Of a DNA stretch of 64,000 nt, positions 1 to 64,000 are shown in pieces. The position numbers and the translations under genes were made by a program. The notes beneath the pieces were generated by a model that saw only the letters and a program-made list of their open reading frames with translations, searched no databases and was not told where the DNA came from. Location of the stretch: NCBI GenBank assembly GCA_016191995.1, contig JACPVA010000031.1, forward strand, positions 23,627 through 87,626, written 5' to 3'. The stretch is from Burkholderiales bacterium (GTDB taxonomy: Bacteria > Pseudomonadota > Gammaproteobacteria > Burkholderiales > Burkholderiaceae_C). Within the stretch, counting starts at the first letter, position 1, and the number at the start of each line of letters is the position of its first letter.

Positions 1-1
1 C

Positions 2-292
2 GAGAGCGCCGAGATGGACCTGCAGCGCCGCGCGCCCGGCGTCTTCGGCGTCACCGTCGTCGAGCCGGGGCTGTTCGCCTCCGGCATGGTGCAGTCCGGC
101 GGCGCGGTGCGCGGGCTGCTCGCGCCGCGCCGCCGCGTCGCCGCGGCGATCCTGGATGGCGCCGCCGCCGGCCGGCGCGCGATCCGCCCGCCATGGTGGT
201 TCGCGGCCCTGACCTGGGGCGTGCTGCTCGGCGGGCGGCGCTTGCGTGCGTATCTGTTCGGCCGCGTCAAGCCGCCGGCGCCGCCCGCATGA
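2..292 (+). CDS. SDR-family oxidoreductase, C-terminal fragment
   Basis: The reading frame is open at the left edge of the window, so only the last 96 codons are present. The stretch VTVVEPGLFASGM matches the segment after the catalytic Tyr-x-x-x-Lys of short-chain dehydrogenases, where the family usually reads V-x-P-G-x-x-x-T/G. The nucleotide-binding and catalytic parts lie outside the window, so substrate and cofactor cannot be inferred. The tail is hydrophobic and basic (WWFAALTWGVLLGG), which suggests a membrane-associated C-terminus. It is followed by a deacetylase gene in the same direction. The assignment rests on one short motif and the overall context. Confidence 0.55.
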   Translation, partial: ESAEMDLQRRAPGVFGVTVVEPGLFASGMVQSGGAVRGLLAPRRRVAAAILDGAAAGRRAIRPPWWFAALTWGVLLGGRRLRAYLFGRVKPPAPPA

Positions 293-350
293 ACGCGCCG
301 TGTCGTCCCCGAGCGCTCGTCCCGAAGCGCGACGCGCGCAGGGTCGTCCA

Positions 351-1328
351 GTGAGTACGCCAGAACACCCCCCGAGCGCTGATGCCGCAGCGCGCCGCGC
401 GGAGTCTCGCGCCTTGAGCGACGCCCGCGAACCCGCCTGGCTGATCGTCAATGCCGACGACTACGGCTATTACGGCGGCGTCAGCCGCGGCATCCTCGAC
501 GCCGCCGCGCAGGGTATCGTCACCGCGACCGGCGTGCTCGCCAACGCGGCGCGCTTCGACGACGACGTGCCGGCGCTGCGCGAATGCAGCGCGCTGGACG
601 CCGGCGTGCACCTCAACCTGACCAGCGGCGAGCCGCTCGCCGCACCGATGCGCGCGGCGCTGGCGCGCTGGGGAGGGCGCTTCCCGGGCAAGTTCGCGAT
701 CGCGCGCGCGGTCGCCACCGGCGCCGTGCCGATCGCGGCGGTGGAGTCCGAGTGGCGGGCGCAGATCGAGCGCTGCCTGCGCGCCGGGCTGGCGCTGCGC
801 TTCCTTAACTCGCACGAGCATGTCCACATGCACCCGCGACTGTTCGGGCTGGCGCAGCGGCTATGCGCCGCGTACGGCATCGAGCACCTGCGCTTCACGG
901 CCGCCACACCGGCGCCGGCGCGGACCGCCGCGGCGCGCGGCGCCGGTGCGCGGCTGCGCGGCGCGATCGTCGGTGTGCTGGCGGCGGCCGCGCGGGCCAG
1001 GCTGGACCGGCCGGTGGCGCGCTTCCTCGGCCTGGAGTGCAGCGGGCGCCTGGGCCGCGCCGACCTGGACGCGATCGCCGCCGGGTTGCAGCCGGGCGAG
1101 GTGTACGAGCTGATGTGCCACCCGGGCCGGCCGGCGCCGGGCGATGTCGACGACGCCAGGCTGCTGGGGTATCACGACTGGCAGGGCGAATTCGCGGCGC
1201 TGACGGCGCCGGGATTGCGCGATCGGCTGGCCGCGGCCGGGGTGCAGCTGATCGGTTACCGCGAGCTCGAGGTCGCGGGCGGGCGGCTCGTCGTGCGCGC
1301 CCCGGGTGACGCCGCGACAACAAACTGA
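351..1328 (+). CDS. ChbG/HpnK (YdjC)-family carbohydrate deacetylase
   Basis: Metal-dependent deacetylase of the YdjC fold, which removes acetyl groups from N-acetylated sugars or glycolipids. The family signature is clear: VNADDYG near the mature N-terminus supplies the catalytic and metal Asp pair, HLNLTSGEPL follows, and NSHEHVHMHP carries the metal-binding His residues. The C-terminal CHPGRP segment is also typical. The frame is open back to an ATG at 246 that overlaps the SDR gene. GTG 351 is preferred because it gives about 325 residues with only a short leader before the conserved domain. The leader is Ala/Arg-rich and poorly conserved, so the start is uncertain. Substrate is not predictable; the setting favours a polysaccharide or glycolipid. 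Confidence 0.85.
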   Translation: MSTPEHPPSADAAARRAESRALSDAREPAWLIVNADDYGYYGGVSRGILDAAAQGIVTATGVLANAARFDDDVPALRECSALDAGVHLNLTSGEPLAAPMRAALARWGGRFPGKFAIARAVATGAVPIAAVESEWRAQIERCLRAGLALRFLNSHEHVHMHPRLFGLAQRLCAAYGIEHLRFTAATPAPARTAAARGAGARLRGAIVGVLAAAARARLDRPVARFLGLECSGRLGRADLDAIAAGLQPGEVYELMCHPGRPAPGDVDDARLLGYHDWQGEFAALTAPGLRDRLAAAGVQLIGYRELEVAGGRLVVRAPGDAATTN

Positions 1329-1542
1329 AATTGGCGCACGCCGCCCTGGACCCAGAGCCCCTCCCCCATCCCGCCCTGTCCCTGTCGATGATTCGTGCAC
1401 TCGTTCGGCGTTGGCGCCGATTCGACGCATCGAACGCGCAGCACCTGCCTAGAATCCCGCCGCCGTACGCCCTGCCTACGGCTTGGGCCGGATCGAGCGA
1501 TTCGCTCCCCGACCTTCCACTTGACCTCCCCGGCGCCTTCCA

Positions 1543-3054
1543 GTGAATAGACGCGACCCGCTCTGGCTCCTCCTCGCCTTCGTCCTGGGCTTGGCCGGCC
1601 TTGCTTTGGTGGGTGCCGTAACCTTCCGCACGATGTCGGCGGCCGGCGAGATCGGCCTGGGGAAGCGCCAGTGGCTGCTGGCCGGTGCTGGCGTGCTGGC
1701 CTGGGGCATCGGCGCCTTCGTGCTCCAAGGGCGCAGCCAGTCGCTGCTGATCGCGCGAGCCGCGCATGGGCTGCTGCTGACGCTGGGGGCTGGGCTGATC
1801 GCAGCGCTGCTGCTGCTGATGGCCCATCGCTCAGCCGCGCTCGGGGCCGCGCGCGACGAGGCACAACAGCGGACGGTCTACCTGGGCAGCCGCTTGAACG
1901 CGGTCCAGTCGCTCGCGATCCACGCGCGCCGCTCTGCGCTCGGCTGTATGCCCGGGACGACCCAGCCGACGCGGCCGATCGAGCTGAAGCCGGTCGCGAC
2001 CGGCTTGTCGATGCCGGTATACGTGACGCACGCCAACGACGGCAGCGGTCGCCTGTTCGTGGTCGAGAAAGCCGGCACCATCCGCGTGGTCAGGAACGGT
2101 TCGATTCTCGAAACACCGTATCTCGATCTGCGCAGCCAGGTCCTGTCGGAGGCGTCGCAGCCACCCGGGCACCAGGAGCAGGGGCTGTTGAGCGTCGCCT
2201 TCCACCCCGACTTCGCGCGCAACGGACGCCTGTTCGTCAACTACACGTCGCAGCCAGGCGGCAAGACGATCGTCGCCGAGTACAAGGCGGACCCCGCGGC
2301 CGATGTCGCCGATGCCACGAGTGCCAGGACGCTCCTCGAACAGGGCCGCCCCGAGCCTTTCCACAACGGCGGCCTGATGAAGTTCGGCCCCGATGGATTC
2401 CTCTACATCGGCATGGGCGACGGCGGCCGGTTCCAGGCCGGGCAGGACCTGTCGACGCTGCTGGGCAAGCTGCTGCGTATCGACGTCGACGCCGGCCAGC
2501 CTTACGCCATCCCGCGCGACAACCCCTTCGTCGGCCAGGCGGGGGCCAAGGGCGAGGTCTACGCGCTCGGCATGCGCAATCCCTGGCGCTTCAGTTTCGA
2601 TCGCTGCGATGCAAGCCTCTTCCTGGGCGACGTCGGCGCCCGATCGTGGGAGGAGGTCAGCCTCATCGTCCCTGGCGGCAACTACGGCTGGGCAAGGATG
2701 GAAGGGATGCACTGCAACCCCAAGCCCCTGTGCGACATGAGCGGACTGGTCAAGCCGATCGCCGAGTACGGCCACCTGGACCTGGACGAACAGGGCGGCC
2801 AATCGGTCACCGGCGGCCACGTCTACCGCGGCACGCAGGCGCCCGAACTGCGCGGCCACTACCTCTTTGCCGACTTCTTCACGACCCGGATCTGGACGCT
2901 TTACCAGTCTCGCGACGACGCCTACACGTGGAAGCGCGTCGAACTGCTGAAGGCTGGATTCCCGGTCAGCTCCTTCGGCGAAGGCCCGGACGGGGAGCTT
3001 TATGTCGTGGACTACTCGGGCGGAATTCACCTGTTGACCCAGGCGGCCCAGTAA
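1543..3054 (+). CDS. membrane-anchored glucose/sorbosone dehydrogenase-like beta-propeller protein
   Basis: The N-terminus (residues about 8-95) holds three hydrophobic helices. From about residue 145 the protein is a six-bladed propeller of the PQQ-dependent aldose sugar dehydrogenase family (GSDH). Family markers are LFVVEKAGTIRV, GLLSVAFHPDF, FHNGGLMKFGPDGFLYIGMG, LGKLLRIDVD, GMRNPWRFSFD and GGNYGW. The enzyme would face the periplasm and oxidise sugars or sugar-like alcohols, passing electrons via PQQ to the respiratory chain. Start is GTG. Three N-terminal membrane helices are unusual, since most relatives carry a signal peptide; this is therefore a membrane-tethered version. A 214-bp gap precedes it. 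Confidence 0.85.
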   Translation: MNRRDPLWLLLAFVLGLAGLALVGAVTFRTMSAAGEIGLGKRQWLLAGAGVLAWGIGAFVLQGRSQSLLIARAAHGLLLTLGAGLIAALLLLMAHRSAALGAARDEAQQRTVYLGSRLNAVQSLAIHARRSALGCMPGTTQPTRPIELKPVATGLSMPVYVTHANDGSGRLFVVEKAGTIRVVRNGSILETPYLDLRSQVLSEASQPPGHQEQGLLSVAFHPDFARNGRLFVNYTSQPGGKTIVAEYKADPAADVADATSARTLLEQGRPEPFHNGGLMKFGPDGFLYIGMGDGGRFQAGQDLSTLLGKLLRIDVDAGQPYAIPRDNPFVGQAGAKGEVYALGMRNPWRFSFDRCDASLFLGDVGARSWEEVSLIVPGGNYGWARMEGMHCNPKPLCDMSGLVKPIAEYGHLDLDEQGGQSVTGGHVYRGTQAPELRGHYLFADFFTTRIWTLYQSRDDAYTWKRVELLKAGFPVSSFGEGPDGELYVVDYSGGIHLLTQAAQ

Positions 3055-3236
3055 CCGCAACGTCGCCATCCTTCGAAGACGCCTTCCGTTGGGGGGTGGT
3101 CCTCGGCTGCCTGGGCGCATCCGGCGCCATCGGCGTCGAGGCATCGGGCTCAGCTCGAGTATGAGAGCATTCGACGCAGTGGGGCAGTGCGCTTGCGGCC
3201 AGAGCCTTGACCCCCAACCCCGCCACGGGCGCCCGC

Positions 3237-3467
3237 ATGCAGGAGCTGGATCGCATCACCCACCGCCCCGATGTCATGGGGGGCAAGGCCTGCGTACGCG
3301 GCATGCGCGTGACTGTCGGCACCATCGTCGGCCAGGTCGGCGCGGGACGAACGATCGAGCAGCTGCTGCAGGCCTACCCCTACCTCGAGCGCGAGGACAT
3401 CCTGCAGGCGCTGCGCTACGCCGCGTGGCGGGCCGAAGAGCGCGAGGTGCAGCTGGCCGCCCCATGA
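3237..3467 (+). CDS. DUF433-family antitoxin
   Basis: Small protein of the DUF433 family, usually the antitoxin gene placed directly before a DUF5615 PIN-like toxin. ITHRPDVMGGKACVRGMRV is the family signature (typically R-x-G-K-P-x-I-x-G-T-R-I/V), followed by the helix-turn-helix-like segment ending EDILQALRYAAW. The frame is open to a TTG at 3207. ATG 3237 is preferred because it places the start just before the conserved core and gives the usual 76 residues. Its stop codon overlaps the start of the next gene as ATGA, the normal arrangement for this module, but that toxin gene is broken. Confidence 0.8.
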   Translation: MQELDRITHRPDVMGGKACVRGMRVTVGTIVGQVGAGRTIEQLLQAYPYLEREDILQALRYAAWRAEEREVQLAAP

Positions 3468-3664
3468 GGCTGCTCGTCGACATGAACCTCGCGACTCGCC
3501 GGGCGAAGTGGTTGCAGGCCACAGGCCGCCGCTGTCAACGCCGGCCGGAAAGCCAAGCGTGGTGCAGGCGCCGCGTTGCGGATCCCCCTTTGGCGCGAAT
3601 CCGTCATCAGGCCGAGCTCGCGTCCCGGAACGCCCGCAGGACGGAGTTGATGCGGGTCTGGTAG
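3464..3664 (+). pseudogene. truncated DUF5615 PIN-like toxin remnant
   Basis: The ATG overlaps the DUF433 stop (ATGA) and the first residues, MRLLVDMNLATRRAKWLQA, match the N-terminus of DUF5615 PIN-like toxins, including the early catalytic Asp of LLVDMNL. After roughly 25 codons the similarity to the family ends. The remaining sequence is Arg-rich and random-looking up to a stop at 3664, although intact family members run to about 110-120 residues. The 3' half therefore appears to have been deleted or replaced by the DNA that carries brnA on the other strand. This leaves the upstream antitoxin without a partner. Confidence 0.6.
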
Positions 3665-3834
3665 CCCGGGCCCTGCGCCTTGAACCATTCGAGCACATCC
3701 TGGTCGATGCGCAGCGAGATGAGCTCCTTGTTCGGCACCGGCTGCAGGCCCCGCCGGACGATCCCCTTGACGACGTGCATCGGATCGAACTCCGGATGAT
3801 CGGCGGTCGGCCGGCCCTTGTTCGAGGCACTCAT
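3607..3834 (-). CDS. brnA: BrnA-family antitoxin
   Basis: Antitoxin and DNA-binding partner of the BrnT ribonuclease. The C-terminal half, NKELISLRIDQDVLEWFKAQ followed by GYQTRINSVLRAF, is the ribbon-helix-helix region typical of BrnA. The frame is open upstream to 3924, inside the brnT gene. The ATG at 3834 is preferred because it gives a normal-sized protein of 75 residues starting 13 bp after the brnT stop. The toxin-first order is the usual one for brnTA. In the family, the BrnT2-BrnA2 complex represses its own promoter. The 3' end runs over the DUF5615 remnant on the opposite strand. Confidence 0.82.
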   Translation of the reverse strand: MSASNKGRPTADHPEFDPMHVVKGIVRRGLQPVPNKELISLRIDQDVLEWFKAQGPGYQTRINSVLRAFRDASSA

Positions 3835-3847
3835 CAGGCGTGACCAG

Positions 3848-4123
3848 TCAGTCCCCGACTTCGCTGAAGTAGCGGCGCGCTTCGCGGGGGGTCGCTTTGC
3901 GGAAGGAGATGATGCGGATTTCATCTTCGGTCTCGGTGTGGACGATCGACACCGGCACGCCGGCCAGGAGCCCCAGCGTCACGAAGCGCTGCTCGCCATA
4001 GGCGAACCGATCATCCTCGTAGGTAAACGTGAGGCCCTCGAAGACGCTCGCAGCGTCCACGAAGTCCAGGCCATGCGCCTCGAGGTTGAGGACACGCTTG
4101 CGCGCGGACCAGGCGAAGCGCAT
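3848..4123 (-). CDS. brnT: BrnT-family toxin (ribonuclease)
   Basis: Type II toxin of the BrnT family, a RelE-like ribonuclease that blocks translation until neutralised by BrnA. The 91-residue length is normal. Diagnostic segments are FAWSARKRVLNLEAHG at the N-terminus (usually F-x-W-D-x-x-K-x-x-x-N-x-x-K-H-G), DAASVFEG, and the C-terminal IRIISFRKATPREARRYF, where basic residues form the active site. A Pro/Lys variation from the consensus is minor, so the gene looks intact. It is the first gene of the leftward brnT-brnA pair and has a recognisable promoter directly upstream. Confidence 0.88.
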   Translation of the reverse strand: MRFAWSARKRVLNLEAHGLDFVDAASVFEGLTFTYEDDRFAYGEQRFVTLGLLAGVPVSIVHTETEDEIRIISFRKATPREARRYFSEVGD

Positions 4124-4129
4124 TTACAC

Positions 4130-4157
4130 ATTGTAGCTACGCAAGTAGAAGACGCAA
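4130..4157 (-). promoter_or_regulatory. probable sigma-70 promoter of brnTA
   Basis: On the minus strand a TTGCGT -35 (4157-4152) and a TACAAT -10 (4135-4130) are 16 bp apart. The -10 ends only six bases before the brnT ATG, so the transcript would be leaderless or nearly so. An 8-bp palindrome GTAGCTAC overlaps the upstream edge of the -10 and is a plausible operator half for the BrnT-BrnA repressor. This is read by eye; no start site is known. Confidence 0.45.
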
Positions 4158-4200
4158 GGCACGGCGACTTTCGCGGCGCGCGCGCCGCGGGTCCGCGCCG

Positions 4201-4247
4201 GGGGTCAGGTCACGCGTTCCGTATTCCGGAACGCGTGACCTGACCCC
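4201..4247. repeat. 47-bp REP-like palindrome (perfect copy)
   Basis: Two perfect 21-bp arms, GGGGTCAGGTCACGCGTTCC plus G and its exact complement, flank a 5-base loop TATTC. The same design recurs at 50576, 51470, 53607, 53912 and 56227, so it is a dispersed family and not a chance hairpin. It lies between the brnTA promoter and a GT2 gene transcribed away from it. REP-type elements of this kind are mobilised by Y1 transposases (RAYTs); a RAYT fragment is present at 53655. Confidence 0.85.
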
Positions 4248-4355
4248 TTCGACATGAGGCCGGATTCACGGATTGGGCCGCCCGCGACGCAGGGCCGCCG
4301 CGGCACCGTCGCGGTTTGCGTGTAGCCTTCGCGCGCCCTGCCCGCAACCGCGTCC

Positions 4356-5411
4356 ATGGACCCGCGCCAACCCCCCCTCGTCAGCGTCGTCGTGCCCGCG
4401 CACAACGAGGCGCAGGGCATCGCGAAGGCCACCGACGTCATCGGCGGCGTGCTCGACGGCTGCGGCGTGCGCTGGGAGATCGTCGTCGTCGACGACGGCA
4501 GCCGCGACGGCACCTTCGACCGCGTGGCGGAGATCGCCCGCCGCGACCCGCGCATCAAGGGCATCCGCTTCTCGCGCAACTTCGGCAAGGAGGCCGCGCT
4601 GCTGGCCGGCCTGGCGCACGCCCGCGGCGACGCCGTCGTCACCATCGACGCCGACCTGCAGCACCCGCCGGCGCTGATCCCGCAGATGATCGAGCACTGG
4701 CGCGGCGGCGCCAAGGTGGTCGATGCCGTCAAGCGCAGCCGCGATACCGACGGCGTGCTGGTGCGGCTGCGCGCGCGCGTCTTCAATGCGCTGCTGACGC
4801 GGCTGGGCGGCATCCGGGTCGAGAATTCGTCGGACTTCAAGCTGCTGGACCGCACCGTCGTCGACGCCATCGCGCGGCTGCTGCCCGAGCGCCGGCGCTT
4901 CTACCGCGGGCTGACCGAGTGGGTCGGCTACCGGCGCGTCAGCCTGCCGTTCGACGTCGCCGAGCGCCATGCCGGCGAAGGCAAGTGGACGCTGTGGAAG
5001 CTGGTCGAGCTGGCGCTGACGGCCACCATCTCCTTCACCAGCGCGCCGCTGCGCATCGTCACCGTGCTGGGCTTCTTCACGCTCGCGTTCGGCTTCGTCG
5101 TCGGCGCCGAGGCGATCGTCGGCTGGGCGCGCGGCCGCGCCGTGTCGGGCTTCACGACCACCATCGCCACGCTGCTGATCATCGGCAGCGCGATCATGAT
5201 CAGCCTGGGCATCATCGGCGAGTACATCGCCAAGATCTACGACGAGATCAAGGCGCGGCCGGCCTACCTGGTCGACGGCCAGGTCGGGATCGAGCCCGCG
5301 CCGCAGGCCCGCGCGGCCGTGTCCGCACCGGAGCCCGCGGTCACACTGCCGGCAGCGCCGATGCCGCCTGCCGCAGCGGCAGCGCAAGCTCGGGACCTGC
5401 GGGTCGGGTAA
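4356..5411 (+). CDS. GT2 glycosyltransferase, GtrB/DPM1-like, with two membrane helices
   Basis: Transfers a sugar from a nucleotide donor to polyprenyl phosphate at the inner membrane. The GT-A domain (residues about 8-225) shows VSVVVPAHNEAQGI, VVDDGSRDGTFD, FSRNFGKEAALLAGL and the metal-binding TIDADLQHPP. Two C-terminal transmembrane helices follow (about 235-260 and 268-292), then GEYIAKIYDEIKARPAYLV, the standard end of the GtrB/ArnC group. A Pro/Ala-rich tail of about 55 residues is extra. The next gene is a GtrII-like membrane protein starting five bases downstream. Together they resemble the lipid-linked glucosylation pairs that decorate O-antigen or other surface glycans. Confidence 0.9.
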   Translation: MDPRQPPLVSVVVPAHNEAQGIAKATDVIGGVLDGCGVRWEIVVVDDGSRDGTFDRVAEIARRDPRIKGIRFSRNFGKEAALLAGLAHARGDAVVTIDADLQHPPALIPQMIEHWRGGAKVVDAVKRSRDTDGVLVRLRARVFNALLTRLGGIRVENSSDFKLLDRTVVDAIARLLPERRRFYRGLTEWVGYRRVSLPFDVAERHAGEGKWTLWKLVELALTATISFTSAPLRIVTVLGFFTLAFGFVVGAEAIVGWARGRAVSGFTTTIATLLIIGSAIMISLGIIGEYIAKIYDEIKARPAYLVDGQVGIEPAPQARAAVSAPEPAVTLPAAPMPPAAAAAQARDLRVG

Positions 5412-5415
5412 GGCC

Positions 5416-7014
5416 GTGCGCGATGCGTCTTCCGCATCCCTCGAGGCGCGGCTCGCCGCCCGCTGGGCGCGCATAGCCCGCGCCAGCAAGATCGGCTTCC
5501 TCGTCGCGGTCTGCACGAGCCTGCTCGCGTTCGGCTTCGAGATGACGAACCTGACGCTGCACCACGACGACCTGAACCATCTGTTCGTCGGCAAGCCGCT
5601 GGTGGGCTGGTACCTGGGCCGCTTCGTGCACGCGTGGCTGTTCTGGTACGGGCAGCAGGGGCTGTTCCTGCCGTTCCTGGACATGACCGTCGGCATCGCG
5701 CTGATGGCCGTCTACGGCGTGCTGGTGGCGCGGTTCTGGGGCGCGCAGCGCACGCTGGACGTGGCCCTGGTCGCCGCCATCGTCTGCGTCTTCCCCTACA
5801 TGGCGCATGTGTACCAGTACAACTCGGTCATGATCGCCTACCCGCTGGCGCACCTGCTGGCCGCCACGGGCGTGGTGCTGGCCGCGCGCGCGCGGCCGCT
5901 GCCGGTGCTGGCCGGCGCGCTGCTGCTCTTCGTCGCCTTCTCGACCTACCAGGCGGTGCTGGCGAATGCGGTCACGCTGGGGCTGGTGTGGCTGCTGATG
6001 CGCGCGGTCTTCCCCGCTGACGCGGCCGTCGCCGGCGCACCTGCGCCCGGCACGCCCGCAAGCGGCGCCGCCACAGCGGGCGCGCGCTCCGCCCCCTGGG
6101 CCGCCGCCGCGATGCTGCTGGCGGTGGGCCTGGGCGGCGTGCTGCACGTGCTGGCGGTGTGGTCGCTGGACGTGCCGATGGACGCCGCGCAAGGCGCCGA
6201 CGAGGCCTTCAGCCTGCACAGCCGGCTGGAGCACGGCCTTCAGCTCGGGCGTGCGCTGGCCGCCGTGGTGCAGGAGTCGCGCGCCTTCTTCGTCTGGCCC
6301 GAGGCCTACCTCCCGCAACCGCTGAAGGCGTTGCACGCGCTGCTCGTCGCCGCCGCCGCGCTGGCCTGCCTGATCGTGCCGCGCGGCGTCAAGGCCAAGA
6401 CGGTGGCGCTGGTGCTGCTGGGGCTGGCGCTGCTGGCGCCGCGCACGCTGCAGCTGATGCACCCGGGCGGCACCTTCCACAAGCTCACGCTGACCGCCTA
6501 TGCGCTGGTGATCGCCGGCGCGGCGCTGCTCGTCGCGCGGTCGGCCGGCCGCGCGCTGCGCAGCGGGGTGCTGGCAGCCGGCGCGCTGCTGCTGGCCGGC
6601 TACATCGTCCAGTGCAACTGGGTCTCGACCGTCAACCTGCTGAACACGCAGGCGCACATCGCCACGGTGACGCAGGTGCTGGCGCGCGTGCGTGCGCTGC
6701 CGGCAGGCGGCTGGGACGGCCGCACGATCGCCGTCGTCGGCCGCTACGACATGGCGGGCGACTTCCCCTACCACGGCGCGACCGGCGTGGCCAGCGAGTA
6801 CCTGGGCGCGCGCCACATGGCCTTCATCGCGCGGCTGCTGCGCGACGAGGCGCGGTTCGTCGAGCCCGAGGCCGCAGCGCCGGGCGTGGCCGCATTCGCC
6901 GCCGGCCGGCCGGCGTGGCCGCACCCGGACAGCGTGGGAATCGTCGACGGCGTCGGCGTCGTCGTGCTGGCGCGCATGCCGGCCACGCAGGCCGACGATC
7001 GGCAGGTGCGGTGA
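5416..7014 (+). CDS. GtrII-like polytopic membrane glucosyltransferase
   Basis: A 532-residue integral membrane protein with about ten or eleven predicted helices and the N-terminal loop LHHDDLNHLFVGKPLVGWYLG, which resembles the acidic D-D region of GtrII-type glucosyltransferases. FPYMAHVYQYNSVMIAYPLA and FSTYQAVLANAV also match the group. In the family, the protein takes glucose from undecaprenyl phosphate and adds it to a glycan on the periplasmic side. The GTG start follows the GT2 stop by four bases, so the two are co-transcribed and likely act together. The C-terminal 100 residues are soluble. Acceptor and exact sugar cannot be read from the sequence. Confidence 0.75.
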   Translation: MRDASSASLEARLAARWARIARASKIGFLVAVCTSLLAFGFEMTNLTLHHDDLNHLFVGKPLVGWYLGRFVHAWLFWYGQQGLFLPFLDMTVGIALMAVYGVLVARFWGAQRTLDVALVAAIVCVFPYMAHVYQYNSVMIAYPLAHLLAATGVVLAARARPLPVLAGALLLFVAFSTYQAVLANAVTLGLVWLLMRAVFPADAAVAGAPAPGTPASGAATAGARSAPWAAAAMLLAVGLGGVLHVLAVWSLDVPMDAAQGADEAFSLHSRLEHGLQLGRALAAVVQESRAFFVWPEAYLPQPLKALHALLVAAAALACLIVPRGVKAKTVALVLLGLALLAPRTLQLMHPGGTFHKLTLTAYALVIAGAALLVARSAGRALRSGVLAAGALLLAGYIVQCNWVSTVNLLNTQAHIATVTQVLARVRALPAGGWDGRTIAVVGRYDMAGDFPYHGATGVASEYLGARHMAFIARLLRDEARFVEPEAAAPGVAAFAAGRPAWPHPDSVGIVDGVGVVVLARMPATQADDRQVR

Positions 7015-7192
7015 CCGCAGATGCAGACCTTCGAGAGAAAGTGCTCGCACCACCGAACGACGAGAGATGCATCACGCACGCGTCGCCGACTTCCCGAGAT
7101 TCGTACGGCGGTAGGGCCGCCCGACAAGGACGGCTCGCCAGAGTCGATCCTCTCCCGGTTGCGCGCGTAGACCGCATCCCCTGGAGGTAGCC

Positions 7193-7411
7193 ATGGATGC
7201 CAGCCTTGTCAGCCATGACCCCGACGTCATGAGTGGAGCGGTCTGCTTCACGGGCACCCGCGTGCCCGTGAAGCACCTGTTCGATTACCTGGAAGGAAGC
7301 TCGACGCTCGAGGACTTCCTGGAGGACTTCCCCTCCGTCTCGCGCGACCGCGCGGTCGCCGTCCTGGAGGCGGCTCACGCGCTCCTTGCTGCCGATGCGT
7401 CTGCCGCTTGA
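7193..7411 (+). CDS. DUF433-family antitoxin (second copy)
   Basis: A 72-residue DUF433 protein: HDPDVMSGAVCFTGTRVPV carries the G-T-R-V-P-V core and SVSRDRAVAVLEAAH is the C-terminal helix. Intact relatives neutralise DUF5615 PIN-like toxins. A strong ribosome binding site (GGAGG at 7183-7187) sits five bases before the ATG, so the gene is probably still translated. It differs enough from the copy at 3237 to be an independent acquisition. Its toxin partner survives only as a stub overlapping its 3' end. Confidence 0.85.
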   Translation: MDASLVSHDPDVMSGAVCFTGTRVPVKHLFDYLEGSSTLEDFLEDFPSVSRDRAVAVLEAAHALLAADASAA

Positions 7412-7499
7412 CGACTCGGCCCCGGCCAGGCTGCCACGCTCGCTGCCTGAGCACGCCGCTCCGCCCGAAGCGCTCGACCTTGTCAATACTGATGCCTGA
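7395..7499 (+). pseudogene. DUF5615 toxin stub
   Basis: Starting inside the last codons of the DUF433 gene, in the +1 frame, a 34-codon frame reads MRLPLDDSAPARLPRSLPEH before diverging and stopping at 7499. Intact DUF5615 toxins begin with close variants of M-R-x-L-L-D-E-x-x-P-x-x-L-x-x-x-L-x-G-H, so the position, frame and sequence all fit the missing toxin. About three quarters of the usual length is gone. The stub is too short for the PIN fold and cannot be active. The following large gene may begin within it. Confidence 0.55.
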
Positions 7500-9669
7500 C
7501 CCGATGGCCTCTGAGTCGAAAGGCCCTGCCGCCGAAGCTTGCCACCATGCTCGGGCTCGAACTGGAGCAACGACGTTGGCAGCCATGCCGCAGGTCGAGC
7601 ACGCCCCCCCACTGTCGTCGATTCCCCCCCTCCTGCCTGGCGCCCCTGGCGCACTCGAGGGCACCGCTACATCCCCTATCGACGTGGCGGATCTGTTCGC
7701 CCAAGCCGCGCGCCTGGCCTCCGGCAACGACACAGTCGTCGCCCTGCACACCATGCGGCGCGTTCACCTGCCCCTGGACGCCGGCGCCGAAGCCCTGGTC
7801 GACACCTTCCCGCCGCACCCCGGCGCAGCCTGCGCCTTCGTGCGGCTGCCCGCCGGCCCGGCGCGCAGCGTGCGGCTGGCGTTCGACGGCGCCGACGAGG
7901 CGCTGCCCTGCGCCGCCGGCGGCTGGCTTCTGCGCGAGGCCGGCGCCGGGCGCGGGCACGCGTGCTACTGGCTCCCTCAGCCCCCGTCGCTGCGCAGGCT
8001 CGACGCGAACGGCCGCATCCTGTGGCAGCAGGCGATGCCAATGCCGGACCTGCGCGCCGGCGATGCGGGCGCGGTGCTGGCGCTGGACGTGGCGGCCGAC
8101 GCCCTCCTGGACCTGACGGTCTGGCGGCTCGACGCGCCAGATTCGCTGGACGCCCTCGACGCCCTCGACGCCCTCGATGCCCTCGACGCCCCGCTGGCCC
8201 TGGAGCGCCAGCGCTGGTTTCTGCGCAGCTCGCACGCCACGCTCGACAGGCTGGCCGGCGTCTACGAGTGCCTGGTGCACGGCTGGGTCTACGACATCCG
8301 CTTCGCGCGCCGGCCGCGCTTCCCCGGCCGCACCTGGCGCATCTGCTCGGAGAACGAGGCCTACTCGCTGTACATGCTCCTCAACGGCCTGGAGCGCGCC
8401 TCCGGCCGGGCGCTGTACACGCTGATCAAGCGCCAGATCGTCGGCTCGCTCGTCGCGCGCCAGGCGGGCGACGGCGGCTGGCACCACGGCGAGTGGACCG
8501 ACCTGATGGAGAGCCACTTCCGGCTGCACGCCGCCGGCGTGCTGGTGCTGGAGGCGGCGTTCGAGGAGGCGCCCGACCCCGCCGTGGGCCGCGCGCTGGA
8601 CGCCGCCGCCGCCTTCCTGGGCCGCGCCACCGACCGCACCGACATCGGCACCTGGTTCCTGCACGACGCGCTGGAGCAAAGCGTCGAGCGCGCCACCGCC
8701 GAGGGCGCGCCCGTGTGGGAGCCCACGCGCATGCTCGGCGCGTCGCCCACCAACAAGCTGATCCTCAACTCGCACCTGGACGGCATCGTCACGCTGGACC
8801 GCCACCGCGAGCTGACGGGCGACCAGCGCCACGCCGCCACGCTCGAGTCGGCGCGGGCGGCAGCGCTGGCGGTGCTGGGCGCGCGGCCGGCCGAGTGGAT
8901 GTACCGCCCGGCCTACCGCGCGCTGGCGCTGACGCTGCTGCCCGCCGAGCGCGTGCAGGCGCTGTCGCTGCCGGCCAGGGCCGTCAGGCGCCTCGTCCCC
9001 CGCTACCTGGTGCCCAACCTGTACCGGCTCAAGTGGCGCTACCCGCGGCTGGTCATGCCCGGCGGCCTGATCGACCGCCACCTGGCGCCCAAGCACTACG
9101 GCACGACCTACCACCCGGTCAACCTGATGGACGTGGTCCGGCTGATGCGGCGCTTCCCGTGCGACGAGCTGCGCCGCATCGTCGACGATGCCGTCGACGC
9201 GGTGACGCGCACCGGGCTGCTCGAGTTCTGGGTGCAGACCCGGCGCAAGCAGCCGATCGGCTACTGGGTCGAGGCGATCTACCAGCTCTGCACGCTGGAC
9301 CCGGCGCCCGCGTACCGCGCCCACCTGGCGCGCGCGATGCTGGCCGCCGAGTCGCTGGGCTTCGGGCTGCCGCCGACGCTGCTCGGCGCCGACCCCGAGG
9401 TGACGCCGCACGCGGCGCAGCGCCCCTGCCCGTCGCCGCGCGACCCCAGGCTGCGCGTGGCCAACCTGGGGCGCGGGGAGCGCAGCGAGATCGTCGTCGT
9501 CAACACGGGAGATGAGGCGGTGGGGCTGGAATGGGACGGCGCCGCGCCCGCCATCGTGCGCTGGGTATCGTCCGATGCCGGCGCCGATGGCTCGGGGCCT
9601 GCAACGCCGGCCAGCATCCACCCCCGCGGGTGGGCATGGGGTATCGGCGGGGCGCCAGACCCGGCCTGA
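7492..9669 (+). CDS. large alpha-helical protein, probably alpha/alpha-toroid; function unknown
   Basis: No firm family match. The frame is open from 7408. ATGs at 7492, 7504 and 7585 are all possible and none has a convincing ribosome binding site, so the start is arbitrary. Residues up to about 210 look beta-rich. A low-complexity Asp-Ala-Leu run follows, and then about 400 residues of regular helices with markers such as WRICSENEAYSLYMLLNGLE, GDGGWHHGEWTDLMESHFRLH, LNSHLDGIVTLDRHRELTGD and FWVQTRRKQPIGYWVEAIYQ. Spacing of aromatic and acidic residues in the helices recalls six-hairpin sugar-processing folds (epimerases, lyases, hydrolases). The position between lipid-linked glucosylation genes and an alginate-lyase-like gene supports a carbohydrate role, which is inference only. 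No signal peptide was seen. Confidence 0.65.
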   Translation: MPDPMASESKGPAAEACHHARARTGATTLAAMPQVEHAPPLSSIPPLLPGAPGALEGTATSPIDVADLFAQAARLASGNDTVVALHTMRRVHLPLDAGAEALVDTFPPHPGAACAFVRLPAGPARSVRLAFDGADEALPCAAGGWLLREAGAGRGHACYWLPQPPSLRRLDANGRILWQQAMPMPDLRAGDAGAVLALDVAADALLDLTVWRLDAPDSLDALDALDALDALDAPLALERQRWFLRSSHATLDRLAGVYECLVHGWVYDIRFARRPRFPGRTWRICSENEAYSLYMLLNGLERASGRALYTLIKRQIVGSLVARQAGDGGWHHGEWTDLMESHFRLHAAGVLVLEAAFEEAPDPAVGRALDAAAAFLGRATDRTDIGTWFLHDALEQSVERATAEGAPVWEPTRMLGASPTNKLILNSHLDGIVTLDRHRELTGDQRHAATLESARAAALAVLGARPAEWMYRPAYRALALTLLPAERVQALSLPARAVRRLVPRYLVPNLYRLKWRYPRLVMPGGLIDRHLAPKHYGTTYHPVNLMDVVRLMRRFPCDELRRIVDDAVDAVTRTGLLEFWVQTRRKQPIGYWVEAIYQLCTLDPAPAYRAHLARAMLAAESLGFGLPPTLLGADPEVTPHAAQRPCPSPRDPRLRVANLGRGERSEIVVVNTGDEAVGLEWDGAAPAIVRWVSSDAGADGSGPATPASIHPRGWAWGIGGAPDPA
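8149..8190 (+). repeat. in-frame 9-bp tandem repeat encoding Asp-Ala-Leu
   Basis: GACGCCCTC is repeated 4.7 times with one silent change (GAT for GAC), giving a run of Asp-Ala-Leu triplets inside the large helical protein. Copy number in such tracts can change by slippage without breaking the frame. It sits at the border between the beta-rich N-terminal part and the helical part, so it probably forms a linker. Confidence 0.9.
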
Positions 9670-9817
9670 CGCGAGCTGCGGCGCGAGGCCGGGCGGATGA
9701 GCCTGGTGGCAAATGCGCCGCGATGTAGCGTCTAGAGAGGAGAAGGACTGGAGGTCCGGCGGCGACGCCGCGGACTTCGGGGGTTTCGATTGAAGACCCT
9801 CGAGGCCCTTCCCGCAC

Positions 9818-10021
9818 TCAGGCGGTTTGCGCTTGTTGCGCGAGGCACACCTGCTCCGGAGTGACGGCGACGACCCTCAGGTTCTCGTCCTGATCGGGCT
9901 CGAAGTCGACGTCCATCGAGCCGTCCGCGTAGAGCTCGATCACCGTGCCAAGCACTCCCGCGCGCACGCCATGCGGCAGATCCGCAACCGCAGCCACCGC
10001 GTCAAACAGCTTGAACGTCAT
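9818..10021 (-). CDS. DUF4926-family small protein
   Basis: A 67-residue protein of the DUF4926 type: LFDAVAAVADLP followed by VRAGVLGTVIELYADGSMD and a VDFEPDQDE segment, the SH3-like fold of the family. It overlaps the upstream DUF6883 gene by four bases (ATGA), so the two are translated together. In other genomes the two families are neighbours and are suspected to form a small toxin-immunity or regulatory pair; the biochemical role is not established. The gene appears complete. Confidence 0.75.
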   Translation of the reverse strand: MTFKLFDAVAAVADLPHGVRAGVLGTVIELYADGSMDVDFEPDQDENLRVVAVTPEQVCLAQQAQTA

Positions 10022-10428
10022 CCTTTGCCCCTCAGAACAATGGCCGTCGTGAGTTGCGGCACGCCACCCGGTTCACGCACGATCCAGCCAGTGCGCACAG
10101 TAGCACGTCCCCTAGGGCCTGTCACCTCAATGTCCGCCTGAAACTTCTCGCCATGCGGATCCGTGCCGCGGTTCACCGCCGGCACCAGCGGCAGGCCGCT
10201 GCGGATCGCCTCCTCGAGCAGGTGCCGGTTTTCGACCGTGACGCCCAAGACGGAGGCGAACAGGCGCGCCTTGTGCCCGCCCACATCGTGCGCCGGGTTG
10301 AGGACGTAGCCGGCGATCTTGGCGTCTGGGATCACGGCGTCCTCCGCTCTCGGCACTGCTTGCGGATGTGGCACCATGCGCAGATTCTCCCCCAGCCACA
10401 CCGTCCAATACCCATCTGGCGCCCCCAT
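10018..10428 (-). CDS. DUF6883-family protein
   Basis: The core VIPDAKIAGYVLNPAHDVGG then HKARLFASVLG is the DUF6883 signature (usually A-x-I-x-x-x-K-L-x-x-Y-L-L-x-x-x-H-x-x-G-x-x-K-A-x-F-F). The rest, ending in VRTGWIVREPGGVPQLTTA, fits the family C-terminus. The frame is open to 10593; ATG 10428 or 10383 are realistic starts, and 10428 is used here because the segment it adds has coding character. The gene is followed by DUF4926 with an ATGA overlap. Diverging just upstream is the truncated antitoxin at 10497. The function is unknown; co-occurrence suggests a TA-like module. Confidence 0.7.
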   Translation of the reverse strand: MGAPDGYWTVWLGENLRMVPHPQAVPRAEDAVIPDAKIAGYVLNPAHDVGGHKARLFASVLGVTVENRHLLEEAIRSGLPLVPAVNRGTDPHGEKFQADIEVTGPRGRATVRTGWIVREPGGVPQLTTAIVLRGKG

Positions 10429-10496
10429 CTTCACCGTACCCAGCGAGTCGGCCCACTTCAGTACGACCGCATCGATGCCGACACCGTGGAGACAAC

Positions 10497-10730
10497 ATGA
10501 TGGACATCCGGCCGATCCGCACCGAGGCCGACTACCGTGCCGCGCTCGCCGAGGTGGCACCGCTGTTCGACCGCGAGCCAGAGCCCGGCACACCGCAGGG
10601 CGACCGCTTCGACGTCCTGGTCACGCTCATCGAGACCTACGAGCGCCAGCACTTCCCGATCGCCGCGCCGGACCCCATCGAGGCCATCCGCTTTCGCATG
10701 GAGCAGCAAGGCACGACCCTCGCAGATTGA
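10497..10730 (+). pseudogene. HigA-type antitoxin lacking its DNA-binding domain
   Basis: The 77 residues match the N-terminal half of HigA-like (HTH-XRE) antitoxins: MDIRPIRTEADYRAALAEV, then a FDVLVTLIETYERQHFPI segment and DPIEAIRFRMEQQG. Complete relatives continue for another 45-60 residues that form the helix-turn-helix; here a stop follows the first turn of that domain. A ribosome binding site (GGAG) precedes the tandem ATGs, so the fragment could still be made. No HigB toxin lies upstream. The stop codon coincides with the -35 of the next promoter, which suggests that the yefM-yoeB cassette cut the gene when it arrived. Confidence 0.65.
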
Positions 10731-10755
10731 CGCAACGTACGTTAATGCGTACCAT
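10727..10755 (+). promoter_or_regulatory. probable promoter and operator of yefM-yoeB
   Basis: TTGACG (10727-10732) and TACCAT (10750-10755) are separated by 17 bp, a standard sigma-70 layout. A perfect 10-bp palindrome AACGTACGTT (10734-10743) fills the spacer, and a second GTAC follows at 10748-10752. YefM-type antitoxins repress their own operon by binding palindromes with a GTAC core, so this is a likely operator. The yefM ribosome binding site AGGA is at 10771-10774. Confidence 0.5.
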
Positions 10756-10782
10756 CAAGCTTCCTCGATCAGGAAAGCCGAG

Positions 10783-11025
10783 ATGACCACCCTCACTGCG
10801 AGCCAGGCACGCGCCAACCTGTATCGGCTCATCGACCAGGCCGCCGAGTCACATCAGCCAATTCATATCGCCGGAAAGCGAACAAGTGCGGTCCTGCTTT
10901 CAAGCGAAGATTGGGAAGCAATTCAAGAAACGCTATACCTCCTTTCCATCCCCGGCATGCGGGAATCTATCAAGGAGGGCATGGCTGAGCCCCTTGGCAA
11001 GACTGCCAAGGAGCTTGAATGGTGA
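10783..11025 (+). CDS. yefM: YefM/Phd-family antitoxin
   Basis: An 80-residue antitoxin with the standard N-terminal DNA-binding fold (LTASQARANLYRLIDQAAE, then HIAGKRTSAVLLSSEDWEAI) and the C-terminal toxin-wrapping segment ending PLGKTAKELEW. It neutralises YoeB and represses the operon. The ATG at 10783 has an AGGA site eight bases upstream. The stop overlaps the yoeB start by seven bases (ATGGTGA), the usual coupling that keeps antitoxin synthesis ahead of toxin. Base composition is lower in GC than the surroundings, which fits recent arrival. Confidence 0.93.
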   Translation: MTTLTASQARANLYRLIDQAAESHQPIHIAGKRTSAVLLSSEDWEAIQETLYLLSIPGMRESIKEGMAEPLGKTAKELEW

Positions 11026-11285
11026 GTTGGCAGGTTGTTTATTCGAAACACGCGCAGAAGGACGCAAGGAAACTGGCGGCTGCCGACCTGAAGGCCAAGG
11101 CATTGGAACTCCTGGCCGTTCTTGCTGCCGACCCGTTTCAAGACCCACCGCCGTACGAGAAGCTCGTGGGCGATCTGGCTGGCGCGTATTCACGACGCAT
11201 CAACATTCAGCATCGTCTGGTTTACCAAGTCTTCCCAGAGGAGCGGGTGGTTCGCGTGCTGCGTATGTGGACACACTATGAGTAA
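11019..11285 (+). CDS. yoeB: YoeB-family mRNA interferase toxin
   Basis: Ribosome-dependent mRNA endonuclease of the RelE superfamily. The 88 residues are a full-length YoeB: WQVVYSKHAQKDARKL, PPYEKLVGDLAGAYSRRIN, HRLVYQV and the C-terminal VRVLRMWTHYE. The catalytic set Glu (PYEKL), Arg (SRRIN), His (QHRLVY) and the terminal His-Tyr are all present, so the toxin should be active when free. It is downstream of and overlaps yefM. It is the most clearly intact TA pair in the window. Confidence 0.95.
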   Translation: MVSWQVVYSKHAQKDARKLAAADLKAKALELLAVLAADPFQDPPPYEKLVGDLAGAYSRRINIQHRLVYQVFPEERVVRVLRMWTHYE

Positions 11286-11758
11286 GGGTCCTTGCGATAT
11301 TACAGTGGGTCCCTGATTAACTGCCCAGCCGTGGACGCATGGGATCTTGACCGCCCTGGATCGGTTGACGGGATTCCTCGGTGGCGACTGCTCCGCGGCG
11401 GGCATCGAAGACGCGGCAGCCCACTTCGACGTCAGCGAGCGCACGGTGGAGGCGCTGCTGGCCAACAGCGGCGCGATCCCCGCCTCATGGGTGTCCGACT
11501 ACACGCAGACCCGGCCGCCGTACTCGATGGGGGCCTGATCGCGGACGGTCGGAGTATCTGCCTCGCCGCGACTCGAGACCTTCGAATCCCGCCGCAGGCG
11601 CTGTCGAAGGCCGGGCGGGCGCCTTGTTCTGGATGACCTCCAGGGCCCGGATTCGGGTTCGCCGGACGCGCGAGCCGCTGAGGAAGAGTCGCCCATCGGC
11701 AGTGGCCAAGGTCGTTCCCGAGCGCCCGCACCTACGGCAAGGTCTCCTGCGCGAACAC
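11286..11758. other. intergenic stretch of 473 bases without a convincing gene
   Basis: The only small frame worth naming runs 11347-11538 (TTG start, 63 residues, with DAAAHFDVSERTVEALLANS, which vaguely resembles a helix-turn-helix). It has no ribosome binding site and no recognisable family. On the minus strand, frames running back from the alginate-lyase-like gene are Arg-rich and look non-coding. No REP palindrome, terminator with a T-run or tRNA was seen here. It is probably decayed sequence between the TA cassette and the lyase. Confidence 0.4.
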
Positions 11759-12826
11759 CTACTTCTCCCCCGGCCGCCCCCGACAGGCCACCAGATGGTC
11801 CGGCGGCTCGGGCGCCAGTTGGCGGGCGACGGGCAGGTACCTGGCGTCCAGGTAGGCCGCCATCCAGAACAGGGCGCGCGCACCGGCCGGGTCCCACGGG
11901 CCCGAGAAGCCGGGCACGCCGGCCGCGGCACGCCTGCGGTCGAAGGCCCCTTGCGGCGGGTCGAACTCGCGGTGCGTCCGCTCGCCACGGACGTAGGGCA
12001 GCAGCCAGTCGAGCGCAGCGTTAAGGCGCTGCGCCACGTCCGGGTCGCGCTCGGGCGCGTGCGGGCCGGCCGAGGCCAGCAGCAGGCCGGTGGCGACCAA
12101 CGGCTCGAGCGTGTAGACCGCATAGTGGACGGCGTTGCGCTTGCGGAAGTCGAAGGTCGTCCCGTCGGGCGCGATGGCGCGCAGCACCTGCTCCCGGAGG
12201 TACCGGTGCACGTCGGCCAGAGCCTGGGCATCGTCGAGCGCCAGCGCGATCGACGCGGCGATGTGGATACGATGGCTGCGCCAGTTGTCGATCATCTTGC
12301 TCTTGCGCAGCCTGGCCATGTGCCCGCGCTGGATGCCTTGGAGCCAAACGTCGATGACAACGCGGTCGCCACCGTCGAGTTCGCCGCGCAGAAGGGCGTA
12401 GCCCTCGACCAGCGTCGGCAGTTGCGCCTCGTCGATCGGGTTGGCTTCCGTCCGATAGGTCCGGGCCCAGGCGAGCAGCAGGTCGCGCGCGGCGCGCACG
12501 AAGCGCGCATCGCCGCCCAGGCGCCACGCGTGCGCGAGCAATCGCACCTTGTCGAAGTCGCGCTTCGCCTCCCGGCTGCGGATCGCCGTCAGCGAGCTGG
12601 GTAGGCGGCCTTCGGTCTGCAGCCTCGGCACCGGCTGCGGCCTGGACCTGGCCGCCTCCGAGGCATCGCGGGCGATGCGCGCGACTAGTTCAGGCCCGGC
12701 TTGCCCAAAGCCTTGGCACCACGGTGCACCATAGGCCGTGTCGTGCGGCGCCAACTGAATCAGGAGCGCCAGTCCCACAAACAGACTCCCGGCGGAGATC
12801 GAGGGCGACTGGGGGTTCATCGGCAT
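11759..12826 (-). CDS. alginate-lyase-family (PL5-like) exported protein
   Basis: A 355-residue protein with an N-terminal signal peptide (hydrophobic core SAGSLFVGLALLIQLA, cleavage near AYGA) and an all-helical toroid domain of the alginate_lyase superfamily. Family-like segments are FDKVRLLAHAWRLGGD, LLLAWARTYRTEANP, SKMIDNWRSHRIHIAASIAL and TFDFRKRNAVHYAVYTLEPL; the N-W-R-S-H stretch occupies the place of the catalytic Asn-His of AlgL. It would work in the periplasm, trimming or clearing an acidic polysaccharide. The gene is oriented opposite to the wzm-wzt cluster that follows, and a 387-bp gap separates them. Substrate may differ from alginate, because no alginate polymerase genes are visible. 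Confidence 0.8.
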   Translation of the reverse strand: MPMNPQSPSISAGSLFVGLALLIQLAPHDTAYGAPWCQGFGQAGPELVARIARDASEAARSRPQPVPRLQTEGRLPSSLTAIRSREAKRDFDKVRLLAHAWRLGGDARFVRAARDLLLAWARTYRTEANPIDEAQLPTLVEGYALLRGELDGGDRVVIDVWLQGIQRGHMARLRKSKMIDNWRSHRIHIAASIALALDDAQALADVHRYLREQVLRAIAPDGTTFDFRKRNAVHYAVYTLEPLVATGLLLASAGPHAPERDPDVAQRLNAALDWLLPYVRGERTHREFDPPQGAFDRRRAAAGVPGFSGPWDPAGARALFWMAAYLDARYLPVARQLAPEPPDHLVACRGRPGEK

Positions 12827-13213
12827 CGAGCGCGCGCCCCCATGGCCAGAAGGAGCCGTGAGAGCGTCTGCAGCCCAGTATAGGGATCGCGAGCCGCGCT
12901 GCTGGGGCGTGCCCGACCGCAGCCCCCCCCCGCGCCGACAAGCGCCTCAGCCGGCCCGGCGCGGCCCGCGCCCGCTGCCATGCCCAGCGGAAAACATCCC
13001 CACGTTCGAGGGGTGCGCCCCCGTGCAGCATTGCGCGCGATCGGTGGCACAGCGCACGAATCCCGCACGACGATGCTCGCGGCGGCGGGGGCGCCGCGTC
13101 AATAATGACCGGCCCAAAGCTTGCCACCCGGCCGCGCGGCCCAATGGCAAGTCCGACGCCATAGCGCCAGGCGATCCCAGGCCGGGCCGTCAAACGCCAC
13201 GCATCATCACCCC
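12827..13213. other. divergent intergenic region before the ABC exporter operon
   Basis: These 387 bases separate the leftward lyase gene from the rightward wzm. Promoters for both must lie here, but no clear -35/-10 pair or JUMPstart-like element was found. There is a C-run at 12923-12930 and a G/C-rich inverted stretch GGCGGCGGGGGCGCCGCGTC near 13080 that could fold. Frames crossing the region are Arg/Pro-rich and look non-coding. Confidence 0.4.
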
Positions 13214-14062
13214 ATGTCGGACCAAGTCACCGTCTACACCCCCGACTCCGCACTCGCATCGCCGCGCAAGATGGTGGTGGACATGTTCCGCGACCTGCTG
13301 CGCGGCCGAGAGATGGCGTGGCGGCTGGCGGTGCGCGACATCCAGGCGCAGTACCGGCAGGCGCTGCTGGGCATCGTCTGGGCCTTCATCGGCCCTCTGG
13401 CGACCACGATCACGTGGGTGTTCCTGAGTAGCTCGGGCGTCGTCGCCGTCGGCAAGACGGACGTGCCCTACCCGGTCTACGTGCTCACCGGCACGCTGCT
13501 GTGGTCCATCCTGAGCGACTCGATCAACGGGGTGCTGACGCAGACCAGCAGCGCGCGCGCGCTGCTGGCCAAGCTCAACTTCCCGCGCGAGGCGCTGCTG
13601 CTGGCCGGGATCTACAAGCAGCTCTTCCACACCGGCATCAAGGTGGTGCTGCTGCTGCTGGCCCTGCTGTGGGTGGGCGTGACCCCGGGCTGGAGCCTGC
13701 TGCTGTTCCCGCTCGGGGTGGCGTCGCTGCTGCTGGTGGGCACGGCAATCGGGCTAATGGTCACGCCGGTCGGGATGCTCTACACCGACGTCCAGCGCAT
13801 CGTGCCCTTCCTTATGAATTTCATGATGTACCTGACGCCGGTGGTCTTCCCGATGCCCAAGGAGGGTTGGGTGGCCACGCTGTACCAGGTCAACCCCTTC
13901 ACGCCGCTGGTGGACACGGCGCGGAGCTGGTTCACCAGCATGCCGGCCGAGATGCTGGGCTACTTCCTGATCGTCAACGCCGTGGCGGCCTGCATGCTGC
14001 TGGTGTTCTGGGCCGCGTGGCGGCTGGCGATGCCGATCATCATCGAGCGCATGAGCGCGTGA
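13214..14062 (+). CDS. wzm: polysaccharide ABC exporter, permease subunit (Wzm-like)
   Basis: Integral membrane half of a Wzm-Wzt exporter that moves undecaprenyl-linked polysaccharide across the inner membrane. The 282 residues begin with an amphipathic cytosolic N-terminus, then AWRLAVRDIQAQYRQALLG, the coupling motif of ABC-2 permeases. Six hydrophobic helices follow, with PVYVLTGTLLWSILSDSING and MNFMMYLTPVVFPMP in the conserved positions (the Y-x-x-P-V-x-Y/F-P motif). ATG 13214 is the first start that leaves the amphipathic helix intact. The ATPase gene begins seven bases after its stop. No Wzx/Wzy pair was seen nearby, so this cluster probably uses ABC-dependent export. Confidence 0.92.
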   Translation: MSDQVTVYTPDSALASPRKMVVDMFRDLLRGREMAWRLAVRDIQAQYRQALLGIVWAFIGPLATTITWVFLSSSGVVAVGKTDVPYPVYVLTGTLLWSILSDSINGVLTQTSSARALLAKLNFPREALLLAGIYKQLFHTGIKVVLLLLALLWVGVTPGWSLLLFPLGVASLLLVGTAIGLMVTPVGMLYTDVQRIVPFLMNFMMYLTPVVFPMPKEGWVATLYQVNPFTPLVDTARSWFTSMPAEMLGYFLIVNAVAACMLLVFWAAWRLAMPIIIERMSA

Positions 14063-14069
14063 GCCACCG

Positions 14070-15326
14070 ATGAGCGACGAAGCACTGATCAAGGTCGAGG
14101 GGCTGTCCAAGAAGTTCTGCCGCAGCCTGAAGCGGTCGCTGTGGTACGGCATGCAGGACCTGGGCAACGAGCTGGTCGGGCGCCGTCACGGCGGCAACGG
14201 TGATCTGCGCCCGGACGAATTCTGGGCCGTACGCGACGTTAGCTTCGAGCTGCGCCGCGGCGAGTGCCTGGGCCTGATCGGCCACAACGGTGCCGGCAAG
14301 ACGACGCTGCTGCGCATGCTCAACGGCCTGATCAAGCCCGACGCCGGCCGCATCGAGATGCGCGGGCGCGTCGGCGCACTGATCGCGCTGGGCGCGGGCT
14401 TCAACCCCATCCTGACCGGGCGCGAGAACATCTACACCAACGCGTCGGTGTTGGGCATTCCCAGGCAGCACGTCGACGCCAAGCTCGACGAGATCATCGC
14501 CTTTGCCGAGATCGGCGAGTTCATCGACATGCCGGTGCGGAATTACAGCTCGGGCATGAGCGTTCGGCTGGGGTTCGCCGTCGCAGCCGTCCTGATCGAG
14601 CCCGACATCCTGTTTCTGGACGAGGTTCTAGCGGTCGGCGATATTGGATTCGTCGTCAAGTGCCTGAACACGGTCCGGCGAATTACCAGCAACGCCGCTG
14701 TAGTCTTCGTATCGCACAACATGCAGCATGTTTCATCTTTCTGTACTCGCGTGCTGGTCATGGACCATGGCAAGACGATGCTGAACACCCCGATGACTTC
14801 TGAAGGCATTGATAAGTATTACGGGCTCGTGAAGAGCCAGATTCAGGTTTCCGGCGACGGCGGCTCAAAGGTTCTCGATCTGACACTTTGGATTTCAGAT
14901 CGTCAGCTGGATGGGTCCGAGCCGGTCGTCGAGCAGGGAGAACACTTGCGCGCGATTCTCGAAGTTGTAGTCGACAGCGGGCGTAGGGTCTACCCCGTCC
15001 TCAGCATCCATGACGAGTCGTTGGCCCCCATCATCTACATGGATCTAACAGATGGAGCCGGATCCCAAATCTTGCTCGGAAGCGGCAAACATACCCTTGG
15101 TTTCCAAATCGGAAAGACGGACCTTAATGCAGGAAAATACTCATTCATTATCTCGCTTCGAGATCAAGATACTGGCGAGATTTTGGCACGAATTCAGGGT
15201 ATTAGACCCTTCCGGGTGAATGCGGATCGCATCCATTGGGGCAAGATAGTTCGACGCTCTATCGTTGAAGTTCGATCGCACGATACCGAAAAGGCGAAGG
15301 CCGAGCCGGTCTCTGCATCAGCTTGA
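14070..15326 (+). CDS. wzt: polysaccharide ABC exporter, ATPase with C-terminal glycan-binding domain (Wzt-like)
   Basis: Residues 1-245 are an ABC ATPase with Walker A GHNGAGKTTLLRML, signature NYSSGMSVRL, Walker B DILFLDEVLAVGD and the H-loop FVSHN. Residues about 265-400 form the beta-sandwich Wzt_C domain, which in the family recognises the non-reducing end of the finished polysaccharide. That suggests a capped or modified chain terminus; the methyltransferase and pyruvyl transferase downstream are candidates for the capping step. The gene is a mosaic: the first 560 bases are very GC-rich, while the rest drops to an AT-richer composition with different codon use. This fits recombination that swapped the substrate-recognition domain along with the next two genes. 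Confidence 0.93.
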   Translation: MSDEALIKVEGLSKKFCRSLKRSLWYGMQDLGNELVGRRHGGNGDLRPDEFWAVRDVSFELRRGECLGLIGHNGAGKTTLLRMLNGLIKPDAGRIEMRGRVGALIALGAGFNPILTGRENIYTNASVLGIPRQHVDAKLDEIIAFAEIGEFIDMPVRNYSSGMSVRLGFAVAAVLIEPDILFLDEVLAVGDIGFVVKCLNTVRRITSNAAVVFVSHNMQHVSSFCTRVLVMDHGKTMLNTPMTSEGIDKYYGLVKSQIQVSGDGGSKVLDLTLWISDRQLDGSEPVVEQGEHLRAILEVVVDSGRRVYPVLSIHDESLAPIIYMDLTDGAGSQILLGSGKHTLGFQIGKTDLNAGKYSFIISLRDQDTGEILARIQGIRPFRVNADRIHWGKIVRRSIVEVRSHDTEKAKAEPVSASA

Positions 15327-15451
15327 GTCAGCGCATATTGAACCCATGGATGCGCATGATTCGATTCATCGAAATATCTATTCCGTAGAATGAAACTTAG
15401 GTTGATATATCACCGCCTTCCGGCAGTTGCGACCCGGATAGAGACCTTGTG

Positions 15452-16189
15452 ATGCCACGGCAACGCATAGGGTCTTGGACTCGAAATTTGCCGATCGGAC
15501 TGCAGTTCATACTCCTAAGGCCGGCGATCGATCGATTGATTGACTCTGTCAAGAGCGACGGCTTGACGTACTTGACACGCAAGAAGCTGCGTTCGATTGC
15601 CCAGGCTTGTCTCTCAGCGCACAGATTAGGTGTGGGCGGCAGATTCGTTGAGGCTGGCTGCGCACTCGGTGGCTCGACGGTGGTGATCGCGAACTTGCTG
15701 CCGCGGCAGTCAGATCTCTACGTGTACGATACCTTTGCCGGGAGGCCGCCCCCCACCGAGAGGGATTCAGCCGATGTGCACGAACGCTACAAGATCATTA
15801 GCAGCGGCAAGTCGATCGGCATCAACGGATCTACATATTACGGCTACCGATATGATTTATTCGAAAGCGTAACCAAGACGATCTCGACGCGGGTGCCAGA
15901 ATGGCAGTCGCGGCGAGTTCATCTCGTCAAAGGCCTAGTTCAGGACACACTTCCCGACGACCAGAGTGTTGCTTTCGCCCACGTCGATGTCGATTGGTAT
16001 GACCCTGTTGCAGTCTGTACTCGCAGAATATTTCCGCAGCTTGTTGTTGGCGGCTCCATTATTTTCGACGACTATCTTGATTACGCGTCCTGCAAGAACG
16101 CCGTGGACGAGTATTTCTCGCAATTCAATGACAAAGTGTGCATCGACACTTCAGCCGGCTCTTGTAGAGTGACAAAGTTGCGAGAATAG
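15452..16189 (+). CDS. TylF/MycF-family O-methyltransferase
   Basis: SAM-dependent sugar O-methyltransferase of the TylF family. The SAM site is FVEAGCALGGSTVVIANLL; further family markers are LYVYDTFAGRPPPTERD and VAFAHVDVDWYDPVAVC, followed by GGSIIFDDYLDYASCKNAVD with the metal-binding Asp residues. The 245 residues are a usual length. ATG 15452 lies one codon after a possible GTG at 15449. The stop TAG overlaps the next gene's GTG by one base. Low GC and rare-for-the-window codons mark it as part of the transferred block. A likely role is methylation of a terminal sugar, which in ABC-dependent glycans can stop elongation. Confidence 0.85.
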   Translation: MPRQRIGSWTRNLPIGLQFILLRPAIDRLIDSVKSDGLTYLTRKKLRSIAQACLSAHRLGVGGRFVEAGCALGGSTVVIANLLPRQSDLYVYDTFAGRPPPTERDSADVHERYKIISSGKSIGINGSTYYGYRYDLFESVTKTISTRVPEWQSRRVHLVKGLVQDTLPDDQSVAFAHVDVDWYDPVAVCTRRIFPQLVVGGSIIFDDYLDYASCKNAVDEYFSQFNDKVCIDTSAGSCRVTKLRE

Positions 16190-17325
16190 TGCCGCGTTCA
16201 AATTCAAGCGAACGCTTGAAATCCCACTTGATTGCACTCCCTGCAAGTCGAAATATCAGACATACGGTGACTGCTGCTCAAACCATTTCGCCTGATCAGT
16301 CACGCAGCGCAGCTCTGTCGTTTCTGCGGAGGCAGGTCTCTGAAGTCCTCGATCCACTGATCCCGTCACGCTCCGACGTTGCGTTAGTCGACTATCCGCA
16401 TTATTCCAACGTTGGCGATAGCGCAATCTATCTTGGGGAATTGGCTTACTTGCGTGCGCGGGGCTGCACGATTAAGTATGTCGATAGCCATCGAACGCAT
16501 GATATTCGGGCCCTAAGAAATGCGGTCTCGCACGGAATCATCTTGATTAATGGCGGAGGGAATTTTGGCGACATCTATCCGCTTCATCAACGCTTCAGAG
16601 AGTCGTTGCTGGGCAACTTTGCTGGAACGCGAATAATCCAGCTGCCGCAGTCAGTGCATTTCGATAGCTCGGCAGCATGGGAAGCCTCTCGCTCGGTCTT
16701 CTCATCGCATTCGGATTTCCACATGGTTGTTCGGGATAAGGCCAGTTTCGATCTTGTCCGATCCGGCTATGAGGCATCGGCATATCTCTGCCCGGACATG
16801 GCGTTTATGGTCGACCTGCCACAGTGGGTCCCCGCTTTGGCCAATGTAGATCAGTTAGTGCTTTCACGAACGGATGGCGAGAAAGCCAGCGCAGAGTTGA
16901 CGTCAGTCTTAAGTGGCCAGAACTTGCTCGTGTGTGACTGGCTCGGCGAGTCACGCCTGCGAGAAGATCGGCTTTTCAAGTGGGCAACGCGCGCAAGGAA
17001 ATCGAACAACTCCCGCTGGCCGCAATGGTCTCTAGCGCTGGCAATTCGATTGGCGGCGGATCGAATGGCCAAGCAGCGGTTGAACAGAGGACTTGAGCTG
17101 ATCCAAGGTGGCCGCAGCTTGGTAACCGACCGCCTGCATGCCGTCATCCTTGGCTGGATGAGCGGGATGCAGGTCTACTATGCCGACAATCGATATCGCA
17201 AGTTGGGCAACGTCTTAGACACCTGGCTACCAAACCGGGACGATCTGTCGGCCCATGAGACGCTCGATGCAGCACTTGCCGCGGCTCGCGCGGCCTCCGG
17301 CGCGTTCGCTGCCAACGGCGCTTAG
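16189..17325 (+). CDS. polysaccharide pyruvyl transferase family protein
   Basis: Member of the CsaB/pyruvyl transferase family (PF04230-type), which adds a pyruvate ketal to sugars using phosphoenolpyruvate. Seen are VDYPHYSNVGDSAIYLGELA (usually N-x-G-D at the donor site), ILINGGGNFGDIYP, RIIQLPQSVHF, DMAFMVDLP and the C-terminal SLVTDRLHAVILGWMSG, whose Arg-His is the catalytic signature of the family. The GTG start overlaps the methyltransferase stop. Length (378 residues) is normal. The 5' two thirds are AT-rich; the GC-rich 3' end marks the right border of the foreign block. Confidence 0.88.
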   Translation: MPRSNSSERLKSHLIALPASRNIRHTVTAAQTISPDQSRSAALSFLRRQVSEVLDPLIPSRSDVALVDYPHYSNVGDSAIYLGELAYLRARGCTIKYVDSHRTHDIRALRNAVSHGIILINGGGNFGDIYPLHQRFRESLLGNFAGTRIIQLPQSVHFDSSAAWEASRSVFSSHSDFHMVVRDKASFDLVRSGYEASAYLCPDMAFMVDLPQWVPALANVDQLVLSRTDGEKASAELTSVLSGQNLLVCDWLGESRLREDRLFKWATRARKSNNSRWPQWSLALAIRLAADRMAKQRLNRGLELIQGGRSLVTDRLHAVILGWMSGMQVYYADNRYRKLGNVLDTWLPNRDDLSAHETLDAALAAARAASGAFAANGA

Positions 17326-17379
17326 CGGGCGTCAGTCCTCGTTGACAAGCGATGCGCGCGTCCACTGCCGGGGCAAGTG

Positions 17380-18345
17380 ATGGATGAGTCGGTATTTGTT
17401 TCGTTGGCCATCTGCACCTACAACCGGGCCGCGATGCTTGGCGAGACGCTGGAAAGCTTCGCAACGGCGCACCTCGGGTGTGCGGCGCCGTTCGAGCTTC
17501 TGGTCGTGGACAACAACAGCAGCGACGGCACGGCCGACGTGGTCGCCGGGTTCGCGGCGGCCCATCCGCATATCCCGGCCCGCTGCATCCGCGAGTCCCG
17601 CCAAGGGTTGAGCCACGCGCGCAACCGGGCCGCGGCCGAGGCCGCGGGGGCAGTGATCGTCTATTGCGACGATGACGTGTACTTCGACAGCAACCTTGTC
17701 GATGCCTATGCGGACGCATTCCGCAACGACAAGAGCCTGGTCGCCGTGGCGGGCCGGATCGATCCCTGGTTCGAGGCGCAGCGGCCGCCCTGGCTGCAGG
17801 ACGGGCTGCTCCGACCCTACAGCATCACGCTGTACGGGGACACGCCCCGCCTGCTCGACGCCAAAGAGAAGCCCATCGGTGCCAACATGGCGGTGCGGCG
17901 GGGTGACCTCCTAGCATGCGGGGGCTTCAACCCCAGGCTGGGCCGCGATGGGCGGTCACTGCTGTCTAACGAGGAGAATCTCCTCTTCGCCCAGTTGCGT
18001 CGGCAGGGCGGTGCCTTCGCCTACCTCCCGGCAGCACGTGTCCGCCATCGGATCCCCCCGGACCGACTGACCGAGGATTGGCTCATTTCGCGCTATTACT
18101 GGCAGGGCATCTCAGACGCCGTGCTGGAGACTGAGACGAAGGTCGAGTCCCGGATTTCGATGCTGCGCGGGGCCTGGGCCGATCTCCGCAAGGTCCTGCG
18201 GATGACCCGCCCGCGGTCGCTGGACCCTCGGGCGTGGTACTGGCAGGTGCGGCGCCCGGGCATGGCTGTCGGCCCGCGACTGGCCTACAGCTGGGGGCGG
18301 GCCCGCGGCCGGCTGACGGAGGCCTTCGCGCCGCGACCCGCATGA
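17380..18345 (+). CDS. GT2 glycosyltransferase
   Basis: Cytosolic or membrane-associated GT-A enzyme. FVSLAICTYNRAAMLGETL opens the nucleotide-binding fold, LLVVDNNSSDGTADVV and LSHARNRAAAEAAGAVIVYC follow, and CDDDVYF is the metal-binding D-x-D. GANMAVRRGDLLACGGFNP and LLSNEENLLFAQLRRQG are the acceptor-side and E-D-like catalytic segments (here E-E-N). A possible GTG at 17377 precedes the ATG directly. It is the first of a run of four glycosyltransferase-type genes back in the high-GC background. It would build the repeat unit exported by Wzm-Wzt. Confidence 0.9.
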   Translation: MDESVFVSLAICTYNRAAMLGETLESFATAHLGCAAPFELLVVDNNSSDGTADVVAGFAAAHPHIPARCIRESRQGLSHARNRAAAEAAGAVIVYCDDDVYFDSNLVDAYADAFRNDKSLVAVAGRIDPWFEAQRPPWLQDGLLRPYSITLYGDTPRLLDAKEKPIGANMAVRRGDLLACGGFNPRLGRDGRSLLSNEENLLFAQLRRQGGAFAYLPAARVRHRIPPDRLTEDWLISRYYWQGISDAVLETETKVESRISMLRGAWADLRKVLRMTRPRSLDPRAWYWQVRRPGMAVGPRLAYSWGRARGRLTEAFAPRPA

Positions 18346-18514
18346 GCTCCCCGGCGCAGAATCCGATGCGCTCGCAGTCTTCGCCTCCCGGCCGCCCGCA
18401 GGCCGTTCGTGCGGGCTCGGGCCGTGGGCTCGCCACACGGCCGCCATTGAAGGCGATGGGCGGCATGCCCCGCGCTTCCAGCGCGTCCCGCGCCCACTCC
18501 CGGGGCTAGCGCCG

Positions 18515-19729
18515 ATGCCCTTCGTCGTCGCCAGCCTGCCCGGGCGTGGTCAGCCCAATCCCTACGTGGATCTGTTCTACGACGCCCTGCTGCCGCACGG
18601 GATCACGCTGGTCGGCGAGCCGCAGCTGACGCAGTCCTGGGGCAGCGAGCACTTCAGCCGCATCGACGCGATCCACCTCCATTGGCCCGAGTATCTGTGG
18701 CGCGACAACCTGGCGCCGCCACCAACTAGCGACACCTGGCGCGCGCGCGTGCGACGCCATGTGCCAGGTGCATGGCGGATCCTGGGCGCCTTCTACGGCG
18801 CAGCCGACTCCCCGGCTGCGCGGGAGGCCCGGCGCCGCGAGGCGCGTGGGCGCAGCGTCGACTTCCTCATGGACTACATCGACGCCGCCCGCGCGGTGGG
18901 CGTATCCATCTTCTGGACCGCGCACAACCTCGAGAGCCACGAGGGCTGGGACGACGTCGACGAGCGGGCTTTCTCGCTCCTGGCCGAACGCGCCGATCTG
19001 GTCATCTGCCACTCGCGATGCGCCAGCGCCGACTTCACCGCACGATACGGCGGCAGCAGCAGGGTCGTCGTGATGCCGCACGGCAACTACGACGGTGTGT
19101 ATCCCGATCCGAGACCGCGTGCGCAGGTCCTGGGTGAGCTCGGGCTGGACCCCGAGCGGCCGACCGTCGGCTGCGTCGGCGCGATCCGTGGCTACAAGGG
19201 CATCGACCTGGCCGTGGAGGCCGTGCGGCGTCTGGACGGCCGGGTCCAGATGCTCTGCGCGGGCAAGCCGCGCAAGATGGCCGGCTTTCTGGAGTCGTTC
19301 GGACCGGCGGGGCCGGGCCCGGGGTTCGCGCTCGTGCCGCGTGCGCTCGGCGACCAGGAATTTGCCGATTACAGTGCCGCGTGCGATCTGCTGCTCTTGC
19401 CGTACAGGCGCATCACCGGCAGCGGCGCCCTTCTCGCTGCACTGACCTTCGGCCGCGCCGTGGTCACGTCGGACCTGCCCTACTTCCGTGAGATGCTGAG
19501 GGGCGACTCCGCTGCCGGATGCCTGAGCAGGCCGGGCGACAGCGCTGCGCTGGCCGACTCGATCGTCCGCATGCTGCAGCTCGACGCGCAGACGCGTGCC
19601 GCCGCGGCGCGCGCACTGGCCGACGAGTACGCCTGGCCGAAGGTGGTGGTGCCGGTGGTCGAGGCGATCAGGTCCATCGAGGCTCGCCGAGCCGGCAGGC
19701 TTGGCGGCGCAGGGAAATCCATGCCATGA
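18515..19729 (+). CDS. GT4-like (GT-B fold) glycosyltransferase
   Basis: A 404-residue GT-B enzyme. The acceptor domain has DAIHLHWPEYLW and IFWTAHNLESHEGWD; the donor domain has VVVMPHGNYDGVYP, VGCVGAIRGYKGIDLAVEAV and the acidic LLLLPYRRITGSGALLAALTFGR spread over the nucleotide-sugar site (within that, RRITGSGALL occupies the E-x7-E position with a substituted first Glu). The H-N-L-E-S-H-E pattern is shared by a group of EPS mannosyl/glucosyltransferases. Gaps of about 110-170 bases flank it. Donor and linkage cannot be read from sequence. Confidence 0.83.
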   Translation: MPFVVASLPGRGQPNPYVDLFYDALLPHGITLVGEPQLTQSWGSEHFSRIDAIHLHWPEYLWRDNLAPPPTSDTWRARVRRHVPGAWRILGAFYGAADSPAAREARRREARGRSVDFLMDYIDAARAVGVSIFWTAHNLESHEGWDDVDERAFSLLAERADLVICHSRCASADFTARYGGSSRVVVMPHGNYDGVYPDPRPRAQVLGELGLDPERPTVGCVGAIRGYKGIDLAVEAVRRLDGRVQMLCAGKPRKMAGFLESFGPAGPGPGFALVPRALGDQEFADYSAACDLLLLPYRRITGSGALLAALTFGRAVVTSDLPYFREMLRGDSAAGCLSRPGDSAALADSIVRMLQLDAQTRAAAARALADEYAWPKVVVPVVEAIRSIEARRAGRLGGAGKSMP

Positions 19730-19841
19730 CCTGCGGCACATGCCTCCACGCTTACCCATTGCGCACTCGACTCATCGAGCAGGTCCGGGTGAGCTCGTCA
19801 GGAACGGGTCGGGGGCGCAGCGGTGCATCGCGAGTCCGAGC

Positions 19842-20984
19842 ATGAAGCTCCTCATGTTCTGGTTCCGGCGCGACTGGGGCCAATTTGGCCGCGCCTACGA
19901 GAAGATCGCCGCGCAGCTCTCGCTGCAACCCGGCGTGGCGCGTCTGGTGTGCGTGCTGCCGCCCGTGCCGGCCGATCCTGGGCGCTGGGGTTGGCCGCTG
20001 GCCTTTCACCACCGGACGCCACGGCTCGTCGTCGTCAGCCAACGCGGCAATGTCGTGCCGACCGCGGGCGCAGGCCACCGCCTTCGCACCTGGCTCAACA
20101 CCCGCCTGCCCGATCTCGCGCTGCGGCTTTGGCTGCGGGGACAGGGTTTTCGGGCGTCCAATACGCTGCTGTGGCTCTACCCCGTGCACGCCTACATCGA
20201 CAAGCTGTGCCGCCTGGTGCCCCACCGCCACACCGTCGTCCAGATCGTCGACAACAACGCCGAGCTGCAGTCGCTCACCGACGACAAGCGGCGGGCTGCC
20301 GTCGGGCAGTACGAGAGCCTGTCGCGCGCCGCCGACTGCGTGGTGGTCTCTTCGGCGTCCAACCTGGAGGCTTTCTCGCGGTTCAACCCCCGCTGCCTGT
20401 TGTTCGAGAACGCGGTCGACCCGGCCTTTCTTCGCGCGCCTTCCGAACTGCCCAGCCGCCGCAATGGCGCACGCCCGCGCCTGGGCTACGTCGGCTGGAT
20501 CACCGAGCGCACCGACCTGCCCTTGCTGGCGCGGCTGGCCCGCGATCGGCCGCAGTACGACATCGTCCTCGCAGGGCCCGACAAGGACGATGCGCTGGGC
20601 AAGCTGCTGGCGCTGCCGAACGTGCAATGGCTGGGGACGGTGCCGCAGGACGAGGTTCCCGAGCTGATCGCGTCGTTCGACGTCTGCCTGATGCCGCACC
20701 GCGACACGGCCTACAGCCGCAGCATGAGCCCGCTCAAGCTTTTCCAGTACCTCGGCTCGGGCCGGCCCATCGTGTCGACGGTGGTCGCCGGCGTCGATCG
20801 CTGGCGCCATCTCGTCGCGGTGGCGGGCTCGCCGGCCGACTTCGTCGCCGCCGTCGACGCGGCGCTCGGCAGCGACTCGCTGGAGTCGGCCGCCGCACGC
20901 ATCGACGCCGCTGCGCGGGAGACCTGGGAGTTGCGGGTAGGCGCCATGTACCGAGCCGTCGTCGACGTGGTGGACGCCCGGTGA
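19842..20984 (+). CDS. GT-B glycosyltransferase
   Basis: A 380-residue GT-B enzyme. The N-terminal half begins MKLLMFWFRRDWGQFGRAYE; the C-terminal Rossmann half shows RLGYVGWITERTDLPLLARL, VQWLGTVPQDEVPELIASFD, VCLMPHRDTAYSRSMSPLKL and FQYLGSGRPIVST. The S-P-L-K-L-F-Q-Y-L-G motif is the donor-binding loop of this GT4-like group. The frame is open upstream to 19596 inside the preceding gene, but ATG 19842 starts exactly at the first beta strand. It belongs to the repeat-unit assembly set of the ABC cluster. Confidence 0.85.
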   Translation: MKLLMFWFRRDWGQFGRAYEKIAAQLSLQPGVARLVCVLPPVPADPGRWGWPLAFHHRTPRLVVVSQRGNVVPTAGAGHRLRTWLNTRLPDLALRLWLRGQGFRASNTLLWLYPVHAYIDKLCRLVPHRHTVVQIVDNNAELQSLTDDKRRAAVGQYESLSRAADCVVVSSASNLEAFSRFNPRCLLFENAVDPAFLRAPSELPSRRNGARPRLGYVGWITERTDLPLLARLARDRPQYDIVLAGPDKDDALGKLLALPNVQWLGTVPQDEVPELIASFDVCLMPHRDTAYSRSMSPLKLFQYLGSGRPIVSTVVAGVDRWRHLVAVAGSPADFVAAVDAALGSDSLESAAARIDAAARETWELRVGAMYRAVVDVVDAR

Positions 20985-21090
20985 CAGCCCTCTCGCTCGC
21001 CGCCTCGTCGGGCAGGTCGCCAAGCCCTGCTCTGCCATGCATGCCGCGGATGTCGCCCCCTTGGCGGCGCCGCCCGCGCGGCACCACCGG

Positions 21091-22032
21091 ATGAACGCCC
21101 CTTCGACCGCCACCATGCAAGCCTTCGACGATCTGGCGGCGCGCACGGTCGTCTGCATGACGACCCACGACCGGGTCGACTGTGCGCGGATCAACCAGGA
21201 GGTCGTCAAGCTCAACTACGGCCATCCGCTGCGCATCGTCCATGCCTGCTCGGATCCGCTGTACGAGCCCTATCTGGAGGACCTGCTGGTCCGCTGCGAG
21301 CCGAAGCCGCTCAAGGAGGGCGCGCTGAACCTGCTGCGCAACGCCGTCGAGCACGCGATCGATGCGTTCGCGCCGCAGTTCATCGTCCACCTCGAGGCGG
21401 ACACCTGGCTACTGCGCGAGGCGGTGCTCTTCAGGTACATCGACGCCCTGGCGGCCGATGAGTCCAAGGTGCTCGCCGCGTCGACCTGGAGCGAGGACAC
21501 GCTGGACTGGCGCGACTGCACGGGGCGGGCCCGGCCAACGGGGTCGGGGCCGGTCGCGCGCGTCGCGCACGCGGCAGCACGGGCGCTCCGCGGGATGGGT
21601 TACGGCGTCGGGCTGGCGAACACGGGCACCTACGCGACGCAGTTCTTCGTGCTGCGCAACCGGCGCGACGTCGTCGGCGCGGTGCTGGGCATGCGGGCGG
21701 TCCGCGGCAGCGGATTGGAGGCGAGCCTGTATCGCGCGCTGCACGGCGGGTTCAGCACAGACCAGGTCTTGCCCATGCCCGAGCGCGAGCCGGTCGCGCC
21801 CCTGCATCGCTACTGGTGCGATGCGCTCGACCTGTGCTGCCAACATTGGCCCGCGGCAGGTACCGCCGCCGACCCGCGCCCCCCGTCGAACCCGCTGCAC
21901 GTCCCTTCCGCCGCCCCGGGCAAGCGCGAGTCGCTGCTGAGGCGATCGTCGTCGTGGCGCGGCGAGCATCTGAATCGGCTGCTGGCAGCGCAGGATCTGG
22001 GCTACTACAACGCGGGCGCGAAGCGCTACTGA
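21091..22032 (+). CDS. unrecognised protein, possibly a GT-A-like sugar transferase
   Basis: A 313-residue soluble protein with no family recognised. The N-terminal segment LAARTVVCMTTHDRVDCARI is a beta strand followed by a helix, as in nucleotide-binding folds. A later strand ends in FIVHLEADTWLLREAVLF, where E-A-D could serve as the metal-binding D-x-D of a GT-A fold. LANTGTYATQFFVLRN and GGFSTDQVLPMPEREP resemble acceptor-side loops. The C-terminus ends with LNRLLAAQDLGYYNAGAKRY. It lies between two glycosyltransferases in the same direction, so a sugar-transfer role is plausible but unproven. ATG 21091 is preferred; 21037 is also open. Confidence 0.6.
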   Translation: MNAPSTATMQAFDDLAARTVVCMTTHDRVDCARINQEVVKLNYGHPLRIVHACSDPLYEPYLEDLLVRCEPKPLKEGALNLLRNAVEHAIDAFAPQFIVHLEADTWLLREAVLFRYIDALAADESKVLAASTWSEDTLDWRDCTGRARPTGSGPVARVAHAAARALRGMGYGVGLANTGTYATQFFVLRNRRDVVGAVLGMRAVRGSGLEASLYRALHGGFSTDQVLPMPEREPVAPLHRYWCDALDLCCQHWPAAGTAADPRPPSNPLHVPSAAPGKRESLLRRSSSWRGEHLNRLLAAQDLGYYNAGAKRY

Positions 22033-22074
22033 GCTCGCGCCCCGCACAACCCGCGCGCCACCACGTCTCACGCC

Positions 22075-23121
22075 ATGTCGAGCAACGGAGCGTCGACGCC
22101 GCCGCAGGTGACTATCGTCGTCCTGAACTGGAACGGCCACGCGGACACGGCAGGCTGCCTGGATTCGCTGCGCGCCGTGGTCGGCGAGCGCGTGAAGGTG
22201 CTCGTGGTCGACAACGGCTCGACCGACGGCTCGGTGCCCGCGATCCGCGCCGCGCACCCTGGCGTCGAGCTGATCGAGACCGGCGCCAACCTGGGCTACG
22301 CCGGCGGCAACAACGTCGGCATCGCGCGCGCGGTGGCCGATGGCGCCGACTTCGTGCTGGTGCTGAACAACGACACCACCTGCGCGCCCGACCTGGTCGA
22401 CAGGCTGCTGGAGGCGGCCGCGCGCCACCCGCGCGCGGGCTTCCTGTGCCCGCGCATGCTGTACATGGACGACCCGCAGCGCGTGTGGTTCGACGGCGCG
22501 CGCTGGAAGGGCGACGCGTTGACCTTCGGCTTCCCCGGCAAGGATCGCCCCGAGGCGGAGCTGGGCAGCGGGGACCACGACACCGACTACGCCTGCGGCG
22601 CCGCGCTGTTCGTGCGTGCGCAGGTGGTGCGCGAGGTGGGCCTGTTCGACGAACGCTACTTCCTGGTGTGGGAGGAGTCGGACTGGTGCTACCGCGCGCG
22701 TGCGGCGGGCTGGACCAGCATGGTCGTGCCGGCGGCGCGGATCTGGCACAAGGTGGGCGCCGCGTTCGGCTCCGAGGAGTCGCCGCTGCGCACCTACTTC
22801 TCGGCGCGCAACAAGCTGGTGTGGCTGGCGCGGCATGGCAGCGCGGGCGAGCGGCTGCGTGCGTTGGCCGCCGCGGTGCGCGCGGCGCTGCCGCGCTGGC
22901 AGGTGTCGGGCGATACGGCGGCGCCGTGGCTCAAGCGGCTGCTGTGGGCGGCACGCGACTGGGCGCGCTCGGCCGCCGGGCGCGGCGAGCGCGTCAACTA
23001 CCTGGCGCGGCGGCTGGCGCTGCTGGACTTCGTGCGCGGCCGGCTGGGGCCGCCGCCTGCCGCGGTCCTGGAGCTGAACCGGCGTTGGGGGGCCCGGCGC
23101 AGCGGGCAGGCGCGGGCTTGA
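22075..23121 (+). CDS. GT2 glycosyltransferase, rhamnosyltransferase-like
   Basis: GT-A enzyme of the group that includes dTDP-rhamnosyl and related EPS transferases. VTIVVLNWNGHADTAGCLDS is the diagnostic opening; VLVVDNGSTDGSVPAIR, NLGYAGGNNVGIARA and the metal site FVLVLNNDTTCAPDLVD follow. The catalytic segment is LFDERYFLVWEESDWCYRAR, with E-E-S-D-W in the usual E-D position. After the GT domain come about 70 residues of amphipathic helix rich in Arg and Trp that may dock on the membrane. It is the last glycosyltransferase of this cluster. Confidence 0.9.
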   Translation: MSSNGASTPPQVTIVVLNWNGHADTAGCLDSLRAVVGERVKVLVVDNGSTDGSVPAIRAAHPGVELIETGANLGYAGGNNVGIARAVADGADFVLVLNNDTTCAPDLVDRLLEAAARHPRAGFLCPRMLYMDDPQRVWFDGARWKGDALTFGFPGKDRPEAELGSGDHDTDYACGAALFVRAQVVREVGLFDERYFLVWEESDWCYRARAAGWTSMVVPAARIWHKVGAAFGSEESPLRTYFSARNKLVWLARHGSAGERLRALAAAVRAALPRWQVSGDTAAPWLKRLLWAARDWARSAAGRGERVNYLARRLALLDFVRGRLGPPPAAVLELNRRWGARRSGQARA

Positions 23122-23208
23122 GCGGGGGCGGCCGCCGCGCGCCCTCGGTCAACGTGCCAACGCCGTGCAGCGGCGATCGGCTCTGCGAACTGGCTTGTCG
23201 CCTTCCCG

Positions 23209-23601
23209 TCAACGCCTGCCCTTCAGCATGCGCGCCAGCGCCATCGACGACTCGAGGTTCTGCCGAAGCGGGCACTCCGCGGTCATGTACCGCTTGGTGT
23301 ACCCGAACTCTGCGAGCGCTCTCTCGGCGAAAAACTCACGGTCACGCCGGCTCAGCGTCGCCCGCTGTGCGGCGACGAGGTAGATCTGGCCGGGGCAGAT
23401 GTGGTTCATCGCCTTGCCGCAGATCTTCGGGATCGAGTAATCGGGGTGCCCCTTGTATCTCGGGTCACCGTGGCGGCTCCAGCAGTACTCGGGCAGCCGC
23501 TGCTTCTCGGCCACGTTCAGCGTCGGCCGCTTGGCGTCGGCCGCGGTCGGCGCCAGCAGCGCGGCCGACATCGTCAGGAAAACCATTGCACGGATCCACA
23601 T
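23209..23601 (-). CDS. small exported Cys-containing protein of unknown function
   Basis: About 130 residues with an N-terminal signal peptide (core AMVFLTMSAALLAP, cleavage near ADAK). The mature part has four Cys in LPEYCWSRHG, IPKICGKAMNHICPGQIYL and MTAECPLR, which could form two disulfides. The pattern L-P-x-Y-C ... C-x-G-x-x-Y-L followed by two helices resembles the N-terminal part of exported TPR proteins found near XrtA-type polysaccharide loci, but here it stops after one helical pair. It is convergent with the last GT2 and diverges from the protease gene. Function is not known. Confidence 0.65.
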   Translation of the reverse strand: MWIRAMVFLTMSAALLAPTAADAKRPTLNVAEKQRLPEYCWSRHGDPRYKGHPDYSIPKICGKAMNHICPGQIYLVAAQRATLSRRDREFFAERALAEFGYTKRYMTAECPLRQNLESSMALARMLKGRR

Positions 23602-23668
23602 CCCGGCTACCCTCTGCAGTGCGGCCCCCATGTCGGCCGTTACGCCGAGCGTACCTCGCCATGGGCCG

Positions 23669-24784
23669 ATGATCGACTACCCCACGTCGCTGCTGCGTCG
23701 AATCCTGCTCGCGCCGGCCCTGGTCGCCGGCGCTGCGGTGGCTGCCCAGGCCGCACCCGCGGTGACCAGGGTCTACGGCGTCGTCGCCAGTTACGGCGAC
23801 AAGCGCGCCAATCCCCGCGGGCCGGCCACGCTGGCCAAGATCCTGCGCTCGGTGCACGCCTTCTACGACCAGGGCAGCGGCGGCCGGCACGAGTTCGTCG
23901 CCAAGGTCCACCCGCAGGTGCTGGCGCTGGCGCAGCCGCGGCCCGACGGCAGCTGCCGGCTGCCGGACCCGGGCGTGCTGTCCGCCGCGCTGCGTGACGC
24001 CGGCATCGACCTGGCCACTTACGACGCGCTGGCGCTGGTCGTGCCCGCGTCCAGGGACGGATGCAAGGGCGGCGTGCAGACCGCCTTCGTCCACCGCGAC
24101 GCCAGCGGCCGTGCGCGCCGGGTGCCGCTGGCGGTGTCGTGGTCGCTCACCGACCGCTTCGTCGCGCACGAGATCCTGCACACGCACGGCCTGGGGCATG
24201 CCAAGGCGCTGGTCTGCCGAGGAGCGTCGCTGGGGGCCGACTGCACGCCGCGGGAGTACGGCAACGTCTGGGATCTGATGGGCAACGGCAGCTTCCAGAT
24301 GCTGTCGGCGCCGCTCCGCACGCTCATGGGCTGGGCCGTTCCCGTGCTGCACGCCTCCGGCCGCGCCAGCTACACCCTCGGCGCGCCGACCCGCCCTGGT
24401 GGCCTGCCGACCGCGGTGCAGGTTCCGCTGGCGTTCACGGGCAACGATTTGGTGACGGTGACGCAGCCACTTCAGCTGTGGATCGAATACCGGCCGCCGA
24501 TCGGCTTCGACAAGCGCATGGCCTCGCCGAGCCTCGTCAACTTCGCCACCGGCGCGATGGTCAACATCACCGGCGCCTGGCAGGGCCGCGTCGGCCGCGC
24601 GGTCCGCACGGTCGCCTGCCCAGTAGCGTCGCCGTGCCTCGTCGACACGACGCCCGAGACCGGCTCGTTCAAGGATGCCGGGCTGGCACCGGGAAGAACC
24701 TGGACCGAGCCCTTCACCGGGATACAGGTCACGGTGCGATCGAGCGGCGAAGAGACGCTCGAGGTCAACGTAGCTTTGCCGTGA
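23669..24784 (+). CDS. exported zinc metalloprotease, M11/gametolysin-like
   Basis: A signal peptide (core LLRRILLAPALVAGAAVA, cleavage near AQA-AP) precedes a metzincin-like domain. The zinc site is complete: VAHEILHTHGLGHAKAL contains H-E-x-x-H-x-x-G-x-x-H, and YGNVWDLMGNGSFQMLSA supplies the Met-turn. Clusters D-x-M-G after the zinc site and a beta-sandwich C-terminus (residues about 255-370) fit the M11 gametolysin group. The catalytic Glu is present, so it should be active after export. ATG 23669 gives the best signal peptide; a frame from 23630 is possible. A protease at the edge of a polysaccharide cluster could process a surface protein; the target is unknown. Confidence 0.75.
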   Translation: MIDYPTSLLRRILLAPALVAGAAVAAQAAPAVTRVYGVVASYGDKRANPRGPATLAKILRSVHAFYDQGSGGRHEFVAKVHPQVLALAQPRPDGSCRLPDPGVLSAALRDAGIDLATYDALALVVPASRDGCKGGVQTAFVHRDASGRARRVPLAVSWSLTDRFVAHEILHTHGLGHAKALVCRGASLGADCTPREYGNVWDLMGNGSFQMLSAPLRTLMGWAVPVLHASGRASYTLGAPTRPGGLPTAVQVPLAFTGNDLVTVTQPLQLWIEYRPPIGFDKRMASPSLVNFATGAMVNITGAWQGRVGRAVRTVACPVASPCLVDTTPETGSFKDAGLAPGRTWTEPFTGIQVTVRSSGEETLEVNVALP

Positions 24785-24926
24785 TGCGGCCCCCGGGGCT
24801 TCGCGCCGCCGCATCCGGGCCGCCAGATTGCCGCGCGTATCAGATGGCCGCCGGCGCGCCCGCAGCCTGTTGTCGCGAAGCGCATTGTTTGCCCGGTAAC
24901 GCCCGTCCTCGCGCGGCCGGCCTATA

Positions 24927-25733
24927 TCAGGTTCTGTGCCACGAACCGTACTCCTTGATTCGTGACAGAACCGCATCGTAGATCCTGCGGTTGGGCTCGC
25001 AAAGCTCCCGAACCCGCGCATCGATCTGTGGCGTTATCTCCCGCTGTTGCTCCTCGGCCGTACGTGGGTTCTTGTTGTGGTGCTCGATAGGCAACGTAAT
25101 GCCCAAGAGGCGTTCGCAGTCCGCAGTCAGGACGTTCATGTGCTCAAGCAGTCCGACGACAGGGAAACGCTGAAGGTTATCGACGGCTCGGTCGATGGCA
25201 TCATCCGAGTCGGAATCATCCGCCGACATCAGAGCGCTCACATAACTACTACCGAGACTACGCGCCTGGGGAGATTCTATGTAGACCTCGAGGGGTTCAC
25301 TGATGCGGAAGTGATCCTGCCCAGGTTTGTCACGATTGAAGAAGTAGTGGGAGTACCACCGGGCGACCGGATCGCGAAGGATCGTCATGAAATGCCATTC
25401 AGCACTGAAAACCTTCCATGCGATATCACTGTAAACGAAGTGGCCCGAGATATATCGGTTGCGCTGAACTGCCATATGGTACAGAAGCAAGCGGGTTCGG
25501 AAACCGTGCATGGTCTCCTGAAGCAGTTCGGCTGCAAACTTGGAAGCCGGCGCATCGAGGTGCACGACGGAGTGGCCCGAGCTCTTGTAGATTCTGCGAA
25601 GGGCCGCATCCAGCGACGTACCGCCACACTTCGGCAGATGCAAGAAGAACAGGCGCTGAGTTGCGACTGCCGGTTCCTGCAGCCGTTTGTTCTCTTGGTC
25701 GCGGCGAAAGTAGTTCTTCAGGAATTGGTGCAT
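24927..25733 (-). CDS. sulfotransferase (PAPS-dependent, sulfotransfer_2-like)
   Basis: The N-terminal LFFLHLPKCGGTSLDAAL is the 5'-phosphosulfate loop of PAPS-dependent sulfotransferases, and FMTILRDPVARWYSHYFFN is the 3'-phosphate binding segment with the conserved Arg and Ser. The family transfers sulfate to sugars; closest in pattern are the bacterial relatives of heparan 2-O-sulfotransferases. ATG 25733 is chosen; an upstream ATG at 25811 would add 26 poorly conserved residues. Base composition is lower in GC than its neighbours, like the wzt-pyruvyltransferase block, so it may have been acquired separately. Its product could sulfate the exported glycan. No PAPS synthesis genes lie in the window. 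Confidence 0.85.
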   Translation of the reverse strand: MHQFLKNYFRRDQENKRLQEPAVATQRLFFLHLPKCGGTSLDAALRRIYKSSGHSVVHLDAPASKFAAELLQETMHGFRTRLLLYHMAVQRNRYISGHFVYSDIAWKVFSAEWHFMTILRDPVARWYSHYFFNRDKPGQDHFRISEPLEVYIESPQARSLGSSYVSALMSADDSDSDDAIDRAVDNLQRFPVVGLLEHMNVLTADCERLLGITLPIEHHNKNPRTAEEQQREITPQIDARVRELCEPNRRIYDAVLSRIKEYGSWHRT

Positions 25734-26049
25734 TGCCGTCTTTCTATCCGTGCTGCAGTCGAACCCGGCGTGGAATAGCAGCCAGCACAACCGCCAAGGT
25801 ACCAAAGGCATCGACTTCGGGGCGGCACTTCATCGGCACGTCCGCGCCGGCTGCATCGCTTGGGGCGCTCAAGCTGTCGTCTGCGCGCGGGTGCGCAATC
25901 ACCCGATATCCGCCGCGGCGTCGACACCGCGGCGACGCTCCGGCCGCGACTGCCGCGCCCGCACGCCTGGAACAGCGGCTGAACGGGGTCACTGGCAGAA
26001 CACCCGCCGGCACTCGCGCTGCCAATACGCGGCATGAACGAATCGAGGA
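25734..26049. other. 316-base gap between sulfotransferase and dgkA
   Basis: No gene recognised. The left part up to about 25860 keeps the lower GC of the sulfotransferase; the right part returns to the GC-rich background, so the border of the transferred segment is probably here. No insertion sequence end, palindrome of the REP family or terminator was seen. Confidence 0.4.
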
Positions 26050-26490
26050 TCATGCCCACAACGCGATCGCCCACACCATCACGACGGTCACCAGGCTGAC
26101 CATCACCGCCGCGCTGCCCAGGTCCTTGGCCCGCCCCAGCAGCGGATGGTGGTCGACACTCAGCGCATCGGCGATCGCCTCGATGGCGGAGTTGAGCAGC
26201 TCGACGACGAAGACGAAGAGGATGCTGGCCGCCATCGCCGCCGCCTGCCAGCGGCCGGGGGCCAGCCACGGCGTGGCCACCAGCATCGGGATGCCGATCG
26301 CGAGCTCCTGGCGGAACGCGGCCTCGTGGCGGATCGCCGATTGCAACCCGGCGGCCGAATAGCGCGCGGCCGCGGCGATGCGGGACAGCCCGCCGCGGCT
26401 CTTGAACGCCGAGGTCGGCCGATCGCGCGGCCCGGGCGGCTCGGGCGGCTCCGACGGCGGCTCGCGCGGCGGGGTACGCGGCATGCTCAT
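26050..26490 (-). CDS. dgkA: diacylglycerol kinase, DgkA type
   Basis: Small integral membrane kinase that rephosphorylates diacylglycerol released during glycan and membrane-lipid metabolism. After a Pro-rich N-terminal extension of about 30 residues come RIAAAARYSAAGLQSAIRHE, AAFRQELAIGIP (catalytic Glu region) and the signature FVVELLNSAIEAIADALS, with three membrane helices in total. The upstream Pro/Arg-rich extension is unusual; a second ATG at 26484 would remove two residues. It is the last gene of the leftward operon starting at 33601. If the sulfatase-like protein upstream transfers phosphoglycerol or phosphoethanolamine from a lipid, the diacylglycerol by-product would be the DgkA substrate. 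Confidence 0.88.
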   Translation of the reverse strand: MSMPRTPPREPPSEPPEPPGPRDRPTSAFKSRGGLSRIAAAARYSAAGLQSAIRHEAAFRQELAIGIPMLVATPWLAPGRWQAAAMAASILFVFVVELLNSAIEAIADALSVDHHPLLGRAKDLGSAAVMVSLVTVVMVWAIALWA

Positions 26491-26623
26491 CCGCGGCCTG
26501 GCGGGAAGCGGGCGCGCTGGCGCCCGCCTGCGGGCCGCCGCATTGGACAGGGCCGGGCGCCTGCGCGAGAGCCGCTGCCGGCGCGCCCGCCACAGGCCTG
26601 GCCGCGCCGCGCCGCGTCCGCTG

Positions 26624-27853
26624 TCATGGCCGACGCCGCGCATAGACCAGCAGCTCGTCGCCCCAGCCGCGCCGCTCGATCGGCTCGAGGGCGAACCGGG
26701 TATGGCGCGCGAGCGCGTTCGTCAGCGGCTGTGCGCGCTGCAGCAGGTCCAGCCATCTCTGCAGCAGGCCGGAGGACGTGGGCGCACCGCGATCGGCGGC
26801 ACGCGGCGCTGCGGCATCGGCCGCGGCGGGCGCCTCGGGCCTGGCAGCCGTTCCCGCCAAGGCAGCCTCGGCCCGTTCGCCCGCTGGCAGCGGCGCCGGC
26901 GCCGGCACGGCCCCACCCTGCCCCCGCGTGCGCAGCCGCAACCGCAGCTCGTTGAGCGCGTGGCCGGCCCACATAAGCGTGTACTGGTAGAGGTTGTTGC
27001 CGTCGCCGCGCTGGGTGCGAACCTCGACGACCTCGAAGCCGCAGTCGCGCAGCAGGCGCGGCAAGGTGCTGCGCGAGAAGAACCACAGGTGCGTGGGCGG
27101 GCACATCCACGGCCACCACACGCCGGCCACGCGCGATCCGAAGCTCTCGGCGTTCGGCACCCGGATCCCGAGCACCCCGCCTGGCCTGAGCAGGCTCGCG
27201 AGCCTGAGGATCTGGGCCTTGGGGTCGCGCGAGTGCTCCAGCACATGCCACAGGATCGCCGCGTCGAAGCTGCCCGGCTCCAGAGGGGCCTCGCCGAGGT
27301 CGCTGCCGAAGACCTCCAGCCCGAAGTGCTCGCGCGCATAGGCCGCCGCGGCACCCGAGAGCTCGACCCCCGCGACGTCCCATCCCATGTCCCGCGCCAG
27401 CGCGAGCGAATGCCCGTAGGCGGCCCCGACCTCGAGCAGGCGCCCGCGCTCGGGCCGCCAGCGCTCGAGCTCGGCGATGCGTGCGATGTTGCGCTCGCGC
27501 GCGGCGGCGTAGCGCTCGAGCGACACCGCGTAGTTGCGCGCGTAGTGGTCGCTGAGCTCCTGCGCGGTCGGGGTCGGCCAGACGAACTGCAACCCGCAGC
27601 CGAGGCAGCGGTAGACCGGGTAGCCGCGCTGCACGAAGCGCTGCGCGCGCGAGGTCGAGCCGCAGACGAGGCACGCGCTGCCCGGCGGCGGGGCCGCCGC
27701 GGCGGCCCCGCCGGCCGGCGCGGCGGGCAAGTCGGTCGAGGTCTCCACGGGTCCTCGCTGGGGTGCTGGCGGTGGCGCCGGGTCGAGCGGGCGCGGGCGA
27801 CCGCCCTGCCCCGCGGCGGCGCGGGGCCCGCGGGATTCGTCCGGGGCCTTCAT
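26624..27853 (-). CDS. class I SAM-dependent methyltransferase with N-terminal Cys-rich zinc site
   Basis: Residues about 60-95 carry CLVCGST and YRCLGCGLQFVWP, a two C-x-x-C zinc knuckle typical of sugar C-methyltransferases and related EPS enzymes. The SAM domain follows: LLEVGAAYGHSLALA, VAGVELSGAAAAYAREHF, FDAAILWHVLEHSRDP and LRPGGVLGIRVPNAES. The last 110 residues are Ala/Pro-rich, then helical. The first about 58 residues are low-complexity. The start overlaps the stop of the sulfatase-fold gene by four bases (ATGA). The likely role is methylation of a sugar or lipid-linked intermediate of the same operon. Confidence 0.85.
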   Translation of the reverse strand: MKAPDESRGPRAAAGQGGRPRPLDPAPPPAPQRGPVETSTDLPAAPAGGAAAAAPPPGSACLVCGSTSRAQRFVQRGYPVYRCLGCGLQFVWPTPTAQELSDHYARNYAVSLERYAAARERNIARIAELERWRPERGRLLEVGAAYGHSLALARDMGWDVAGVELSGAAAAYAREHFGLEVFGSDLGEAPLEPGSFDAAILWHVLEHSRDPKAQILRLASLLRPGGVLGIRVPNAESFGSRVAGVWWPWMCPPTHLWFFSRSTLPRLLRDCGFEVVEVRTQRGDGNNLYQYTLMWAGHALNELRLRLRTRGQGGAVPAPAPLPAGERAEAALAGTAARPEAPAAADAAAPRAADRGAPTSSGLLQRWLDLLQRAQPLTNALARHTRFALEPIERRGWGDELLVYARRRP

Positions 27854-30030
27854 GGCGCGACGCAGCCGGTGCCGGCGGGCGCGGCCGCCGGTGCCTGGGG
27901 CGCCGAGCCTGCCGCCGACGCCGCCGCACGCGGCCGGCCGAGCTCGTCGGCAAGCAGCCAGCCGTCGAGGATCGCGCGCAGCCGCGCCGCCACGTCCGGA
28001 TACCGGGCCAGCACGTCGCGCTGGCAGCCCGGGTCGTCGGCGATGTCGAACAGCTTGTACAGCGCGCCACGGTTCAACGGCTGGTACGAGAGCTTCCAGT
28101 TGCCGACGCGCACCATGCGGTCCTTGGCCTCGACGACGACCTGCATGTAGCGCGGCTTCAGCGCGATCATGCCGCTCGCCTTGTCGGGGACCTCGAGCAG
28201 CTCGGGCAGGTGCGGGTAGCGGATGTGGTCGTCCGGGGTGCCGGGCAGGTCGGTCAGCCAGACGCCGGTCTCGTAGAAGGCCGGCAGCTCCTGCACCAGG
28301 GGCTCGCCGCGCAGCAGCGGCGCCAGCGACACGCCCTCCACCGTCGGCGGCACAGGCACGCCGGCCAGCTCGAGCAGCGTCGGCGCGAGGTCGATCGTGC
28401 GCACGACCTCGCCCGCCTTGCGCGGCTGCGGGTGGCGCGGGTCGGCGACGATGATCGGCACCCGGGCCGAGAAATCGCCCACCGCGGTGTTGCCCTGGCC
28501 CCAGGTCTCGTGCTCGAAGAACTCGAACCCGTGGTCGCTGTAGACGACGACGATGGTGTCGTCGGCCAGCCCCGAGGCCTGCAGGTAGTCGAGCACGCGA
28601 GCGACCTCGTCGTCGAAATTGCGCACGCAGCCGTCGTACAGGTCGATGATCTGTTCCAGGTCGAACTCGGACCTGGGCTCGCCCTGGCGGCGGATGATCT
28701 CCCAGGGGTCGCGCAGCTTGGCCATGCCGAACTTGGACTCGCCGCGGTAGGCGGGGTCGGAGAACATCTGGTAGTAGGGGTGCTTGGACGTGAACGGCGG
28801 GTGTGTCGTCGCCATGAACGACATGATGAAGAAGGGTTCGTCCTTGCGCGCCAGGCGCGCGATCATGCGCCGTGTGTCCAGCCCGATCTCCTCGGTCAGC
28901 GGGATGCCGCCCAGGTAGTAGACCTCGGGCAGGAAGACCTTGCCGAGGCGCCCCTGGGTGAACAGCGACAGGAACAGCCGCAGGTCCTTAGGCCCCTGGC
29001 GCAGCAGGTACTTGATATTCCACTGGTCGGTCGGCATGTCGGCGTGCTCGAAGCCGAAGTCGAACTTCTCGGCGTCCGAGCCGGCCCAGTCGCAGACGAT
29101 CGCCGACCGGTAGCCCACCCCGCGCAGGATGCTGGGCAGCGCGGGCACGGGCAGCCGCGTCTGCTCGGGCGTGACGAAGGTGTCGCGCACGCCGTGCGTA
29201 TGCGGCCAGGTGCCGGTCAGCATCGACACCACGCTGGGCGCGGTGCGCGCACAGGGGACGTAGCAGTCGGTCAGGATGGTCGCGCGCCGCGCCAGGCGGT
29301 CCAGCGCCGGCGTCAGCGCGCGGCGGTAGCCGGCGCCGCCCAGGCGGTCGGCGCGCAGCGTGTCGGAGCCGATCATCAGGATATTGGGCCGGCCGGGCTT
29401 CTTCGCCTGCCGCACGGGCGCGGGCTCGGGCCCGCTGCCGGCCAGCCGCCAGGCGGCCACGCCTGCGGCGGCCAGCACGAGCACGACGGCGGCCGCGATC
29501 CAGCCGCCGCGCGACGCCAGCACCGCCGCGCCGGCGGCCAGCCACAGCGCGAGCACGCCGAACAGCAACGCGTCGAGCAGCCTCAGCCGGGCCGGCGTCA
29601 GCCGATCCCAGACCGGCAGCAGCCGCGCCGTCGAGTAGAGGAAGGAGCTCGCGATGACGCCGGGCGAGTGCAGCAGCGTGTGCAGGAACTGCCGCGCCGT
29701 CAGCAGCAGGATGGCGGCCAGCGCTGCCGCTGCGGCCGCGATGGCATCGAAGGGCGCGCCCAACACCAGCGTGCCCAGCGCGTAGGCCAGCGCCCCGGTG
29801 AGCCCAAGCGCGAACGCGATGACGAACGCGTAGAAGGCCAGCCGCGCGAGCGACCCCGCTAGATAGAGCCGGTAGTGCCGCAGCACCTCCTCGGTCATCT
29901 GCGGGCCGGTGCGCGTGAAGTCGCTCAGCGACTTGACGAGGACGAGCAGCGTGAAGACCCCGGCCGCCACCGCATCGGCCACGGTGGCGCGCAGCATGGT
30001 GTCCAGCGCGAGGGCGTCGAACGGGTTCAC
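27850..30030 (-). CDS. membrane sulfatase-fold protein with Thr nucleophile, probable phospho-group transferase
   Basis: 726 residues. The first 200 hold five or so hydrophobic helices; from about 212 an alkaline-phosphatase/sulfatase fold begins with NILMIGSDTLRADRLGGAGY, where Asp223 is a metal ligand. The active-site loop reads CARTAPSVVSMLTG. Type I sulfatases need C/S-x-P-S-R there for formylglycine; this protein has Thr263-Ala-Pro-Ser-Val, so it cannot be a standard sulfatase. Thr nucleophiles are typical of EptA- and LtaS-type phosphoethanolamine or phosphoglycerol transferases, which also have N-terminal membrane helices. Metal site VVVYSDHGFEFFEHETWGQG is intact. The GTG start is 30030. 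It sits between an ACP and a methyltransferase in one operon. Hydrolase activity is a weaker alternative. Confidence 0.8.
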   Translation of the reverse strand: MNPFDALALDTMLRATVADAVAAGVFTLLVLVKSLSDFTRTGPQMTEEVLRHYRLYLAGSLARLAFYAFVIAFALGLTGALAYALGTLVLGAPFDAIAAAAAALAAILLLTARQFLHTLLHSPGVIASSFLYSTARLLPVWDRLTPARLRLLDALLFGVLALWLAAGAAVLASRGGWIAAAVVLVLAAAGVAAWRLAGSGPEPAPVRQAKKPGRPNILMIGSDTLRADRLGGAGYRRALTPALDRLARRATILTDCYVPCARTAPSVVSMLTGTWPHTHGVRDTFVTPEQTRLPVPALPSILRGVGYRSAIVCDWAGSDAEKFDFGFEHADMPTDQWNIKYLLRQGPKDLRLFLSLFTQGRLGKVFLPEVYYLGGIPLTEEIGLDTRRMIARLARKDEPFFIMSFMATTHPPFTSKHPYYQMFSDPAYRGESKFGMAKLRDPWEIIRRQGEPRSEFDLEQIIDLYDGCVRNFDDEVARVLDYLQASGLADDTIVVVYSDHGFEFFEHETWGQGNTAVGDFSARVPIIVADPRHPQPRKAGEVVRTIDLAPTLLELAGVPVPPTVEGVSLAPLLRGEPLVQELPAFYETGVWLTDLPGTPDDHIRYPHLPELLEVPDKASGMIALKPRYMQVVVEAKDRMVRVGNWKLSYQPLNRGALYKLFDIADDPGCQRDVLARYPDVAARLRAILDGWLLADELGRPRAAASAAGSAPQAPAAAPAGTGCVAP

Positions 30031-30066
30031 GGCCTGTGCGGGGTCGGCCTGTGCGGGGTCAGGTCC
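30031..30066. repeat. 15-bp direct duplication and half REP element
   Basis: GGCCTGTGCGGGGTC occurs twice in tandem (30031-30045 and 30046-30060), and the second copy runs into GGGGTCAGGTCC, the left arm of the window's palindrome family without its right arm. A similar half arm, GGGGTCAGGTCA, is at 31547-31558 across the stop codon of the E1 gene. Both half arms lie at gene borders of the same operon. Confidence 0.6.
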
Positions 30067-30105
30067 GCTGGACGGTGCCCGACAGCGCGGCGGACCGGGG
30101 CGCCA

Positions 30106-30384
30106 TCAGCGCCGCGGCGCGCCGCCCTTGCGCGCGAGCAGGAAGGCGGCCATGGCGTCGATCGACCCGAGGTTGTCGATATTGATCTCCTCCTGCGCCA
30201 GCGGCAGCGCGTAGGCCTGCTCGAACCAGACGACGAGCTCGAGCACGGCGCTGGAGTCGAGCAGCCCGGTGGCGGGGATGATGTCGTCGTCGGCGATGCC
30301 GCTGGCGTCCATGCCCAGCGTGCGCGCCAGCGCGACGACCTTGTCGCGGATCGCGGCCTTGACGGCCTCGGGTTGCAGGTTCAT
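30106..30384 (-). CDS. acyl carrier protein
   Basis: A 92-residue ACP-fold protein. The phosphopantetheine site is GLLDSSAVLELVVWFEQ, where Asp43-Ser44 followed by x-x-x-x-E-L match the usual D-S-L-x-x-x-E-L (Ser44 is the attachment site). The helix IRDKVVALARTLG before it and EEINIDNLGSIDAMAAFLL after it complete the four-helix fold. Its ATG overlaps the E2 stop by four bases, so it is co-translated with a lipoyl-bearing acyltransferase. It is not in a fatty-acid or polyketide setting: no ketosynthase or malonyl transferase is nearby. It may carry an acyl group destined for the polysaccharide. Confidence 0.88.
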   Translation of the reverse strand: MNLQPEAVKAAIRDKVVALARTLGMDASGIADDDIIPATGLLDSSAVLELVVWFEQAYALPLAQEEINIDNLGSIDAMAAFLLARKGGAPRR

Positions 30385-31535
30385 GCGGCGGCTCCCTCGG
30401 TCGGCTGCGGCGGCTGCGGCGGCTGCGCCAGCGCCTGCAGCAGCTGCACGACGTCGGCCCCCGACAGCAGCCGGTGGTCGTAGGTGGCGCCCAGCACCGC
30501 GCGGCCCGTGGCGCGCGGCGCCGAATGGGCGACGATCAGCCCGGTGTGCGGCGGCAGGATAGGGACATGGCGGCTGACCTGCCAGCGCGCCATGCTGGTG
30601 AAGGCGATCGTCGCGCCCGTCAGCTCGGCGCTGCCCAGCCGGTGCGCCAGCGCCCGGCGCTGCAGCGCGCCCAGCGCATCGACGAAGCCGGCGGCGTCGA
30701 GCCGCGCGGCGTCGCGCACGACGGCCAGGTACAGCGTCGCGCCGGCCTGCACCGTGAAGCCGAGGTTGACCTCGGTGTAGCGGTAGCGGCGCTCGCCGAC
30801 GATGGCGGCGTTCAGCCTCGGCTGCTGCGCGGCCAGCTCGACCAGCCGCCAGGCCATCAGCGGCATCAGCGGCGGCATCAGCAGGCGATGCCGATCGGCG
30901 AAGCCCTTGGCCCAGGCGTCCCAGGGCTGCGGGTCGTATTCCAGCTCGATATAGCCCGGCACGGCGTGGTCGCGGTGCCACAGCACGGTGGCGAGCATGC
31001 CGTGCTCCTCGGGCGACAGGGTCTCGAAGACGCCTGCGGCGCCGGGTGCGCGCTCGGCGGCCGCGGCCGGCGTCCGTGGCGCACTGCCAGCCGGCGCGCC
31101 GCCGGGCGCCGCAGCGCCCTGCGACACCAGCCAGGTGTCGATGTCGGCCTCGGTCAGGCGCGCAGCGGCGGCGGGGACCTGCTCGGCGCGCAGGCCGAGC
31201 GCCTTCAGCCGCGCGCGCGCGCCGGCGGTCGGCCGGCCCGGCGCGCCGGCAGCGGCCTGCACCAGGGCGGCGTCGGCCTCGGGGACGGGCTCGTCGGGGT
31301 GGTCGCCCAGCCACAGCAGCACCGAGCCGACCGCGGCCTGCGCGCCGAGCTCGGCGACGACGGCCAGCACATGGCCGCCGCGCTCGGCCTGGACCTCGAG
31401 CACCGACTTGTCGGTCTCGACCGCGCCGACGAGCTGCCCGGGCTCGACGATGTCGCCGGGCCCGACCTTCAGCTCGACGACGGTGACGACGTCGTCGTTG
31501 TTGTTGACGCGCGGGACGCGAAGCGGGTGCGGCAT
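30381..31535 (-). CDS. 2-oxoacid dehydrogenase E2-like lipoyl acyltransferase with altered catalytic motif
   Basis: Residues 1-78 form a lipoyl domain with GAVETDKSVLEV (Lys43 is the lipoylation site). Residues about 100-137 resemble a peripheral-subunit-binding domain (RARLKALGLRAEQVP then RLTEADIDTWL). The rest is an acyltransferase of the chloramphenicol acetyltransferase fold. The catalytic motif near the end reads GATYDHRLLSGADVV; E2 enzymes have H-x-x-x-D-G, so the conserved Asp is replaced by Ser while His remains. The protein is short (384 residues) for an E2. Its stop overlaps the ACP start, and it follows the E1 gene by 20 bases. It probably receives an acyl group from E1; the acceptor may be ACP in place of coenzyme A, which is inference. 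Confidence 0.85.
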   Translation of the reverse strand: MPHPLRVPRVNNNDDVVTVVELKVGPGDIVEPGQLVGAVETDKSVLEVQAERGGHVLAVVAELGAQAAVGSVLLWLGDHPDEPVPEADAALVQAAAGAPGRPTAGARARLKALGLRAEQVPAAAARLTEADIDTWLVSQGAAAPGGAPAGSAPRTPAAAAERAPGAAGVFETLSPEEHGMLATVLWHRDHAVPGYIELEYDPQPWDAWAKGFADRHRLLMPPLMPLMAWRLVELAAQQPRLNAAIVGERRYRYTEVNLGFTVQAGATLYLAVVRDAARLDAAGFVDALGALQRRALAHRLGSAELTGATIAFTSMARWQVSRHVPILPPHTGLIVAHSAPRATGRAVLGATYDHRLLSGADVVQLLQALAQPPQPPQPTEGAAA

Positions 31536-31555
31536 GCGGCGGGGTTGGGGTCAGG

Positions 31556-33601
31556 TCAGAACATGTCGGCGACGCGCTCGACGATGGCGTCGACGTCCGG
31601 GATGAGCTGCCGCTCGAGGCTGCGCGCCGACGCGATCGGCACCGGCGGGGTGCCGATGCGGATCAGCGCGCCGGCGAATCCGTCCTCGGCCAGGCAGGCG
31701 GCGATCTCGGCGGCGATGCCGTACTCGGCGTGCGACTCCTCGACGATCGCCACCCGCGCGCGCTGCAGCAGGTGGCCGATCAGCGTGCCGCGCGGCATCG
31801 GCGCGAGCAGCGACGGGCTGACGATCTCGACCGCGAGCTCCTCCTCGTCCTCGAGCCTGCGCGCGGCCTCCTCGACGACCGGCAGCATGCCGCCGAAGCC
31901 GACAAGCGTGACATCGGGCGCCTGCGCGCCGCGGCGCAGCGTCGGGAACAGCTCCGCGGCAGCGTCGCCATCGTGCGCCGGCAGCTCGGCATAGCCGGCG
32001 CGGTCGAGCTTCTCGCCGTACAGCAGCTTGTGCTCGAGGAAGACGACCGGGTAGGGCCAGCGCAGCGTGGCGTCGACGAGCATGCGCCCGGCCGGGTGGC
32101 GGTGGCTGGGGTAGACGACGGTCAGCCCCGGCACCGAGCCGAGCAGGTTCTCCGGGCTCTGGCTGTGCGTCGGGCCGTAGCCGCGCCGGCCGCCGCAAGG
32201 CGTGCGGATGACCAGCGGCACCGGCATGGCGTCGAACATGCCGGGGAACTTGACCGCGTGGTTGTAGAGCTGGTCCATGCACAGGGTCAGGAAGTCGGCG
32301 AACATGACCTCCATCACCGGCCGCAGGCCCGCCAGCGCGAGGCCGATCGACGCCCCGGTGACGCCGGCCTCGCTGATCGGGGTCGAGATGACGCGGCCGG
32401 CGAAGCGCGTCGACAGCCCCTGCGTGACCTTGAACGCGCCGCCGTAGGGCTCGTGCAGGTCCTGCCCGATCAGCAGCACCTCGGGTGCCGTCTGCAGCAG
32501 ATGGCCGAGCGCGGCGTTGAGCGCCTGGCGCATGCCGGTGCCGGGCGGCGGGTCGGGTAGCGCCGGCGGGGCCGACGACAGCGGCAGCGCGAAGATATGC
32601 CGCGGCGGCTCGGCGTAGCGGGCCTCCGGCGAGGCCTCGGCGCGCTCGCGCACCTGCTCGACGAAGCGCGCGTTGCGCGCCTCGATGCGCTCGCGCGTGG
32701 CGTCGGGCAGGCGGCGGCCGAGTGCGGCCAGCGGGTCGCGGCGGCGGATGCCGTCGAGCTCCTCGCCGTCGCGCAGGTCGTCGCCCTTGCTGTGCGGGCC
32801 CATGCGCTGCGTGTCGAGGACGAGCAAGCCGGGGCCGCCGGCGGCGCGCAGCTCGGCGACGGCGGCGGCGACGCGGTCGCAGAACTCGGGGTCGTCGTCG
32901 GCGAAGCGCCAGGTCGGCAGCCCGAAGGCGGCGCCGCGCGCCTCCAGGCTGCCGCCCATGGTCTCGCGCGTGTAGGTGGTCTGCGCGATGCCGTTGTTCT
33001 CGACCACGACGAGCAACGGCGCGCGCCAGACCGACGCCAGGTTCATGCTCTCGTACAGCAGACCCTGGCCGAGCGTGCCGTCGCCGACGATCGTCGCCAC
33101 CAGCGCGCCGCCGCCGCGCAGCTTGCGCGCCAGCGCCAGCCCGGCACCGATGCCGGTCATGCCGCCTTGCACGCCGTTGCTGTGGAAGTGGCCGGCGGCG
33201 ATATGCTGGCTGCCGCCGCGGCCGCGGCAGACGCCGGCCTCGCGGCCCATGATCTCGGCGACCAGGCCGACGAAGTCGCCCGCATAGGTCAGGAAGTGGC
33301 CGTGGTTGCGGTGGTTGGACAGCACCGCGTCGTCGGCATGGTCGAGCGCGCGCACGACCGCCATCGCGGCCAGCTCCTGGCCGATGCAGGTATGCGTGGT
33401 GCCCGACACCAGCCCGCGCGCGAACTGGTCGAGGATCAGCTGCTCGGTCGAGCGCACGAGGTGGCCCCAGGCGAACAGCGACTCGGCGTCCAGCCCGATC
33501 AGCGGCCGGCCCGAGGGCGAGCGGCCGAAGCCGGGCAGCGGCGGCGCGGCGCCGGGGCCGAGGGCGTCGAGGACGTCGAGGGGCGAGGCGATTCGATCCA
33601 T
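31556..33601 (-). CDS. fused E1 alpha-beta 2-oxoacid dehydrogenase (thiamine diphosphate-dependent)
   Basis: A 681-residue fusion of the two E1 subunits. The alpha part (residues about 35-320) has SNHRNHGHFLTYAG, GRGGSQHIAAGHFHSNGVQG and the ThDP motif GDGTLGQGLLYESMNLASVW ending in VVENNGIAQ. The beta part (about 365-680) has TPISEAGVTGASIGLALAG, MEVMFADFLTLCMDQLYNHA, GYGPTHSQSPENLLG and LEHKLLYGE. It decarboxylates a 2-oxoacid and passes the acyl group to the lipoyl arm of the E2 encoded next. Fusion of alpha and beta is uncommon in housekeeping pyruvate complexes. No E3 gene is present, so the housekeeping lipoamide dehydrogenase would be needed for turnover. It is the first gene of the leftward operon. 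Confidence 0.92.
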   Translation of the reverse strand: MDRIASPLDVLDALGPGAAPPLPGFGRSPSGRPLIGLDAESLFAWGHLVRSTEQLILDQFARGLVSGTTHTCIGQELAAMAVVRALDHADDAVLSNHRNHGHFLTYAGDFVGLVAEIMGREAGVCRGRGGSQHIAAGHFHSNGVQGGMTGIGAGLALARKLRGGGALVATIVGDGTLGQGLLYESMNLASVWRAPLLVVVENNGIAQTTYTRETMGGSLEARGAAFGLPTWRFADDDPEFCDRVAAAVAELRAAGGPGLLVLDTQRMGPHSKGDDLRDGEELDGIRRRDPLAALGRRLPDATRERIEARNARFVEQVRERAEASPEARYAEPPRHIFALPLSSAPPALPDPPPGTGMRQALNAALGHLLQTAPEVLLIGQDLHEPYGGAFKVTQGLSTRFAGRVISTPISEAGVTGASIGLALAGLRPVMEVMFADFLTLCMDQLYNHAVKFPGMFDAMPVPLVIRTPCGGRRGYGPTHSQSPENLLGSVPGLTVVYPSHRHPAGRMLVDATLRWPYPVVFLEHKLLYGEKLDRAGYAELPAHDGDAAAELFPTLRRGAQAPDVTLVGFGGMLPVVEEAARRLEDEEELAVEIVSPSLLAPMPRGTLIGHLLQRARVAIVEESHAEYGIAAEIAACLAEDGFAGALIRIGTPPVPIASARSLERQLIPDVDAIVERVADMF

Positions 33602-33852
33602 GGTCGGTACGGGCGCGGCGCGGCATCGTCGTGCCGGCCGCGGGGACTGCGGATTCTGGGCCAGCGCGCTCGCGCCGCGAGCCGGCGCGGCGCAGCCGGC
33701 GGCGGCGATGACCAAATCTTGCCGGTTCGCCGCTGCGGCCGAGCCGGCGGCGCCGATTTGTACCGGCGGCGCGCGCCGCCGACGCACGCGGCCCGGGTGG
33801 CTGACGCTACATTCGGCCGGATCGACCCGATCGACCCGATGCAGCCGCGCCG

Positions 33853-34713
33853 ATGGCCCTGCCGACCCTGCACCCGATCCACGACGACGACCTGCCCGAG
33901 TTCTGCCGCTTCCTGACCGAGCACCTGAGCGCCGAGCGCTCGGCGCAGGACTGGGCACAGGCCTTCCTGCAGGGCTGGTGCGCCGACAAGCCGAACAACG
34001 GCTTCCTGCTGCGGCACGAGGGGCGCATCGTCGGCGGCATCGGCGCGATCTACGCCGAGCGCATGCTGCGCGGGCGGGCCGAGCGCTTCTGCAACATCAC
34101 GAGCTGGTGCGTGCTCGACGAGTTCCGCACCCAGAGCGGGCGGCTGGCGATGGCGGTGGTGTCGCAGCCCGGCTGGCATTTCACGGACCTGACCCCGACC
34201 GAGGTCGTCTCCAGGACGCTGCAGTTCTTCAAGTTCAAGCCGATGGACGAGCGCCACCTGGTGTGGCCGAACCTGCCCTGGCCCGGCGTCCTGGCCGGCG
34301 TGCGGGTGGCGACCGACCCCGAGCACATCGCCGCGCTGCTGGCGCCCGACGATGCGCGCACCTTCCGCGACCACCGGCATCTGCCCTGGCTGCGCCACCT
34401 CGCGGTCGGCCGCGGCGACGCCTGGTGCCATGTCGTGTGGCGAACGACGCGGCTGAAGAACCTGACCGGGGCGATGGTGCTGGCCTTCAGCGACGCCGAG
34501 CTCTTCCTGCGCCACCGGATGACGCTGGCCAGCCACCTGCTGCTGCGCCACGGCATGCCGTTCACGCGCGTCGAGGCACGGCTGCTGCCGCGGCTGCCGC
34601 GGCCTGCTCTCGAGCTGGCCGGCTACCGCAACAAGGTCTTCCGCAGCGAGACGCTGCAGCCGGCCGACATCAGCAACCTCTATAGCGAGCTGGTGGCGCT
34701 GGACCTGTCATGA
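33853..34713 (+). CDS. GNAT-like acyltransferase domain protein
   Basis: A 286-residue protein. The N-terminal 100 residues follow the GNAT fold: LHPIHDDDLPEFCRFLTEHL, GFLLRHEGRIVGGIGAIYAE and a CNITSWCVLDEFRTQSGRLA segment in the place of motif A, although the R/Q-x-x-G-x-G/A acyl-CoA loop is weak. The second half is less clear and may be a duplicated, degenerate GNAT. The ATG lies 251 bases from the divergent E1 start. It overlaps the deacetylase gene by four bases. Similar proteins occur in polysaccharide operons as putative sugar N- or O-acyltransferases; the acyl donor could be CoA or the nearby ACP. No donor is proven. Confidence 0.65.
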   Translation: MALPTLHPIHDDDLPEFCRFLTEHLSAERSAQDWAQAFLQGWCADKPNNGFLLRHEGRIVGGIGAIYAERMLRGRAERFCNITSWCVLDEFRTQSGRLAMAVVSQPGWHFTDLTPTEVVSRTLQFFKFKPMDERHLVWPNLPWPGVLAGVRVATDPEHIAALLAPDDARTFRDHRHLPWLRHLAVGRGDAWCHVVWRTTRLKNLTGAMVLAFSDAELFLRHRMTLASHLLLRHGMPFTRVEARLLPRLPRPALELAGYRNKVFRSETLQPADISNLYSELVALDLS

Positions 34714-35783
34714 GGCACCCCGAGGCCGCGCCCGCGATGGCGCACGACCGCAGCACGCCCGGCTGGCCCGCCGGGCGCGAGCCGCTGCGGCTGCCGGCAT
34801 CGACGCGGCCGATCTTGACGGTGGTGATCCACACCGAGGAGGAGTTCGACTGGGACAAGCCGCACGACCGCGGCGCGACGACCGTCGAGCACCTGCGCCA
34901 CCTCGGCCGCGCGCAGTCGCTGTTCGACGAGTTCGGCATCGTGCCGAACTATGTCGTCGACTACCCGGTGGCGGCGGCCGGCGACGCCGCGGCACTGCTT
35001 AAGGGCTATGCCGACAGCGGCCGCGCACTGATCGGCGCCCACCTGCACCCCTGGGTCTCGCCGCCGCATGCCGAGCCGGTGAACGCCTTCAACTCCTACC
35101 CGGGCAACCTGCCGCCCGAGCTCGAGGAGGCCAAGCTGCGCGAGCTGACGGAGCGGATCGAGCACCGCTTCGGCAGCCGGCCGCGGACCTACCTGGCCGG
35201 GCGCTACGGGTTCGGGCCGAATACGGCGCGCATCCTCGAGGCGCTGGGCTACGAGGTCGACATCAGCCCGGCGGTGCCGATCGACTTCTCGGCCGACGGC
35301 GGGCCGGACTACTCGGGCTTCACGAGCCATCCATACTGGTTCGGCCAGCGGCGGCGGCTGCTCGGGCTGCCGGGCAGCGGCGGCTATGTCGGTGCGCTGC
35401 GCCGCGGCGGCACGCCGCTGTACCGGCGGCTGACCGCGCCAGCGATGCGGCGCGCGAAGATCGCCGGCGCGGTGGCGCGGCTGCGGCTGCTGGAACGCAT
35501 CCGGCTGTCGCCGGAGGACTACGACGGCTCCGCGATGCAACGGCTGACGGCGACGCTGCTGGCCGACGGGGTACGTATCTTCGTCTTCAGCTTCCACTCG
35601 CCGTCGGTGATGCCGGGCTGCACGCCGTATGTCCGCAACGACGCCGAGCTGGAGCGCTTCCTGGCACGCTGCCGGCGCTACTTCGAGCATTTCATGCGCA
35701 GCCTCGGCGGCCAGACGATGACGCCGCTGCAGCTCAAGGACCTGCTGCAAGGCCAGGCAGCGACACGAGGAGCCACGCCATGA
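34710..35783 (+). CDS. WalW-like polysaccharide deacetylase family protein
   Basis: NodB-homology-like protein of about 357 residues. [20 protein letters not shown] opens the domain and matches the WalW type, in which H-T-E-E-E-F-D-W replaces the usual catalytic [22 protein letters not shown] supplies the H-x-H-x-W metal site and [20 protein letters not shown] the next conserved motif; [18 protein letters not shown] ends it. The metal ligands differ from classical deacetylases, so activity may be altered. It overlaps the previous and next genes by four bases each and is translationally coupled to HddA. Confidence 0.82.
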
Positions 35784-36811
35784 TCATCCGCGCACGCGCG
35801 CCGCTGCGCCTGGGGCTGGGCGGCGGCGGCACCGACGTGTCGCCCTACTGCGACCTGCATGGCGGGTTGGTGCTGAACGCGACGATCGACAAGTACGCCT
35901 ACGCCGTCATCGAGCCGCTGGAGCCCGCCGACGGTGTGCAGTTCACGGCCGCCGACAAGCAGGAGCAATGGCGCGGCGAGGCCGAGCCGGTGCTGGCGCT
36001 GGACGGCCGGCTCGACCTGCACAAGGGCGTCTACAACCGCATCGTGCGCGACTTCAATGGCGGCCGGCCGCTGCCGCTGCGGATGACGACGCACACCGAC
36101 GCGCCGCCGGGGTCGGGGCTGGGGTCGTCGTCGACGCTGGTGGTATCGATGATCAAGGCCTTCGTCGAGTGGCTCAACCTGCCGCTGGGCGAGTACGACA
36201 TCGCGCGGCTCGCGTTCGAGATCGAGCGCCACGACGTCGGGCTGTCGGGCGGCCGCCAGGACCAGTATGCGGCGACTTTCGGCGGCTTCAACTTCATGGA
36301 GTTCCACCCGCAGGAGCGGGTCGTCGTCAACCCGCTGCGGATCAAGAACTGGATCGTCTCGGAGCTGGAGGCGTCGCTGCTGCTGTACTTCGGCGGCGTC
36401 TCGCGCGACTCGGCGCGCATCATCGACGAGCAGGCCGGCAACGTGAAGGCTGGCGACGGCGGCGCGATCGACGCCATGCACGCGCTCAAGCACGAGGCGC
36501 TGGCGATGAAGGAGTGCCTGCTCAAGGGCGACTTCGACGGTTTGGTCGAGTCGATGGAGGCCGGCTGGCAGGCCAAGAAGCGCATGGCGCGCAGCATCTC
36601 CAACCCGCAGATCGACGCCAGCTACGAGCTGGCCAGGCGCGCCGGGATGCGCGCCGGCAAGGTCAGCGGCGCCGGCGGCGGCGGCTTCATGATGCTGCTC
36701 GTCGACCCGGTGCGGCGCATGGACGTGATGCGCGCGCTGGCGCAGACCAACGGGCAGGTTTTCAGCTGCCACTTCACCGAGATCGGGACCCAGGGATGGA
36801 AGATCTACTGA
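35780..36811 (+). CDS. hddA: D-glycero-D-manno-heptose 7-phosphate kinase (GHMP family)
   Basis: Makes D-glycero-alpha-D-manno-heptose 1,7-bisphosphate. The GHMP kinase markers are complete: [20 protein letters not shown], the ATP-binding [40 protein letters not shown] and the C-terminal [20 protein letters not shown]. Length (343 residues) fits HddA. The three genes needed with it for GDP-heptose (gmhA, hddC, gmhB) follow in the same direction, which separates it from galactokinase or fucose kinase relatives. The ATG overlaps the deacetylase stop by four bases. Confidence 0.93.
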
Positions 36812-37401
36812 GCGAGGGCGTCGCCGGGCAGTTCCGGCAGACGGCGGACAACCTGCGCGCGATGAGCGAGGACGCAGCACTGCGCGCGGCGGTGGTCGCG
36901 GTGGCCGGCGCCTGCGTCGAGGCGCTGCGGCGCGGTGGCAAGATCCTGTTCGCCGGCAACGGCGGCAGCGCCGCCGACGCCCAGCACCTGGCGGGCGAGC
37001 TCGTCAGCCGCTTCGACTACGACCGCCCGGGGCTGGCGGCGTTCGCGCTCTCGACCGACACCTCGGTGCTGACCGCGATCGGCAACGACTACGGCTACGA
37101 GCGCGTCTTCGCGCGCCAGGTCGAGGCGGTCGGGCAGCGCGGCGACGTGCTGGTCGCGATCTCGACCTCGGGCCGATCGCCGAATATCCTGGCCGCGCTC
37201 GAAGCGGCGCGCGCGAAGGGCCTGGTGACGGTCGGCATGACCGGGCGCGGCGGCGGGCGCATGCCCGAATACTGCGACCACCTGCTGCGCACGCCGTCGG
37301 ACGCGACGCCGCGCATCCAGGAGGGGCACATCGCGATGGGCCACGCGATCTGCTGGTTGATCGAGCGCGCGCTGTTCCCGCAGCCGGCACCGGCGGCGTA
37401 G
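36796..37401 (+). CDS. gmhA: sedoheptulose 7-phosphate isomerase (SIS domain)
   Basis: Converts sedoheptulose 7-phosphate to D-glycero-D-manno-heptose 7-phosphate. The SIS fold shows [75 protein letters not shown] and the C-terminal [13 protein letters not shown] with the metal-binding His. Asn53-Gly-Gly-Ser and the Asp/His/Gln ligands are in the expected places. The ATG at 36796 lies 16 bases inside the end of hddA. The 201 residues are normal for GmhA. Confidence 0.94.
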
Positions 37402-38127
37402 ATGCAGGCGATCGTGCTGGCCGGCGGGCTGGGCACGCGGCTACGAAGCGCCGTGCCCGACCTGCCGAAACCGATGGCGCCGGTGGCGGGGCGGCCGTTC
37501 CTGGCCTGGATCCTCGACCAGCTCGAGGGCGCCGGCTTCGCGCGCGCGGTGCTGGCGGTGGGCTACCGGCACGAGGCGATCCGCGACCACTTCGGCGACC
37601 GCCACGGCGCGCTGGCGCTGCGCTACAGCGTCGAGGACCGGCCGCTGGGCACCGGGGGTGCGCTGCGGCTGGCGTGCGATCAGGCCTACGACCAGGCGGA
37701 CGACCCGGCGGGCGACGACGCGATCTTCGTGCTCAACGGCGACACCTTCGTCGAGCTCGACCACCGCGCGATGCGCGCGGCTCACGGTGCGGCGGGCGCC
37801 GCACTGAGCATCGCGGTGCACCGCGTCGACGACACCGCGCGCTACGGCGCGCTGGAGCTGCGCGACGGACGCGTGTGCGGCTTCATCGAGAAGGGCCGGC
37901 GCGGCCCGGGCTGGATCAACGCCGGCGTCTACCTGCTGGCGCGCGGGCTGCTGCGGCAGCTGCCGGCGGGCCGCGCGCTGTCCTTCGAGCAGGAACTGCT
38001 GGTGCCGCAGGTGCGGTCGCTGCGCCCGCCGGCCTTCGTCGCCGAGGGCCTGTTCATCGATATCGGGGTGCCCGAGGATTACGCGCGGGCGCAGGGCTTG
38101 TTCGCGCGGCGTGCAGCGCGGCACTGA
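37402..38127 (+). CDS. hddC: D-glycero-D-manno-heptose 1-phosphate guanylyltransferase-type nucleotidyltransferase
   Basis: Activates heptose 1-phosphate to the GDP sugar. IVLAGGLGTRLRSAVPDLPK then PMAPVAGRPFLAWI is the sugar-nucleotidyltransferase signature (G-G-x-G-T-R-L ... P-K-P). FVLNGDTFVELD is the metal-binding strand, FIEKGRRGPGWINAGVYLL the sugar-binding part and LSFEQELLVPQ follows. The 241 residues fit HddC. The ATG follows the gmhA stop without a gap. The kinase-isomerase-transferase order points to GDP-D-glycero-alpha-D-manno-heptose, although ADP or another nucleotide cannot be excluded from sequence alone. Confidence 0.9.
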   Translation: MQAIVLAGGLGTRLRSAVPDLPKPMAPVAGRPFLAWILDQLEGAGFARAVLAVGYRHEAIRDHFGDRHGALALRYSVEDRPLGTGGALRLACDQAYDQADDPAGDDAIFVLNGDTFVELDHRAMRAAHGAAGAALSIAVHRVDDTARYGALELRDGRVCGFIEKGRRGPGWINAGVYLLARGLLRQLPAGRALSFEQELLVPQVRSLRPPAFVAEGLFIDIGVPEDYARAQGLFARRAARH

Positions 38128-38200
38128 TCAGCGCGCATCGCGGCCCGGGACTCGCAGCGAGCGATCCGCGACAATCGCACGCATCGACCGTGGAGGCCCC

Positions 38201-38428
38201 ATGCAACTCACCGCTGTCCTCACGCCCGCCGAGGAAGGGGGCTTCGTCGCGCTGAATCCGGAGACCGGCACCACGTCGCAGGGCGAGACGGTCGCGGAGG
38301 CGATCGCCAACCTCAAGCAAGCGACGGAGCTCTATCTGCAGGAGTTCCCCCTCGCCTCGACCGGCCACCCGCTCGTCACGGTGTTCACTGTGGCCGAGCC
38401 GGCCGATGCCCTCGTTGCCAGCCCGTGA
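38201..38428 (+). CDS. hicB: HicB-family antitoxin, orphan
   Basis: A 75-residue HicB-fold protein: LTAVLTPAEEGGFVALNPET is the first hairpin (usually a-v-x-x-x-E-E-G-G-Y-V-A-x-x-P) and TVAEAIANLKQATELYLQE the helix. A good ribosome binding site (GGAGG, 38192-38196) lies four bases before the ATG. No complete hicA is next to it; the antitoxin-first order would put one at about 38406, where only a short fragment remains. It sits inside the heptose operon between hddC and gmhB, so it was probably inserted there. It lacks a C-terminal DNA-binding domain. Confidence 0.8.
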   Translation: MQLTAVLTPAEEGGFVALNPETGTTSQGETVAEAIANLKQATELYLQEFPLASTGHPLVTVFTVAEPADALVASP

Positions 38429-38498
38429 GGCCGCCGCCCCACTCTTCGCCCAGGACGTTCTGCAAGCGCGGGCCGCCCCCGGCCGCACGGTGACGCCC
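38406..38498 (+). pseudogene. possible HicA toxin stub
   Basis: An ATG overlapping the hicB 3' end opens MPSLPAREAAAPLF, which resembles the usual HicA beginning M-P-x-L-P-x-x-x-x-R-E-x-x-R-A-L. After about 12 codons the likeness ends, and the frame runs straight into gmhB without a stop. The position after hicB is right for a toxin partner. The match is short, so this is only a suggestion. Confidence 0.3.
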
Positions 38499-39095
38499 AT
38501 GCCCCCCGCGCGCGCCCTCTTCCTCGACCGCGACGGTGTCGTCAACATCGACCGGCACTATGTCCATCGCGTCGAGGACTTCGAGTTCGTCGACGGGATC
38601 TTCGACCTGTGCGCCCGGGCGCGCGCGCTCGGCTACCGGCTGGTCGTCGTCACGAACCAGGCCGGCATCGCCCGCGGCTACTACGGCGAGGCCGACTTCC
38701 AGCGGTTGACGCAGTGGATGCTCGGCGTGTTCGAGGCGCGCGGCACGCCGATCGACCGCGTCTACCACTGCCCCTACCACCCGACCGCTGGGCTGGGCGC
38801 GTACCGGCGCGAGTCCTTCGACCGCAAGCCGAACCCCGGCATGCTGCTGCGCGCGCGCGACGAACTGGGGCTGGACCTGGCGGCGAGCGCCTTCATTGGC
38901 GACAAGGATTCGGACATGGCGGCCGGCCGTGCCGCCGGGGTCGGGCGGCTGATCCGGCTGCTGACGCCGGACGACGAAGCGGCTGCGCCGCAGGCGGCCG
39001 ACGTGACGAAGGTCGCCAGCCTCGCAGAGGCGGCGGCGCTGCTCGAGCCTGATGATTTACCGCTCAGGCAAAGCTCGCCGATACGCGCAGATTGA
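38499..39095 (+). CDS. gmhB: D,D-heptose 1,7-bisphosphate 7-phosphatase (HAD family)
   Basis: Removes the 7-phosphate from heptose bisphosphate, the step between HddA and HddC. ALFLDRDGVVNIDRHYVHR contains the nucleophile motif D-x-D-G-V-x-N; VVVTNQAGIARGYYGEADF, FDRKPNPGMLLRARDELGL and FIGDKDSDMAAGRAAG complete the HAD-IIIA set. The zinc loop is reduced to YHCPYHPTAGLGAYRRES: Cys-x-x-His is present but the second Cys pair of E. coli GmhB is missing. The frame is open upstream to 38406; ATG 38499 (or GTG 38490) starts just before the first strand. The 3' end overlaps the convergent RES gene. Confidence 0.9.
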   Translation: MPPARALFLDRDGVVNIDRHYVHRVEDFEFVDGIFDLCARARALGYRLVVVTNQAGIARGYYGEADFQRLTQWMLGVFEARGTPIDRVYHCPYHPTAGLGAYRRESFDRKPNPGMLLRARDELGLDLAASAFIGDKDSDMAAGRAAGVGRLIRLLTPDDEAAAPQAADVTKVASLAEAAALLEPDDLPLRQSSPIRAD

Positions 39096-39672
39096 GTAAC
39101 GCGCGCAGGGCACCCTTCGTATCCGGCAGCCGCGAGTAGGTCGGTTCGCCGAGCTTGGCGCTGGCTCGATCGAAGACCACGACGGCGCGTTCGCTGTTGA
39201 CATGCCGCGACATATACAGAAGCCCATCCGCACACACCGGGTGGCGCGCCAGCGCCCTCGACCAACGCTGTGGGATGTCATAAGGCACGATCGTCGAGAT
39301 CGCACTCGATCCCACCATAGACTTCAGTGCCGCCCCCGTGAGGTCGATCAGAACCAATGGGTTGCCCTTGAATCGGGCGCAATACCGGGTCTCGATCTCA
39401 GCTGCAGCGACCTCGAACCTTCCCTTGACGGGCATCTCGTCGTGAAGCACGGTTTCTGCGATCGCGACCTCCAGGCTCAGGCCCAGATAGCATGTCCCGT
39501 ATCGGCGCGCCTTGACTCGACTGGGGTCGTCGAACCGGTTCGATGCCGATCGACCGAAGAACGGCTCGCCTGAACCGTATCGAGAGATACGGTAAAGCTT
39601 GGCAGGCGCGACTTCGATGGTTCTGAGCGGCTGCGAGGCCAGATCTCGCGGCGGCAACGGCAGCGAGGTCAT
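39064..39672 (-). CDS. RES-domain toxin
   Basis: RES toxins degrade NAD+ and belong to RES-Xre TA pairs. Seen are KLYRISRYGSGEPFFG with the first Arg, RRYGTCYLGLSLEVAIAETV with the catalytic-site Tyr/Glu region, VLIDLTGAALKSM, and DGLLYMSRHVNSERAVVVFD with the conserved Ser. The 202 residues are typical. The antitoxin gene lies directly upstream, seven bases away. Its 3' end overlaps gmhB by 32 bases on the opposite strand, so the module was probably inserted close to the end of the heptose operon. Confidence 0.85.
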   Translation of the reverse strand: MTSLPLPPRDLASQPLRTIEVAPAKLYRISRYGSGEPFFGRSASNRFDDPSRVKARRYGTCYLGLSLEVAIAETVLHDEMPVKGRFEVAAAEIETRYCARFKGNPLVLIDLTGAALKSMVGSSAISTIVPYDIPQRWSRALARHPVCADGLLYMSRHVNSERAVVVFDRASAKLGEPTYSRLPDTKGALRALLNLRVSASFA

Positions 39673-39679
39673 GCGCTGC

Positions 39680-40321
39680 TCAGCGTTCAGCGAACCCTTG
39701 CGCTGCGGTGCGCACGCGCGAGTAGCGGCCCTGCGCCAGCGCGTCCAGTGGCGTCAGGCCCTCGAGAGAAGCCTTCTTCGTCAGGAAGAACTGCAGCTTG
39801 CTCGCTCCCGGCAGCTCGCCGAGCGCCTTGCTGACGGACTCGAGTTGTCGCCGCTCGTAGCGTGGATCCGCGAAGAAGGACGGGTAGTAGCGCTGGCCAC
39901 CCACCTCCACGTAGAAGACTCGCTGGGCGGACAATGCCTTGCTCAGCGCCTGACGCGTGATGTGCAGGGCCTCGGCAAAGCCTGCCGGCTCCACGAGCAC
40001 ACCATCGCTGACCAGCCTGGAAAGGAACTTGCCGGCCCGATCGCGTTCGACCTGCGAAACGAGGCGGCGGTCACCCGTTGCCAGGCGCGCGCGGATCTCT
40101 TCGAGCTTCGAGGCCAGGTCGCCGAGTTCCGTCGCCAGTTGCTCGGCGCCCGAGTCCTCCTTTCGGGACTTGATGCCTCCCTCGACCAGGACCGCGCGGG
40201 GCGCACCAACCACCCGGTCGGCGGCGCTCGCGAATCGTTGCAGCGAGCTCCAGAAGGCTTGCGCCTCAGCGGCAGAGGCGCGGCCGTTCGCCGATCGCGG
40301 CTTGGCGGCAAGTGTTGGCAT
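39680..40321 (-). CDS. Xre/MbcA-type antitoxin of the RES module
   Basis: Antitoxin partner of the downstream RES protein. The C-terminal segment LGELPGASKLQFFLTKKASL then TPLDALAQGRYSRVRTAAQGF matches the toxin-binding end of MbcA/ParS-like antitoxins (usually S-P-x-x-x-L-x-G-x-x-P-x-x-x-L-x-x-G). A helix-turn-helix-like region, EALHITRQALSKALSAQRVF, lies before it. A coiled-coil-like stretch at about 55-85 is unusual, and the 213 residues exceed the usual 120-150. ATG 40321 is used; ATG 40375 is open but adds Met/Arg-rich residues. The coupling and order fit the family. Confidence 0.75.
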   Translation of the reverse strand: MPTLAAKPRSANGRASAAEAQAFWSSLQRFASAADRVVGAPRAVLVEGGIKSRKEDSGAEQLATELGDLASKLEEIRARLATGDRRLVSQVERDRAGKFLSRLVSDGVLVEPAGFAEALHITRQALSKALSAQRVFYVEVGGQRYYPSFFADPRYERRQLESVSKALGELPGASKLQFFLTKKASLEGLTPLDALAQGRYSRVRTAAQGFAER

Positions 40322-40593
40322 GAAAGCACCTCCGATCGAGGGATGCATTGTGCGCCGACAACGCATCCTAGTCAACCATGTAAACCGTATCGAGCCGCTG
40401 GCCCAACCTGGACGATTCGTCCCGAAAGCAGATCAGCCCGGCGCGTCGAGATCGTAGTTTGCAGGTCTCGCAGATTGCATTGCGAGACCTTGGTGACGGT
40501 TCTGGCGACCCGGTAGGCTCCGGCGCTTCATCGACTCCCGAACCCGCGGCGGGCCGGGTCCGGACCTGGCAGCCAACACCTCCGCCGGCAGCG

Positions 40594-41829
40594 TCAACCG
40601 CCGACGATGAGGCGCCGGATCAGCTCGGCGCGCTGGTCGGACGTGAAGTGCGCAACGGTGCGGTCGCGGCCGGCGCGGCCCATTCGCCGCGCTTCCTCGG
40701 GGTCGAGCAGCAGGCGCGCGATCCCCTCCTCGACCGCCTCGACGCGCTCGCCGTCGACGCGCAGGCCGTTGAGCCCGTCCTCGACCGCCGACCCGGTCCC
40801 GCCCGCGAGGCCGGCGAGCGCGGGTTTGCCGCAGGAGTTGGCCTCCATGTAAACGAGGCCGAAGCCTTCGGTGTCGCCGCCGATATCGCGGTTGGGCATC
40901 GCGAACAGCTCGCAGGCGTTGTACCAGCGAGGCAGGTCGTCGTGCGGCACGGCGCCGAGCAGGTGCACGCGGTCGGCCACGCCGCATTCGTGCGCCAGCG
41001 CCTGCAAGTGGTCGTGGTCGTCGCCAATGCCGGCGATCGCGTAGTGCGGGTCCAGGCCGCGCCGCACCAGCCCGGGCAGCGCGCGGATGACCTGGTCGAA
41101 GCCCTTGCGCCGCGTCAGCCGGCCGACCGAGAAGACGAGCGGCTGGTCCGCTCGCACGCCGAGGCCGGCGCGCAGGTCGTCGCACGGCAGCCCGGGGCGC
41201 ATGCGCTCGGTGTCGACCGTCGGGTAGGTCATGACGATGCGCTCGGGGCGCACGCCGATCAGCGACACCAGCGTATCGCGCGTGAAGTCGCTGTTGGCGA
41301 GGATGTGGTCCGCGTGCTGCAGCGCGAAGCACATCGCAAGGAACTTGCGACCGCGGCCCCAGCCGGTCAGCTCCTCGCCGTGCGCGTAGATCAGCACCTT
41401 GCGCCCGATCAGCCGGCCGACGAGCCAGGCGACCAGCCCCTCGGGCAGCGCGCGCCCCGCCATCACGGCGTCGACGCGCCGCGTCAGCGCAAGCCGCAGC
41501 GAGCGGCCGAGCAGCCGCGCGTACATCGGCAGCGACTCCGGCCGCAGCCAGGGCACGCGCTGCAGCGCGAGGCGGTGGATGGTGTTGGGGTGGCCGCGGT
41601 CGAAGTCGGCATCGCCCGGCACCGCGGCGGTCAGGACATGGACCGACTTGCCGCCGAGGCGGCGCACGTCGTCGTCGAACGAGACCGCGGTGCCGCCTTT
41701 GGTCGGCAGGAAGAGCTCGGTGAGCATCAGCAGCGACAAGGGCCGGTGCGCCCCCGACGCGTCGGCGGCTGCCGGCGCGGCATGCGGGCTGGCGGGCTGG
41801 CCGCCGAGGGCCGAACGGCGCAGCGTCAT
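40594..41829 (-). CDS. GT4 glycosyltransferase
   Basis: GT-B enzyme of 411 residues. LLMLTELFLPTKGGTAVSFD is the typical acceptor-side loop (F-x-P-x-x-G-G), VMAGRALPEGLVAWLVGRLI the following helix, and ADHILANSDFTRDTL the domain linker. In the donor half: RIVMTYPTVDTERMRPGLPC, VFSVGRLTRRKGFDQVIRAL, VHLLGAVPHDDLPRWYNACE and TEGFGLVYMEANSCGKPALA, the last holding the E-x7-E motif. The first 30 residues are Ala-rich and disordered. It is the last gene of the leftward XrtA-locus run beginning at 50564. Confidence 0.9.
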   Translation of the reverse strand: MTLRRSALGGQPASPHAAPAAADASGAHRPLSLLMLTELFLPTKGGTAVSFDDDVRRLGGKSVHVLTAAVPGDADFDRGHPNTIHRLALQRVPWLRPESLPMYARLLGRSLRLALTRRVDAVMAGRALPEGLVAWLVGRLIGRKVLIYAHGEELTGWGRGRKFLAMCFALQHADHILANSDFTRDTLVSLIGVRPERIVMTYPTVDTERMRPGLPCDDLRAGLGVRADQPLVFSVGRLTRRKGFDQVIRALPGLVRRGLDPHYAIAGIGDDHDHLQALAHECGVADRVHLLGAVPHDDLPRWYNACELFAMPNRDIGGDTEGFGLVYMEANSCGKPALAGLAGGTGSAVEDGLNGLRVDGERVEAVEEGIARLLLDPEEARRMGRAGRDRTVAHFTSDQRAELIRRLIVGG

Positions 41830-41890
41830 CGCGTGCTCACGGTGCCGCGCGCCGCACCACGCGCGTCCGGCCGGGCGCGTCCCTGCATGC

Positions 41891-43123
41891 TCACGCCCCA
41901 GGCGTCGCGTCGGGCGCCGGGCGGCGCGACACGAGCCCGGCCAGCGCGCCGATCAGCGCCGCGGCACCGGTCAGCCGCAGCAGCTTCCAGGCCCGTGCGC
42001 ATCCCGCCAGCCGCACGCGCCAGGCGCTCAGGCGCTTGGCGATGTCGGTGGCGACCCACTGTGGGTCGCGGTCGCGCAGGATGCGGCATAGCTCGTGGGT
42101 GGACAGGAAGCGCAGCCCGGGCCGCTGCCGCAGCGCCTGGCCGAGCAGCGTGTCGAGCTCGGCCAGCGCGGCGTCGGCGCGGTCGCCGTCGAAATTGTCG
42201 CGGTGATTTTCCAGGACGCAGGGCCGTCCCTCGCGCACGGCGCGGTCGAGCGCGCGCAAAGCGTGCGCGGCGTCACGCCCGCGGATCGGCTCGAAGTAGT
42301 CGAAGCGCACGATGCAGCTCAGCTCCTCGCTGCGGTCGCCGTTGGCGATCGGCCCCTCGTCGCCGGCTGGCAGGCCTGCCGCGTCGCGGCAGGTCGAACG
42401 CCGGCCCGGGGTGACGAGGCATTCGACGCCTTGGCGGACCCAGGCGCGCTCGACCTCGCGCGTCCAGACGAAGGTCGGCGGGACGACGACCCTGGGCGGG
42501 CTGCCGACGATGCGCGCGAAGGCATCGACCTCGTCGGCGACCGCGGCGTCGACCGCCGATGCGGCATGCGGCGTCGAGGGCAGGCGGCCGGCGTCGACCC
42601 AGCGGCTTTGCAGCGGCGCGGGCAGTTGCTCGGTGGCCGCGGGCACGGATTGGCGCAGCCAGTGATTGACGCCGGGGTCGGCGCTGGCCATCAGCGTCGG
42701 CGGCCAGTAATGCTCCAGGCCGTGCAGCTGGAGCGCGAAGACACCGCGCGCCGCACCGTCGCGCAGCGCGGCCAGGATATCGGCGAAGCGCGGGTCGTCG
42801 AGGGCCACGCGCTGGTAGGCGCCAGCGGCCGCGATCGCCGGCCCGTCGGGCACGGCGAGGACGAGCGCGAGGTTGAGCAGCGCAGTCCGCCCGGTGGCGT
42901 CGCGGTGGAGTGCGAGCACCTCGGCGATACGCTGCAGCGCCGGGGCCTGCCACGCCGGCCCGGCACCCCAGTCGTCGCTCTCGACGACGAGCACCGGGCG
43001 TGCGAGCACCGGCTCGCGCAGGATGCGCGCCAGATCGTGCCGGTGGACGACGGCGATCGCGGCGTTGGCCACGAGCCAGGCCAGCACCAGCAGCAGCGCG
43101 AGTTCGGCCGTGGTGTCCAGCAT
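41891..43123 (-). CDS. polysaccharide deacetylase-like membrane-anchored protein
   Basis: About 410 residues: one N-terminal membrane helix (LALLLVLAWLVANAAIAVVH), a catalytic-type domain and a C-terminal hydrophobic helix. VLVVESDDWGAGPAWQAPAL resembles the first motif of NodB-type or YheN-like deacetylases with the D-D-W-G signature; LQLHGLEHYWPPTLMASAD holds a His cluster and LENHRDNFDGDRAD follows later. The order D-D-W-G then H-x-x-x-H is right for a metal-dependent deacetylase, but the barrel is divergent. It is one of a string of modifying enzymes in the XrtA locus. Confidence 0.7.
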   Translation of the reverse strand: MLDTTAELALLLVLAWLVANAAIAVVHRHDLARILREPVLARPVLVVESDDWGAGPAWQAPALQRIAEVLALHRDATGRTALLNLALVLAVPDGPAIAAAGAYQRVALDDPRFADILAALRDGAARGVFALQLHGLEHYWPPTLMASADPGVNHWLRQSVPAATEQLPAPLQSRWVDAGRLPSTPHAASAVDAAVADEVDAFARIVGSPPRVVVPPTFVWTREVERAWVRQGVECLVTPGRRSTCRDAAGLPAGDEGPIANGDRSEELSCIVRFDYFEPIRGRDAAHALRALDRAVREGRPCVLENHRDNFDGDRADAALAELDTLLGQALRQRPGLRFLSTHELCRILRDRDPQWVATDIAKRLSAWRVRLAGCARAWKLLRLTGAAALIGALAGLVSRRPAPDATPGA

Positions 43124-43204
43124 CGGTCGGTCGGCGGGAGGTCGGCAGGAGGTCGGCGCTGGATCGGCGGGTGCTTGCCGCGGAGTGCCCTAGCGCACCG
43201 GTGA

Positions 43205-44062
43205 TCAGCGCGGCGGCGCCGGGTACCAGGTCACGCGCACGCCGAGGCCCAGCCCGCGCAGCATGCCGTCGCGCAGCCGGCGTGCCAGTGCCTGTTCGTG
43301 CCGCAGCCCGCGCTGCTTGACCTGGTACAGCCGCCTCTTGTGCGGCTGCACCTGTCCGAAGCGCTCGCCGCGCGCGAGGCGGTCGACGAAGTCGGCGTAG
43401 ACGCCGGCACTGGTCCGCACGCTGCGCCAGAAGAGCTTCAGCTCGTCGTCGTCGGGCAGCACCTCGGGGCTGACATGCGCGATCAGGCCGCCGGTATCGA
43501 TGCCGGCGTCGATCCAGTGCAGCGTGCAGCCGACCTTCTCGGGCTCGCCGTTGTACAGCGCCCAGAACGTGCAGTCGGCGCCGCGGTACTCGGGCGACAG
43601 GCCGCCGTGCAGGTTGGCGATGCCCAGCCGGCCCATGGTGAGCAGCTCGCCGCGGATCAGCGAGGTGCCGAAGACGGCGATCAGGTCGGGCTGCAGCTCG
43701 CGCGCCAGCGCGACGACGTCGGGGTGGTTGATGTGCGGCACCTCTCGCACGAGATCGGGCCGCCCCAGCCGCGGCACGGCGTCGCCGAAGAAGAACTTCG
43801 CCTCGCTGCCGCCGGTGTAGCGGCGGCGGTCGCGCAACCAGCGCCAGGTCTTGCGGAAGAAATTGTCCGGCCGCAACTGCTTCGCCAGCTTCTTCCACGA
43901 GAAGTCCGCGCCGGTCTCCTGCACGATGGCCTGCACGTCGCCGGCGCGGCACAGCGCGTTGGCGACGAACAGGTGGCGCGGGCTGCGGCCGCACAGCACC
44001 ATGAGCTTCAGGGGGGGTGCGGCGCCAGCGGGGCCTGGCGCCACGCTCGCCGGATCAGCCAC
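43205..44062 (-). CDS. formyltransferase-family protein (sugar N-formyltransferase-like)
   Basis: Uses 10-formyltetrahydrofolate to formylate an amino group. Only the N-terminal catalytic Rossmann part of the Fmt/ArnA family is present, with no tRNA-binding domain, so it is not the housekeeping enzyme. LIAVFGTSLIRGELL, IANLHGGLSPEYRGADC and LHWIDAGIDTGGLIAHVSPE supply the catalytic Asn-His-Asp (the last in IDAGID). The protein overlaps the toroid gene by eight bases. A formyl group on an amino sugar of the XrtA-locus glycan is a reasonable reading, but the substrate is not shown. Confidence 0.85.
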   Translation of the reverse strand: MADPASVAPGPAGAAPPLKLMVLCGRSPRHLFVANALCRAGDVQAIVQETGADFSWKKLAKQLRPDNFFRKTWRWLRDRRRYTGGSEAKFFFGDAVPRLGRPDLVREVPHINHPDVVALARELQPDLIAVFGTSLIRGELLTMGRLGIANLHGGLSPEYRGADCTFWALYNGEPEKVGCTLHWIDAGIDTGGLIAHVSPEVLPDDDELKLFWRSVRTSAGVYADFVDRLARGERFGQVQPHKRRLYQVKQRGLRHEQALARRLRDGMLRGLGLGVRVTWYPAPPR

Positions 44063-45305
44063 CTGCCGCCCCCGCTGGAAGGCCAGCCATGGCCGCGGAA
44101 ACAGGCACCTGCGCGACCGCGGGCACCGGCGGCACCGCGATGTCGAGCATGTCCATCATCAGTGCATCGGCGAAGAACTTGGCCGCCCAGTTCGGGTACT
44201 CGAAGCGCGAGTAGTCGCCCCAGATCGGCGCCGAGCCGGCGATGCCGCCGCGCACCGCCGGGTCCGGGTGGTCGAGCCGGTGCGTGGTCTTGAGATAGGC
44301 GAGCGCCGAGCGTGCGTGGGCGCGCAGGTCGTCGGCGCCGGTGGCCTGGGCCAGCCGGGTCCAGTTCAGGCTCATCTGCGCGACGCCGGTCAGGCAGGCG
44401 TAGCTGGCGTCGGCCACCCAGCCGTCCAGGTAGGTGCCGGCCAGCCAGCCGTCGGCGCGCTGCACGGCGGCGATGCCGCGGCCGGCCTTCAGCGCCGCCG
44501 TCACGTAACGCTCGTCGCCCAGCAGCACGCCCGACTCCAGGAAGCCGCGGATCGCATAGGCGATGGTGTGCGTGAACGGCGACTTCCACGGCACGAAGGC
44601 GTTGGTCGCGAACCAGCCGCTGGCGGTCTGCTGCGTCAGCGCCCAGTCGAGGTTCTTGCGCGCGGCCTGGACCAGCCGCGGCTCGCCGGCGATCAGGCCG
44701 GTGGCCAGCAGCGCCCAGGTGGCGCGTGTGTTGTAGACATGCGGCGTATCGTGGTGCTCGAACCTGCGCCAGCAGCCGTCGTCGTCCTGCTGGCGGGCCA
44801 GCCAGTGGCCGGCTCGCACGGCGGCCTCGAGGCAATCGTTGCACTGCAACTGCGTGGCGCCGGCGACCATGCCGTGCATGATCTGGCCGGTGTTGAAGAT
44901 CACCGGCCGGCTGCCGGGCTCGCCGAAGTGGCCGGGAAAGGCGCCGTCGTCGAGCTGGATCGACAGCTCCCAGTCGATCATGCGCGCGGCGCGCGCGACC
45001 AGCTCGGGCCGGCCCAGCGCCGTCGCCGCGGCCAGCATGGTCTCGATGATGTAGCCGGTGGTCTCGGGGTAGCTGGGCAGCCAGCCGTCCTCGAAGCTCC
45101 AGCCGGCGGAGACGCCGCCGGCGTCGGGATGGCCGTCGCGCATGTCCTGGGCCCGGCACAGCCAGTCGACCGCGGCCCCCAGATGCGCGGCGTGCGGCTG
45201 TGCCGGCGCGGCGGTGCCGCGCACACTGTCCCAGACCAGGCTCAGGTGGCGCGGCCGCCAGGGCTTGTAGCGTGCGGGCAGGCGAACGAGGTCGATCACG
45301 TTCAT
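44055..45305 (-). CDS. alpha/alpha-toroid protein (prenyltransferase/squalene-oxidase-repeat-like)
   Basis: 416 residues of regular helical pairs. GWSFEDGWLPSYPETTGYII, ELSIQLDDGAFPGHFGEPGS, RQQDDDGCWRRFEHHDTPHV and QQTASGWFATNAFVPWKSPF each end in the Q-x-x-x-G-x-F/W signature of squalene-cyclase/prenyltransferase repeats. There is no D-x-D-D cyclase motif and no lyase catalytic set that can be named. The N-terminus has no signal peptide, so it is cytosolic. Similar proteins are frequent in XrtA polysaccharide loci, where their role is undetermined; an epimerase or lyase on a lipid-linked oligosaccharide is one possibility. It is coupled to the formyltransferase by overlap. Confidence 0.75.
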   Translation of the reverse strand: MNVIDLVRLPARYKPWRPRHLSLVWDSVRGTAAPAQPHAAHLGAAVDWLCRAQDMRDGHPDAGGVSAGWSFEDGWLPSYPETTGYIIETMLAAATALGRPELVARAARMIDWELSIQLDDGAFPGHFGEPGSRPVIFNTGQIMHGMVAGATQLQCNDCLEAAVRAGHWLARQQDDDGCWRRFEHHDTPHVYNTRATWALLATGLIAGEPRLVQAARKNLDWALTQQTASGWFATNAFVPWKSPFTHTIAYAIRGFLESGVLLGDERYVTAALKAGRGIAAVQRADGWLAGTYLDGWVADASYACLTGVAQMSLNWTRLAQATGADDLRAHARSALAYLKTTHRLDHPDPAVRGGIAGSAPIWGDYSRFEYPNWAAKFFADALMMDMLDIAVPPVPAVAQVPVSAAMAGLPAGAAGG

Positions 45306-45324
45306 CGTCGGGTTCTGGCGTGAT

Positions 45325-46812
45325 TCAAGGCGTGGCCGTGGCCTGCTTCAGATCGCCCTGCAGCGGGACATGGCTGACCACGTAGCGGTGCTTGCCCGAG
45401 GCCTCGGGGGCGATGGCGTCGACCACGCGCACGCTGACGCGAACGTCGGCACCCAGGCGCTGCTGCAGCCCGGCCTCGATCGCGCGCGCGGACCCGGACT
45501 GCCAGCGCGGGCCTGCCACGACCAGCACCTCGACGTCGTGCACGCCGTGCTGGACGAGCTTGAACTCGGTCACGCCCTCGACCGCACGCACGACGTAGAT
45601 CCCGGCCAGCGCGTGCATGATGGTGCCGTCGGCGCGGACGAGGAAGTCGGTGCGGCGGCCGCCGACCTCGGCGATGACGTGCAGGCCGCGGCCACCGCGG
45701 TCGGGCTCGGGGCTCAGGCGGACGATGTCGCCGGTGCGGTAGCGGACGAAGGGCTGGGCGTCGGAGCACAGCCCCGTCATCACCGCCTCGCCGGTCCCGC
45801 CCGGCGCCACCGGCCGGCCGTCGGCGCCGAGCACCTCGAGCACGATGCTCTCGCTCATCAGCAGCATCTGCCCACCCGGCGCCTCGTGCGCGGTGAAGCC
45901 GATGTCGCGGCTGCCGAACTCGTTGGCCACCGGGGCGCCGAAGACCTCGCCGATCAGTGCGCGCTGGTGCGCGTACAGCGGCTCGCCGGTGGTGCAGACG
46001 ACCTTCAGCGCCGGCAGCGAGAGCCTGCGGCCGCGCTCGCGCGCGTGCGCAGCCAGCAGCGCGACCGAGCTGGCGTAGCCGTAGAGGCAGCGCGGCCGGA
46101 ACGCGACGAGCGCATCGAGGTAGCCGTCCATGCGCTCGGGCGACATCGCGAAGGCGTTCAGCACGAGCTGGTTGATCAGCCGGTCGCGCAGCGTCTTGAC
46201 GCGGTCGGTCTTGGCGAGCTCGACCGGCGCGCCCCAGAGGTAGACCTCGGGGTCGCCCGGCCGCACGCCCCACCAGCGGCGCGCGCGCATGCGCCCCGCG
46301 GCGTCGGAGGCCTGCCGCTGGCGGCCGAAGTAGAAGATCAGCGGCTGGCCGCTGGAGCCGCCGGTGTTGTACTTGAACGCCCCGCCCGGGACGGCCCGCC
46401 AGGCGATCGCGTCGCGGTGCGCCGCGGCATCGGCCTTGTCCATCGTCGGCAGCCGCGCCAGCTCCGACAGGCTGTGCAGCGCCGCCGGCCGGACGCCGGC
46501 TTCGTCCAGGCGGCGCCGGTGCCAGGGCGAATGCGCATGGGCGACCGCCAGCAGCGCCCTGAGCTTGTCGAGCTGCAGCGACTCGACGCCGGCGCGGTCC
46601 AGCCATTGCGACCGCTCCAGCGAGGCGAGGTAGCCGAAGGTCGGGCGGCCGAAGACCCGCTCCTGCAGCGGGTAGACCAGGCCGCCGGCGATCGCGCGCG
46701 GCAGCTTCACCGCCCGCCGCACCCGCGCGACGCCGGATCGCCCGGCACCGCCGAGGCCGCCACCGACGCGCTCGGCGCCGGGCGGCACGATCGACATGCC
46801 GGCCTCATGCAC
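45325..46812 (-). CDS. phenylacetate-CoA ligase-like (PaaK/CapK-type) adenylate-forming protein
   Basis: 495 residues of the PaaK/CapK group of AMP-forming enzymes. FKYNTGGSSGQPLIFYFGRQ is the phosphate-binding loop (S-S-G-x-T/P), LKVVCTTGEPLYAHQRALIG and ANEFGSRDIGFTAHEAPGGQ are the core motifs, and PFVRYRTGDIVRLSP carries the adenylation Arg/Asp. The final MHALAGIYVVRAVEGVTEF belongs to the small C-terminal domain. CapK-like proteins in polysaccharide loci are thought to activate an acid for attachment to a sugar. GTG 46812 overlaps the ligase stop by eight bases; ATG 46797 is the alternative. Confidence 0.85.
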   Translation of the reverse strand: MHEAGMSIVPPGAERVGGGLGGAGRSGVARVRRAVKLPRAIAGGLVYPLQERVFGRPTFGYLASLERSQWLDRAGVESLQLDKLRALLAVAHAHSPWHRRRLDEAGVRPAALHSLSELARLPTMDKADAAAHRDAIAWRAVPGGAFKYNTGGSSGQPLIFYFGRQRQASDAAGRMRARRWWGVRPGDPEVYLWGAPVELAKTDRVKTLRDRLINQLVLNAFAMSPERMDGYLDALVAFRPRCLYGYASSVALLAAHARERGRRLSLPALKVVCTTGEPLYAHQRALIGEVFGAPVANEFGSRDIGFTAHEAPGGQMLLMSESIVLEVLGADGRPVAPGGTGEAVMTGLCSDAQPFVRYRTGDIVRLSPEPDRGGRGLHVIAEVGGRRTDFLVRADGTIMHALAGIYVVRAVEGVTEFKLVQHGVHDVEVLVVAGPRWQSGSARAIEAGLQQRLGADVRVSVRVVDAIAPEASGKHRYVVSHVPLQGDLKQATATP

Positions 46813-48064
46813 GCCTCAGCGCCCCGAACAGCGACAGCGGCTCGACCGGCGTCATCACCGCAGGCGCGGCCGCGGCCGACCGCGTCAGCAGGTGGTGGAC
46901 GACGACGACGGTCGCCATCAGGTGGTAGAAGAAGTCGAAGTACGCCAGCCCGAGGAAGGCGCCGGCCGACATGTAGCCGACCAGGCTGACCTGGATCATC
47001 GCCGCGAGGTCGCGCGCCCACATCGTCTGCGGCTGGCGCCTGGCGATGCGGATGATGCTGCCGCACTTCAGCCAGGTGAATCCCAGCAGCGTCAGGAAGA
47101 TCGCCAGCCCGACCCAGCCGTGCTCGCCCAGCACCTCGAAGTAGATGCTGTGCGCGTCGTAGCCCTTGAAGCCCTCGAATCCGACGCCGAGCACCCGGCT
47201 GTTGGCCACGCCGAGCGCGTAGCGCCAGGCCATGAACCGCCCCTGCGCCGACGCATCCTGCTCGTAGTTGCCGATCGACTGGATGCGATCGAACCACTCG
47301 GACGGCATGATGTAGAGCGTCGCGATGGCCGGGATCGCGACCAGCAGCGCGGTGACGAGCTTGCGCCGCGACTTGAACCAGAAGATCAGCCCGGTGATCA
47401 CCAGCGCCAGCAGCGCGCCGCGCGAGTGGCTGCCGACCGCCGCCAGCGCGGTCAGCAGCATGCCGATGCCCAGGCCGATCTGGATGCGCCGGTCCCGCTC
47501 GTGCAGTTGCAGGTAGCGCATCAGCGGGATCGTCATCACCAGCGCCAGCGCCATCTCATTGTTGCCGCCGATGAACGAGCCCTCCGGCCCCTGGACCCGG
47601 TACGAGCCGCCGTTGGCGATCGTGAAGATGCCGCCCTTGACGCCGTAGAAGCCCAGCGACAGCACGATGACCCAGATCAGCATGTGGACGCGCTCGCGCG
47701 AGGTCAGCATCACGAGCGTCATGAAGGTCAGGATCTGGATCTTGATCACCTTGTCGAACTGCAGCCAGGCCGGGCCGGGCAGCCGCGCCTGGGTCGTCGT
47801 CAGCGTCATCCAGAGGATGAAGATCACCAGCACGACGATCTCGCGCCCCCAGACGACGCGCTTGGCCTCCTTGGACGCGAGCATCGCCACCAGCGTGACG
47901 ACGGCGACGATCATGACGACCGGCATGTCGAACATGAAACCCCAGGCGAGCCGGTGGGGGTTCATGTAGCCGAGCCAGGCGAGCATCAGGATGCCCCAGA
48001 ACGGGCGCTTGAAGACGAAGGGCAGCAGGCCGAAGACGACGAGGGCCAGGGCGATGTCACGCAT
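46805..48064 (-). CDS. XrtA-associated O-glycosylation ligase / Wzy-like polymerase
   Basis: A polytopic membrane protein of 419 residues with about ten helices, matching the exosortase A-associated O-antigen-ligase-like family. GYMNPHRLAWGFMFDMP near the N-terminus is diagnostic. FIGGNNEMALALVMTIPLMR, GSHSRGALLALVITGLIFWF and the large periplasmic loop ending GYDAHSIYFEVLGEHGWVGL (catalytic-type Arg and His, the latter in AHSIYF-E-x-L-x-E-x-G) are the Wzy/WaaL signature. It would join lipid-linked repeat units or ligate glycan on the periplasmic face. Confidence 0.9.
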   Translation of the reverse strand: MRDIALALVVFGLLPFVFKRPFWGILMLAWLGYMNPHRLAWGFMFDMPVVMIVAVVTLVAMLASKEAKRVVWGREIVVLVIFILWMTLTTTQARLPGPAWLQFDKVIKIQILTFMTLVMLTSRERVHMLIWVIVLSLGFYGVKGGIFTIANGGSYRVQGPEGSFIGGNNEMALALVMTIPLMRYLQLHERDRRIQIGLGIGMLLTALAAVGSHSRGALLALVITGLIFWFKSRRKLVTALLVAIPAIATLYIMPSEWFDRIQSIGNYEQDASAQGRFMAWRYALGVANSRVLGVGFEGFKGYDAHSIYFEVLGEHGWVGLAIFLTLLGFTWLKCGSIIRIARRQPQTMWARDLAAMIQVSLVGYMSAGAFLGLAYFDFFYHLMATVVVVHHLLTRSAAAAPAVMTPVEPLSLFGALRRA

Positions 48065-48094
48065 GGGGTCGGTGCCGGGGTCGCCGTGCAGAGG

Positions 48095-49348
48095 TCAGGC
48101 GTGGTGCGCCCGATGGTGCGGAAAGACGCCTCGCGACGCCGTGTGCAGCGAACGAAACTCGTCGAGCAGCGTCCTGACGCGCAAGTCCCAGGTGTTGCGC
48201 TCAGCATGGGTACGGATGGCCGCGGCGTCCCAGCGCTGCGTCAGCGCGTGCTCGATCGAACGGGCCAGCGCGGCCGCGTCACCGAATGGGACGATGGTGC
48301 CGAGCGCCTCGCTGCAGACGACCTCGGCATTGCCACCGACGTCGGTCGCCACGATGGGAATGCCGCAGCCCATCGCCTCCAGCAGCACGTTGGCCCAGCC
48401 CTCGTTGCGCGTCGCCAGCACGAACAGGTCGGCGGCCGAAAGCGGCACCCGCAGCTCCTCCGGCGGCATCGGCCCGATAAAGCGCACCGCATCCGCGAGC
48501 CCGAGCGCCACGACCTGCTGCTCGAGGCGCTCGCTCCAATCGCCCTCGGGGCTGGCGCCGCCGACCGCGAGGTAGATCAGGCCAGGAAAGCGCTCCCGCA
48601 AGGTCGGCAGAAGCTCGATCACGCGGTGAAAGCCCTTGCGCTCGACCAGCGCACCTACCGTCACCAGCACCGGTACGTCAGGCGGCAGGCCCAGCAGTCG
48701 CCGCGCCTCGGCGCGCGGCATGGGGCTGAACTTGTCCAGATCGACGCCATTGCCGACCACCAGCACCTTGTCCGCCGGCGCGCCGAGCCCCAGCGCGACG
48801 CGGCGCAGCGACTCGGAGACCGCAAAGACGCGTGCCGCACGCTTCAGCGCCGCACGCAGCTGTGGCGCCAGCGCCGGGTCCTGCGCATGCCGCACTTCGG
48901 TGCCGCGCAGCGTGATCGTCACCGGCACGCGCAGCCAGCGGCCGAGCACGCTGGCGGCGAAGCCGTCGGGGTAGGCGAAGTGGGCGTCGATCAGGTCCAG
49001 CCGGCCCTGCCGCCTGAGCTGCCGCAGCCGTGGCCAGGCACCGATCGCCATCGCCCAGCCGTCCAGGCGCTTGAGCAGGCCCGGGGGGCTGAGGAAACGC
49101 GGGAACCAGACGTCGATACCCTGCTGCAATTCGTGCGCCGGCGCCCCCGCCCTGAAGCCGGGCCTGAAACGGCGGACGAGCCCCTGCAGCGGGAACCAAG
49201 GTGTGGGCGCGACGACGGCGATCGGCAGCTCGCGACCGACGCGGAACATGCGCTCGCGGATGAACAAGCCCGCGCCGGGCTGGCGGGCGCTGGGAAACAG
49301 GCTGCTCAGCACCACGATGTGCGGCCACGCGGGGTCGGCTTCAGGCAT
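48095..49348 (-). CDS. GT4 glycosyltransferase
   Basis: 417-residue GT-B enzyme. HIVVLSSLFPSARQPGAGLF is the acceptor-side start, LDLIDAHFAYPDGFAASVLG follows, and the donor half has VLVVGNGVDLDKFSPMPRAE, LVTVGALVERKGFHRVIELL, VRFIGPMPPEELRVPLSAAD and ATRNEGWANVLLEAMGCGIP, with Glu-x7-Glu complete. The reading frame extends to 49510 inside the upstream gene, but ATG 49348 overlaps that gene's stop by eight bases and begins at the first strand. Relatives are found beside XrtA-type O-ligases. Confidence 0.92.
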   Translation of the reverse strand: MPEADPAWPHIVVLSSLFPSARQPGAGLFIRERMFRVGRELPIAVVAPTPWFPLQGLVRRFRPGFRAGAPAHELQQGIDVWFPRFLSPPGLLKRLDGWAMAIGAWPRLRQLRRQGRLDLIDAHFAYPDGFAASVLGRWLRVPVTITLRGTEVRHAQDPALAPQLRAALKRAARVFAVSESLRRVALGLGAPADKVLVVGNGVDLDKFSPMPRAEARRLLGLPPDVPVLVTVGALVERKGFHRVIELLPTLRERFPGLIYLAVGGASPEGDWSERLEQQVVALGLADAVRFIGPMPPEELRVPLSAADLFVLATRNEGWANVLLEAMGCGIPIVATDVGGNAEVVCSEALGTIVPFGDAAALARSIEHALTQRWDAAAIRTHAERNTWDLRVRTLLDEFRSLHTASRGVFPHHRAHHA

Positions 49349-50564
49349 GGGCGATCGCGCGTGCGGTGATCTGCGCATAAGGGTCGCGATACCGCGACAC
49401 GCTCGACGCCCAGTTGCGCTCGGTCTCGACGAAGCGCCGCCCGGCGGCGCGCAGCGCGGGCCAGCGGTCGCGCTGGCCCAGCAGGGCCAGTAACGCCTGC
49501 GCCAGCGCATCGGCGCGTCCGGCCTCGAACAGCACGCCGATCTCGCCGTCGCGGATCAGCTCGCGGTGGCCGCCGACGTCGCTGGCCACCAGCAGCCGGC
49601 CCTGCGCCATCGCCTCCAGCGGCTTCAGCGGCGTGACGAGCTCGGTCAGCCGCATGCGGTGGCGCGGGTAACACAGGACATCGACCAGGTCGTAGTAGCG
49701 GCCCACCTCGGCGTGCGGCACGCGACCGGTGAAGACGACCTTGTCGGCGATGCCGAGCTGCTGCGCCTGCGCCTTCAGCGCTGCGTCCTGCGGGCCGCCG
49801 CCGACCAGCAGCACGCGCAGGATGGCGCGCTTCGCGAGCAGGCTGGGCAGCGCGGCCAGAAGCAGGTCCAGGCCCTCGTAGGCGTAGAAGCTGCCGATGA
49901 AGCCGAGCACGGTCGCGCCGGCCAGGCCGAGACTGGCCTTCAGCGCCTCGTCGGGGGTGCCGCTGGGCTCGAACTTGTCGATGTCGACGGCGTTGGGGAT
50001 CACGGTGACCTTGGCGGCCGGGATGCCGCGCGCGACGATGTCGCCGCGCAGGCCCTCGCAGATGGTGAAGACATGCGCGGCCTGCTGCAGCGCATGCGTC
50101 TCCAGCCGGCGCGTCAGTCGGTAGCGCAGGCTGCCCTCGGCGGTGCTGCCGTGGTCGACGGCGGCGTCCTCCCAGAAGGCGCGCACCTCGTAGGCGACGG
50201 GGATGCCCAGCTCGCGGCCGACGCGCAGCGCGGGAACAGCGTTCAGCACCGGCGAGTGCGCGTGCAGGATATCGGGCCGTACCTTGCGCGCCACCTCCTG
50301 CAGCCGCTGCTGGGTGGCCTTGATCAACGCTACCTCGCTCAGCCCCGGCAGCCTGGGGCCGGTGGGCGCGGGGGTGCGGTAGAAGTGCCAGCCGTCCACC
50401 GTCTCCTCCAGCGCGCCATCCGGGGTGGGGGCGGTGTGCTTGGGGCTGGTGAGATGCGCGGTCTCCCACCCCAGCCTGCGCTGCTCGCGCAGGATCGCGA
50501 GCGTACGGAAGGTATACCCGCTGTGCAGCGGGATCGAGTGGTCCAGGACGTGGAGGATGCGCAT
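49341..50564 (-). CDS. XrtA-associated GT4 glycosyltransferase (Daro_2409-type)
   Basis: 407 residues. MRILHVLDHSIPLHSGYTFR, followed by LAILREQRRLGWETAHLTSP, is the diagnostic beginning of the exosortase A-associated family named after Daro_2409. DILHAHSPVLNAVPALRVGR, YEVRAFWEDAAVDHGSTAEG, KVTVIPNAVDIDKFEPSGTP, GFIGSFYAYEGLDLLLAALP and ELVTPLKPLEAMAQGRLLVA complete the GT-B signature. It is a marker gene for XrtA polysaccharide loci. A REP palindrome lies 11 bases upstream of its start codon, so its own promoter may be inside or beyond that element. Confidence 0.93.
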   Translation of the reverse strand: MRILHVLDHSIPLHSGYTFRTLAILREQRRLGWETAHLTSPKHTAPTPDGALEETVDGWHFYRTPAPTGPRLPGLSEVALIKATQQRLQEVARKVRPDILHAHSPVLNAVPALRVGRELGIPVAYEVRAFWEDAAVDHGSTAEGSLRYRLTRRLETHALQQAAHVFTICEGLRGDIVARGIPAAKVTVIPNAVDIDKFEPSGTPDEALKASLGLAGATVLGFIGSFYAYEGLDLLLAALPSLLAKRAILRVLLVGGGPQDAALKAQAQQLGIADKVVFTGRVPHAEVGRYYDLVDVLCYPRHRMRLTELVTPLKPLEAMAQGRLLVASDVGGHRELIRDGEIGVLFEAGRADALAQALLALLGQRDRWPALRAAGRRFVETERNWASSVSRYRDPYAQITARAIAHA

Positions 50565-50575
50565 GAATCTTGGAT

Positions 50576-50622
50576 GGGGTCAGGTCCCGCGTTCCGCATA
50601 GTGGGACGCGGGACCTGACCCC
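50576..50622. repeat. REP-like palindrome
   Basis: Arms GGGGTCAGGTCCCGCGTTCC and GGGACGCGGGACCTGACCCC pair with one mismatch around the loop GCATAGT. It is the same length (47 bp) and has the same outer GGGGTCAGGTC as the copy at 4201, but the inner sequence is CCGCG in place of ACGCG. It lies right before the leftward glycosyltransferase gene and upstream of hicAB. Confidence 0.85.
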
Positions 50623-50829
50623 ACCGGATTCTAGGTATCGCCCCCGTCGCAACGAGCAGTCACGCTCGCCCCGCGCGGCCAGCGGCGGGAACTGGTCACG
50701 TTTCGGCAGGTACGGTCGGCAACCGCCCCGATGAGCAGGCGGGAGCCGCGTCAGGCCCGGATGACGGGTCAGGCTGCGACGGAACTGCCGCCATGGCGTT
50801 GAAGCAGTTTCACGGGTAGTATCACGCAC

Positions 50830-51057
50830 ATGAACGCCGCGGCCAAGCTGCTCGCTGCGATGCGGCGAAACCCGAGAGACTGGCAGATCGCTGATCTGCA
50901 GGCCGTGGCGCGGCAGCACGGGTTGAATTGGCGGCACCAGAAGAGCAGCCATTGCGTCTTCGTTCGCGGCGACGGGAGGACGCTCTCCGTACCAGCGCAC
51001 AGGCCCATCAAGCCCGTCTACATCCGCAAGTTCGTCGAACTCATCGATGGAGCGTGA
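50830..51057 (+). CDS. hicA: HicA-family mRNA interferase toxin
   Basis: A 75-residue HicA toxin. IADLQAVARQHGLNWRHQKS then SHCVFVRGDGRTLSVPAHRP is the double-stranded RNA-binding-like fold; the catalytic His is in SSHCVF and the following strand carries the G-D-G turn. KPVYIRKFVELIDGA ends it. Compared with short HicA proteins it has an extra N-terminal helix. The ATG has no clear ribosome binding site. The hicB gene starts two bases after the stop. Position is between two REP palindromes. Confidence 0.88.
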   Translation: MNAAAKLLAAMRRNPRDWQIADLQAVARQHGLNWRHQKSSHCVFVRGDGRTLSVPAHRPIKPVYIRKFVELIDGA

Positions 51058-51059
51058 AC

Positions 51060-51434
51060 ATGGCCAAACTGACAGACTACCCGTTCGAGGTCCGCCCGCT
51101 CTCGGAGGAGGATGGCGGCGGATTTCTGATCTCGTTTCCTGATTTCGCCGAATGCATCTCGGATGGCGAGACCATCGAGGAAGCCATTGCCAATGGACGC
51201 GATGCACTCGAGGCCACGATTGCCGCGCTCAAGGCCAGCAAGCTTGCAGTTCCTGCGCCGAACAGCGGCGGCGTGGCTTCCGGGAAGTTCGTGGCCCGGG
51301 TGCCCAAGACGGTGCACGCCCAGCTCGCGACGCGGGCACGAGCCGAAGGCGTGTCGCTGAACTCTCTCGTCCTGACCTTCATTGCGCAGGGGCTGGGAAG
51401 TTCGAGCGCCAAGGCAAGGCCGAGGAGCGTATAG
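51060..51434 (+). CDS. hicB: HicB-family antitoxin with C-terminal ribbon-helix-helix
   Basis: 124 residues in two parts. The N-terminal HicB domain reads YPFEVRPLSEEDGGGFLISF, then FPDFAECISDGETIEEAIAN. The C-terminal part, VARVPKTVHAQLATRARAEG then VSLNSLVLTFIAQGL, is an Arc/MetJ-like ribbon-helix-helix for operator binding. It follows hicA by two bases, so the pair is complete and probably functional. This is a different HicB type from the orphan at 38201, which has no DNA-binding part. Confidence 0.9.
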   Translation: MAKLTDYPFEVRPLSEEDGGGFLISFPDFAECISDGETIEEAIANGRDALEATIAALKASKLAVPAPNSGGVASGKFVARVPKTVHAQLATRARAEGVSLNSLVLTFIAQGLGSSSAKARPRSV

Positions 51435-51469
51435 CCAGCTGGAGGATCTAGGGGTCTCACCCGAACCTG

Positions 51470-51516
51470 GGGGTCAGGTCACATGTTCCGCGATACGAAA
51501 CGAGGAACCTGACCCC
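51470..51516. repeat. REP-like palindrome, partly degenerate
   Basis: GGGGTCAGGTCACATGTTCC on the left and GGAACCTGACCCC on the right form the outer pairing, while inner arms no longer match well. On the minus strand it supplies the last 13 or so codons and stop of the amidotransferase gene, so the gene's C-terminus is made of repeat sequence. Confidence 0.75.
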
Positions 51517-53459
51517 ACCGAAACGGGCGCGGCCATCGGCGCCGCGACGTTGCGCAGAAAGGCCTCGAACATCAGCAGTGTCCAAAGTGGCGCGCTGTAG
51601 TCGCGGCTGCCGTTCTGGTGCGCATCGACCAGATGCTGCAGGTAGCGGCGGTTGAACCAGCCGGTGGACTCCAGCCGGGGCCCCAGCACGGCGTCGCGCA
51701 CGCGCTGCTTCAGCGGCCCGCGGAACCAGCGCGCCAGTGGCACCGCGAAGCCCATCTTCGGCCGGTACAGCACCTCGTGCGGCAGCAGCGGCTCCATCGC
51801 CCTCTTCAGCACGAACTTGCCCTCCTGGCCGCGCACCTTGAGGTTGCTCGGCAGCGCGGCCAGCCACTCCACCAGCGGGTGGTCCATCAGCGGCTCGCGC
51901 ACCTCGAGACTGTGCGCCATGCTGGCGCGGTCGACCTTGGTGTTGATGTCGCCCGCCAGGTAGGTCTTCAGGTCCAGGTACTGGATCAGCGCCAGCGGGT
52001 CGTCGCGGCCGCTGAGCGCCTCGAAGCGCGCGGCATGGCGGTCGAAGACCTGCTGCGCGTCGTAGCCGCCGAGCTCGCGCTTCAAGGCCTCGCTGAAGAG
52101 CTGCGCGCGCATCGGCGCGCGCATGATGGAGACGCTGTGGAAGTAGGCCTGCACCGAGCCGCGCGCCATGCCCTCGAAGGTGGTCTTGGCGCGCAGGACG
52201 CGCGGCGCCCAGTCGGCCTTGGGGTAGACGCGCCCGAGCAGCCCGAACAGCGGCTGGCGCAGGCCCGCCGGCAGCGCGCGGCGCATGCGCTCCTCCATCA
52301 GGTGCAGCCGGTAGCGGCGGTAGCCGCCGAAGCTCTCGTCGCCGCCGTCGCCCGACAACGCCACCGTCACCCGCTTGCGCGCCAACTCGCTGACGCGGTA
52401 GGTGGGGATGGCGCTGCTGTCGGCGTAGGGCTCGTCGTACAGGCGCGCCAGGGTGTCGACGAGGTCGAAGTCGTCGGTGCGCACAGTCTCGACGAAGTGG
52501 TCGGTGCGGTAGCGGTCGGCGACCAGCTGCGCGAAGGCGCTCTCGTTGTACGCCGGGTCGTCGAACGCGATCGAGCAGGTGTGCACGGGCTGGCTCGACA
52601 GGCCGGCCATCGTCGCGACGACGGCGCTGCTGTCGACGCCGCCGGACAGGAACGCGCCCAGCGGTACCTCGGCGATCATGCGCAGCCGCACCGATTCGGC
52701 CAGGCGCGCGCGCAGTTCCTCGCAGGCCTCGTCGGCGCCGAGGGGGCTGCCGAGCGTGAAGCGAACGTCCCAGTAGGGCTGCGGCTCGGGCGTTGGCTGG
52801 CCGCGGCGGATCGCCAGGCAGTGGCCGGGCTCGAGCTTGCGCGCCTGGCGGAAGATGCTGCGCGGCTCGGCGACGTAGCCGAGCGCGAAGTACTCCTCGA
52901 CCGCGAGCGGGTCGATGTCGCGCCGCAGCGGCGCGCCGCCGTTGCCGGGGGTGTAGGCGAGCAGCGACTTCAACTCGCTGCCGAAGAGGAGCCAGCCATC
53001 GTCGAGCAGCGCCCAGTGCAGCGGCTTGACGCCCAGGCGGTCGCGCGCGAGAAAGAGCGTCTGGCGATGCCGGTCCCAGATCGCGAAGGCGAACATGCCG
53101 CGCAGGCGCTGCACGCACTCCTCGCCCCAGGCCTCCCAGGCGTGGACGATGACCTCGGTGTCGCTGTGGGTGCGAAAGACGTGGCCCAGCGCCTGCAGCT
53201 CGGGCACCAGCTCCTGGAAGTTGTAGATCTCGCCGTTGAAGACGATCGCGACACTGCCGTCCTCGTTGAAGAGCGGCTGCTGCCCAGTGGCCAGGTCGAT
53301 GATCGACAGCCGCCGGTGCCCCAGGCCGATGCCTGGCTCGAGGTGCAGGCTGCCCTCGTCGGGCCCGCGGTGGTGCTGCGTCTCGTTCATGCGATGCAGC
53401 ACCGGGTGCGAGACCGCTCGCTCGGCGCGGGTGTCGAAGATGCCGGTGATGCCGCACAT
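51474..53459 (-). CDS. XrtA/PEP-CTERM-associated amidotransferase (asparagine synthase-like)
   Basis: 661 residues. Mature Cys2 of the glutaminase domain is in MCGITGIFDTRAERAVSHPV; HHRGPDEGSLHLEPGIGLGH and RLSIIDLATGQQPLFNEDGS follow, then FNGEIYNFQEL. The synthetase domain has the PP-loop AFLSGGVDSSAVVATMAGLS, and VALSGDGGDESFGGYRRYRL completes the ATP site. It is the exosortase A-associated amidotransferase 1 type, thought to amidate a sugar acid or peptide part of the glycan. The last residues, SGSSFRIAEHVT, come from a REP palindrome, so the native C-terminus was replaced when the element inserted. Confidence 0.95.
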   Translation of the reverse strand: MCGITGIFDTRAERAVSHPVLHRMNETQHHRGPDEGSLHLEPGIGLGHRRLSIIDLATGQQPLFNEDGSVAIVFNGEIYNFQELVPELQALGHVFRTHSDTEVIVHAWEAWGEECVQRLRGMFAFAIWDRHRQTLFLARDRLGVKPLHWALLDDGWLLFGSELKSLLAYTPGNGGAPLRRDIDPLAVEEYFALGYVAEPRSIFRQARKLEPGHCLAIRRGQPTPEPQPYWDVRFTLGSPLGADEACEELRARLAESVRLRMIAEVPLGAFLSGGVDSSAVVATMAGLSSQPVHTCSIAFDDPAYNESAFAQLVADRYRTDHFVETVRTDDFDLVDTLARLYDEPYADSSAIPTYRVSELARKRVTVALSGDGGDESFGGYRRYRLHLMEERMRRALPAGLRQPLFGLLGRVYPKADWAPRVLRAKTTFEGMARGSVQAYFHSVSIMRAPMRAQLFSEALKRELGGYDAQQVFDRHAARFEALSGRDDPLALIQYLDLKTYLAGDINTKVDRASMAHSLEVREPLMDHPLVEWLAALPSNLKVRGQEGKFVLKRAMEPLLPHEVLYRPKMGFAVPLARWFRGPLKQRVRDAVLGPRLESTGWFNRRYLQHLVDAHQNGSRDYSAPLWTLLMFEAFLRNVAAPMAAPVSVGSGSSFRIAEHVT

Positions 53460-53467
53460 ATCGGGTA

Positions 53468-53515
53468 GGGGTCAGGTCACGCCTTGCGCATGCCGCGATG
53501 CGGGGCGTGCGCATG
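53468..53515. repeat. half REP element with a secondary hairpin
   Basis: GGGGTCAGGTCACGCC is a left arm of the palindrome family. The expected right arm is missing; GCGCATGCCGCGATGCGG follows and could form a small hairpin on its own. It lies just before the start codon of the amidotransferase (53459), so it may influence that gene's leader. Confidence 0.5.
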
Positions 53516-53606
53516 GAGGCAAGCGGCGATCGTAGGCGGGCACGTGCCATGTGTCCGCGTGCTTGTCGCTGGCTTCTCGAAGGTGGCATGACTTCCGCCA
53601 CGCTTG

Positions 53607-53653
53607 GGGGTCAGGTCCCGCGTCTTGTATCGTGGAATGCGGGACCTGACCCC
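53607..53653. repeat. REP-like palindrome
   Basis: GGGGTCAGGTCCCGCGTCTT and the complementary TGCGGGACCTGACCCC bracket a 47-bp element like those at 4201 and 50576. It directly precedes the RAYT fragment, which ends near another copy at 53912. A transposase gene flanked by its own palindromes is the normal arrangement of a REP/RAYT unit. Confidence 0.8.
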
Positions 53654-53654
53654 C

Positions 53655-53975
53655 ACGAGTGCAGAGCTCGTCGATACCGACGCCTACCTCCTGCAGGCCT
53701 GCCGTTATGTCGAGCTCAACCCGCTTCGCGCCGGGCTGTGCGCCGATGCGACGCAGTGGCGATGGTCGAGCTGCCGATCGGTGCTCGGCCTGGTCGCACC
53801 GCAGCCCTGGTTGGACGTCTCGACCTTGCTCGGGCGCCTGCTCGGTCGGCCCCCGGCAAGCGACGAGGACTTCGCCGCCGCACGCCGTGACTATGCGGAG
53901 TGGCTCGCGCTGGGGTCAGGTCCCACGTTCCACGATATGGAACATAGGACCACGCCTCTTGACCCCGCCTCCTAG
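53655..53975 (+). pseudogene. REP-associated tyrosine transposase (RAYT), C-terminal remnant
   Basis: The frame reads ELVDTDAYLLQACRYVELNP then LRAGLCADATQWRWSSCRSV, which is the characteristic end of RAYT/Y1 transposases (usually Y-L-L-x-x-x-R-Y-I-E-L-N-P-V-R-A-G-M ... W-S-S-Y). The catalytic N-terminal part with H-x-H and the nucleophilic Tyr is missing, so it cannot transpose. The fragment starts right after one palindrome (53607-53653) and its C-terminal coding runs into another (53912-53966). It is likely the source, in the past, of the palindrome family found in the window. Confidence 0.75.
53912..53966. repeat. degenerate REP-like element
   Basis: GGGGTCAGGTCCCACGTTCC is followed by ATATGGAACATAGGACC and a separated CTTGACCCC. 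The outer and middle pairs match the family, with an insertion of about eight bases on the right side. It overlaps the 3' end of the transposase remnant. Confidence 0.6.
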
Positions 53976-54122
53976 ACTTTCCGGCGCAGCGCGCAGATCG
54001 GATGTCGTGGCCTGCAACCTCACTCCATCCGACACCAGACGGCCCGGGCGACCCGGGCGACTCGCCGCGTCAAGGGGCCGCGGCACGTGCACAATCATCG
54101 CAGCGATCTCCCGGAGCACGCC

Positions 54123-54557
54123 ATGGGCACGCTAACTTGGGACGAAGTCCTGGCCAACCCCCACTTGCAGAATCTGCCGTTCAAGATCGAGCTCAACCGC
54201 TGGGGCCGCATCGAGATGAGCCCCGCGAGCAACCGGCACGGCATGGTCCAGGTGGACGTGGCCGCCGAACTGCGGCAGCGGCCGGGCGGGCGCGTGATCG
54301 TCGAGTGCAGCATCCAGACCAGCGACGGCGTGCGCGTCGCCGACGTGGCCTGGGCCTCGGACGCGCGACTGGCGCGCTTCGGCGAGGCCACGCCGTTCCC
54401 CGGCGCGCCCGAACTGTGCGTCGAGATCATGTCGCCGACCAACAGCTGGGCGGAGATGCACATGAAGGCGGCCCTCTACCTCGAGGCGGGCGCCGAGGAG
54501 GTGTGGATCCAGACGCTCGACGGCCAGCGCAGCGTGATCCACCCGCCGCCGTCCTAG
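54123..54557 (+). CDS. Uma2-family (DUF820) putative nuclease
   Basis: Member of the Uma2 family with a restriction-endonuclease-like fold. VECSIQTSDGVRVADVAWAS holds the P-D/D-V-A-W motif, and PELCVEIMSPTNSWAEMHMK carries the E-I-x-S-P-x-N/S signature before the catalytic Lys in HMKAALYLEAGAEEVWIQ. The 144 residues are shorter than many relatives (about 180), but the core is complete. ATG 54123 is used; 54087 is also open. Biological role of the family is not known. It sits in the repeat-rich stretch inside the XrtA locus. Confidence 0.8.
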   Translation: MGTLTWDEVLANPHLQNLPFKIELNRWGRIEMSPASNRHGMVQVDVAAELRQRPGGRVIVECSIQTSDGVRVADVAWASDARLARFGEATPFPGAPELCVEIMSPTNSWAEMHMKAALYLEAGAEEVWIQTLDGQRSVIHPPPS

Positions 54558-54571
54558 CGCATCGTGCGAGA

Positions 54572-54612
54572 CAGGGTCACACGTTCCGGATGGTGGAAAG
54601 CGCGACCCCTTG
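54572..54612. repeat. highly degenerate REP-like sequence
   Basis: AGGGTCACACGTTCCGGATG followed by GTGGAAAGCGCGACCCC keeps the order of arms and the central C-G-T-T-C-C/G-G-A-A pairing, with several mismatches. It is the most decayed copy in the window. Confidence 0.4.
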
Positions 54613-54629
54613 CCGCAGAGGAGTGAGAC

Positions 54630-55683
54630 ATGACGCCGCAGATGCGCGTCGTCTCCTGGATGGATGCGATCCGTGATCCCGCGGCTGCCTTCCCCGCGTT
54701 GCTGCAGATGCCCACCGGCCAGCAGCGCGTCGAGCGTGCGATGCTGGATGAGCATCCGCTGCCCGTTGTCGCGCTCAAGGTGGAGCCATCGGACCTGCGC
54801 GCGCCGCTGAGCGAGCAGACCGAGGCCCGCGTGGTGATGGACCTGGTCACCGTGCAGCCGCATCCGACGCCCGTCGCCTACGTCCTGACGGTGCTGTTCG
54901 ACGATCTGTCCGACCCCTTCTTCTACGAGACCGTGCTGTACACTGCTCGACTCGGTGCATGCGGCGTGCCTGCTCTTCCTCGCGACACCCAGCAGCCTGG
55001 GGCGGCCGATGGTGCAGGTCGAGCTTTCGCACAATCCGCACAAGCCCATAGTCACCGCGCTGGCCGGCGGGCTCGGCCGAAGGGAGATCGATCATCGCCT
55101 CGCGACCGATCCCTTCATCGCGCTGGATACGGCGCGACTGGTCGAACTCCACAGGCCTGGCGGCTGGGCAAGCCTGGCCGCCCTGCTGGCACGCGAGTTC
55201 GGGTGCGCCGCGAGCGGGCCTGTCGAGCCCGTACCCCGGCTCGCGTCCGCGCGCGACGATCGGCCTGCAGCGCAGCGCTGGGCCGACTACCGGCGCGACT
55301 GGCTCGCGATCGCGCGCGCCTTCAAGCGCGCGCAGACTGCGCAGCAGGCCGAGGCCGAGCTGAACCGCGAGATCGAGCGCCTGCAGGAGCTCGGCCACCT
55401 CGACCGCAGCGGCTACGACGGGCTCGAGCCCTAGACGCGGCTGATCGCCGTCCTCGACATCACGCAGGAGGCGCTGGTGCCGTTCATCCTCGATTGCTCC
55501 CCGGCGCTGGTGAACGACCGGCTCGTGCGCCTGGCGCTGGAATTGGCTGCGCAGTGCGGTCAGGCGAACCCGCCGGACGCGAGCGGGGCCGCGCGCATGA
55601 GCCATATCGCGAACTGCGCTCGGCAACGGCTGTCCGAGAGGAAGGGCGGGGTTGGAGGGGGGATCGAGGGTCCGGCCGAGTAA
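54630..55683 (+). pseudogene. broken gene of unknown family (frameshift and stop)
   Basis: A good ribosome binding site (GAGGAG) precedes ATG 54630. The first 100 codons read sensibly, with VVALKVEPSDLRAPLSEQTE and DLSDPFFYETVLYT. The coding sense then moves to another frame near 54940, where DSVHAACLLFLATPSSLGRP continues into the part from 54955, including QVELSHNPHKPIVTALAG and a helical WADYRRDWLAIARAFKRAQT. That frame ends in a TAG at 55432, and the same frame carries on with LIAVLDITQEALVPFILDCS to 55683. One frameshift plus one stop would restore a single protein of about 350 residues. No family was recognised. Alternatively these may be separate small genes. Confidence 0.55.
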
Positions 55684-55737
55684 GCTGCTCGCGTCGCACG
55701 GAGTGAGATGAGAGACCCCATCGAGCCGGGTGGATGT

Positions 55738-55875
55738 CGAGCCGCCGGGTGCCGCGCGCCGCAGGGCGCCCGTTGCCGCGATGACGACCTCGTCCACCAT
55801 GCCGGCTTCGAGGTCGTGGACCAGCCGGGACAGGGTGGACTTGGCGTCGAGCCTGTTGACGTTCGTCGACGACAT
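55738..55875 (-). pseudogene. Phd/YefM-type antitoxin remnant
   Basis: ATG at 55875 opens MSSTNVNRLDAKSTLSRLVH, which aligns with Phd antitoxins (usually M-x-x-V-N-x-x-E-A-K-x-x-L-S-x-L-V), followed by EVVIAATGALRRAAP in the place of D-x-V-I-x-x-x-G-K-P-V-A-x-L-V-P. After about 45 codons the match ends without the toxin-binding part. It lies near a VapC toxin remnant on the same strand, but in reversed order, so the module was rearranged as well as shortened. Confidence 0.45.
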
Positions 55876-55999
55876 CGCTTGCATCGGGCCAAGTCTGGCC
55901 ACGCAAAGGACAACGACCAGGCGGGCCCTGCGGAGCAGGGTCGTACCGCGCGCTCCGAATCGCCAAGCGCAGGACCTGCCGCACCGCCGGGTCCGCCGC

Positions 56000-56191
56000 T
56001 CAGACGCGAAAGGGGTCGACGATGGTCAGCGACTCGATGCGCTGCCCATGCTGCAGATCCTCGCTCAGCAGCCGGCTGCAGCCAGCAGCCAGGGCGGCGG
56101 CAATCACGAGCGAGTCGTAGAACCCGTAGCGCCATCGGGCCCGTACGCCCAGCGCGCGGCGATAGAGCTCGGCACTGGCGCCAACCTGCAT
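56000..56191 (-). pseudogene. VapC-type PIN toxin, C-terminal remnant
   Basis: The 63 codons end in RWRYGFYDSLVIAAALAAGC, then SRLLSEDLQHGQRIESLTIV and the terminal DPF. This is the last 45% of a VapC-like PIN domain: Y-D-S-L with the third acidic residue, and S-E-D-L-Q-H-G-Q with the fourth. The first half with the catalytic Asp is missing. A REP palindrome at 56227 lies directly upstream, where the cut occurs. Confidence 0.6.
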
Positions 56192-56226
56192 CAGCGGCAC
56201 ACGACGCTCGTGTACGCTCCCTACGT

Positions 56227-56273
56227 TGTCTGAGGTCACGCGTTCCGCGATGCGGAACGTGTGACCTGACCCC
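56227..56273. repeat. REP-like palindrome at the 3' end of a glycosyltransferase
   Basis: GGTCACGCGTTCCGCGATGC pairs with GCGGAACGTGTGACCTGACC; the right outer arm ends GACCCC while the left outer arm is imperfect (TCTGAGGTC for GGGGTCAGGTC). On the minus strand it supplies the last dozen codons of the glycosyltransferase ending at 56236. Confidence 0.75.
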
Positions 56274-57468
56274 CGTATTGACGGTCGTAAACGCGCCCGT
56301 ACGCAGCCACCATCGCCTCCAGGCTGAATCGCCGTTCCACCTCGGCCCGCCCGGCGCGGCCCATGGCCTGGGCGGCGGCCGGGTCGGCGGCCAGCCGCAG
56401 CAGGCCTTGCGCCATGGCCTCGATATCGTCCGGCGGAACCAGCAGGCCGGTGCGGCGGTCGGCGACCAGCTCGGGGTTGCCGCCGACCGCGGTGGCCAGC
56501 ACCGGCAGGCCGCTGGCCATCGCCTCCAGGATGGTGTTGGAGATGCCCTCCGCGAGCGACGGCAGCACGAACGCACTCAGCCCCCGCATCAGGTCGGGCA
56601 CGTCGGCACGTTCGCCGGGCAGCCAGGCGAGGTCGGCGACACCAGCTTCCGCAAGGACCGCCTGACACTCGGCACGCAGCGGGCCGTCGCCCACCAGCAC
56701 CAGCCGCAGCCGCCCGCGCAGCGACGGCTGCCTCTGAAGCGCATGGACGAAGGCGCGCGCCAGCAGCGGCTGGTGCTTGACGGTCTGCATGCGCCCGACG
56801 GTGCCGACCAGCCAGTGCGCAGGCGCGGAGAAGGGCGCGCCGGGGATAGGCGCAGGCTCGCCACCGGGCGCCGGATGGAAGCGCGCGGTGTCGACCCCGT
56901 TGTAGATCTGCGCCACCCGCGCCGGCGCGATGCCGACGTGCTCGGTCAGATAACGCGCCAGATCCTGCGACAGCGCGATGTAGCGGTGCACGAAGGGCGA
57001 GTACAGCCGCCGCAGGCGCTGGTGATGGCGGCTCGTGCCGTCCAGGTCCCCGACATCGCGTCCGTGCTCGCCGTGCACGCGCAGCGGCACGCGCGCGGCC
57101 CAGGCGGCGACCTGCATCTCGAGCGCGGCGAGGTTGCGCGTGTGGACGACCGCGGGCCGGTGCTCGCGCAGCAGGCGGTAGAGACGCGGGTAGAGCTTTG
57201 CGCCGTGGCCCGGCGGCTTGTGCAGCGCGATGCACTCGACATCGTCGCGCCGCAGCCGGTGGCGGAAGTCGGTCACCTCGGTCAGCGCGACGACCATGTG
57301 CCGGAACGCATCGCGCGGCATGTGGTCGATCAGGTTGACGACGCCGTTCTCGAGCCCGCCGACGTCGAAGCGGTGGACGATGTGGACGATCAGCGGGGCC
57401 TCGCGCACGCCGGCAGGCTCGCGCTGCACCGGCCCGGGCGCAGCATCGGGGTGGCTCAGGGCACTCAT
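56236..57468 (-). CDS. XrtA/PEP-CTERM-associated sugar transferase, Stp2 type (GT4)
   Basis: 410 residues. IVHIVHRFDVGGLENGVVNL is the diagnostic start of the EpsH1/XrtA-associated sugar transferase 2 family; VHTRNLAALEMQVAAWAARV and RVHGEHGRDVGDLDGTSRHH follow. The donor half has VAQIYNGVDTARFHPAPGGE, GTVGRMQTVKHQPLLARAFV and PSLAEGISNTILEAMASGLP, the last being E-x7-E. The C-terminal residues QVTRSASRNA are encoded by a REP palindrome. The stop of the gene upstream, at 57465, overlaps its ATG by four bases. Confidence 0.95.
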   Translation of the reverse strand: MSALSHPDAAPGPVQREPAGVREAPLIVHIVHRFDVGGLENGVVNLIDHMPRDAFRHMVVALTEVTDFRHRLRRDDVECIALHKPPGHGAKLYPRLYRLLREHRPAVVHTRNLAALEMQVAAWAARVPLRVHGEHGRDVGDLDGTSRHHQRLRRLYSPFVHRYIALSQDLARYLTEHVGIAPARVAQIYNGVDTARFHPAPGGEPAPIPGAPFSAPAHWLVGTVGRMQTVKHQPLLARAFVHALQRQPSLRGRLRLVLVGDGPLRAECQAVLAEAGVADLAWLPGERADVPDLMRGLSAFVLPSLAEGISNTILEAMASGLPVLATAVGGNPELVADRRTGLLVPPDDIEAMAQGLLRLAADPAAAQAMGRAGRAEVERRFSLEAMVAAYGRVYDRQYGGQVTRSASRNA

Positions 57469-58520
57469 CGCTGCAGCGACTCCGCGGCCGCCCGCATCGC
57501 CAGCGCCACGCCCAGCCGGTTGAGGTGGCCGTCATAGGGCCCGACGTCGAGCGAACGCCGCGACACGCCGGCATGCCCGGCGTACACGGGCTCCATGTCG
57601 TGCACGATGGCGCCGCGCTGGCGCAATCGCTCGATGAGGTGGGCCCGCTCCAGGTCGATGAGTTCCGGCCGCGCCGCCGGGCCGTCACGGCGACCGTCGA
57701 CGAGGATGACCAGCCGGCCCGCCAGGTGGGGCGAAGCCGCTTCGTAGAACGCGTCGACGACAGCCTCCGCCATCCTTTGCACCCGCGCGAGCTGTGCTTC
57801 ATCGACCCGGGGACCGGCCGGGCCCGATGGCCGATCGGCACGCCCAGCCTCGGGCGTGCTGCGGCTGAAGATCGCATCGAGCAGGCGCGCGGGCCGCAAC
57901 TTGAGCTGGCTGACGAGATACTGCGCCAGCGCCGAATGCCGGGACAGCCGCTTGAAGGCATCGGGCGCCGGCAGCCGCTCGATGCGCGGCGCGAGCGTCT
58001 CGCGGTCCAGGCAGCGGCTGTGCACGTTGCCCGACCCGCACAGCGACTGCCGCGCATCGTAGCGTTCGAGCAGCAGCACGACGTCGCGCACGCCGAAGCG
58101 CTCGTGCGCTAGACGGATCCGCTGCGCGTAGTCGAGCAGCGCGGTTCCCGGGCTGCCGAGCGCATAGACCGGGCGCTGCCCGCCGAGCAGCGCCTCGAGC
58201 TGCGCCGCCGGCCGGTCCGCCTCGTCGAGCATCGAGGCCTCGACATAACTGTCGCCGATCAGCGCCACGGCGTTCGGATCGGCGACGAAGTCGTGCGCCG
58301 ACAGGAAGCCCCTGTTATTGCTGCGCAGCTCGCGCGAATTGCGCAGGTCCCATCCGGTCGAGGTCCGCCAGCGGTGGTGCGCGGGGTAGGTCAGCAGGTC
58401 GGGGTCGAAGTGGTAGCCGGTCATCGTCGCGGTCGAAACCGGCAGCAGGCGCAGCACGATCTCGGCGGCGAGCAGCGTGCCGACGAGTCCGGCGAAGAGC
58501 CCGGGCAGGATGCGCCGCAT
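57465..58520 (-). CDS. SGNH-fold protein (AlgX/AlgJ-like), partner of MBOAT
   Basis: 351 residues with an N-terminal membrane anchor (LPGLFAGLVGTLLAAEIVLR). VALIGDSYVEASMLDEADRP contains the G-D-S nucleophile block of SGNH hydrolases, and the C-terminal GPYDGHLNRLGVALAMRAAA supplies the D-x-H pair. Such proteins work in the periplasm with an MBOAT acyltransferase to O-acylate polysaccharide, as AlgJ/AlgX with AlgI. Its start overlaps the MBOAT stop by one base (TGATG), so the two are co-translated. Confidence 0.82.
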   Translation of the reverse strand: MRRILPGLFAGLVGTLLAAEIVLRLLPVSTATMTGYHFDPDLLTYPAHHRWRTSTGWDLRNSRELRSNNRGFLSAHDFVADPNAVALIGDSYVEASMLDEADRPAAQLEALLGGQRPVYALGSPGTALLDYAQRIRLAHERFGVRDVVLLLERYDARQSLCGSGNVHSRCLDRETLAPRIERLPAPDAFKRLSRHSALAQYLVSQLKLRPARLLDAIFSRSTPEAGRADRPSGPAGPRVDEAQLARVQRMAEAVVDAFYEAASPHLAGRLVILVDGRRDGPAARPELIDLERAHLIERLRQRGAIVHDMEPVYAGHAGVSRRSLDVGPYDGHLNRLGVALAMRAAAESLQR

Positions 58521-60004
58521 CAGAAGTTGAAGTAGATGAACGCGCTGACCGAATCGCGTGCGGTGTTCAGCACGACGAGCCCGACGGCGCCCAGCAGCGC
58601 CGACGCGCCGACGACACCGCGCCAGAACGCCCCGCGCTGAAGCGCCGACCGCAGCCGCTCGCCCAGGGCGTTGCTGTTCGGCAGCGCCACGGCCGCGGCA
58701 CCCAGCACCAGGCACCAACCCCAGGCCACCGGCTGCTGCAGCCCGGCATTCCACAGCAACAATCCGGCGTCGGTGCCAGGCGGCGCGAACCCGGCCATCC
58801 CCTGCAGCATGCGCAGCGCGCCCGGCAGCGTCTCGGCGCGGAAGAAGACCCAGGCGACGACGGTGACGCCGAAGGTCGATGCCCACGCGAGCACCGCGAA
58901 GGCACGCGACCGGTCGAGCGCGCGGCGCCAGCCCAGCCGCGCCGTCCAGGCGCGGAATCCGTGGTTGAGCATCAGGTAGGCACCATGCAGCGCCCCCCAC
59001 AACACGAAGGACCAGCTCGCACCGTGCCAAAGCCCGCCGAGCACCATCGTGATGCCGAGGTTGGCATAGCGGCGCGCCGCACCCTTGCGGTTGCCGCCGA
59101 GCGAGAAGTACAGGTAGTCGCGCAGGAAGGTCGACAGCGAGATGTGCCAGCGGCGCCAGAAGTCGCTGATGCTGGTGGCCTTGTACGGGGAATCGAAGTT
59201 GAACGGCAGCCGGATGTTGAACATCCAGGACAGTCCGACCGCCATGTCCGAATAGCCGGAGAAGTCGAAGTAGAGCTGGAAGGTATACGCGAGCGCGCCG
59301 GTCCAGGCCTCCGCGGCGCCGGGCGCCAGGCCGGCGTCCACCGGGGCGAAGACGGCGTCGGCATAGGGTGCGACGCCGTCGGCCAGCACGACCTTCTTGA
59401 ACAGCCCGATGGCGAAGATCGCGAGCCCGGCACTGAAGTTGGCGCCCTGGAATCGGTAGACCGCCGCATGCGCGAACTGCGGCATCATCTGCGCGTGATG
59501 CAGCACCGGCCCCGCGACCAGGTGCGGGAAGTAGGTGACGAACAGCCCGTAGTGGATCGGGCGCACCTCGCGAACCTTGCCGGCCCAGGAGTCGACCAGG
59601 TAGGCGATCTGGGTGAAGGTGTAGAAGGAGATGCCGATCGGCAGCACGATCTCGCCCAGCGACCATGTCGTGCCGAGCAAGGCGTTGACGTTGTCGACGA
59701 AGAAGCCCGCATACTTGAAGTAGGCGAGGAGCATCAGGTCGAAGCCCACGCCCGCGGCGAGCCACGCCCCCGCAGGCCCGCCATTCGCGCGCGCGGCGGC
59801 AATCCGCATGCCGAAGGCGAAATTGGCGCCGATGGATGCGAGCAGCAGCAGCGTGAACTCGGGCATCCAGTAGCCGTAGAAGAATAGCGATGCCGCGAGC
59901 AGCCACGCCGCGGCCGCCCTGGCCGACCAGCGCCCGAGCAGGAAATACCCGGCCAGCGCGGCCGGCAGGAAGAGGAAGGCGAAGGTGGCGGTGGTGAACA
60001 GCAA
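58520..60004 (-). CDS. MBOAT-family O-acyltransferase (AlgI-like)
   Basis: 494 residues with about eleven helices. VLPIGISFYTFTQIAYLVDS, YVTYFPHLVAGPVLHHAQMM-like segment at about 165-190 (read here as TYFPHLVAGPVLHHAQ), YFDFSGYSDMAVGLSWMFNI and the two active-site His regions GGLWHGASWSFVLWGALHG are the AlgI signature. It moves an acyl group across the inner membrane for transfer to polysaccharide by the SGNH partner. The pair lies between two canonical XrtA genes, stp2 and xrtA, which is not part of the usual core set. Confidence 0.93.
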   Translation of the reverse strand: MLFTTATFAFLFLPAALAGYFLLGRWSARAAAAWLLAASLFFYGYWMPEFTLLLLASIGANFAFGMRIAAARANGGPAGAWLAAGVGFDLMLLAYFKYAGFFVDNVNALLGTTWSLGEIVLPIGISFYTFTQIAYLVDSWAGKVREVRPIHYGLFVTYFPHLVAGPVLHHAQMMPQFAHAAVYRFQGANFSAGLAIFAIGLFKKVVLADGVAPYADAVFAPVDAGLAPGAAEAWTGALAYTFQLYFDFSGYSDMAVGLSWMFNIRLPFNFDSPYKATSISDFWRRWHISLSTFLRDYLYFSLGGNRKGAARRYANLGITMVLGGLWHGASWSFVLWGALHGAYLMLNHGFRAWTARLGWRRALDRSRAFAVLAWASTFGVTVVAWVFFRAETLPGALRMLQGMAGFAPPGTDAGLLLWNAGLQQPVAWGWCLVLGAAAVALPNSNALGERLRSALQRGAFWRGVVGASALLGAVGLVVLNTARDSVSAFIYFNF

Positions 60005-60048
60005 CGGGAGACGGCGCGACGCCGGGGCCGCTTCAGTTCAGACCGAAC

Positions 60049-61683
60049 TCATTGCCCATCCGCGCCGGACGTCGCGGCCAGCGAGGACAGCCCCGGGCCA
60101 TCGCGAGCCGCCACGAGCGCCTGCTCGATGCCGGGCAGGTTCGCGTCGAGGAACTCCTGCAGGACTTCACCCGGGTCCCGTTGGCCATCGTGCAGCGTGT
60201 GCAGCACCATCACCGCCGACTCGTCGCCGCGCCCGGCAAGCCGCATCAGGCCGCCGTAGAGCTTGGCCGGAACGTCGGCTTCGATCCAGCGCCCGTTGAC
60301 CCAGTAGACCCTCCAGATCTGGATGCGCTGCCTGGCGCCGGACACGCGCCCGGCGCGCAGCTCGGCCGTTCGAACGTCGATGCGCTGGCCGGCGGCCTGC
60401 ACCGGCCGCTGGCCGCTGCCGGCCAGCGCCCAGTCGGGGTCCTTGGAATTGATCAGGATGTTGGCCTGGCTGATCAGCTTGCGCTTGGCGTCCTGCGCCC
60501 GGTAGTACGCGAGGTACAGGCCGACGTAGCTGCCGTCGCGCCCGAAGACCTGGGCGCTCTCGGCCGAGGGTCTCTGGTACAGCGGCTTCCACGCCGGCAG
60601 CGACACCGACTCCGGCGCCAGGACAGGCTGCCACCCGCCGGTCGCGGCGACCGCGGTCAGCACCGGCGTATCGTCGCGCTCCAGCGCGGCCAGCGCGGAG
60701 CCCGCGGCGTGCGGGGCGACCGCGACCATGACGGCGCCCGCCGTCATCACCGCCAGGGCGGCGAGCGACGCCGCCGCGCCACCGGCCGCCGGCCGCGTGC
60801 CCGACTGCGGTGATACCTCGCTCGCCTCCGGCTCGGCCCAGCGCATGCCGATCATGAACATGACCAGGATCACGAAGCCGAAGAAGACCCAGCCGTAGAT
60901 GATGTGGTCGACCCCGGTGGCGATCCGGTTGTCCGACAGGTGGCCCAGCATGACGATCATGTAGGCGCGCAGCCAGTTGGCGAGGATCGGCACCAGGATC
61001 GAGACGCCGACGAAGATCCAGCGCCGCCGCGGCGAGCGGTAGTTGAGGTAGGCGAACAGCGACCCGACCATGACCGACGCGATCAGGTAGCGCACGCCGC
61101 TGCAGGCCTCGACGACCGACCAGCTCCCGCTCGGGATCTCGAAGTGCAGCCCCTCGCGCACCACCGGGACCCCGCTCAGCCGCAGCGCGGCGACGGTGAA
61201 GTCCGCCGTGCCCTGCATCAGCGGCTCCAGCAGGAAGTCGCCGAACGGGACGCCGAAGAACAGGAAGCCGAGCGGGAACATCAGCGCACGCGCGACCTCG
61301 GCCCCGAGCACGGCCGGCACGCTCAGGACGAGCAGCGCGACGAAGGCGAACTGCGCGGCGGCGTTGACGACGACGAGGTCGGCCAGGAACCACACGGCGG
61401 CGGCACCCGCCATCAGCAGCAGCGGCCAGGCGGCCGGCCGCGGCGCGAGCGTGGCGAGATGTTCGCGGCGCCTCCAGACCAGCCACAACGCCAGCGGCAG
61501 CACCAGCACACCGTGCGCATAGGTGTCGGAGAACATCCACATGTCCCACATCGCGCGCGCGGTATCGCGGTACCACAGCCCGATCCAGGCGGCGACCGCG
61601 ATCCACAGCGGCAGCGCACGCCGCCAGGCAAGGGCCGAGTCGGCATGGGTGGCGGCGGGGGCTTGCAAGGGGGTGGCGGTCAT
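60049..61683 (-). CDS. xrtA: exosortase A fused to an EpsI domain
   Basis: 544 residues. The N-terminal 300 form the polytopic exosortase with catalytic Cys194 (SVVEACSGVRYLIASVM), Arg239 (ANWLRAYMIVMLGH) and His260 (ATGVDHIIYGWVFF). The C-terminal 220 residues (from about 320) form the periplasmic EpsI domain, with YRAQDAKRKLISQANILINS and RIQIWRVYWVNGRWI. Exosortase A cleaves PEP-CTERM proteins and is always found with an EPS locus. No PEP-CTERM substrate gene is present in this window, so targets lie elsewhere. Its ATG overlaps the Stp1 stop by four bases. Confidence 0.96.
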   Translation of the reverse strand: MTATPLQAPAATHADSALAWRRALPLWIAVAAWIGLWYRDTARAMWDMWMFSDTYAHGVLVLPLALWLVWRRREHLATLAPRPAAWPLLLMAGAAAVWFLADLVVVNAAAQFAFVALLVLSVPAVLGAEVARALMFPLGFLFFGVPFGDFLLEPLMQGTADFTVAALRLSGVPVVREGLHFEIPSGSWSVVEACSGVRYLIASVMVGSLFAYLNYRSPRRRWIFVGVSILVPILANWLRAYMIVMLGHLSDNRIATGVDHIIYGWVFFGFVILVMFMIGMRWAEPEASEVSPQSGTRPAAGGAAASLAALAVMTAGAVMVAVAPHAAGSALAALERDDTPVLTAVAATGGWQPVLAPESVSLPAWKPLYQRPSAESAQVFGRDGSYVGLYLAYYRAQDAKRKLISQANILINSKDPDWALAGSGQRPVQAAGQRIDVRTAELRAGRVSGARQRIQIWRVYWVNGRWIEADVPAKLYGGLMRLAGRGDESAVMVLHTLHDGQRDPGEVLQEFLDANLPGIEQALVAARDGPGLSSLAATSGADGQ

Positions 61684-62909
61684 GCCGCGATCCTCGGTGA
61701 TTCGTCGATGAAGCAGCGGTCGATGCCGGCGAGCTGCGCGTCCCAGGCAAATCCGGCCAGGACATGGCGGCGCGCCGACTGTCCCACGCGCTCGGCGAAC
61801 GATGGGTCCGCGAGCAGCCTTTCGACCTGCGCCGCGAAGCCCTCGGAATCGGCCGCGCTGAGCAGCTCGGCACCATCGCCGGCGCCGATCGGACCGGCGC
61901 AGGCCTGCGAGGCGACGACGGGGCGCGCCATCGCCATCGCCTCGAGGACCTTGTTCTGGATCCCGCGCGCCAGCCGCAACGGCGCCACGACGAGCGCCGC
62001 ATGCTGCAGGTAGGGGCGCACGTCGTCGACGGTGCCGGTGACGGCGACAAACGCACCGGCCAGGGCCTGCACTGCGCTGCTCGGGTTGCGGCCGACGATG
62101 AAGAACCGCGCCTCGGGCCGGCGCGCGACGATGCGCGGCAGCACCTCGCGCACGAACCACTGCACCGCGTCGACATTCGGCCAGTAGTCCATCGCGCCGG
62201 TGAAGACGATCGGCGTCGTGCCGGCGTCGAAGGGCGAGCCGCGTCCGCTCTCGGGGGCGAAGTGCCGGGCGTCGACGCCGTTGCACAGCGCCTCGACGCG
62301 CGACGCGCACTCCGGCGCGAGCCGGCGGAACAGCGCCGCCTCCTGCTCGGTGGCGAAGAACGACCTGGACGCGCGCGCCGCCACCCGCCGCTCGTAGGCC
62401 AGAAGCTCGCGCCCCTCGCGCGCATACAGCCACGACAGCGGCCAGCGGTGCGCGCGCGCATAGTCGGCCCACTTGGCCGAGTCGACGTCGACGAAGTCGA
62501 CCAGCACCGGCACCTCGCTGCCGAGGAAGGCTTCGGCGTAAGGCGCCATCGACGACGAGAAGACGACGACGGCGTCGATGCGGCCCTCGGCGCGCAGCCG
62601 CCGCACCCAGGCATCCAGGGCGGCGTCTCGGTAGTAGGCCAGCGTCAGCGGCTCGCCGCGCGCCAGCCCGGACAGGCTCGCGATGCGCGCGCGGCGCGGC
62701 TGCAGCCGCACGGTCATGACCTCGCTGCACCAGCGCCGCACGGCATCGACATGCGGCTCGTCGGCCGGGTCGTCGACGAAGGTCCCGAGCAGCACCTCAT
62801 GCCGCGCCGCCAGGTGGCGCAGCAGATGGTAGGAGCGCACCTTGTCGCCCTTGTCGGGCGGGTAAGGCAGCCGGTGCACAAGGTAGAGGACGCGCGCCAC
62901 CAGCCTCAC
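61680..62909 (-). CDS. XrtA/PEP-CTERM-associated sugar transferase, Stp1 type (GT4)
   Basis: 409 residues from GTG 62909, whose codon overlaps the FemAB stop as GTGA. VLYLVHRLPYPPDKGDKVRS followed by YHLLRHLAARHEVLLGTF is the diagnostic start of the EpsH1/XrtA-associated sugar transferase 1 family. VPVLVDFVDVDSAKWADYAR, VEALCNGVDARHFAPESGRG, IVFTGAMDYWPNVDAVQWFV and LRLARGIQNKVLEAMAMARP complete the GT-B fold. GTG at 62900 would also be possible. It lies between FemAB and xrtA as in typical XrtA loci. Confidence 0.95.
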   Translation of the reverse strand: MRLVARVLYLVHRLPYPPDKGDKVRSYHLLRHLAARHEVLLGTFVDDPADEPHVDAVRRWCSEVMTVRLQPRRARIASLSGLARGEPLTLAYYRDAALDAWVRRLRAEGRIDAVVVFSSSMAPYAEAFLGSEVPVLVDFVDVDSAKWADYARAHRWPLSWLYAREGRELLAYERRVAARASRSFFATEQEAALFRRLAPECASRVEALCNGVDARHFAPESGRGSPFDAGTTPIVFTGAMDYWPNVDAVQWFVREVLPRIVARRPEARFFIVGRNPSSAVQALAGAFVAVTGTVDDVRPYLQHAALVVAPLRLARGIQNKVLEAMAMARPVVASQACAGPIGAGDGAELLSAADSEGFAAQVERLLADPSFAERVGQSARRHVLAGFAWDAQLAGIDRCFIDESPRIAA

Positions 62910-63949
62910 CCCAGGCTGCGGACCACGAAGGGCCCGAGCCAGTTCGCCACCGGCAGCGGCAACCGCCGCCAGGTCTCGATCATCAGCCTGTACTTGGCAT
63001 TCGCCGGGTTGTTCTGCGGCACCGCGTCGCGCTTGTAGAGCCGGTATTCGTAGTGCAGCGGCTGCGGCTCGAAGCCCCAGTTCTTCTTGAACGCGTAGGG
63101 GCCGGTGCCGACCTTGCTGCGGCCGTAGTCGAAGGTCTTCAGCCCCACGGCACAGGCCCAGCGCATCAGCGCCCAGTACTTGAAATCGTTGGCCGCCAGG
63201 TCGCGCGCGGAGAGGTCGTCGCCGGCGTAGTACGGCAGGATCTCGTCGCGGAAGCGAAAGCTCAGCACGCTCGAGACGGGGCGGCCGTCGGGCGCGGCGA
63301 CGGTCAGCACGCTGCAATCGTCGCGAAACTCGTCGCGCAGCGCCTGGAACCAGCGCCGCGGCAGCGCCGGCGTGCCGTGGCGATGCACGTTGTCGGCATA
63401 CAGCGCGAAGAAGCGGTCGACGCCGTCGTCGAAGCCGGCCTGCAGCGCGCGCTGCAGGCCCTTGCGCACCATCGCGCGCTGCTTGCGCGGGATCGCGAGC
63501 AGGTTGGCCTCCTCGTCGGGCAGGATCGGCCTGCGGAAGGTCGCATACAGCTCCTGCCGCGGCCAGCCCTCGTGCCGGCGCTGCAATTGCCGCAGTTCGA
63601 GGTGCTCGACGCCGAGCCGGCGCGCGAGGCGGTCGGCCTCGTCCTCCAGCGCCGTGGCGGCGGCCTCGTCGGCCGCGGCCGCGCCGCCGTAGACCGCGAA
63701 CGGCAGGCTGCTGACCGCGTCGCCGAACAGCAGGCTCTTGACACGCGACAGCGGCAGCACGCCGACGATGGCGCTGCCGCCGCCGGGCTGCGGCCGCTCG
63801 GCCGCCAGCGCCCAGGTCGGGTGGCCGAAGATCCGGCCGAGCACGCGCATCCAGCCGGCGCGGTGGAAGAAGGTCGCCTGCGGGCAGGCGGCGACGAAGT
63901 CGTCCCAGCGCGCCGCGTCGTCGGCACGGGTGATGTCGATCGCGCGCAC
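62906..63949 (-). CDS. FemAB-family XrtA/PEP-CTERM system-associated protein
   Basis: 347 residues from GTG 63949. The protein has two GNAT-like halves of the FemAB fold: ATFFHRAGWMRVLGRIFGHP at the N-terminus, LRQLQRRHEGWPRQELYATF, LPRKQRAMVRKGLQ-type basic segment, and the second half with PDGRPVSSVLSFRFRDEILP, YYAGDDLSARDLAANDFKYW and KTFDYGRSKVGTGPYAFKKN. FemAB relatives use aminoacyl-tRNA to add amino acids; the XrtA-linked role is not known. The frame stays open through an Ala/Pro-rich stretch to the right edge, so the true start may lie beyond the window. Confidence 0.92.
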   Translation of the reverse strand: MRAIDITRADDAARWDDFVAACPQATFFHRAGWMRVLGRIFGHPTWALAAERPQPGGGSAIVGVLPLSRVKSLLFGDAVSSLPFAVYGGAAAADEAAATALEDEADRLARRLGVEHLELRQLQRRHEGWPRQELYATFRRPILPDEEANLLAIPRKQRAMVRKGLQRALQAGFDDGVDRFFALYADNVHRHGTPALPRRWFQALRDEFRDDCSVLTVAAPDGRPVSSVLSFRFRDEILPYYAGDDLSARDLAANDFKYWALMRWACAVGLKTFDYGRSKVGTGPYAFKKNWGFEPQPLHYEYRLYKRDAVPQNNPANAKYRLMIETWRRLPLPVANWLGPFVVRSLG

Positions 63950-64000
63950 GGTCGCCGGCGGCAGCGCCGGCTCGGCGCCGGGCGCCGCCGGCGGCAGGGC

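What the first reader, a model, noticed from the sequence alone, without database searches (positions are those of the whole stretch)
30106..33601. E1-E2-ACP cassette embedded in a polysaccharide operon: candidate acyl-ACP supply system for glycan decoration
A fused E1 alpha-beta, a short E2 with lipoyl domain and an acyl carrier protein are consecutive, with an ATGA overlap between E2 and ACP and only 20 bases between E1 and E2. No E3 and no fatty-acid or polyketide genes are near. A GNAT-like gene diverges from the E1 gene, and an MBOAT/SGNH pair is in the same window. Known 2-oxoacid dehydrogenases pass the acyl group to CoA; here ACP placed directly after E2 suggests transfer of a 2-oxoacid-derived (possibly branched or short) acyl group to ACP, then to a sugar. 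This is inference; the gene order and domains are seen.
Basis: partly seen in the sequence, partly recalled or inferred. Interest (0 to 1): 0.82.

Follow-up and report, generated by a model that had tools for sequence, protein, structure and literature searches.

The report
Acyl-ACP maker in polysaccharide gene region
A bacterial surface-polysaccharide gene region holds a pyruvate-dehydrogenase-like E1, an E2 and an acyl carrier protein side by side, a set found together in related bacteria beside a predicted acyltransferase and often a predicted sugar deacetylase; it likely loads an acyl group made from a 2-oxoacid onto the carrier protein, from which the group would be passed to a sugar.

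Summary
The E1-E2-ACP cassette is real and exactly where reported. It recurs: of 17 distinct E2-bearing loci inspected, E1 lies beside E2 in 16 and the ACP in 16 (the exception is a contig-edge locus). A gene predicted to encode a tandem-GNAT acyltransferase accompanies it in 15 of 17 (divergent in 12), and a predicted CE4-type polysaccharide deacetylase in 12 of 17. In the window these two genes overlap each other and a GDP-heptose gene, inside an exosortase-A (XrtA) exopolysaccharide region. E1 and E2 keep core catalytic residues, but this E2 family lacks the Asp of HxxxDG (0 of 17, against 67 of 69 other E2s read). No E3 gene is nearby; every one of the 17 genomes has one elsewhere. Best reading: E1/E2 prime the ACP and the GNAT uses the acyl-ACP, probably on a deacetylated amino sugar. 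Carrier-protein priming by E1/E2 is already in print for quinocarcin, naphthyridinomycin, scleric acid and pepteridine pathways, so the chemistry has precedent; the glycan-region setting, the GNAT/deacetylase partners and the E2 signature look new. ACP acylation, the acyl group and the acceptor are untested.

The parts
31556..33601 (-). E1, fused alpha-beta, PDH-like 2-oxoacid decarboxylase
   Evidence: Pfam and NCBIfam matches; ThDP motifs and catalytic His conserved
30381..31535 (-). E2 with one lipoyl domain (residues 6-74) and acyltransferase domain (223-370 matched); DHRLLSG in place of DHRxxDG
30106..30384 (-). Acyl carrier protein, Ser44 as likely phosphopantetheine site
   Evidence: PF00550 over cut-off; Asp43-Ser44 invariant in 17 rows
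33602..33852 (.). Intergenic stretch between E1 and the divergent GNAT gene
   Evidence: gene calls; consensus scan found no sigma-70-type site
33853..34713 (+). Predicted tandem-GNAT acyltransferase
   Evidence: AlphaFold model pLDDT 76, Foldseek and VIA-align matches; with the trio in 15 of 17 loci
34710..35783 (+). Predicted CE4-type polysaccharide deacetylase; overlaps the GNAT gene by 4 bases and the HddA-like gene by 4 bases
   Evidence: AlphaFold model pLDDT 63, matches to deacetylases; with the trio in 12 of 17 loci
35780..39095 (+). GDP-heptose-type sugar-nucleotide genes: HddA-, GmhA-, HddC- and GmhB-like (context)
   Evidence: NCBIfam best matches; only GmhB passes its cut-off
27850..30030 (-). 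Sulfatase-superfamily membrane protein, next same-strand gene after the ACP (context)
   Evidence: PF00884
46805..48064 (-). XrtA-associated O-glycosylation ligase (context)
   Evidence: TIGR03097 over cut-off
60049..61683 (-). Exosortase A (context)
   Evidence: TIGR03109 over cut-off

Best explanation
The E1-E2-ACP set likely makes an acyl-ACP directly from a 2-oxoacid: E1 would decarboxylate the acid, the lipoyl arm of E2 would carry the acyl group, and E2 would pass it to the carrier protein instead of CoA. The neighbouring tandem-GNAT protein is predicted to use this acyl-ACP as donor. Its acceptor is probably an amino group on a sugar of the exopolysaccharide or its precursor, exposed in most loci by the predicted CE4 deacetylase, so that acetyl would be exchanged for another acyl group. 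The dihydrolipoyl arm would be re-oxidised by the distal E3 of the genome. Shown: gene order, conservation, kept catalytic and carrier residues, loss of the HxxxDG Asp, absence of a nearby E3. Predicted from structure models: the GNAT and CE4 folds. Inferred: ACP as acyl acceptor, GNAT as user, sugar as final acceptor, non-acetyl acyl group.
For: Trio order in 16 of 17 distinct loci, GNAT gene in 15 and CE4 gene in 12. Lipoyl Lys, catalytic His and Ser, and ACP Ser invariant. E1 catalytic His positions kept. E2 signature without Asp in all rows against 67 of 69 other E2s with Asp. An ACP-motif screen around the 78 non-orthologous E2 loci gave two matches, neither ACP-like by eye; both orthologs were found. 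No Lpd-family match near the trio but at least one in each of 17 genomes. In G133 the ACP is followed by the XrtA hydrolases TIGR03101 and TIGR03100. In the window GNAT, CE4 and HddA-like genes overlap. Published carrier-protein priming by E1/E2 and the NodB/NodA deacetylate-and-acylate-from-ACP precedent.
Against: No assay. Four loci (G446, G376, G1010, G1036) showed no glycan gene other than CE4 among the genes I annotated. CE4 is absent within 40 kb in G082, G133 and G202. Asp at this E2 place is Asn in A. vinelandii E2p and D379A of E. coli E2o keeps 9.5% activity, so its loss does not prove a new acceptor. In G1016 no ACP was found beside E2. In G1036 the trio runs into a methyltransferase gene.
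Confidence: 0.42

Rival explanations
1. Acyl-ACP is made, but the GNAT attaches the acyl group to an amino acid or lipid headgroup, giving an N-acyl amino acid or aminolipid rather than a decorated glycan.
For: The ACP's best NCBIfam match is an ornithine-lipid ACP family, far below cut-off (32 against 130 bits). [quoted passage not shown]
Against: The GNAT gene is directly followed by the predicted polysaccharide deacetylase in 12 of 15 loci that have it, and in the window by overlapping sugar-nucleotide genes.
Confidence: 0.2
2. E1 and E2 make an ordinary acyl-CoA, and the ACP is charged by another enzyme such as an acyl ligase; the genes are together only because they serve one pathway.
For: The DHR triad of CoA-using E2s is intact. 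TIGR03098 ligases lie within about 6 kb of the trio in G082, G133 and G202. A PaaK-like ligase gene is in the window at 45325-46812.
Against: At E <= 1e-120, TIGR03098 was found in 3 of 18 genomes searched (one a duplicate) and not in the window's own. ACP is directly after E2 in 16 of 17 loci.
Confidence: 0.2
3. The acyl-ACP feeds a DltB-like MBOAT that O-acylates the glycan at or across the membrane; the GNAT does something else.
For: An MBOAT homolog of 58520-60004 is in the fetched stretch of 5 of 17 loci (window, G133, G1003, G1018, G1019); in G1018 it starts about 0.4 kb after the ACP on the same strand. That Dlt systems use a carrier-protein donor is recalled knowledge.
Against: 5 of 17 loci against 15 of 17 for the GNAT gene; in the window it is about 25 kb from the trio.
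Confidence: 0.12

Closest known systems
Glycolicacyl-ACP systems: QncN/QncL/QncM (quinocarcin), NapB/NapD/NapC (naphthyridinomycin), SclQ1-4 (scleric acid)
   Same: E1-type ThDP protein(s), lipoyl/acyltransferase E2 and a small stand-alone ACP, acyl group delivered to the ACP (PMC6335953 and PMC7570522, passages)
   Different: Those serve nonribosomal peptide or related small-molecule pathways and draw on a ketose phosphate; here the setting is a glycan region with GNAT and CE4 partners and a fused E1. Sequence kinship was not tested: no such sequence was at hand.
Pepteridine E1 and E2-T-C fusion (Photorhabdus, plu2796)
   Same: E1/E2 proposed to prime a carrier domain in place of CoA, with E3 from the host and a 2-oxoacid substrate supported by feeding; an amide is then formed (PMC5384830, passages)
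   Different: Carrier is a fused T domain and a C domain forms the amide; here a separate ACP and a predicted GNAT.
Branched-chain acyl-ACP synthase from metagenomic DNA (Craig and Brady 2011)
   Different: The paper itself was not available, so architecture and sequence were not compared.
NodB/NodA of Nod-factor synthesis
   Same: Sugar N-deacetylase followed by an N-acyltransferase that takes its acyl group from an ACP (PMC5080398, passages)
   Different: No E1/E2 there as described in those passages; kinship of the GNAT to NodA was not shown.
XrtA-associated ACP/ligase/hydrolase neighbourhood (TIGR03098-TIGR03101)
   Same: Lies beside the trio in three loci, where hydrolase genes follow the ACP
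   Different: 19 of 20 fetched TIGR03100 loci have no E1, E2 or ACP of this type within 1.5 kb; the one that does is G082, a trio genome.

Membership tests
Canonical 2-oxoacid dehydrogenase complex (acyl-CoA forming) | E1 with ThDP motif and catalytic His residues | tested here: met
   GDG and NN motifs, His70, His270 and THSQS conserved in 16 E1 rows, one a duplicate, with the cut G1036 left out
Canonical 2-oxoacid dehydrogenase complex (acyl-CoA forming) | E2 with lipoyl Lys and DHR catalytic motif | tested here: met
   Lys43, Ser314 and Asp-His-Arg 353-355 in 18 of 18 rows, one a duplicate
Canonical 2-oxoacid dehydrogenase complex (acyl-CoA forming) | HxxxDG Asp (or Asn) of E2 | tested here: not met
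   Ser 14, His 2, Asn 1, Ala 1 of 18 rows; 67 of 69 other E2s have Asp
Canonical 2-oxoacid dehydrogenase complex (acyl-CoA forming) | E3-binding domain in E2 | tested here: inconclusive
   No PF02817 match in the window E2; 0.083 below cut-off in L009; 4 E2s scanned
Canonical 2-oxoacid dehydrogenase complex (acyl-CoA forming) | Own E3 gene in the cluster | tested here: not met
   Lpd-family matches at E <= 1e-60 only on other contigs, or about 200 kb away in G133
Carrier-protein-priming E1/E2 systems (nap/qnc/scl, pepteridine) | E1 and E2 genes with a carrier protein in the same cluster, no E3 | tested here: met
Carrier-protein-priming E1/E2 systems (nap/qnc/scl, pepteridine) | Acyl group delivered to the carrier protein | not testable with these tools
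   needs an enzyme assay
Carrier-protein-priming E1/E2 systems (nap/qnc/scl, pepteridine) | Sequence kinship to NapD/QncL/SclQ4 or Plu2796 | not tested
   sequences not at hand; one attempt to search an actinomycete group was not accepted by the tool
NodB/NodA-type deacetylate-and-reacylate pair | CE4-type N-deacetylase | tested here: inconclusive
NodB/NodA-type deacetylate-and-reacylate pair | NodA-family acyltransferase using acyl-ACP | tested here: inconclusive
   tandem-GNAT fold; no NodA match in Pfam or NCBIfam scans
XrtA/PEP-CTERM exopolysaccharide locus | Exosortase A and associated glycan genes in the region | tested here: met
   TIGR03109, 03097, 03108, 04063, 03088, 03087, 03019 over cut-off in the window; XrtA over cut-off in 16 of 17 distinct trio genomes

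The most novel reading that the evidence does not exclude
A dedicated acyl-exchange cassette for surface glycans: a PDH-like E1 with a polar pocket and an E2 rebuilt to face a carrier protein turn a polar 2-oxoacid (for example hydroxypyruvate, giving glycolyl) into acyl-ACP, and a tandem GNAT puts that acyl group on an amino sugar freed by a CE4 deacetylase. It would be the first known route from a 2-oxoacid through a carrier protein to a polysaccharide.
Probability: 0.27. Interest if true: 0.8.

Novelty: new variant of a known kind. Interest (0 to 1): 0.6.

Why it matters
If right, some bacteria decorate exopolysaccharides with acyl groups drawn straight from 2-oxoacids, bypassing acyl-CoA, and carrier-protein priming known from natural-product clusters also serves cell-surface glycans. 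The cassette is compact (five genes) and its E2 has a readable mark (DHRxx, then not Asp, then Gly), so it can be found, expressed and assayed directly. It also gives XrtA exopolysaccharides a concrete modification to look for.

Tried and rejected
Branched-chain acyl supply: the E1 alpha part scores 120 bits against human PDH E1 alpha, 72 against a Thermus 2-oxoacid dehydrogenase and 45-48 against BCKDH E1 alpha; the beta part separates them less (156 PDH to 125 BCKDH). Not favoured, not excluded.

Trio ACP as a standard part of XrtA loci: TIGR03100 occurs in 29 of 120 family genomes. Of 20 loci fetched (1.5-kb flanks) only G082, itself a trio genome, had this ACP by tblastn or in an ACP-motif screen read by eye. 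An ACP elsewhere in those clusters is not excluded.

XrtA as predictor of the trio: XrtA is over cut-off in 16 of 17 distinct trio genomes, but also in 6 of the 7 trio-less genomes of the same genus that I tested (of 11), and it lies within about 40 kb on the same contig in five trio genomes only. The trio is an optional add-on, not a core XrtA part.

Literature: searches listed no paper that, from title, abstract start and term counts, joins an E1-E2-ACP set to exosortase or exopolysaccharide genes; most subscription papers are outside that library. Profile search of the CE4 protein against PDB sequences gave nothing useful. Promoter/terminator scan: no promoter-like site, one terminator-like site inside E2 against 0.5 expected. 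Correlated divergence of the five proteins (r 0.93-0.99 over 12-16 loci; 0.54-0.72 within Gallionellaceae) fits co-inheritance but also species history, so I do not lean on it. No NodA row appears among the fold matches listed for the GNAT model; that excludes nothing.

G1017 (E2 fragment) was not inspected, so 17 of 18 distinct E2-bearing genomes were.
Full report
What is there. The window lies on contig C138 of a 4.55-Mb assembly. On the minus strand E1 (31556-33601), E2 (30381-31535) and ACP (30106-30384) follow one another, with 20 bases between E1 and E2 and a 4-base overlap of E2 and ACP. E1 is one chain with the alpha (E1_dh) and beta (Transket_pyr, Transketolase_C) parts; E2 has a lipoyl and a 2-oxoacid_dh domain; the ACP passes the PP-binding cut-off. 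The next same-strand gene is a sulfatase-superfamily protein (27850-30030). Diverging from E1 are a 286-aa gene, a 357-aa gene and then HddA-, GmhA-, HddC- and GmhB-like genes; the 286-aa and 357-aa genes overlap by 4 bases, as do the 357-aa and HddA-like genes. Of the four sugar-nucleotide matches only GmhB passes its family cut-off. The minus-strand genes from 46805 on include exosortase A, the XrtA O-glycosylation ligase, amidotransferase, three glycosyltransferases and FemAB over their cut-offs.

How general it is. A protein search with E2 gave 1,235 matches among the 7,992 candidates scored, 120 of them listed. A 17-row E2 profile found relatives at E <= 1e-60 in 4 of 250 genomes of the family, 4 of 399 of the order, 1 of 369 of the class (own genome included each time) and 12 of 23 of one genus, and at E <= 1e-50 in 2 of 299 of the phylum, own included. 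That genus belongs to Gallionellaceae as labelled in the record of L009, because G1010 is the same assembly. The set is rare and patchy in sequenced genomes. Of 18 distinct E2-bearing genomes 17 were inspected. E1 is upstream in 16 (the contig of G1016 starts 54 bases before E2; in G1036 E1 is cut by the contig start). ACP is downstream in 16; on the 4.1-kb contig of G1016 none was found. The GNAT gene is present in 15, divergent from E1 in 12 and downstream of the ACP in G082, G133 and G202; the CE4 gene is present in 12. Both are missing on the short contigs of G1016 and G1036. G082, G133 and G202 lack CE4 in 40 kb; there two hydrolase genes follow the ACP, scored as TIGR03101 and TIGR03100 in G133, and a TIGR03098 ligase is within about 6 kb.

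Neighbourhood. Glycosyltransferase, nucleotide-sugar or XrtA-type genes were identified in the fetched stretch of 11 of 17 loci, by family match or by clustering with a matched gene: for example GDP-mannose dehydratase, an epimerase, GT2 and PMT genes in G1013, HddC- and GmhB-like genes in L010, an O-ligase in G1003 and G133. G1018 has an MBOAT gene about 0.4 kb after the ACP, and G1016 a GT2-like neighbour by eye. G446, G376, G1010 and G1036 showed none among the genes annotated, apart from CE4 in the first three; not every gene there was scanned. In G1036 the trio is followed by a methyltransferase gene. Lpd-family matches (E <= 1e-60) exist in all 17 genomes, over cut-off in 15, and none is near the trio.

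Do the enzymes look active? Human E1 alpha His63 and His263 align with His70 and His270, conserved together with the GDG and NN motifs and the beta THSQS. Three further pocket residues of human PDH, Phe61, Tyr89 and Met200 (named in PMC6168537, passages; placed by counting along the alignment), align with Thr68, His97 and Gln207, the same in 16 E1 rows, one a duplicate and cut G1036 left out. The pocket should be more polar than that of PDH; the substrate is inferred, not known. In E2, Lys43, Ser314 and Asp-His-Arg 353-355 are invariant in 18 rows, one a duplicate. E. coli E2p uses H603, D607 and S551 (PMC8421416, passages). At the D607 place the 18 rows have Ser 14, His 2, Asn 1, Ala 1; of 69 other E2s read in the loci, 67 have Asp, one Ser, one Phe, and in 9 of 80 loci the motif was not read. 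Natural Asn at this place in A. vinelandii E2p and 9.5% activity of E. coli E2o D379A (PMC5986005, passages) make this a family mark, not proof of a new acceptor. An ACP-motif screen around the loci found ACPs beside the two orthologs; two of the other 78 gave matches that do not look like ACPs.

Mechanism. The simplest reading is that E1 and E2 prime the ACP, a distal E3 re-oxidises the lipoyl arm, and the GNAT spends the acyl-ACP. Carrier-protein priming by E1/E2 is in print: reported as shown for the qnc enzymes and proposed for scl (PMC6335953, passages), described for nap and its dnacin relatives (PMC7570522, passages), and proposed with feeding support for pepteridine, where E3 is thought to come from the host (PMC5384830, passages). 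For the acceptor, the linked CE4 protein recalls NodB/NodA, where a sugar N-deacetylase is followed by N-acylation from an ACP (PMC5080398, passages). Re-acetylation after deacetylation would be futile, so a non-acetyl group is expected; that is inference. The chain as a whole gets 0.42; the ACP-loading step alone I put near 0.65.

Verdict. Observation confirmed, interpretation partly supported. I rate it a new variant of a known kind: known priming chemistry, with a new family mark, new partners and a new setting. Searches listed no paper on it.

Noticed in passing
L126:969-3275 (G1036): A distant trio (E1 cut by the contig start) runs into a methyltransferase gene, with no GNAT or CE4 homolog on the 7.5-kb contig, so the trio may serve other pathways as well.
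   Followed up: partly
Gallionellaceae loci L102-L107, L118-L124: The five-gene module sits at different places (beside an adenylosuccinate-lyase-like and a DNA polymerase III subunit gene, an argininosuccinate-lyase-like gene, GDP-sugar genes or an O-ligase), as a mobile cassette would.
   Followed up: partly
L100:11862-16818 and L101:558-2272 (G133): TIGR03098 ligase and TIGR03099 decarboxylase lie beside E1, and TIGR03101 and TIGR03100 hydrolases follow the ACP: a possible link between the unexplained XrtA small-molecule genes and an ACP.
   Followed up: partly
window 43205-44002 (-): Formyltransferase-like protein (best NCBIfam matches far below cut-off) among the XrtA glycosyltransferase genes.
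   Followed up: no
window 44055-45305 (-): 416-aa protein whose only NCBIfam matches are weak ones to squalene/oxidosqualene cyclases.
   Followed up: no
window 45325-46812 (-): PaaK/DVU_1553-like AMP-dependent ligase gene with counterparts in the trio loci G133 and G1003.
   Followed up: no
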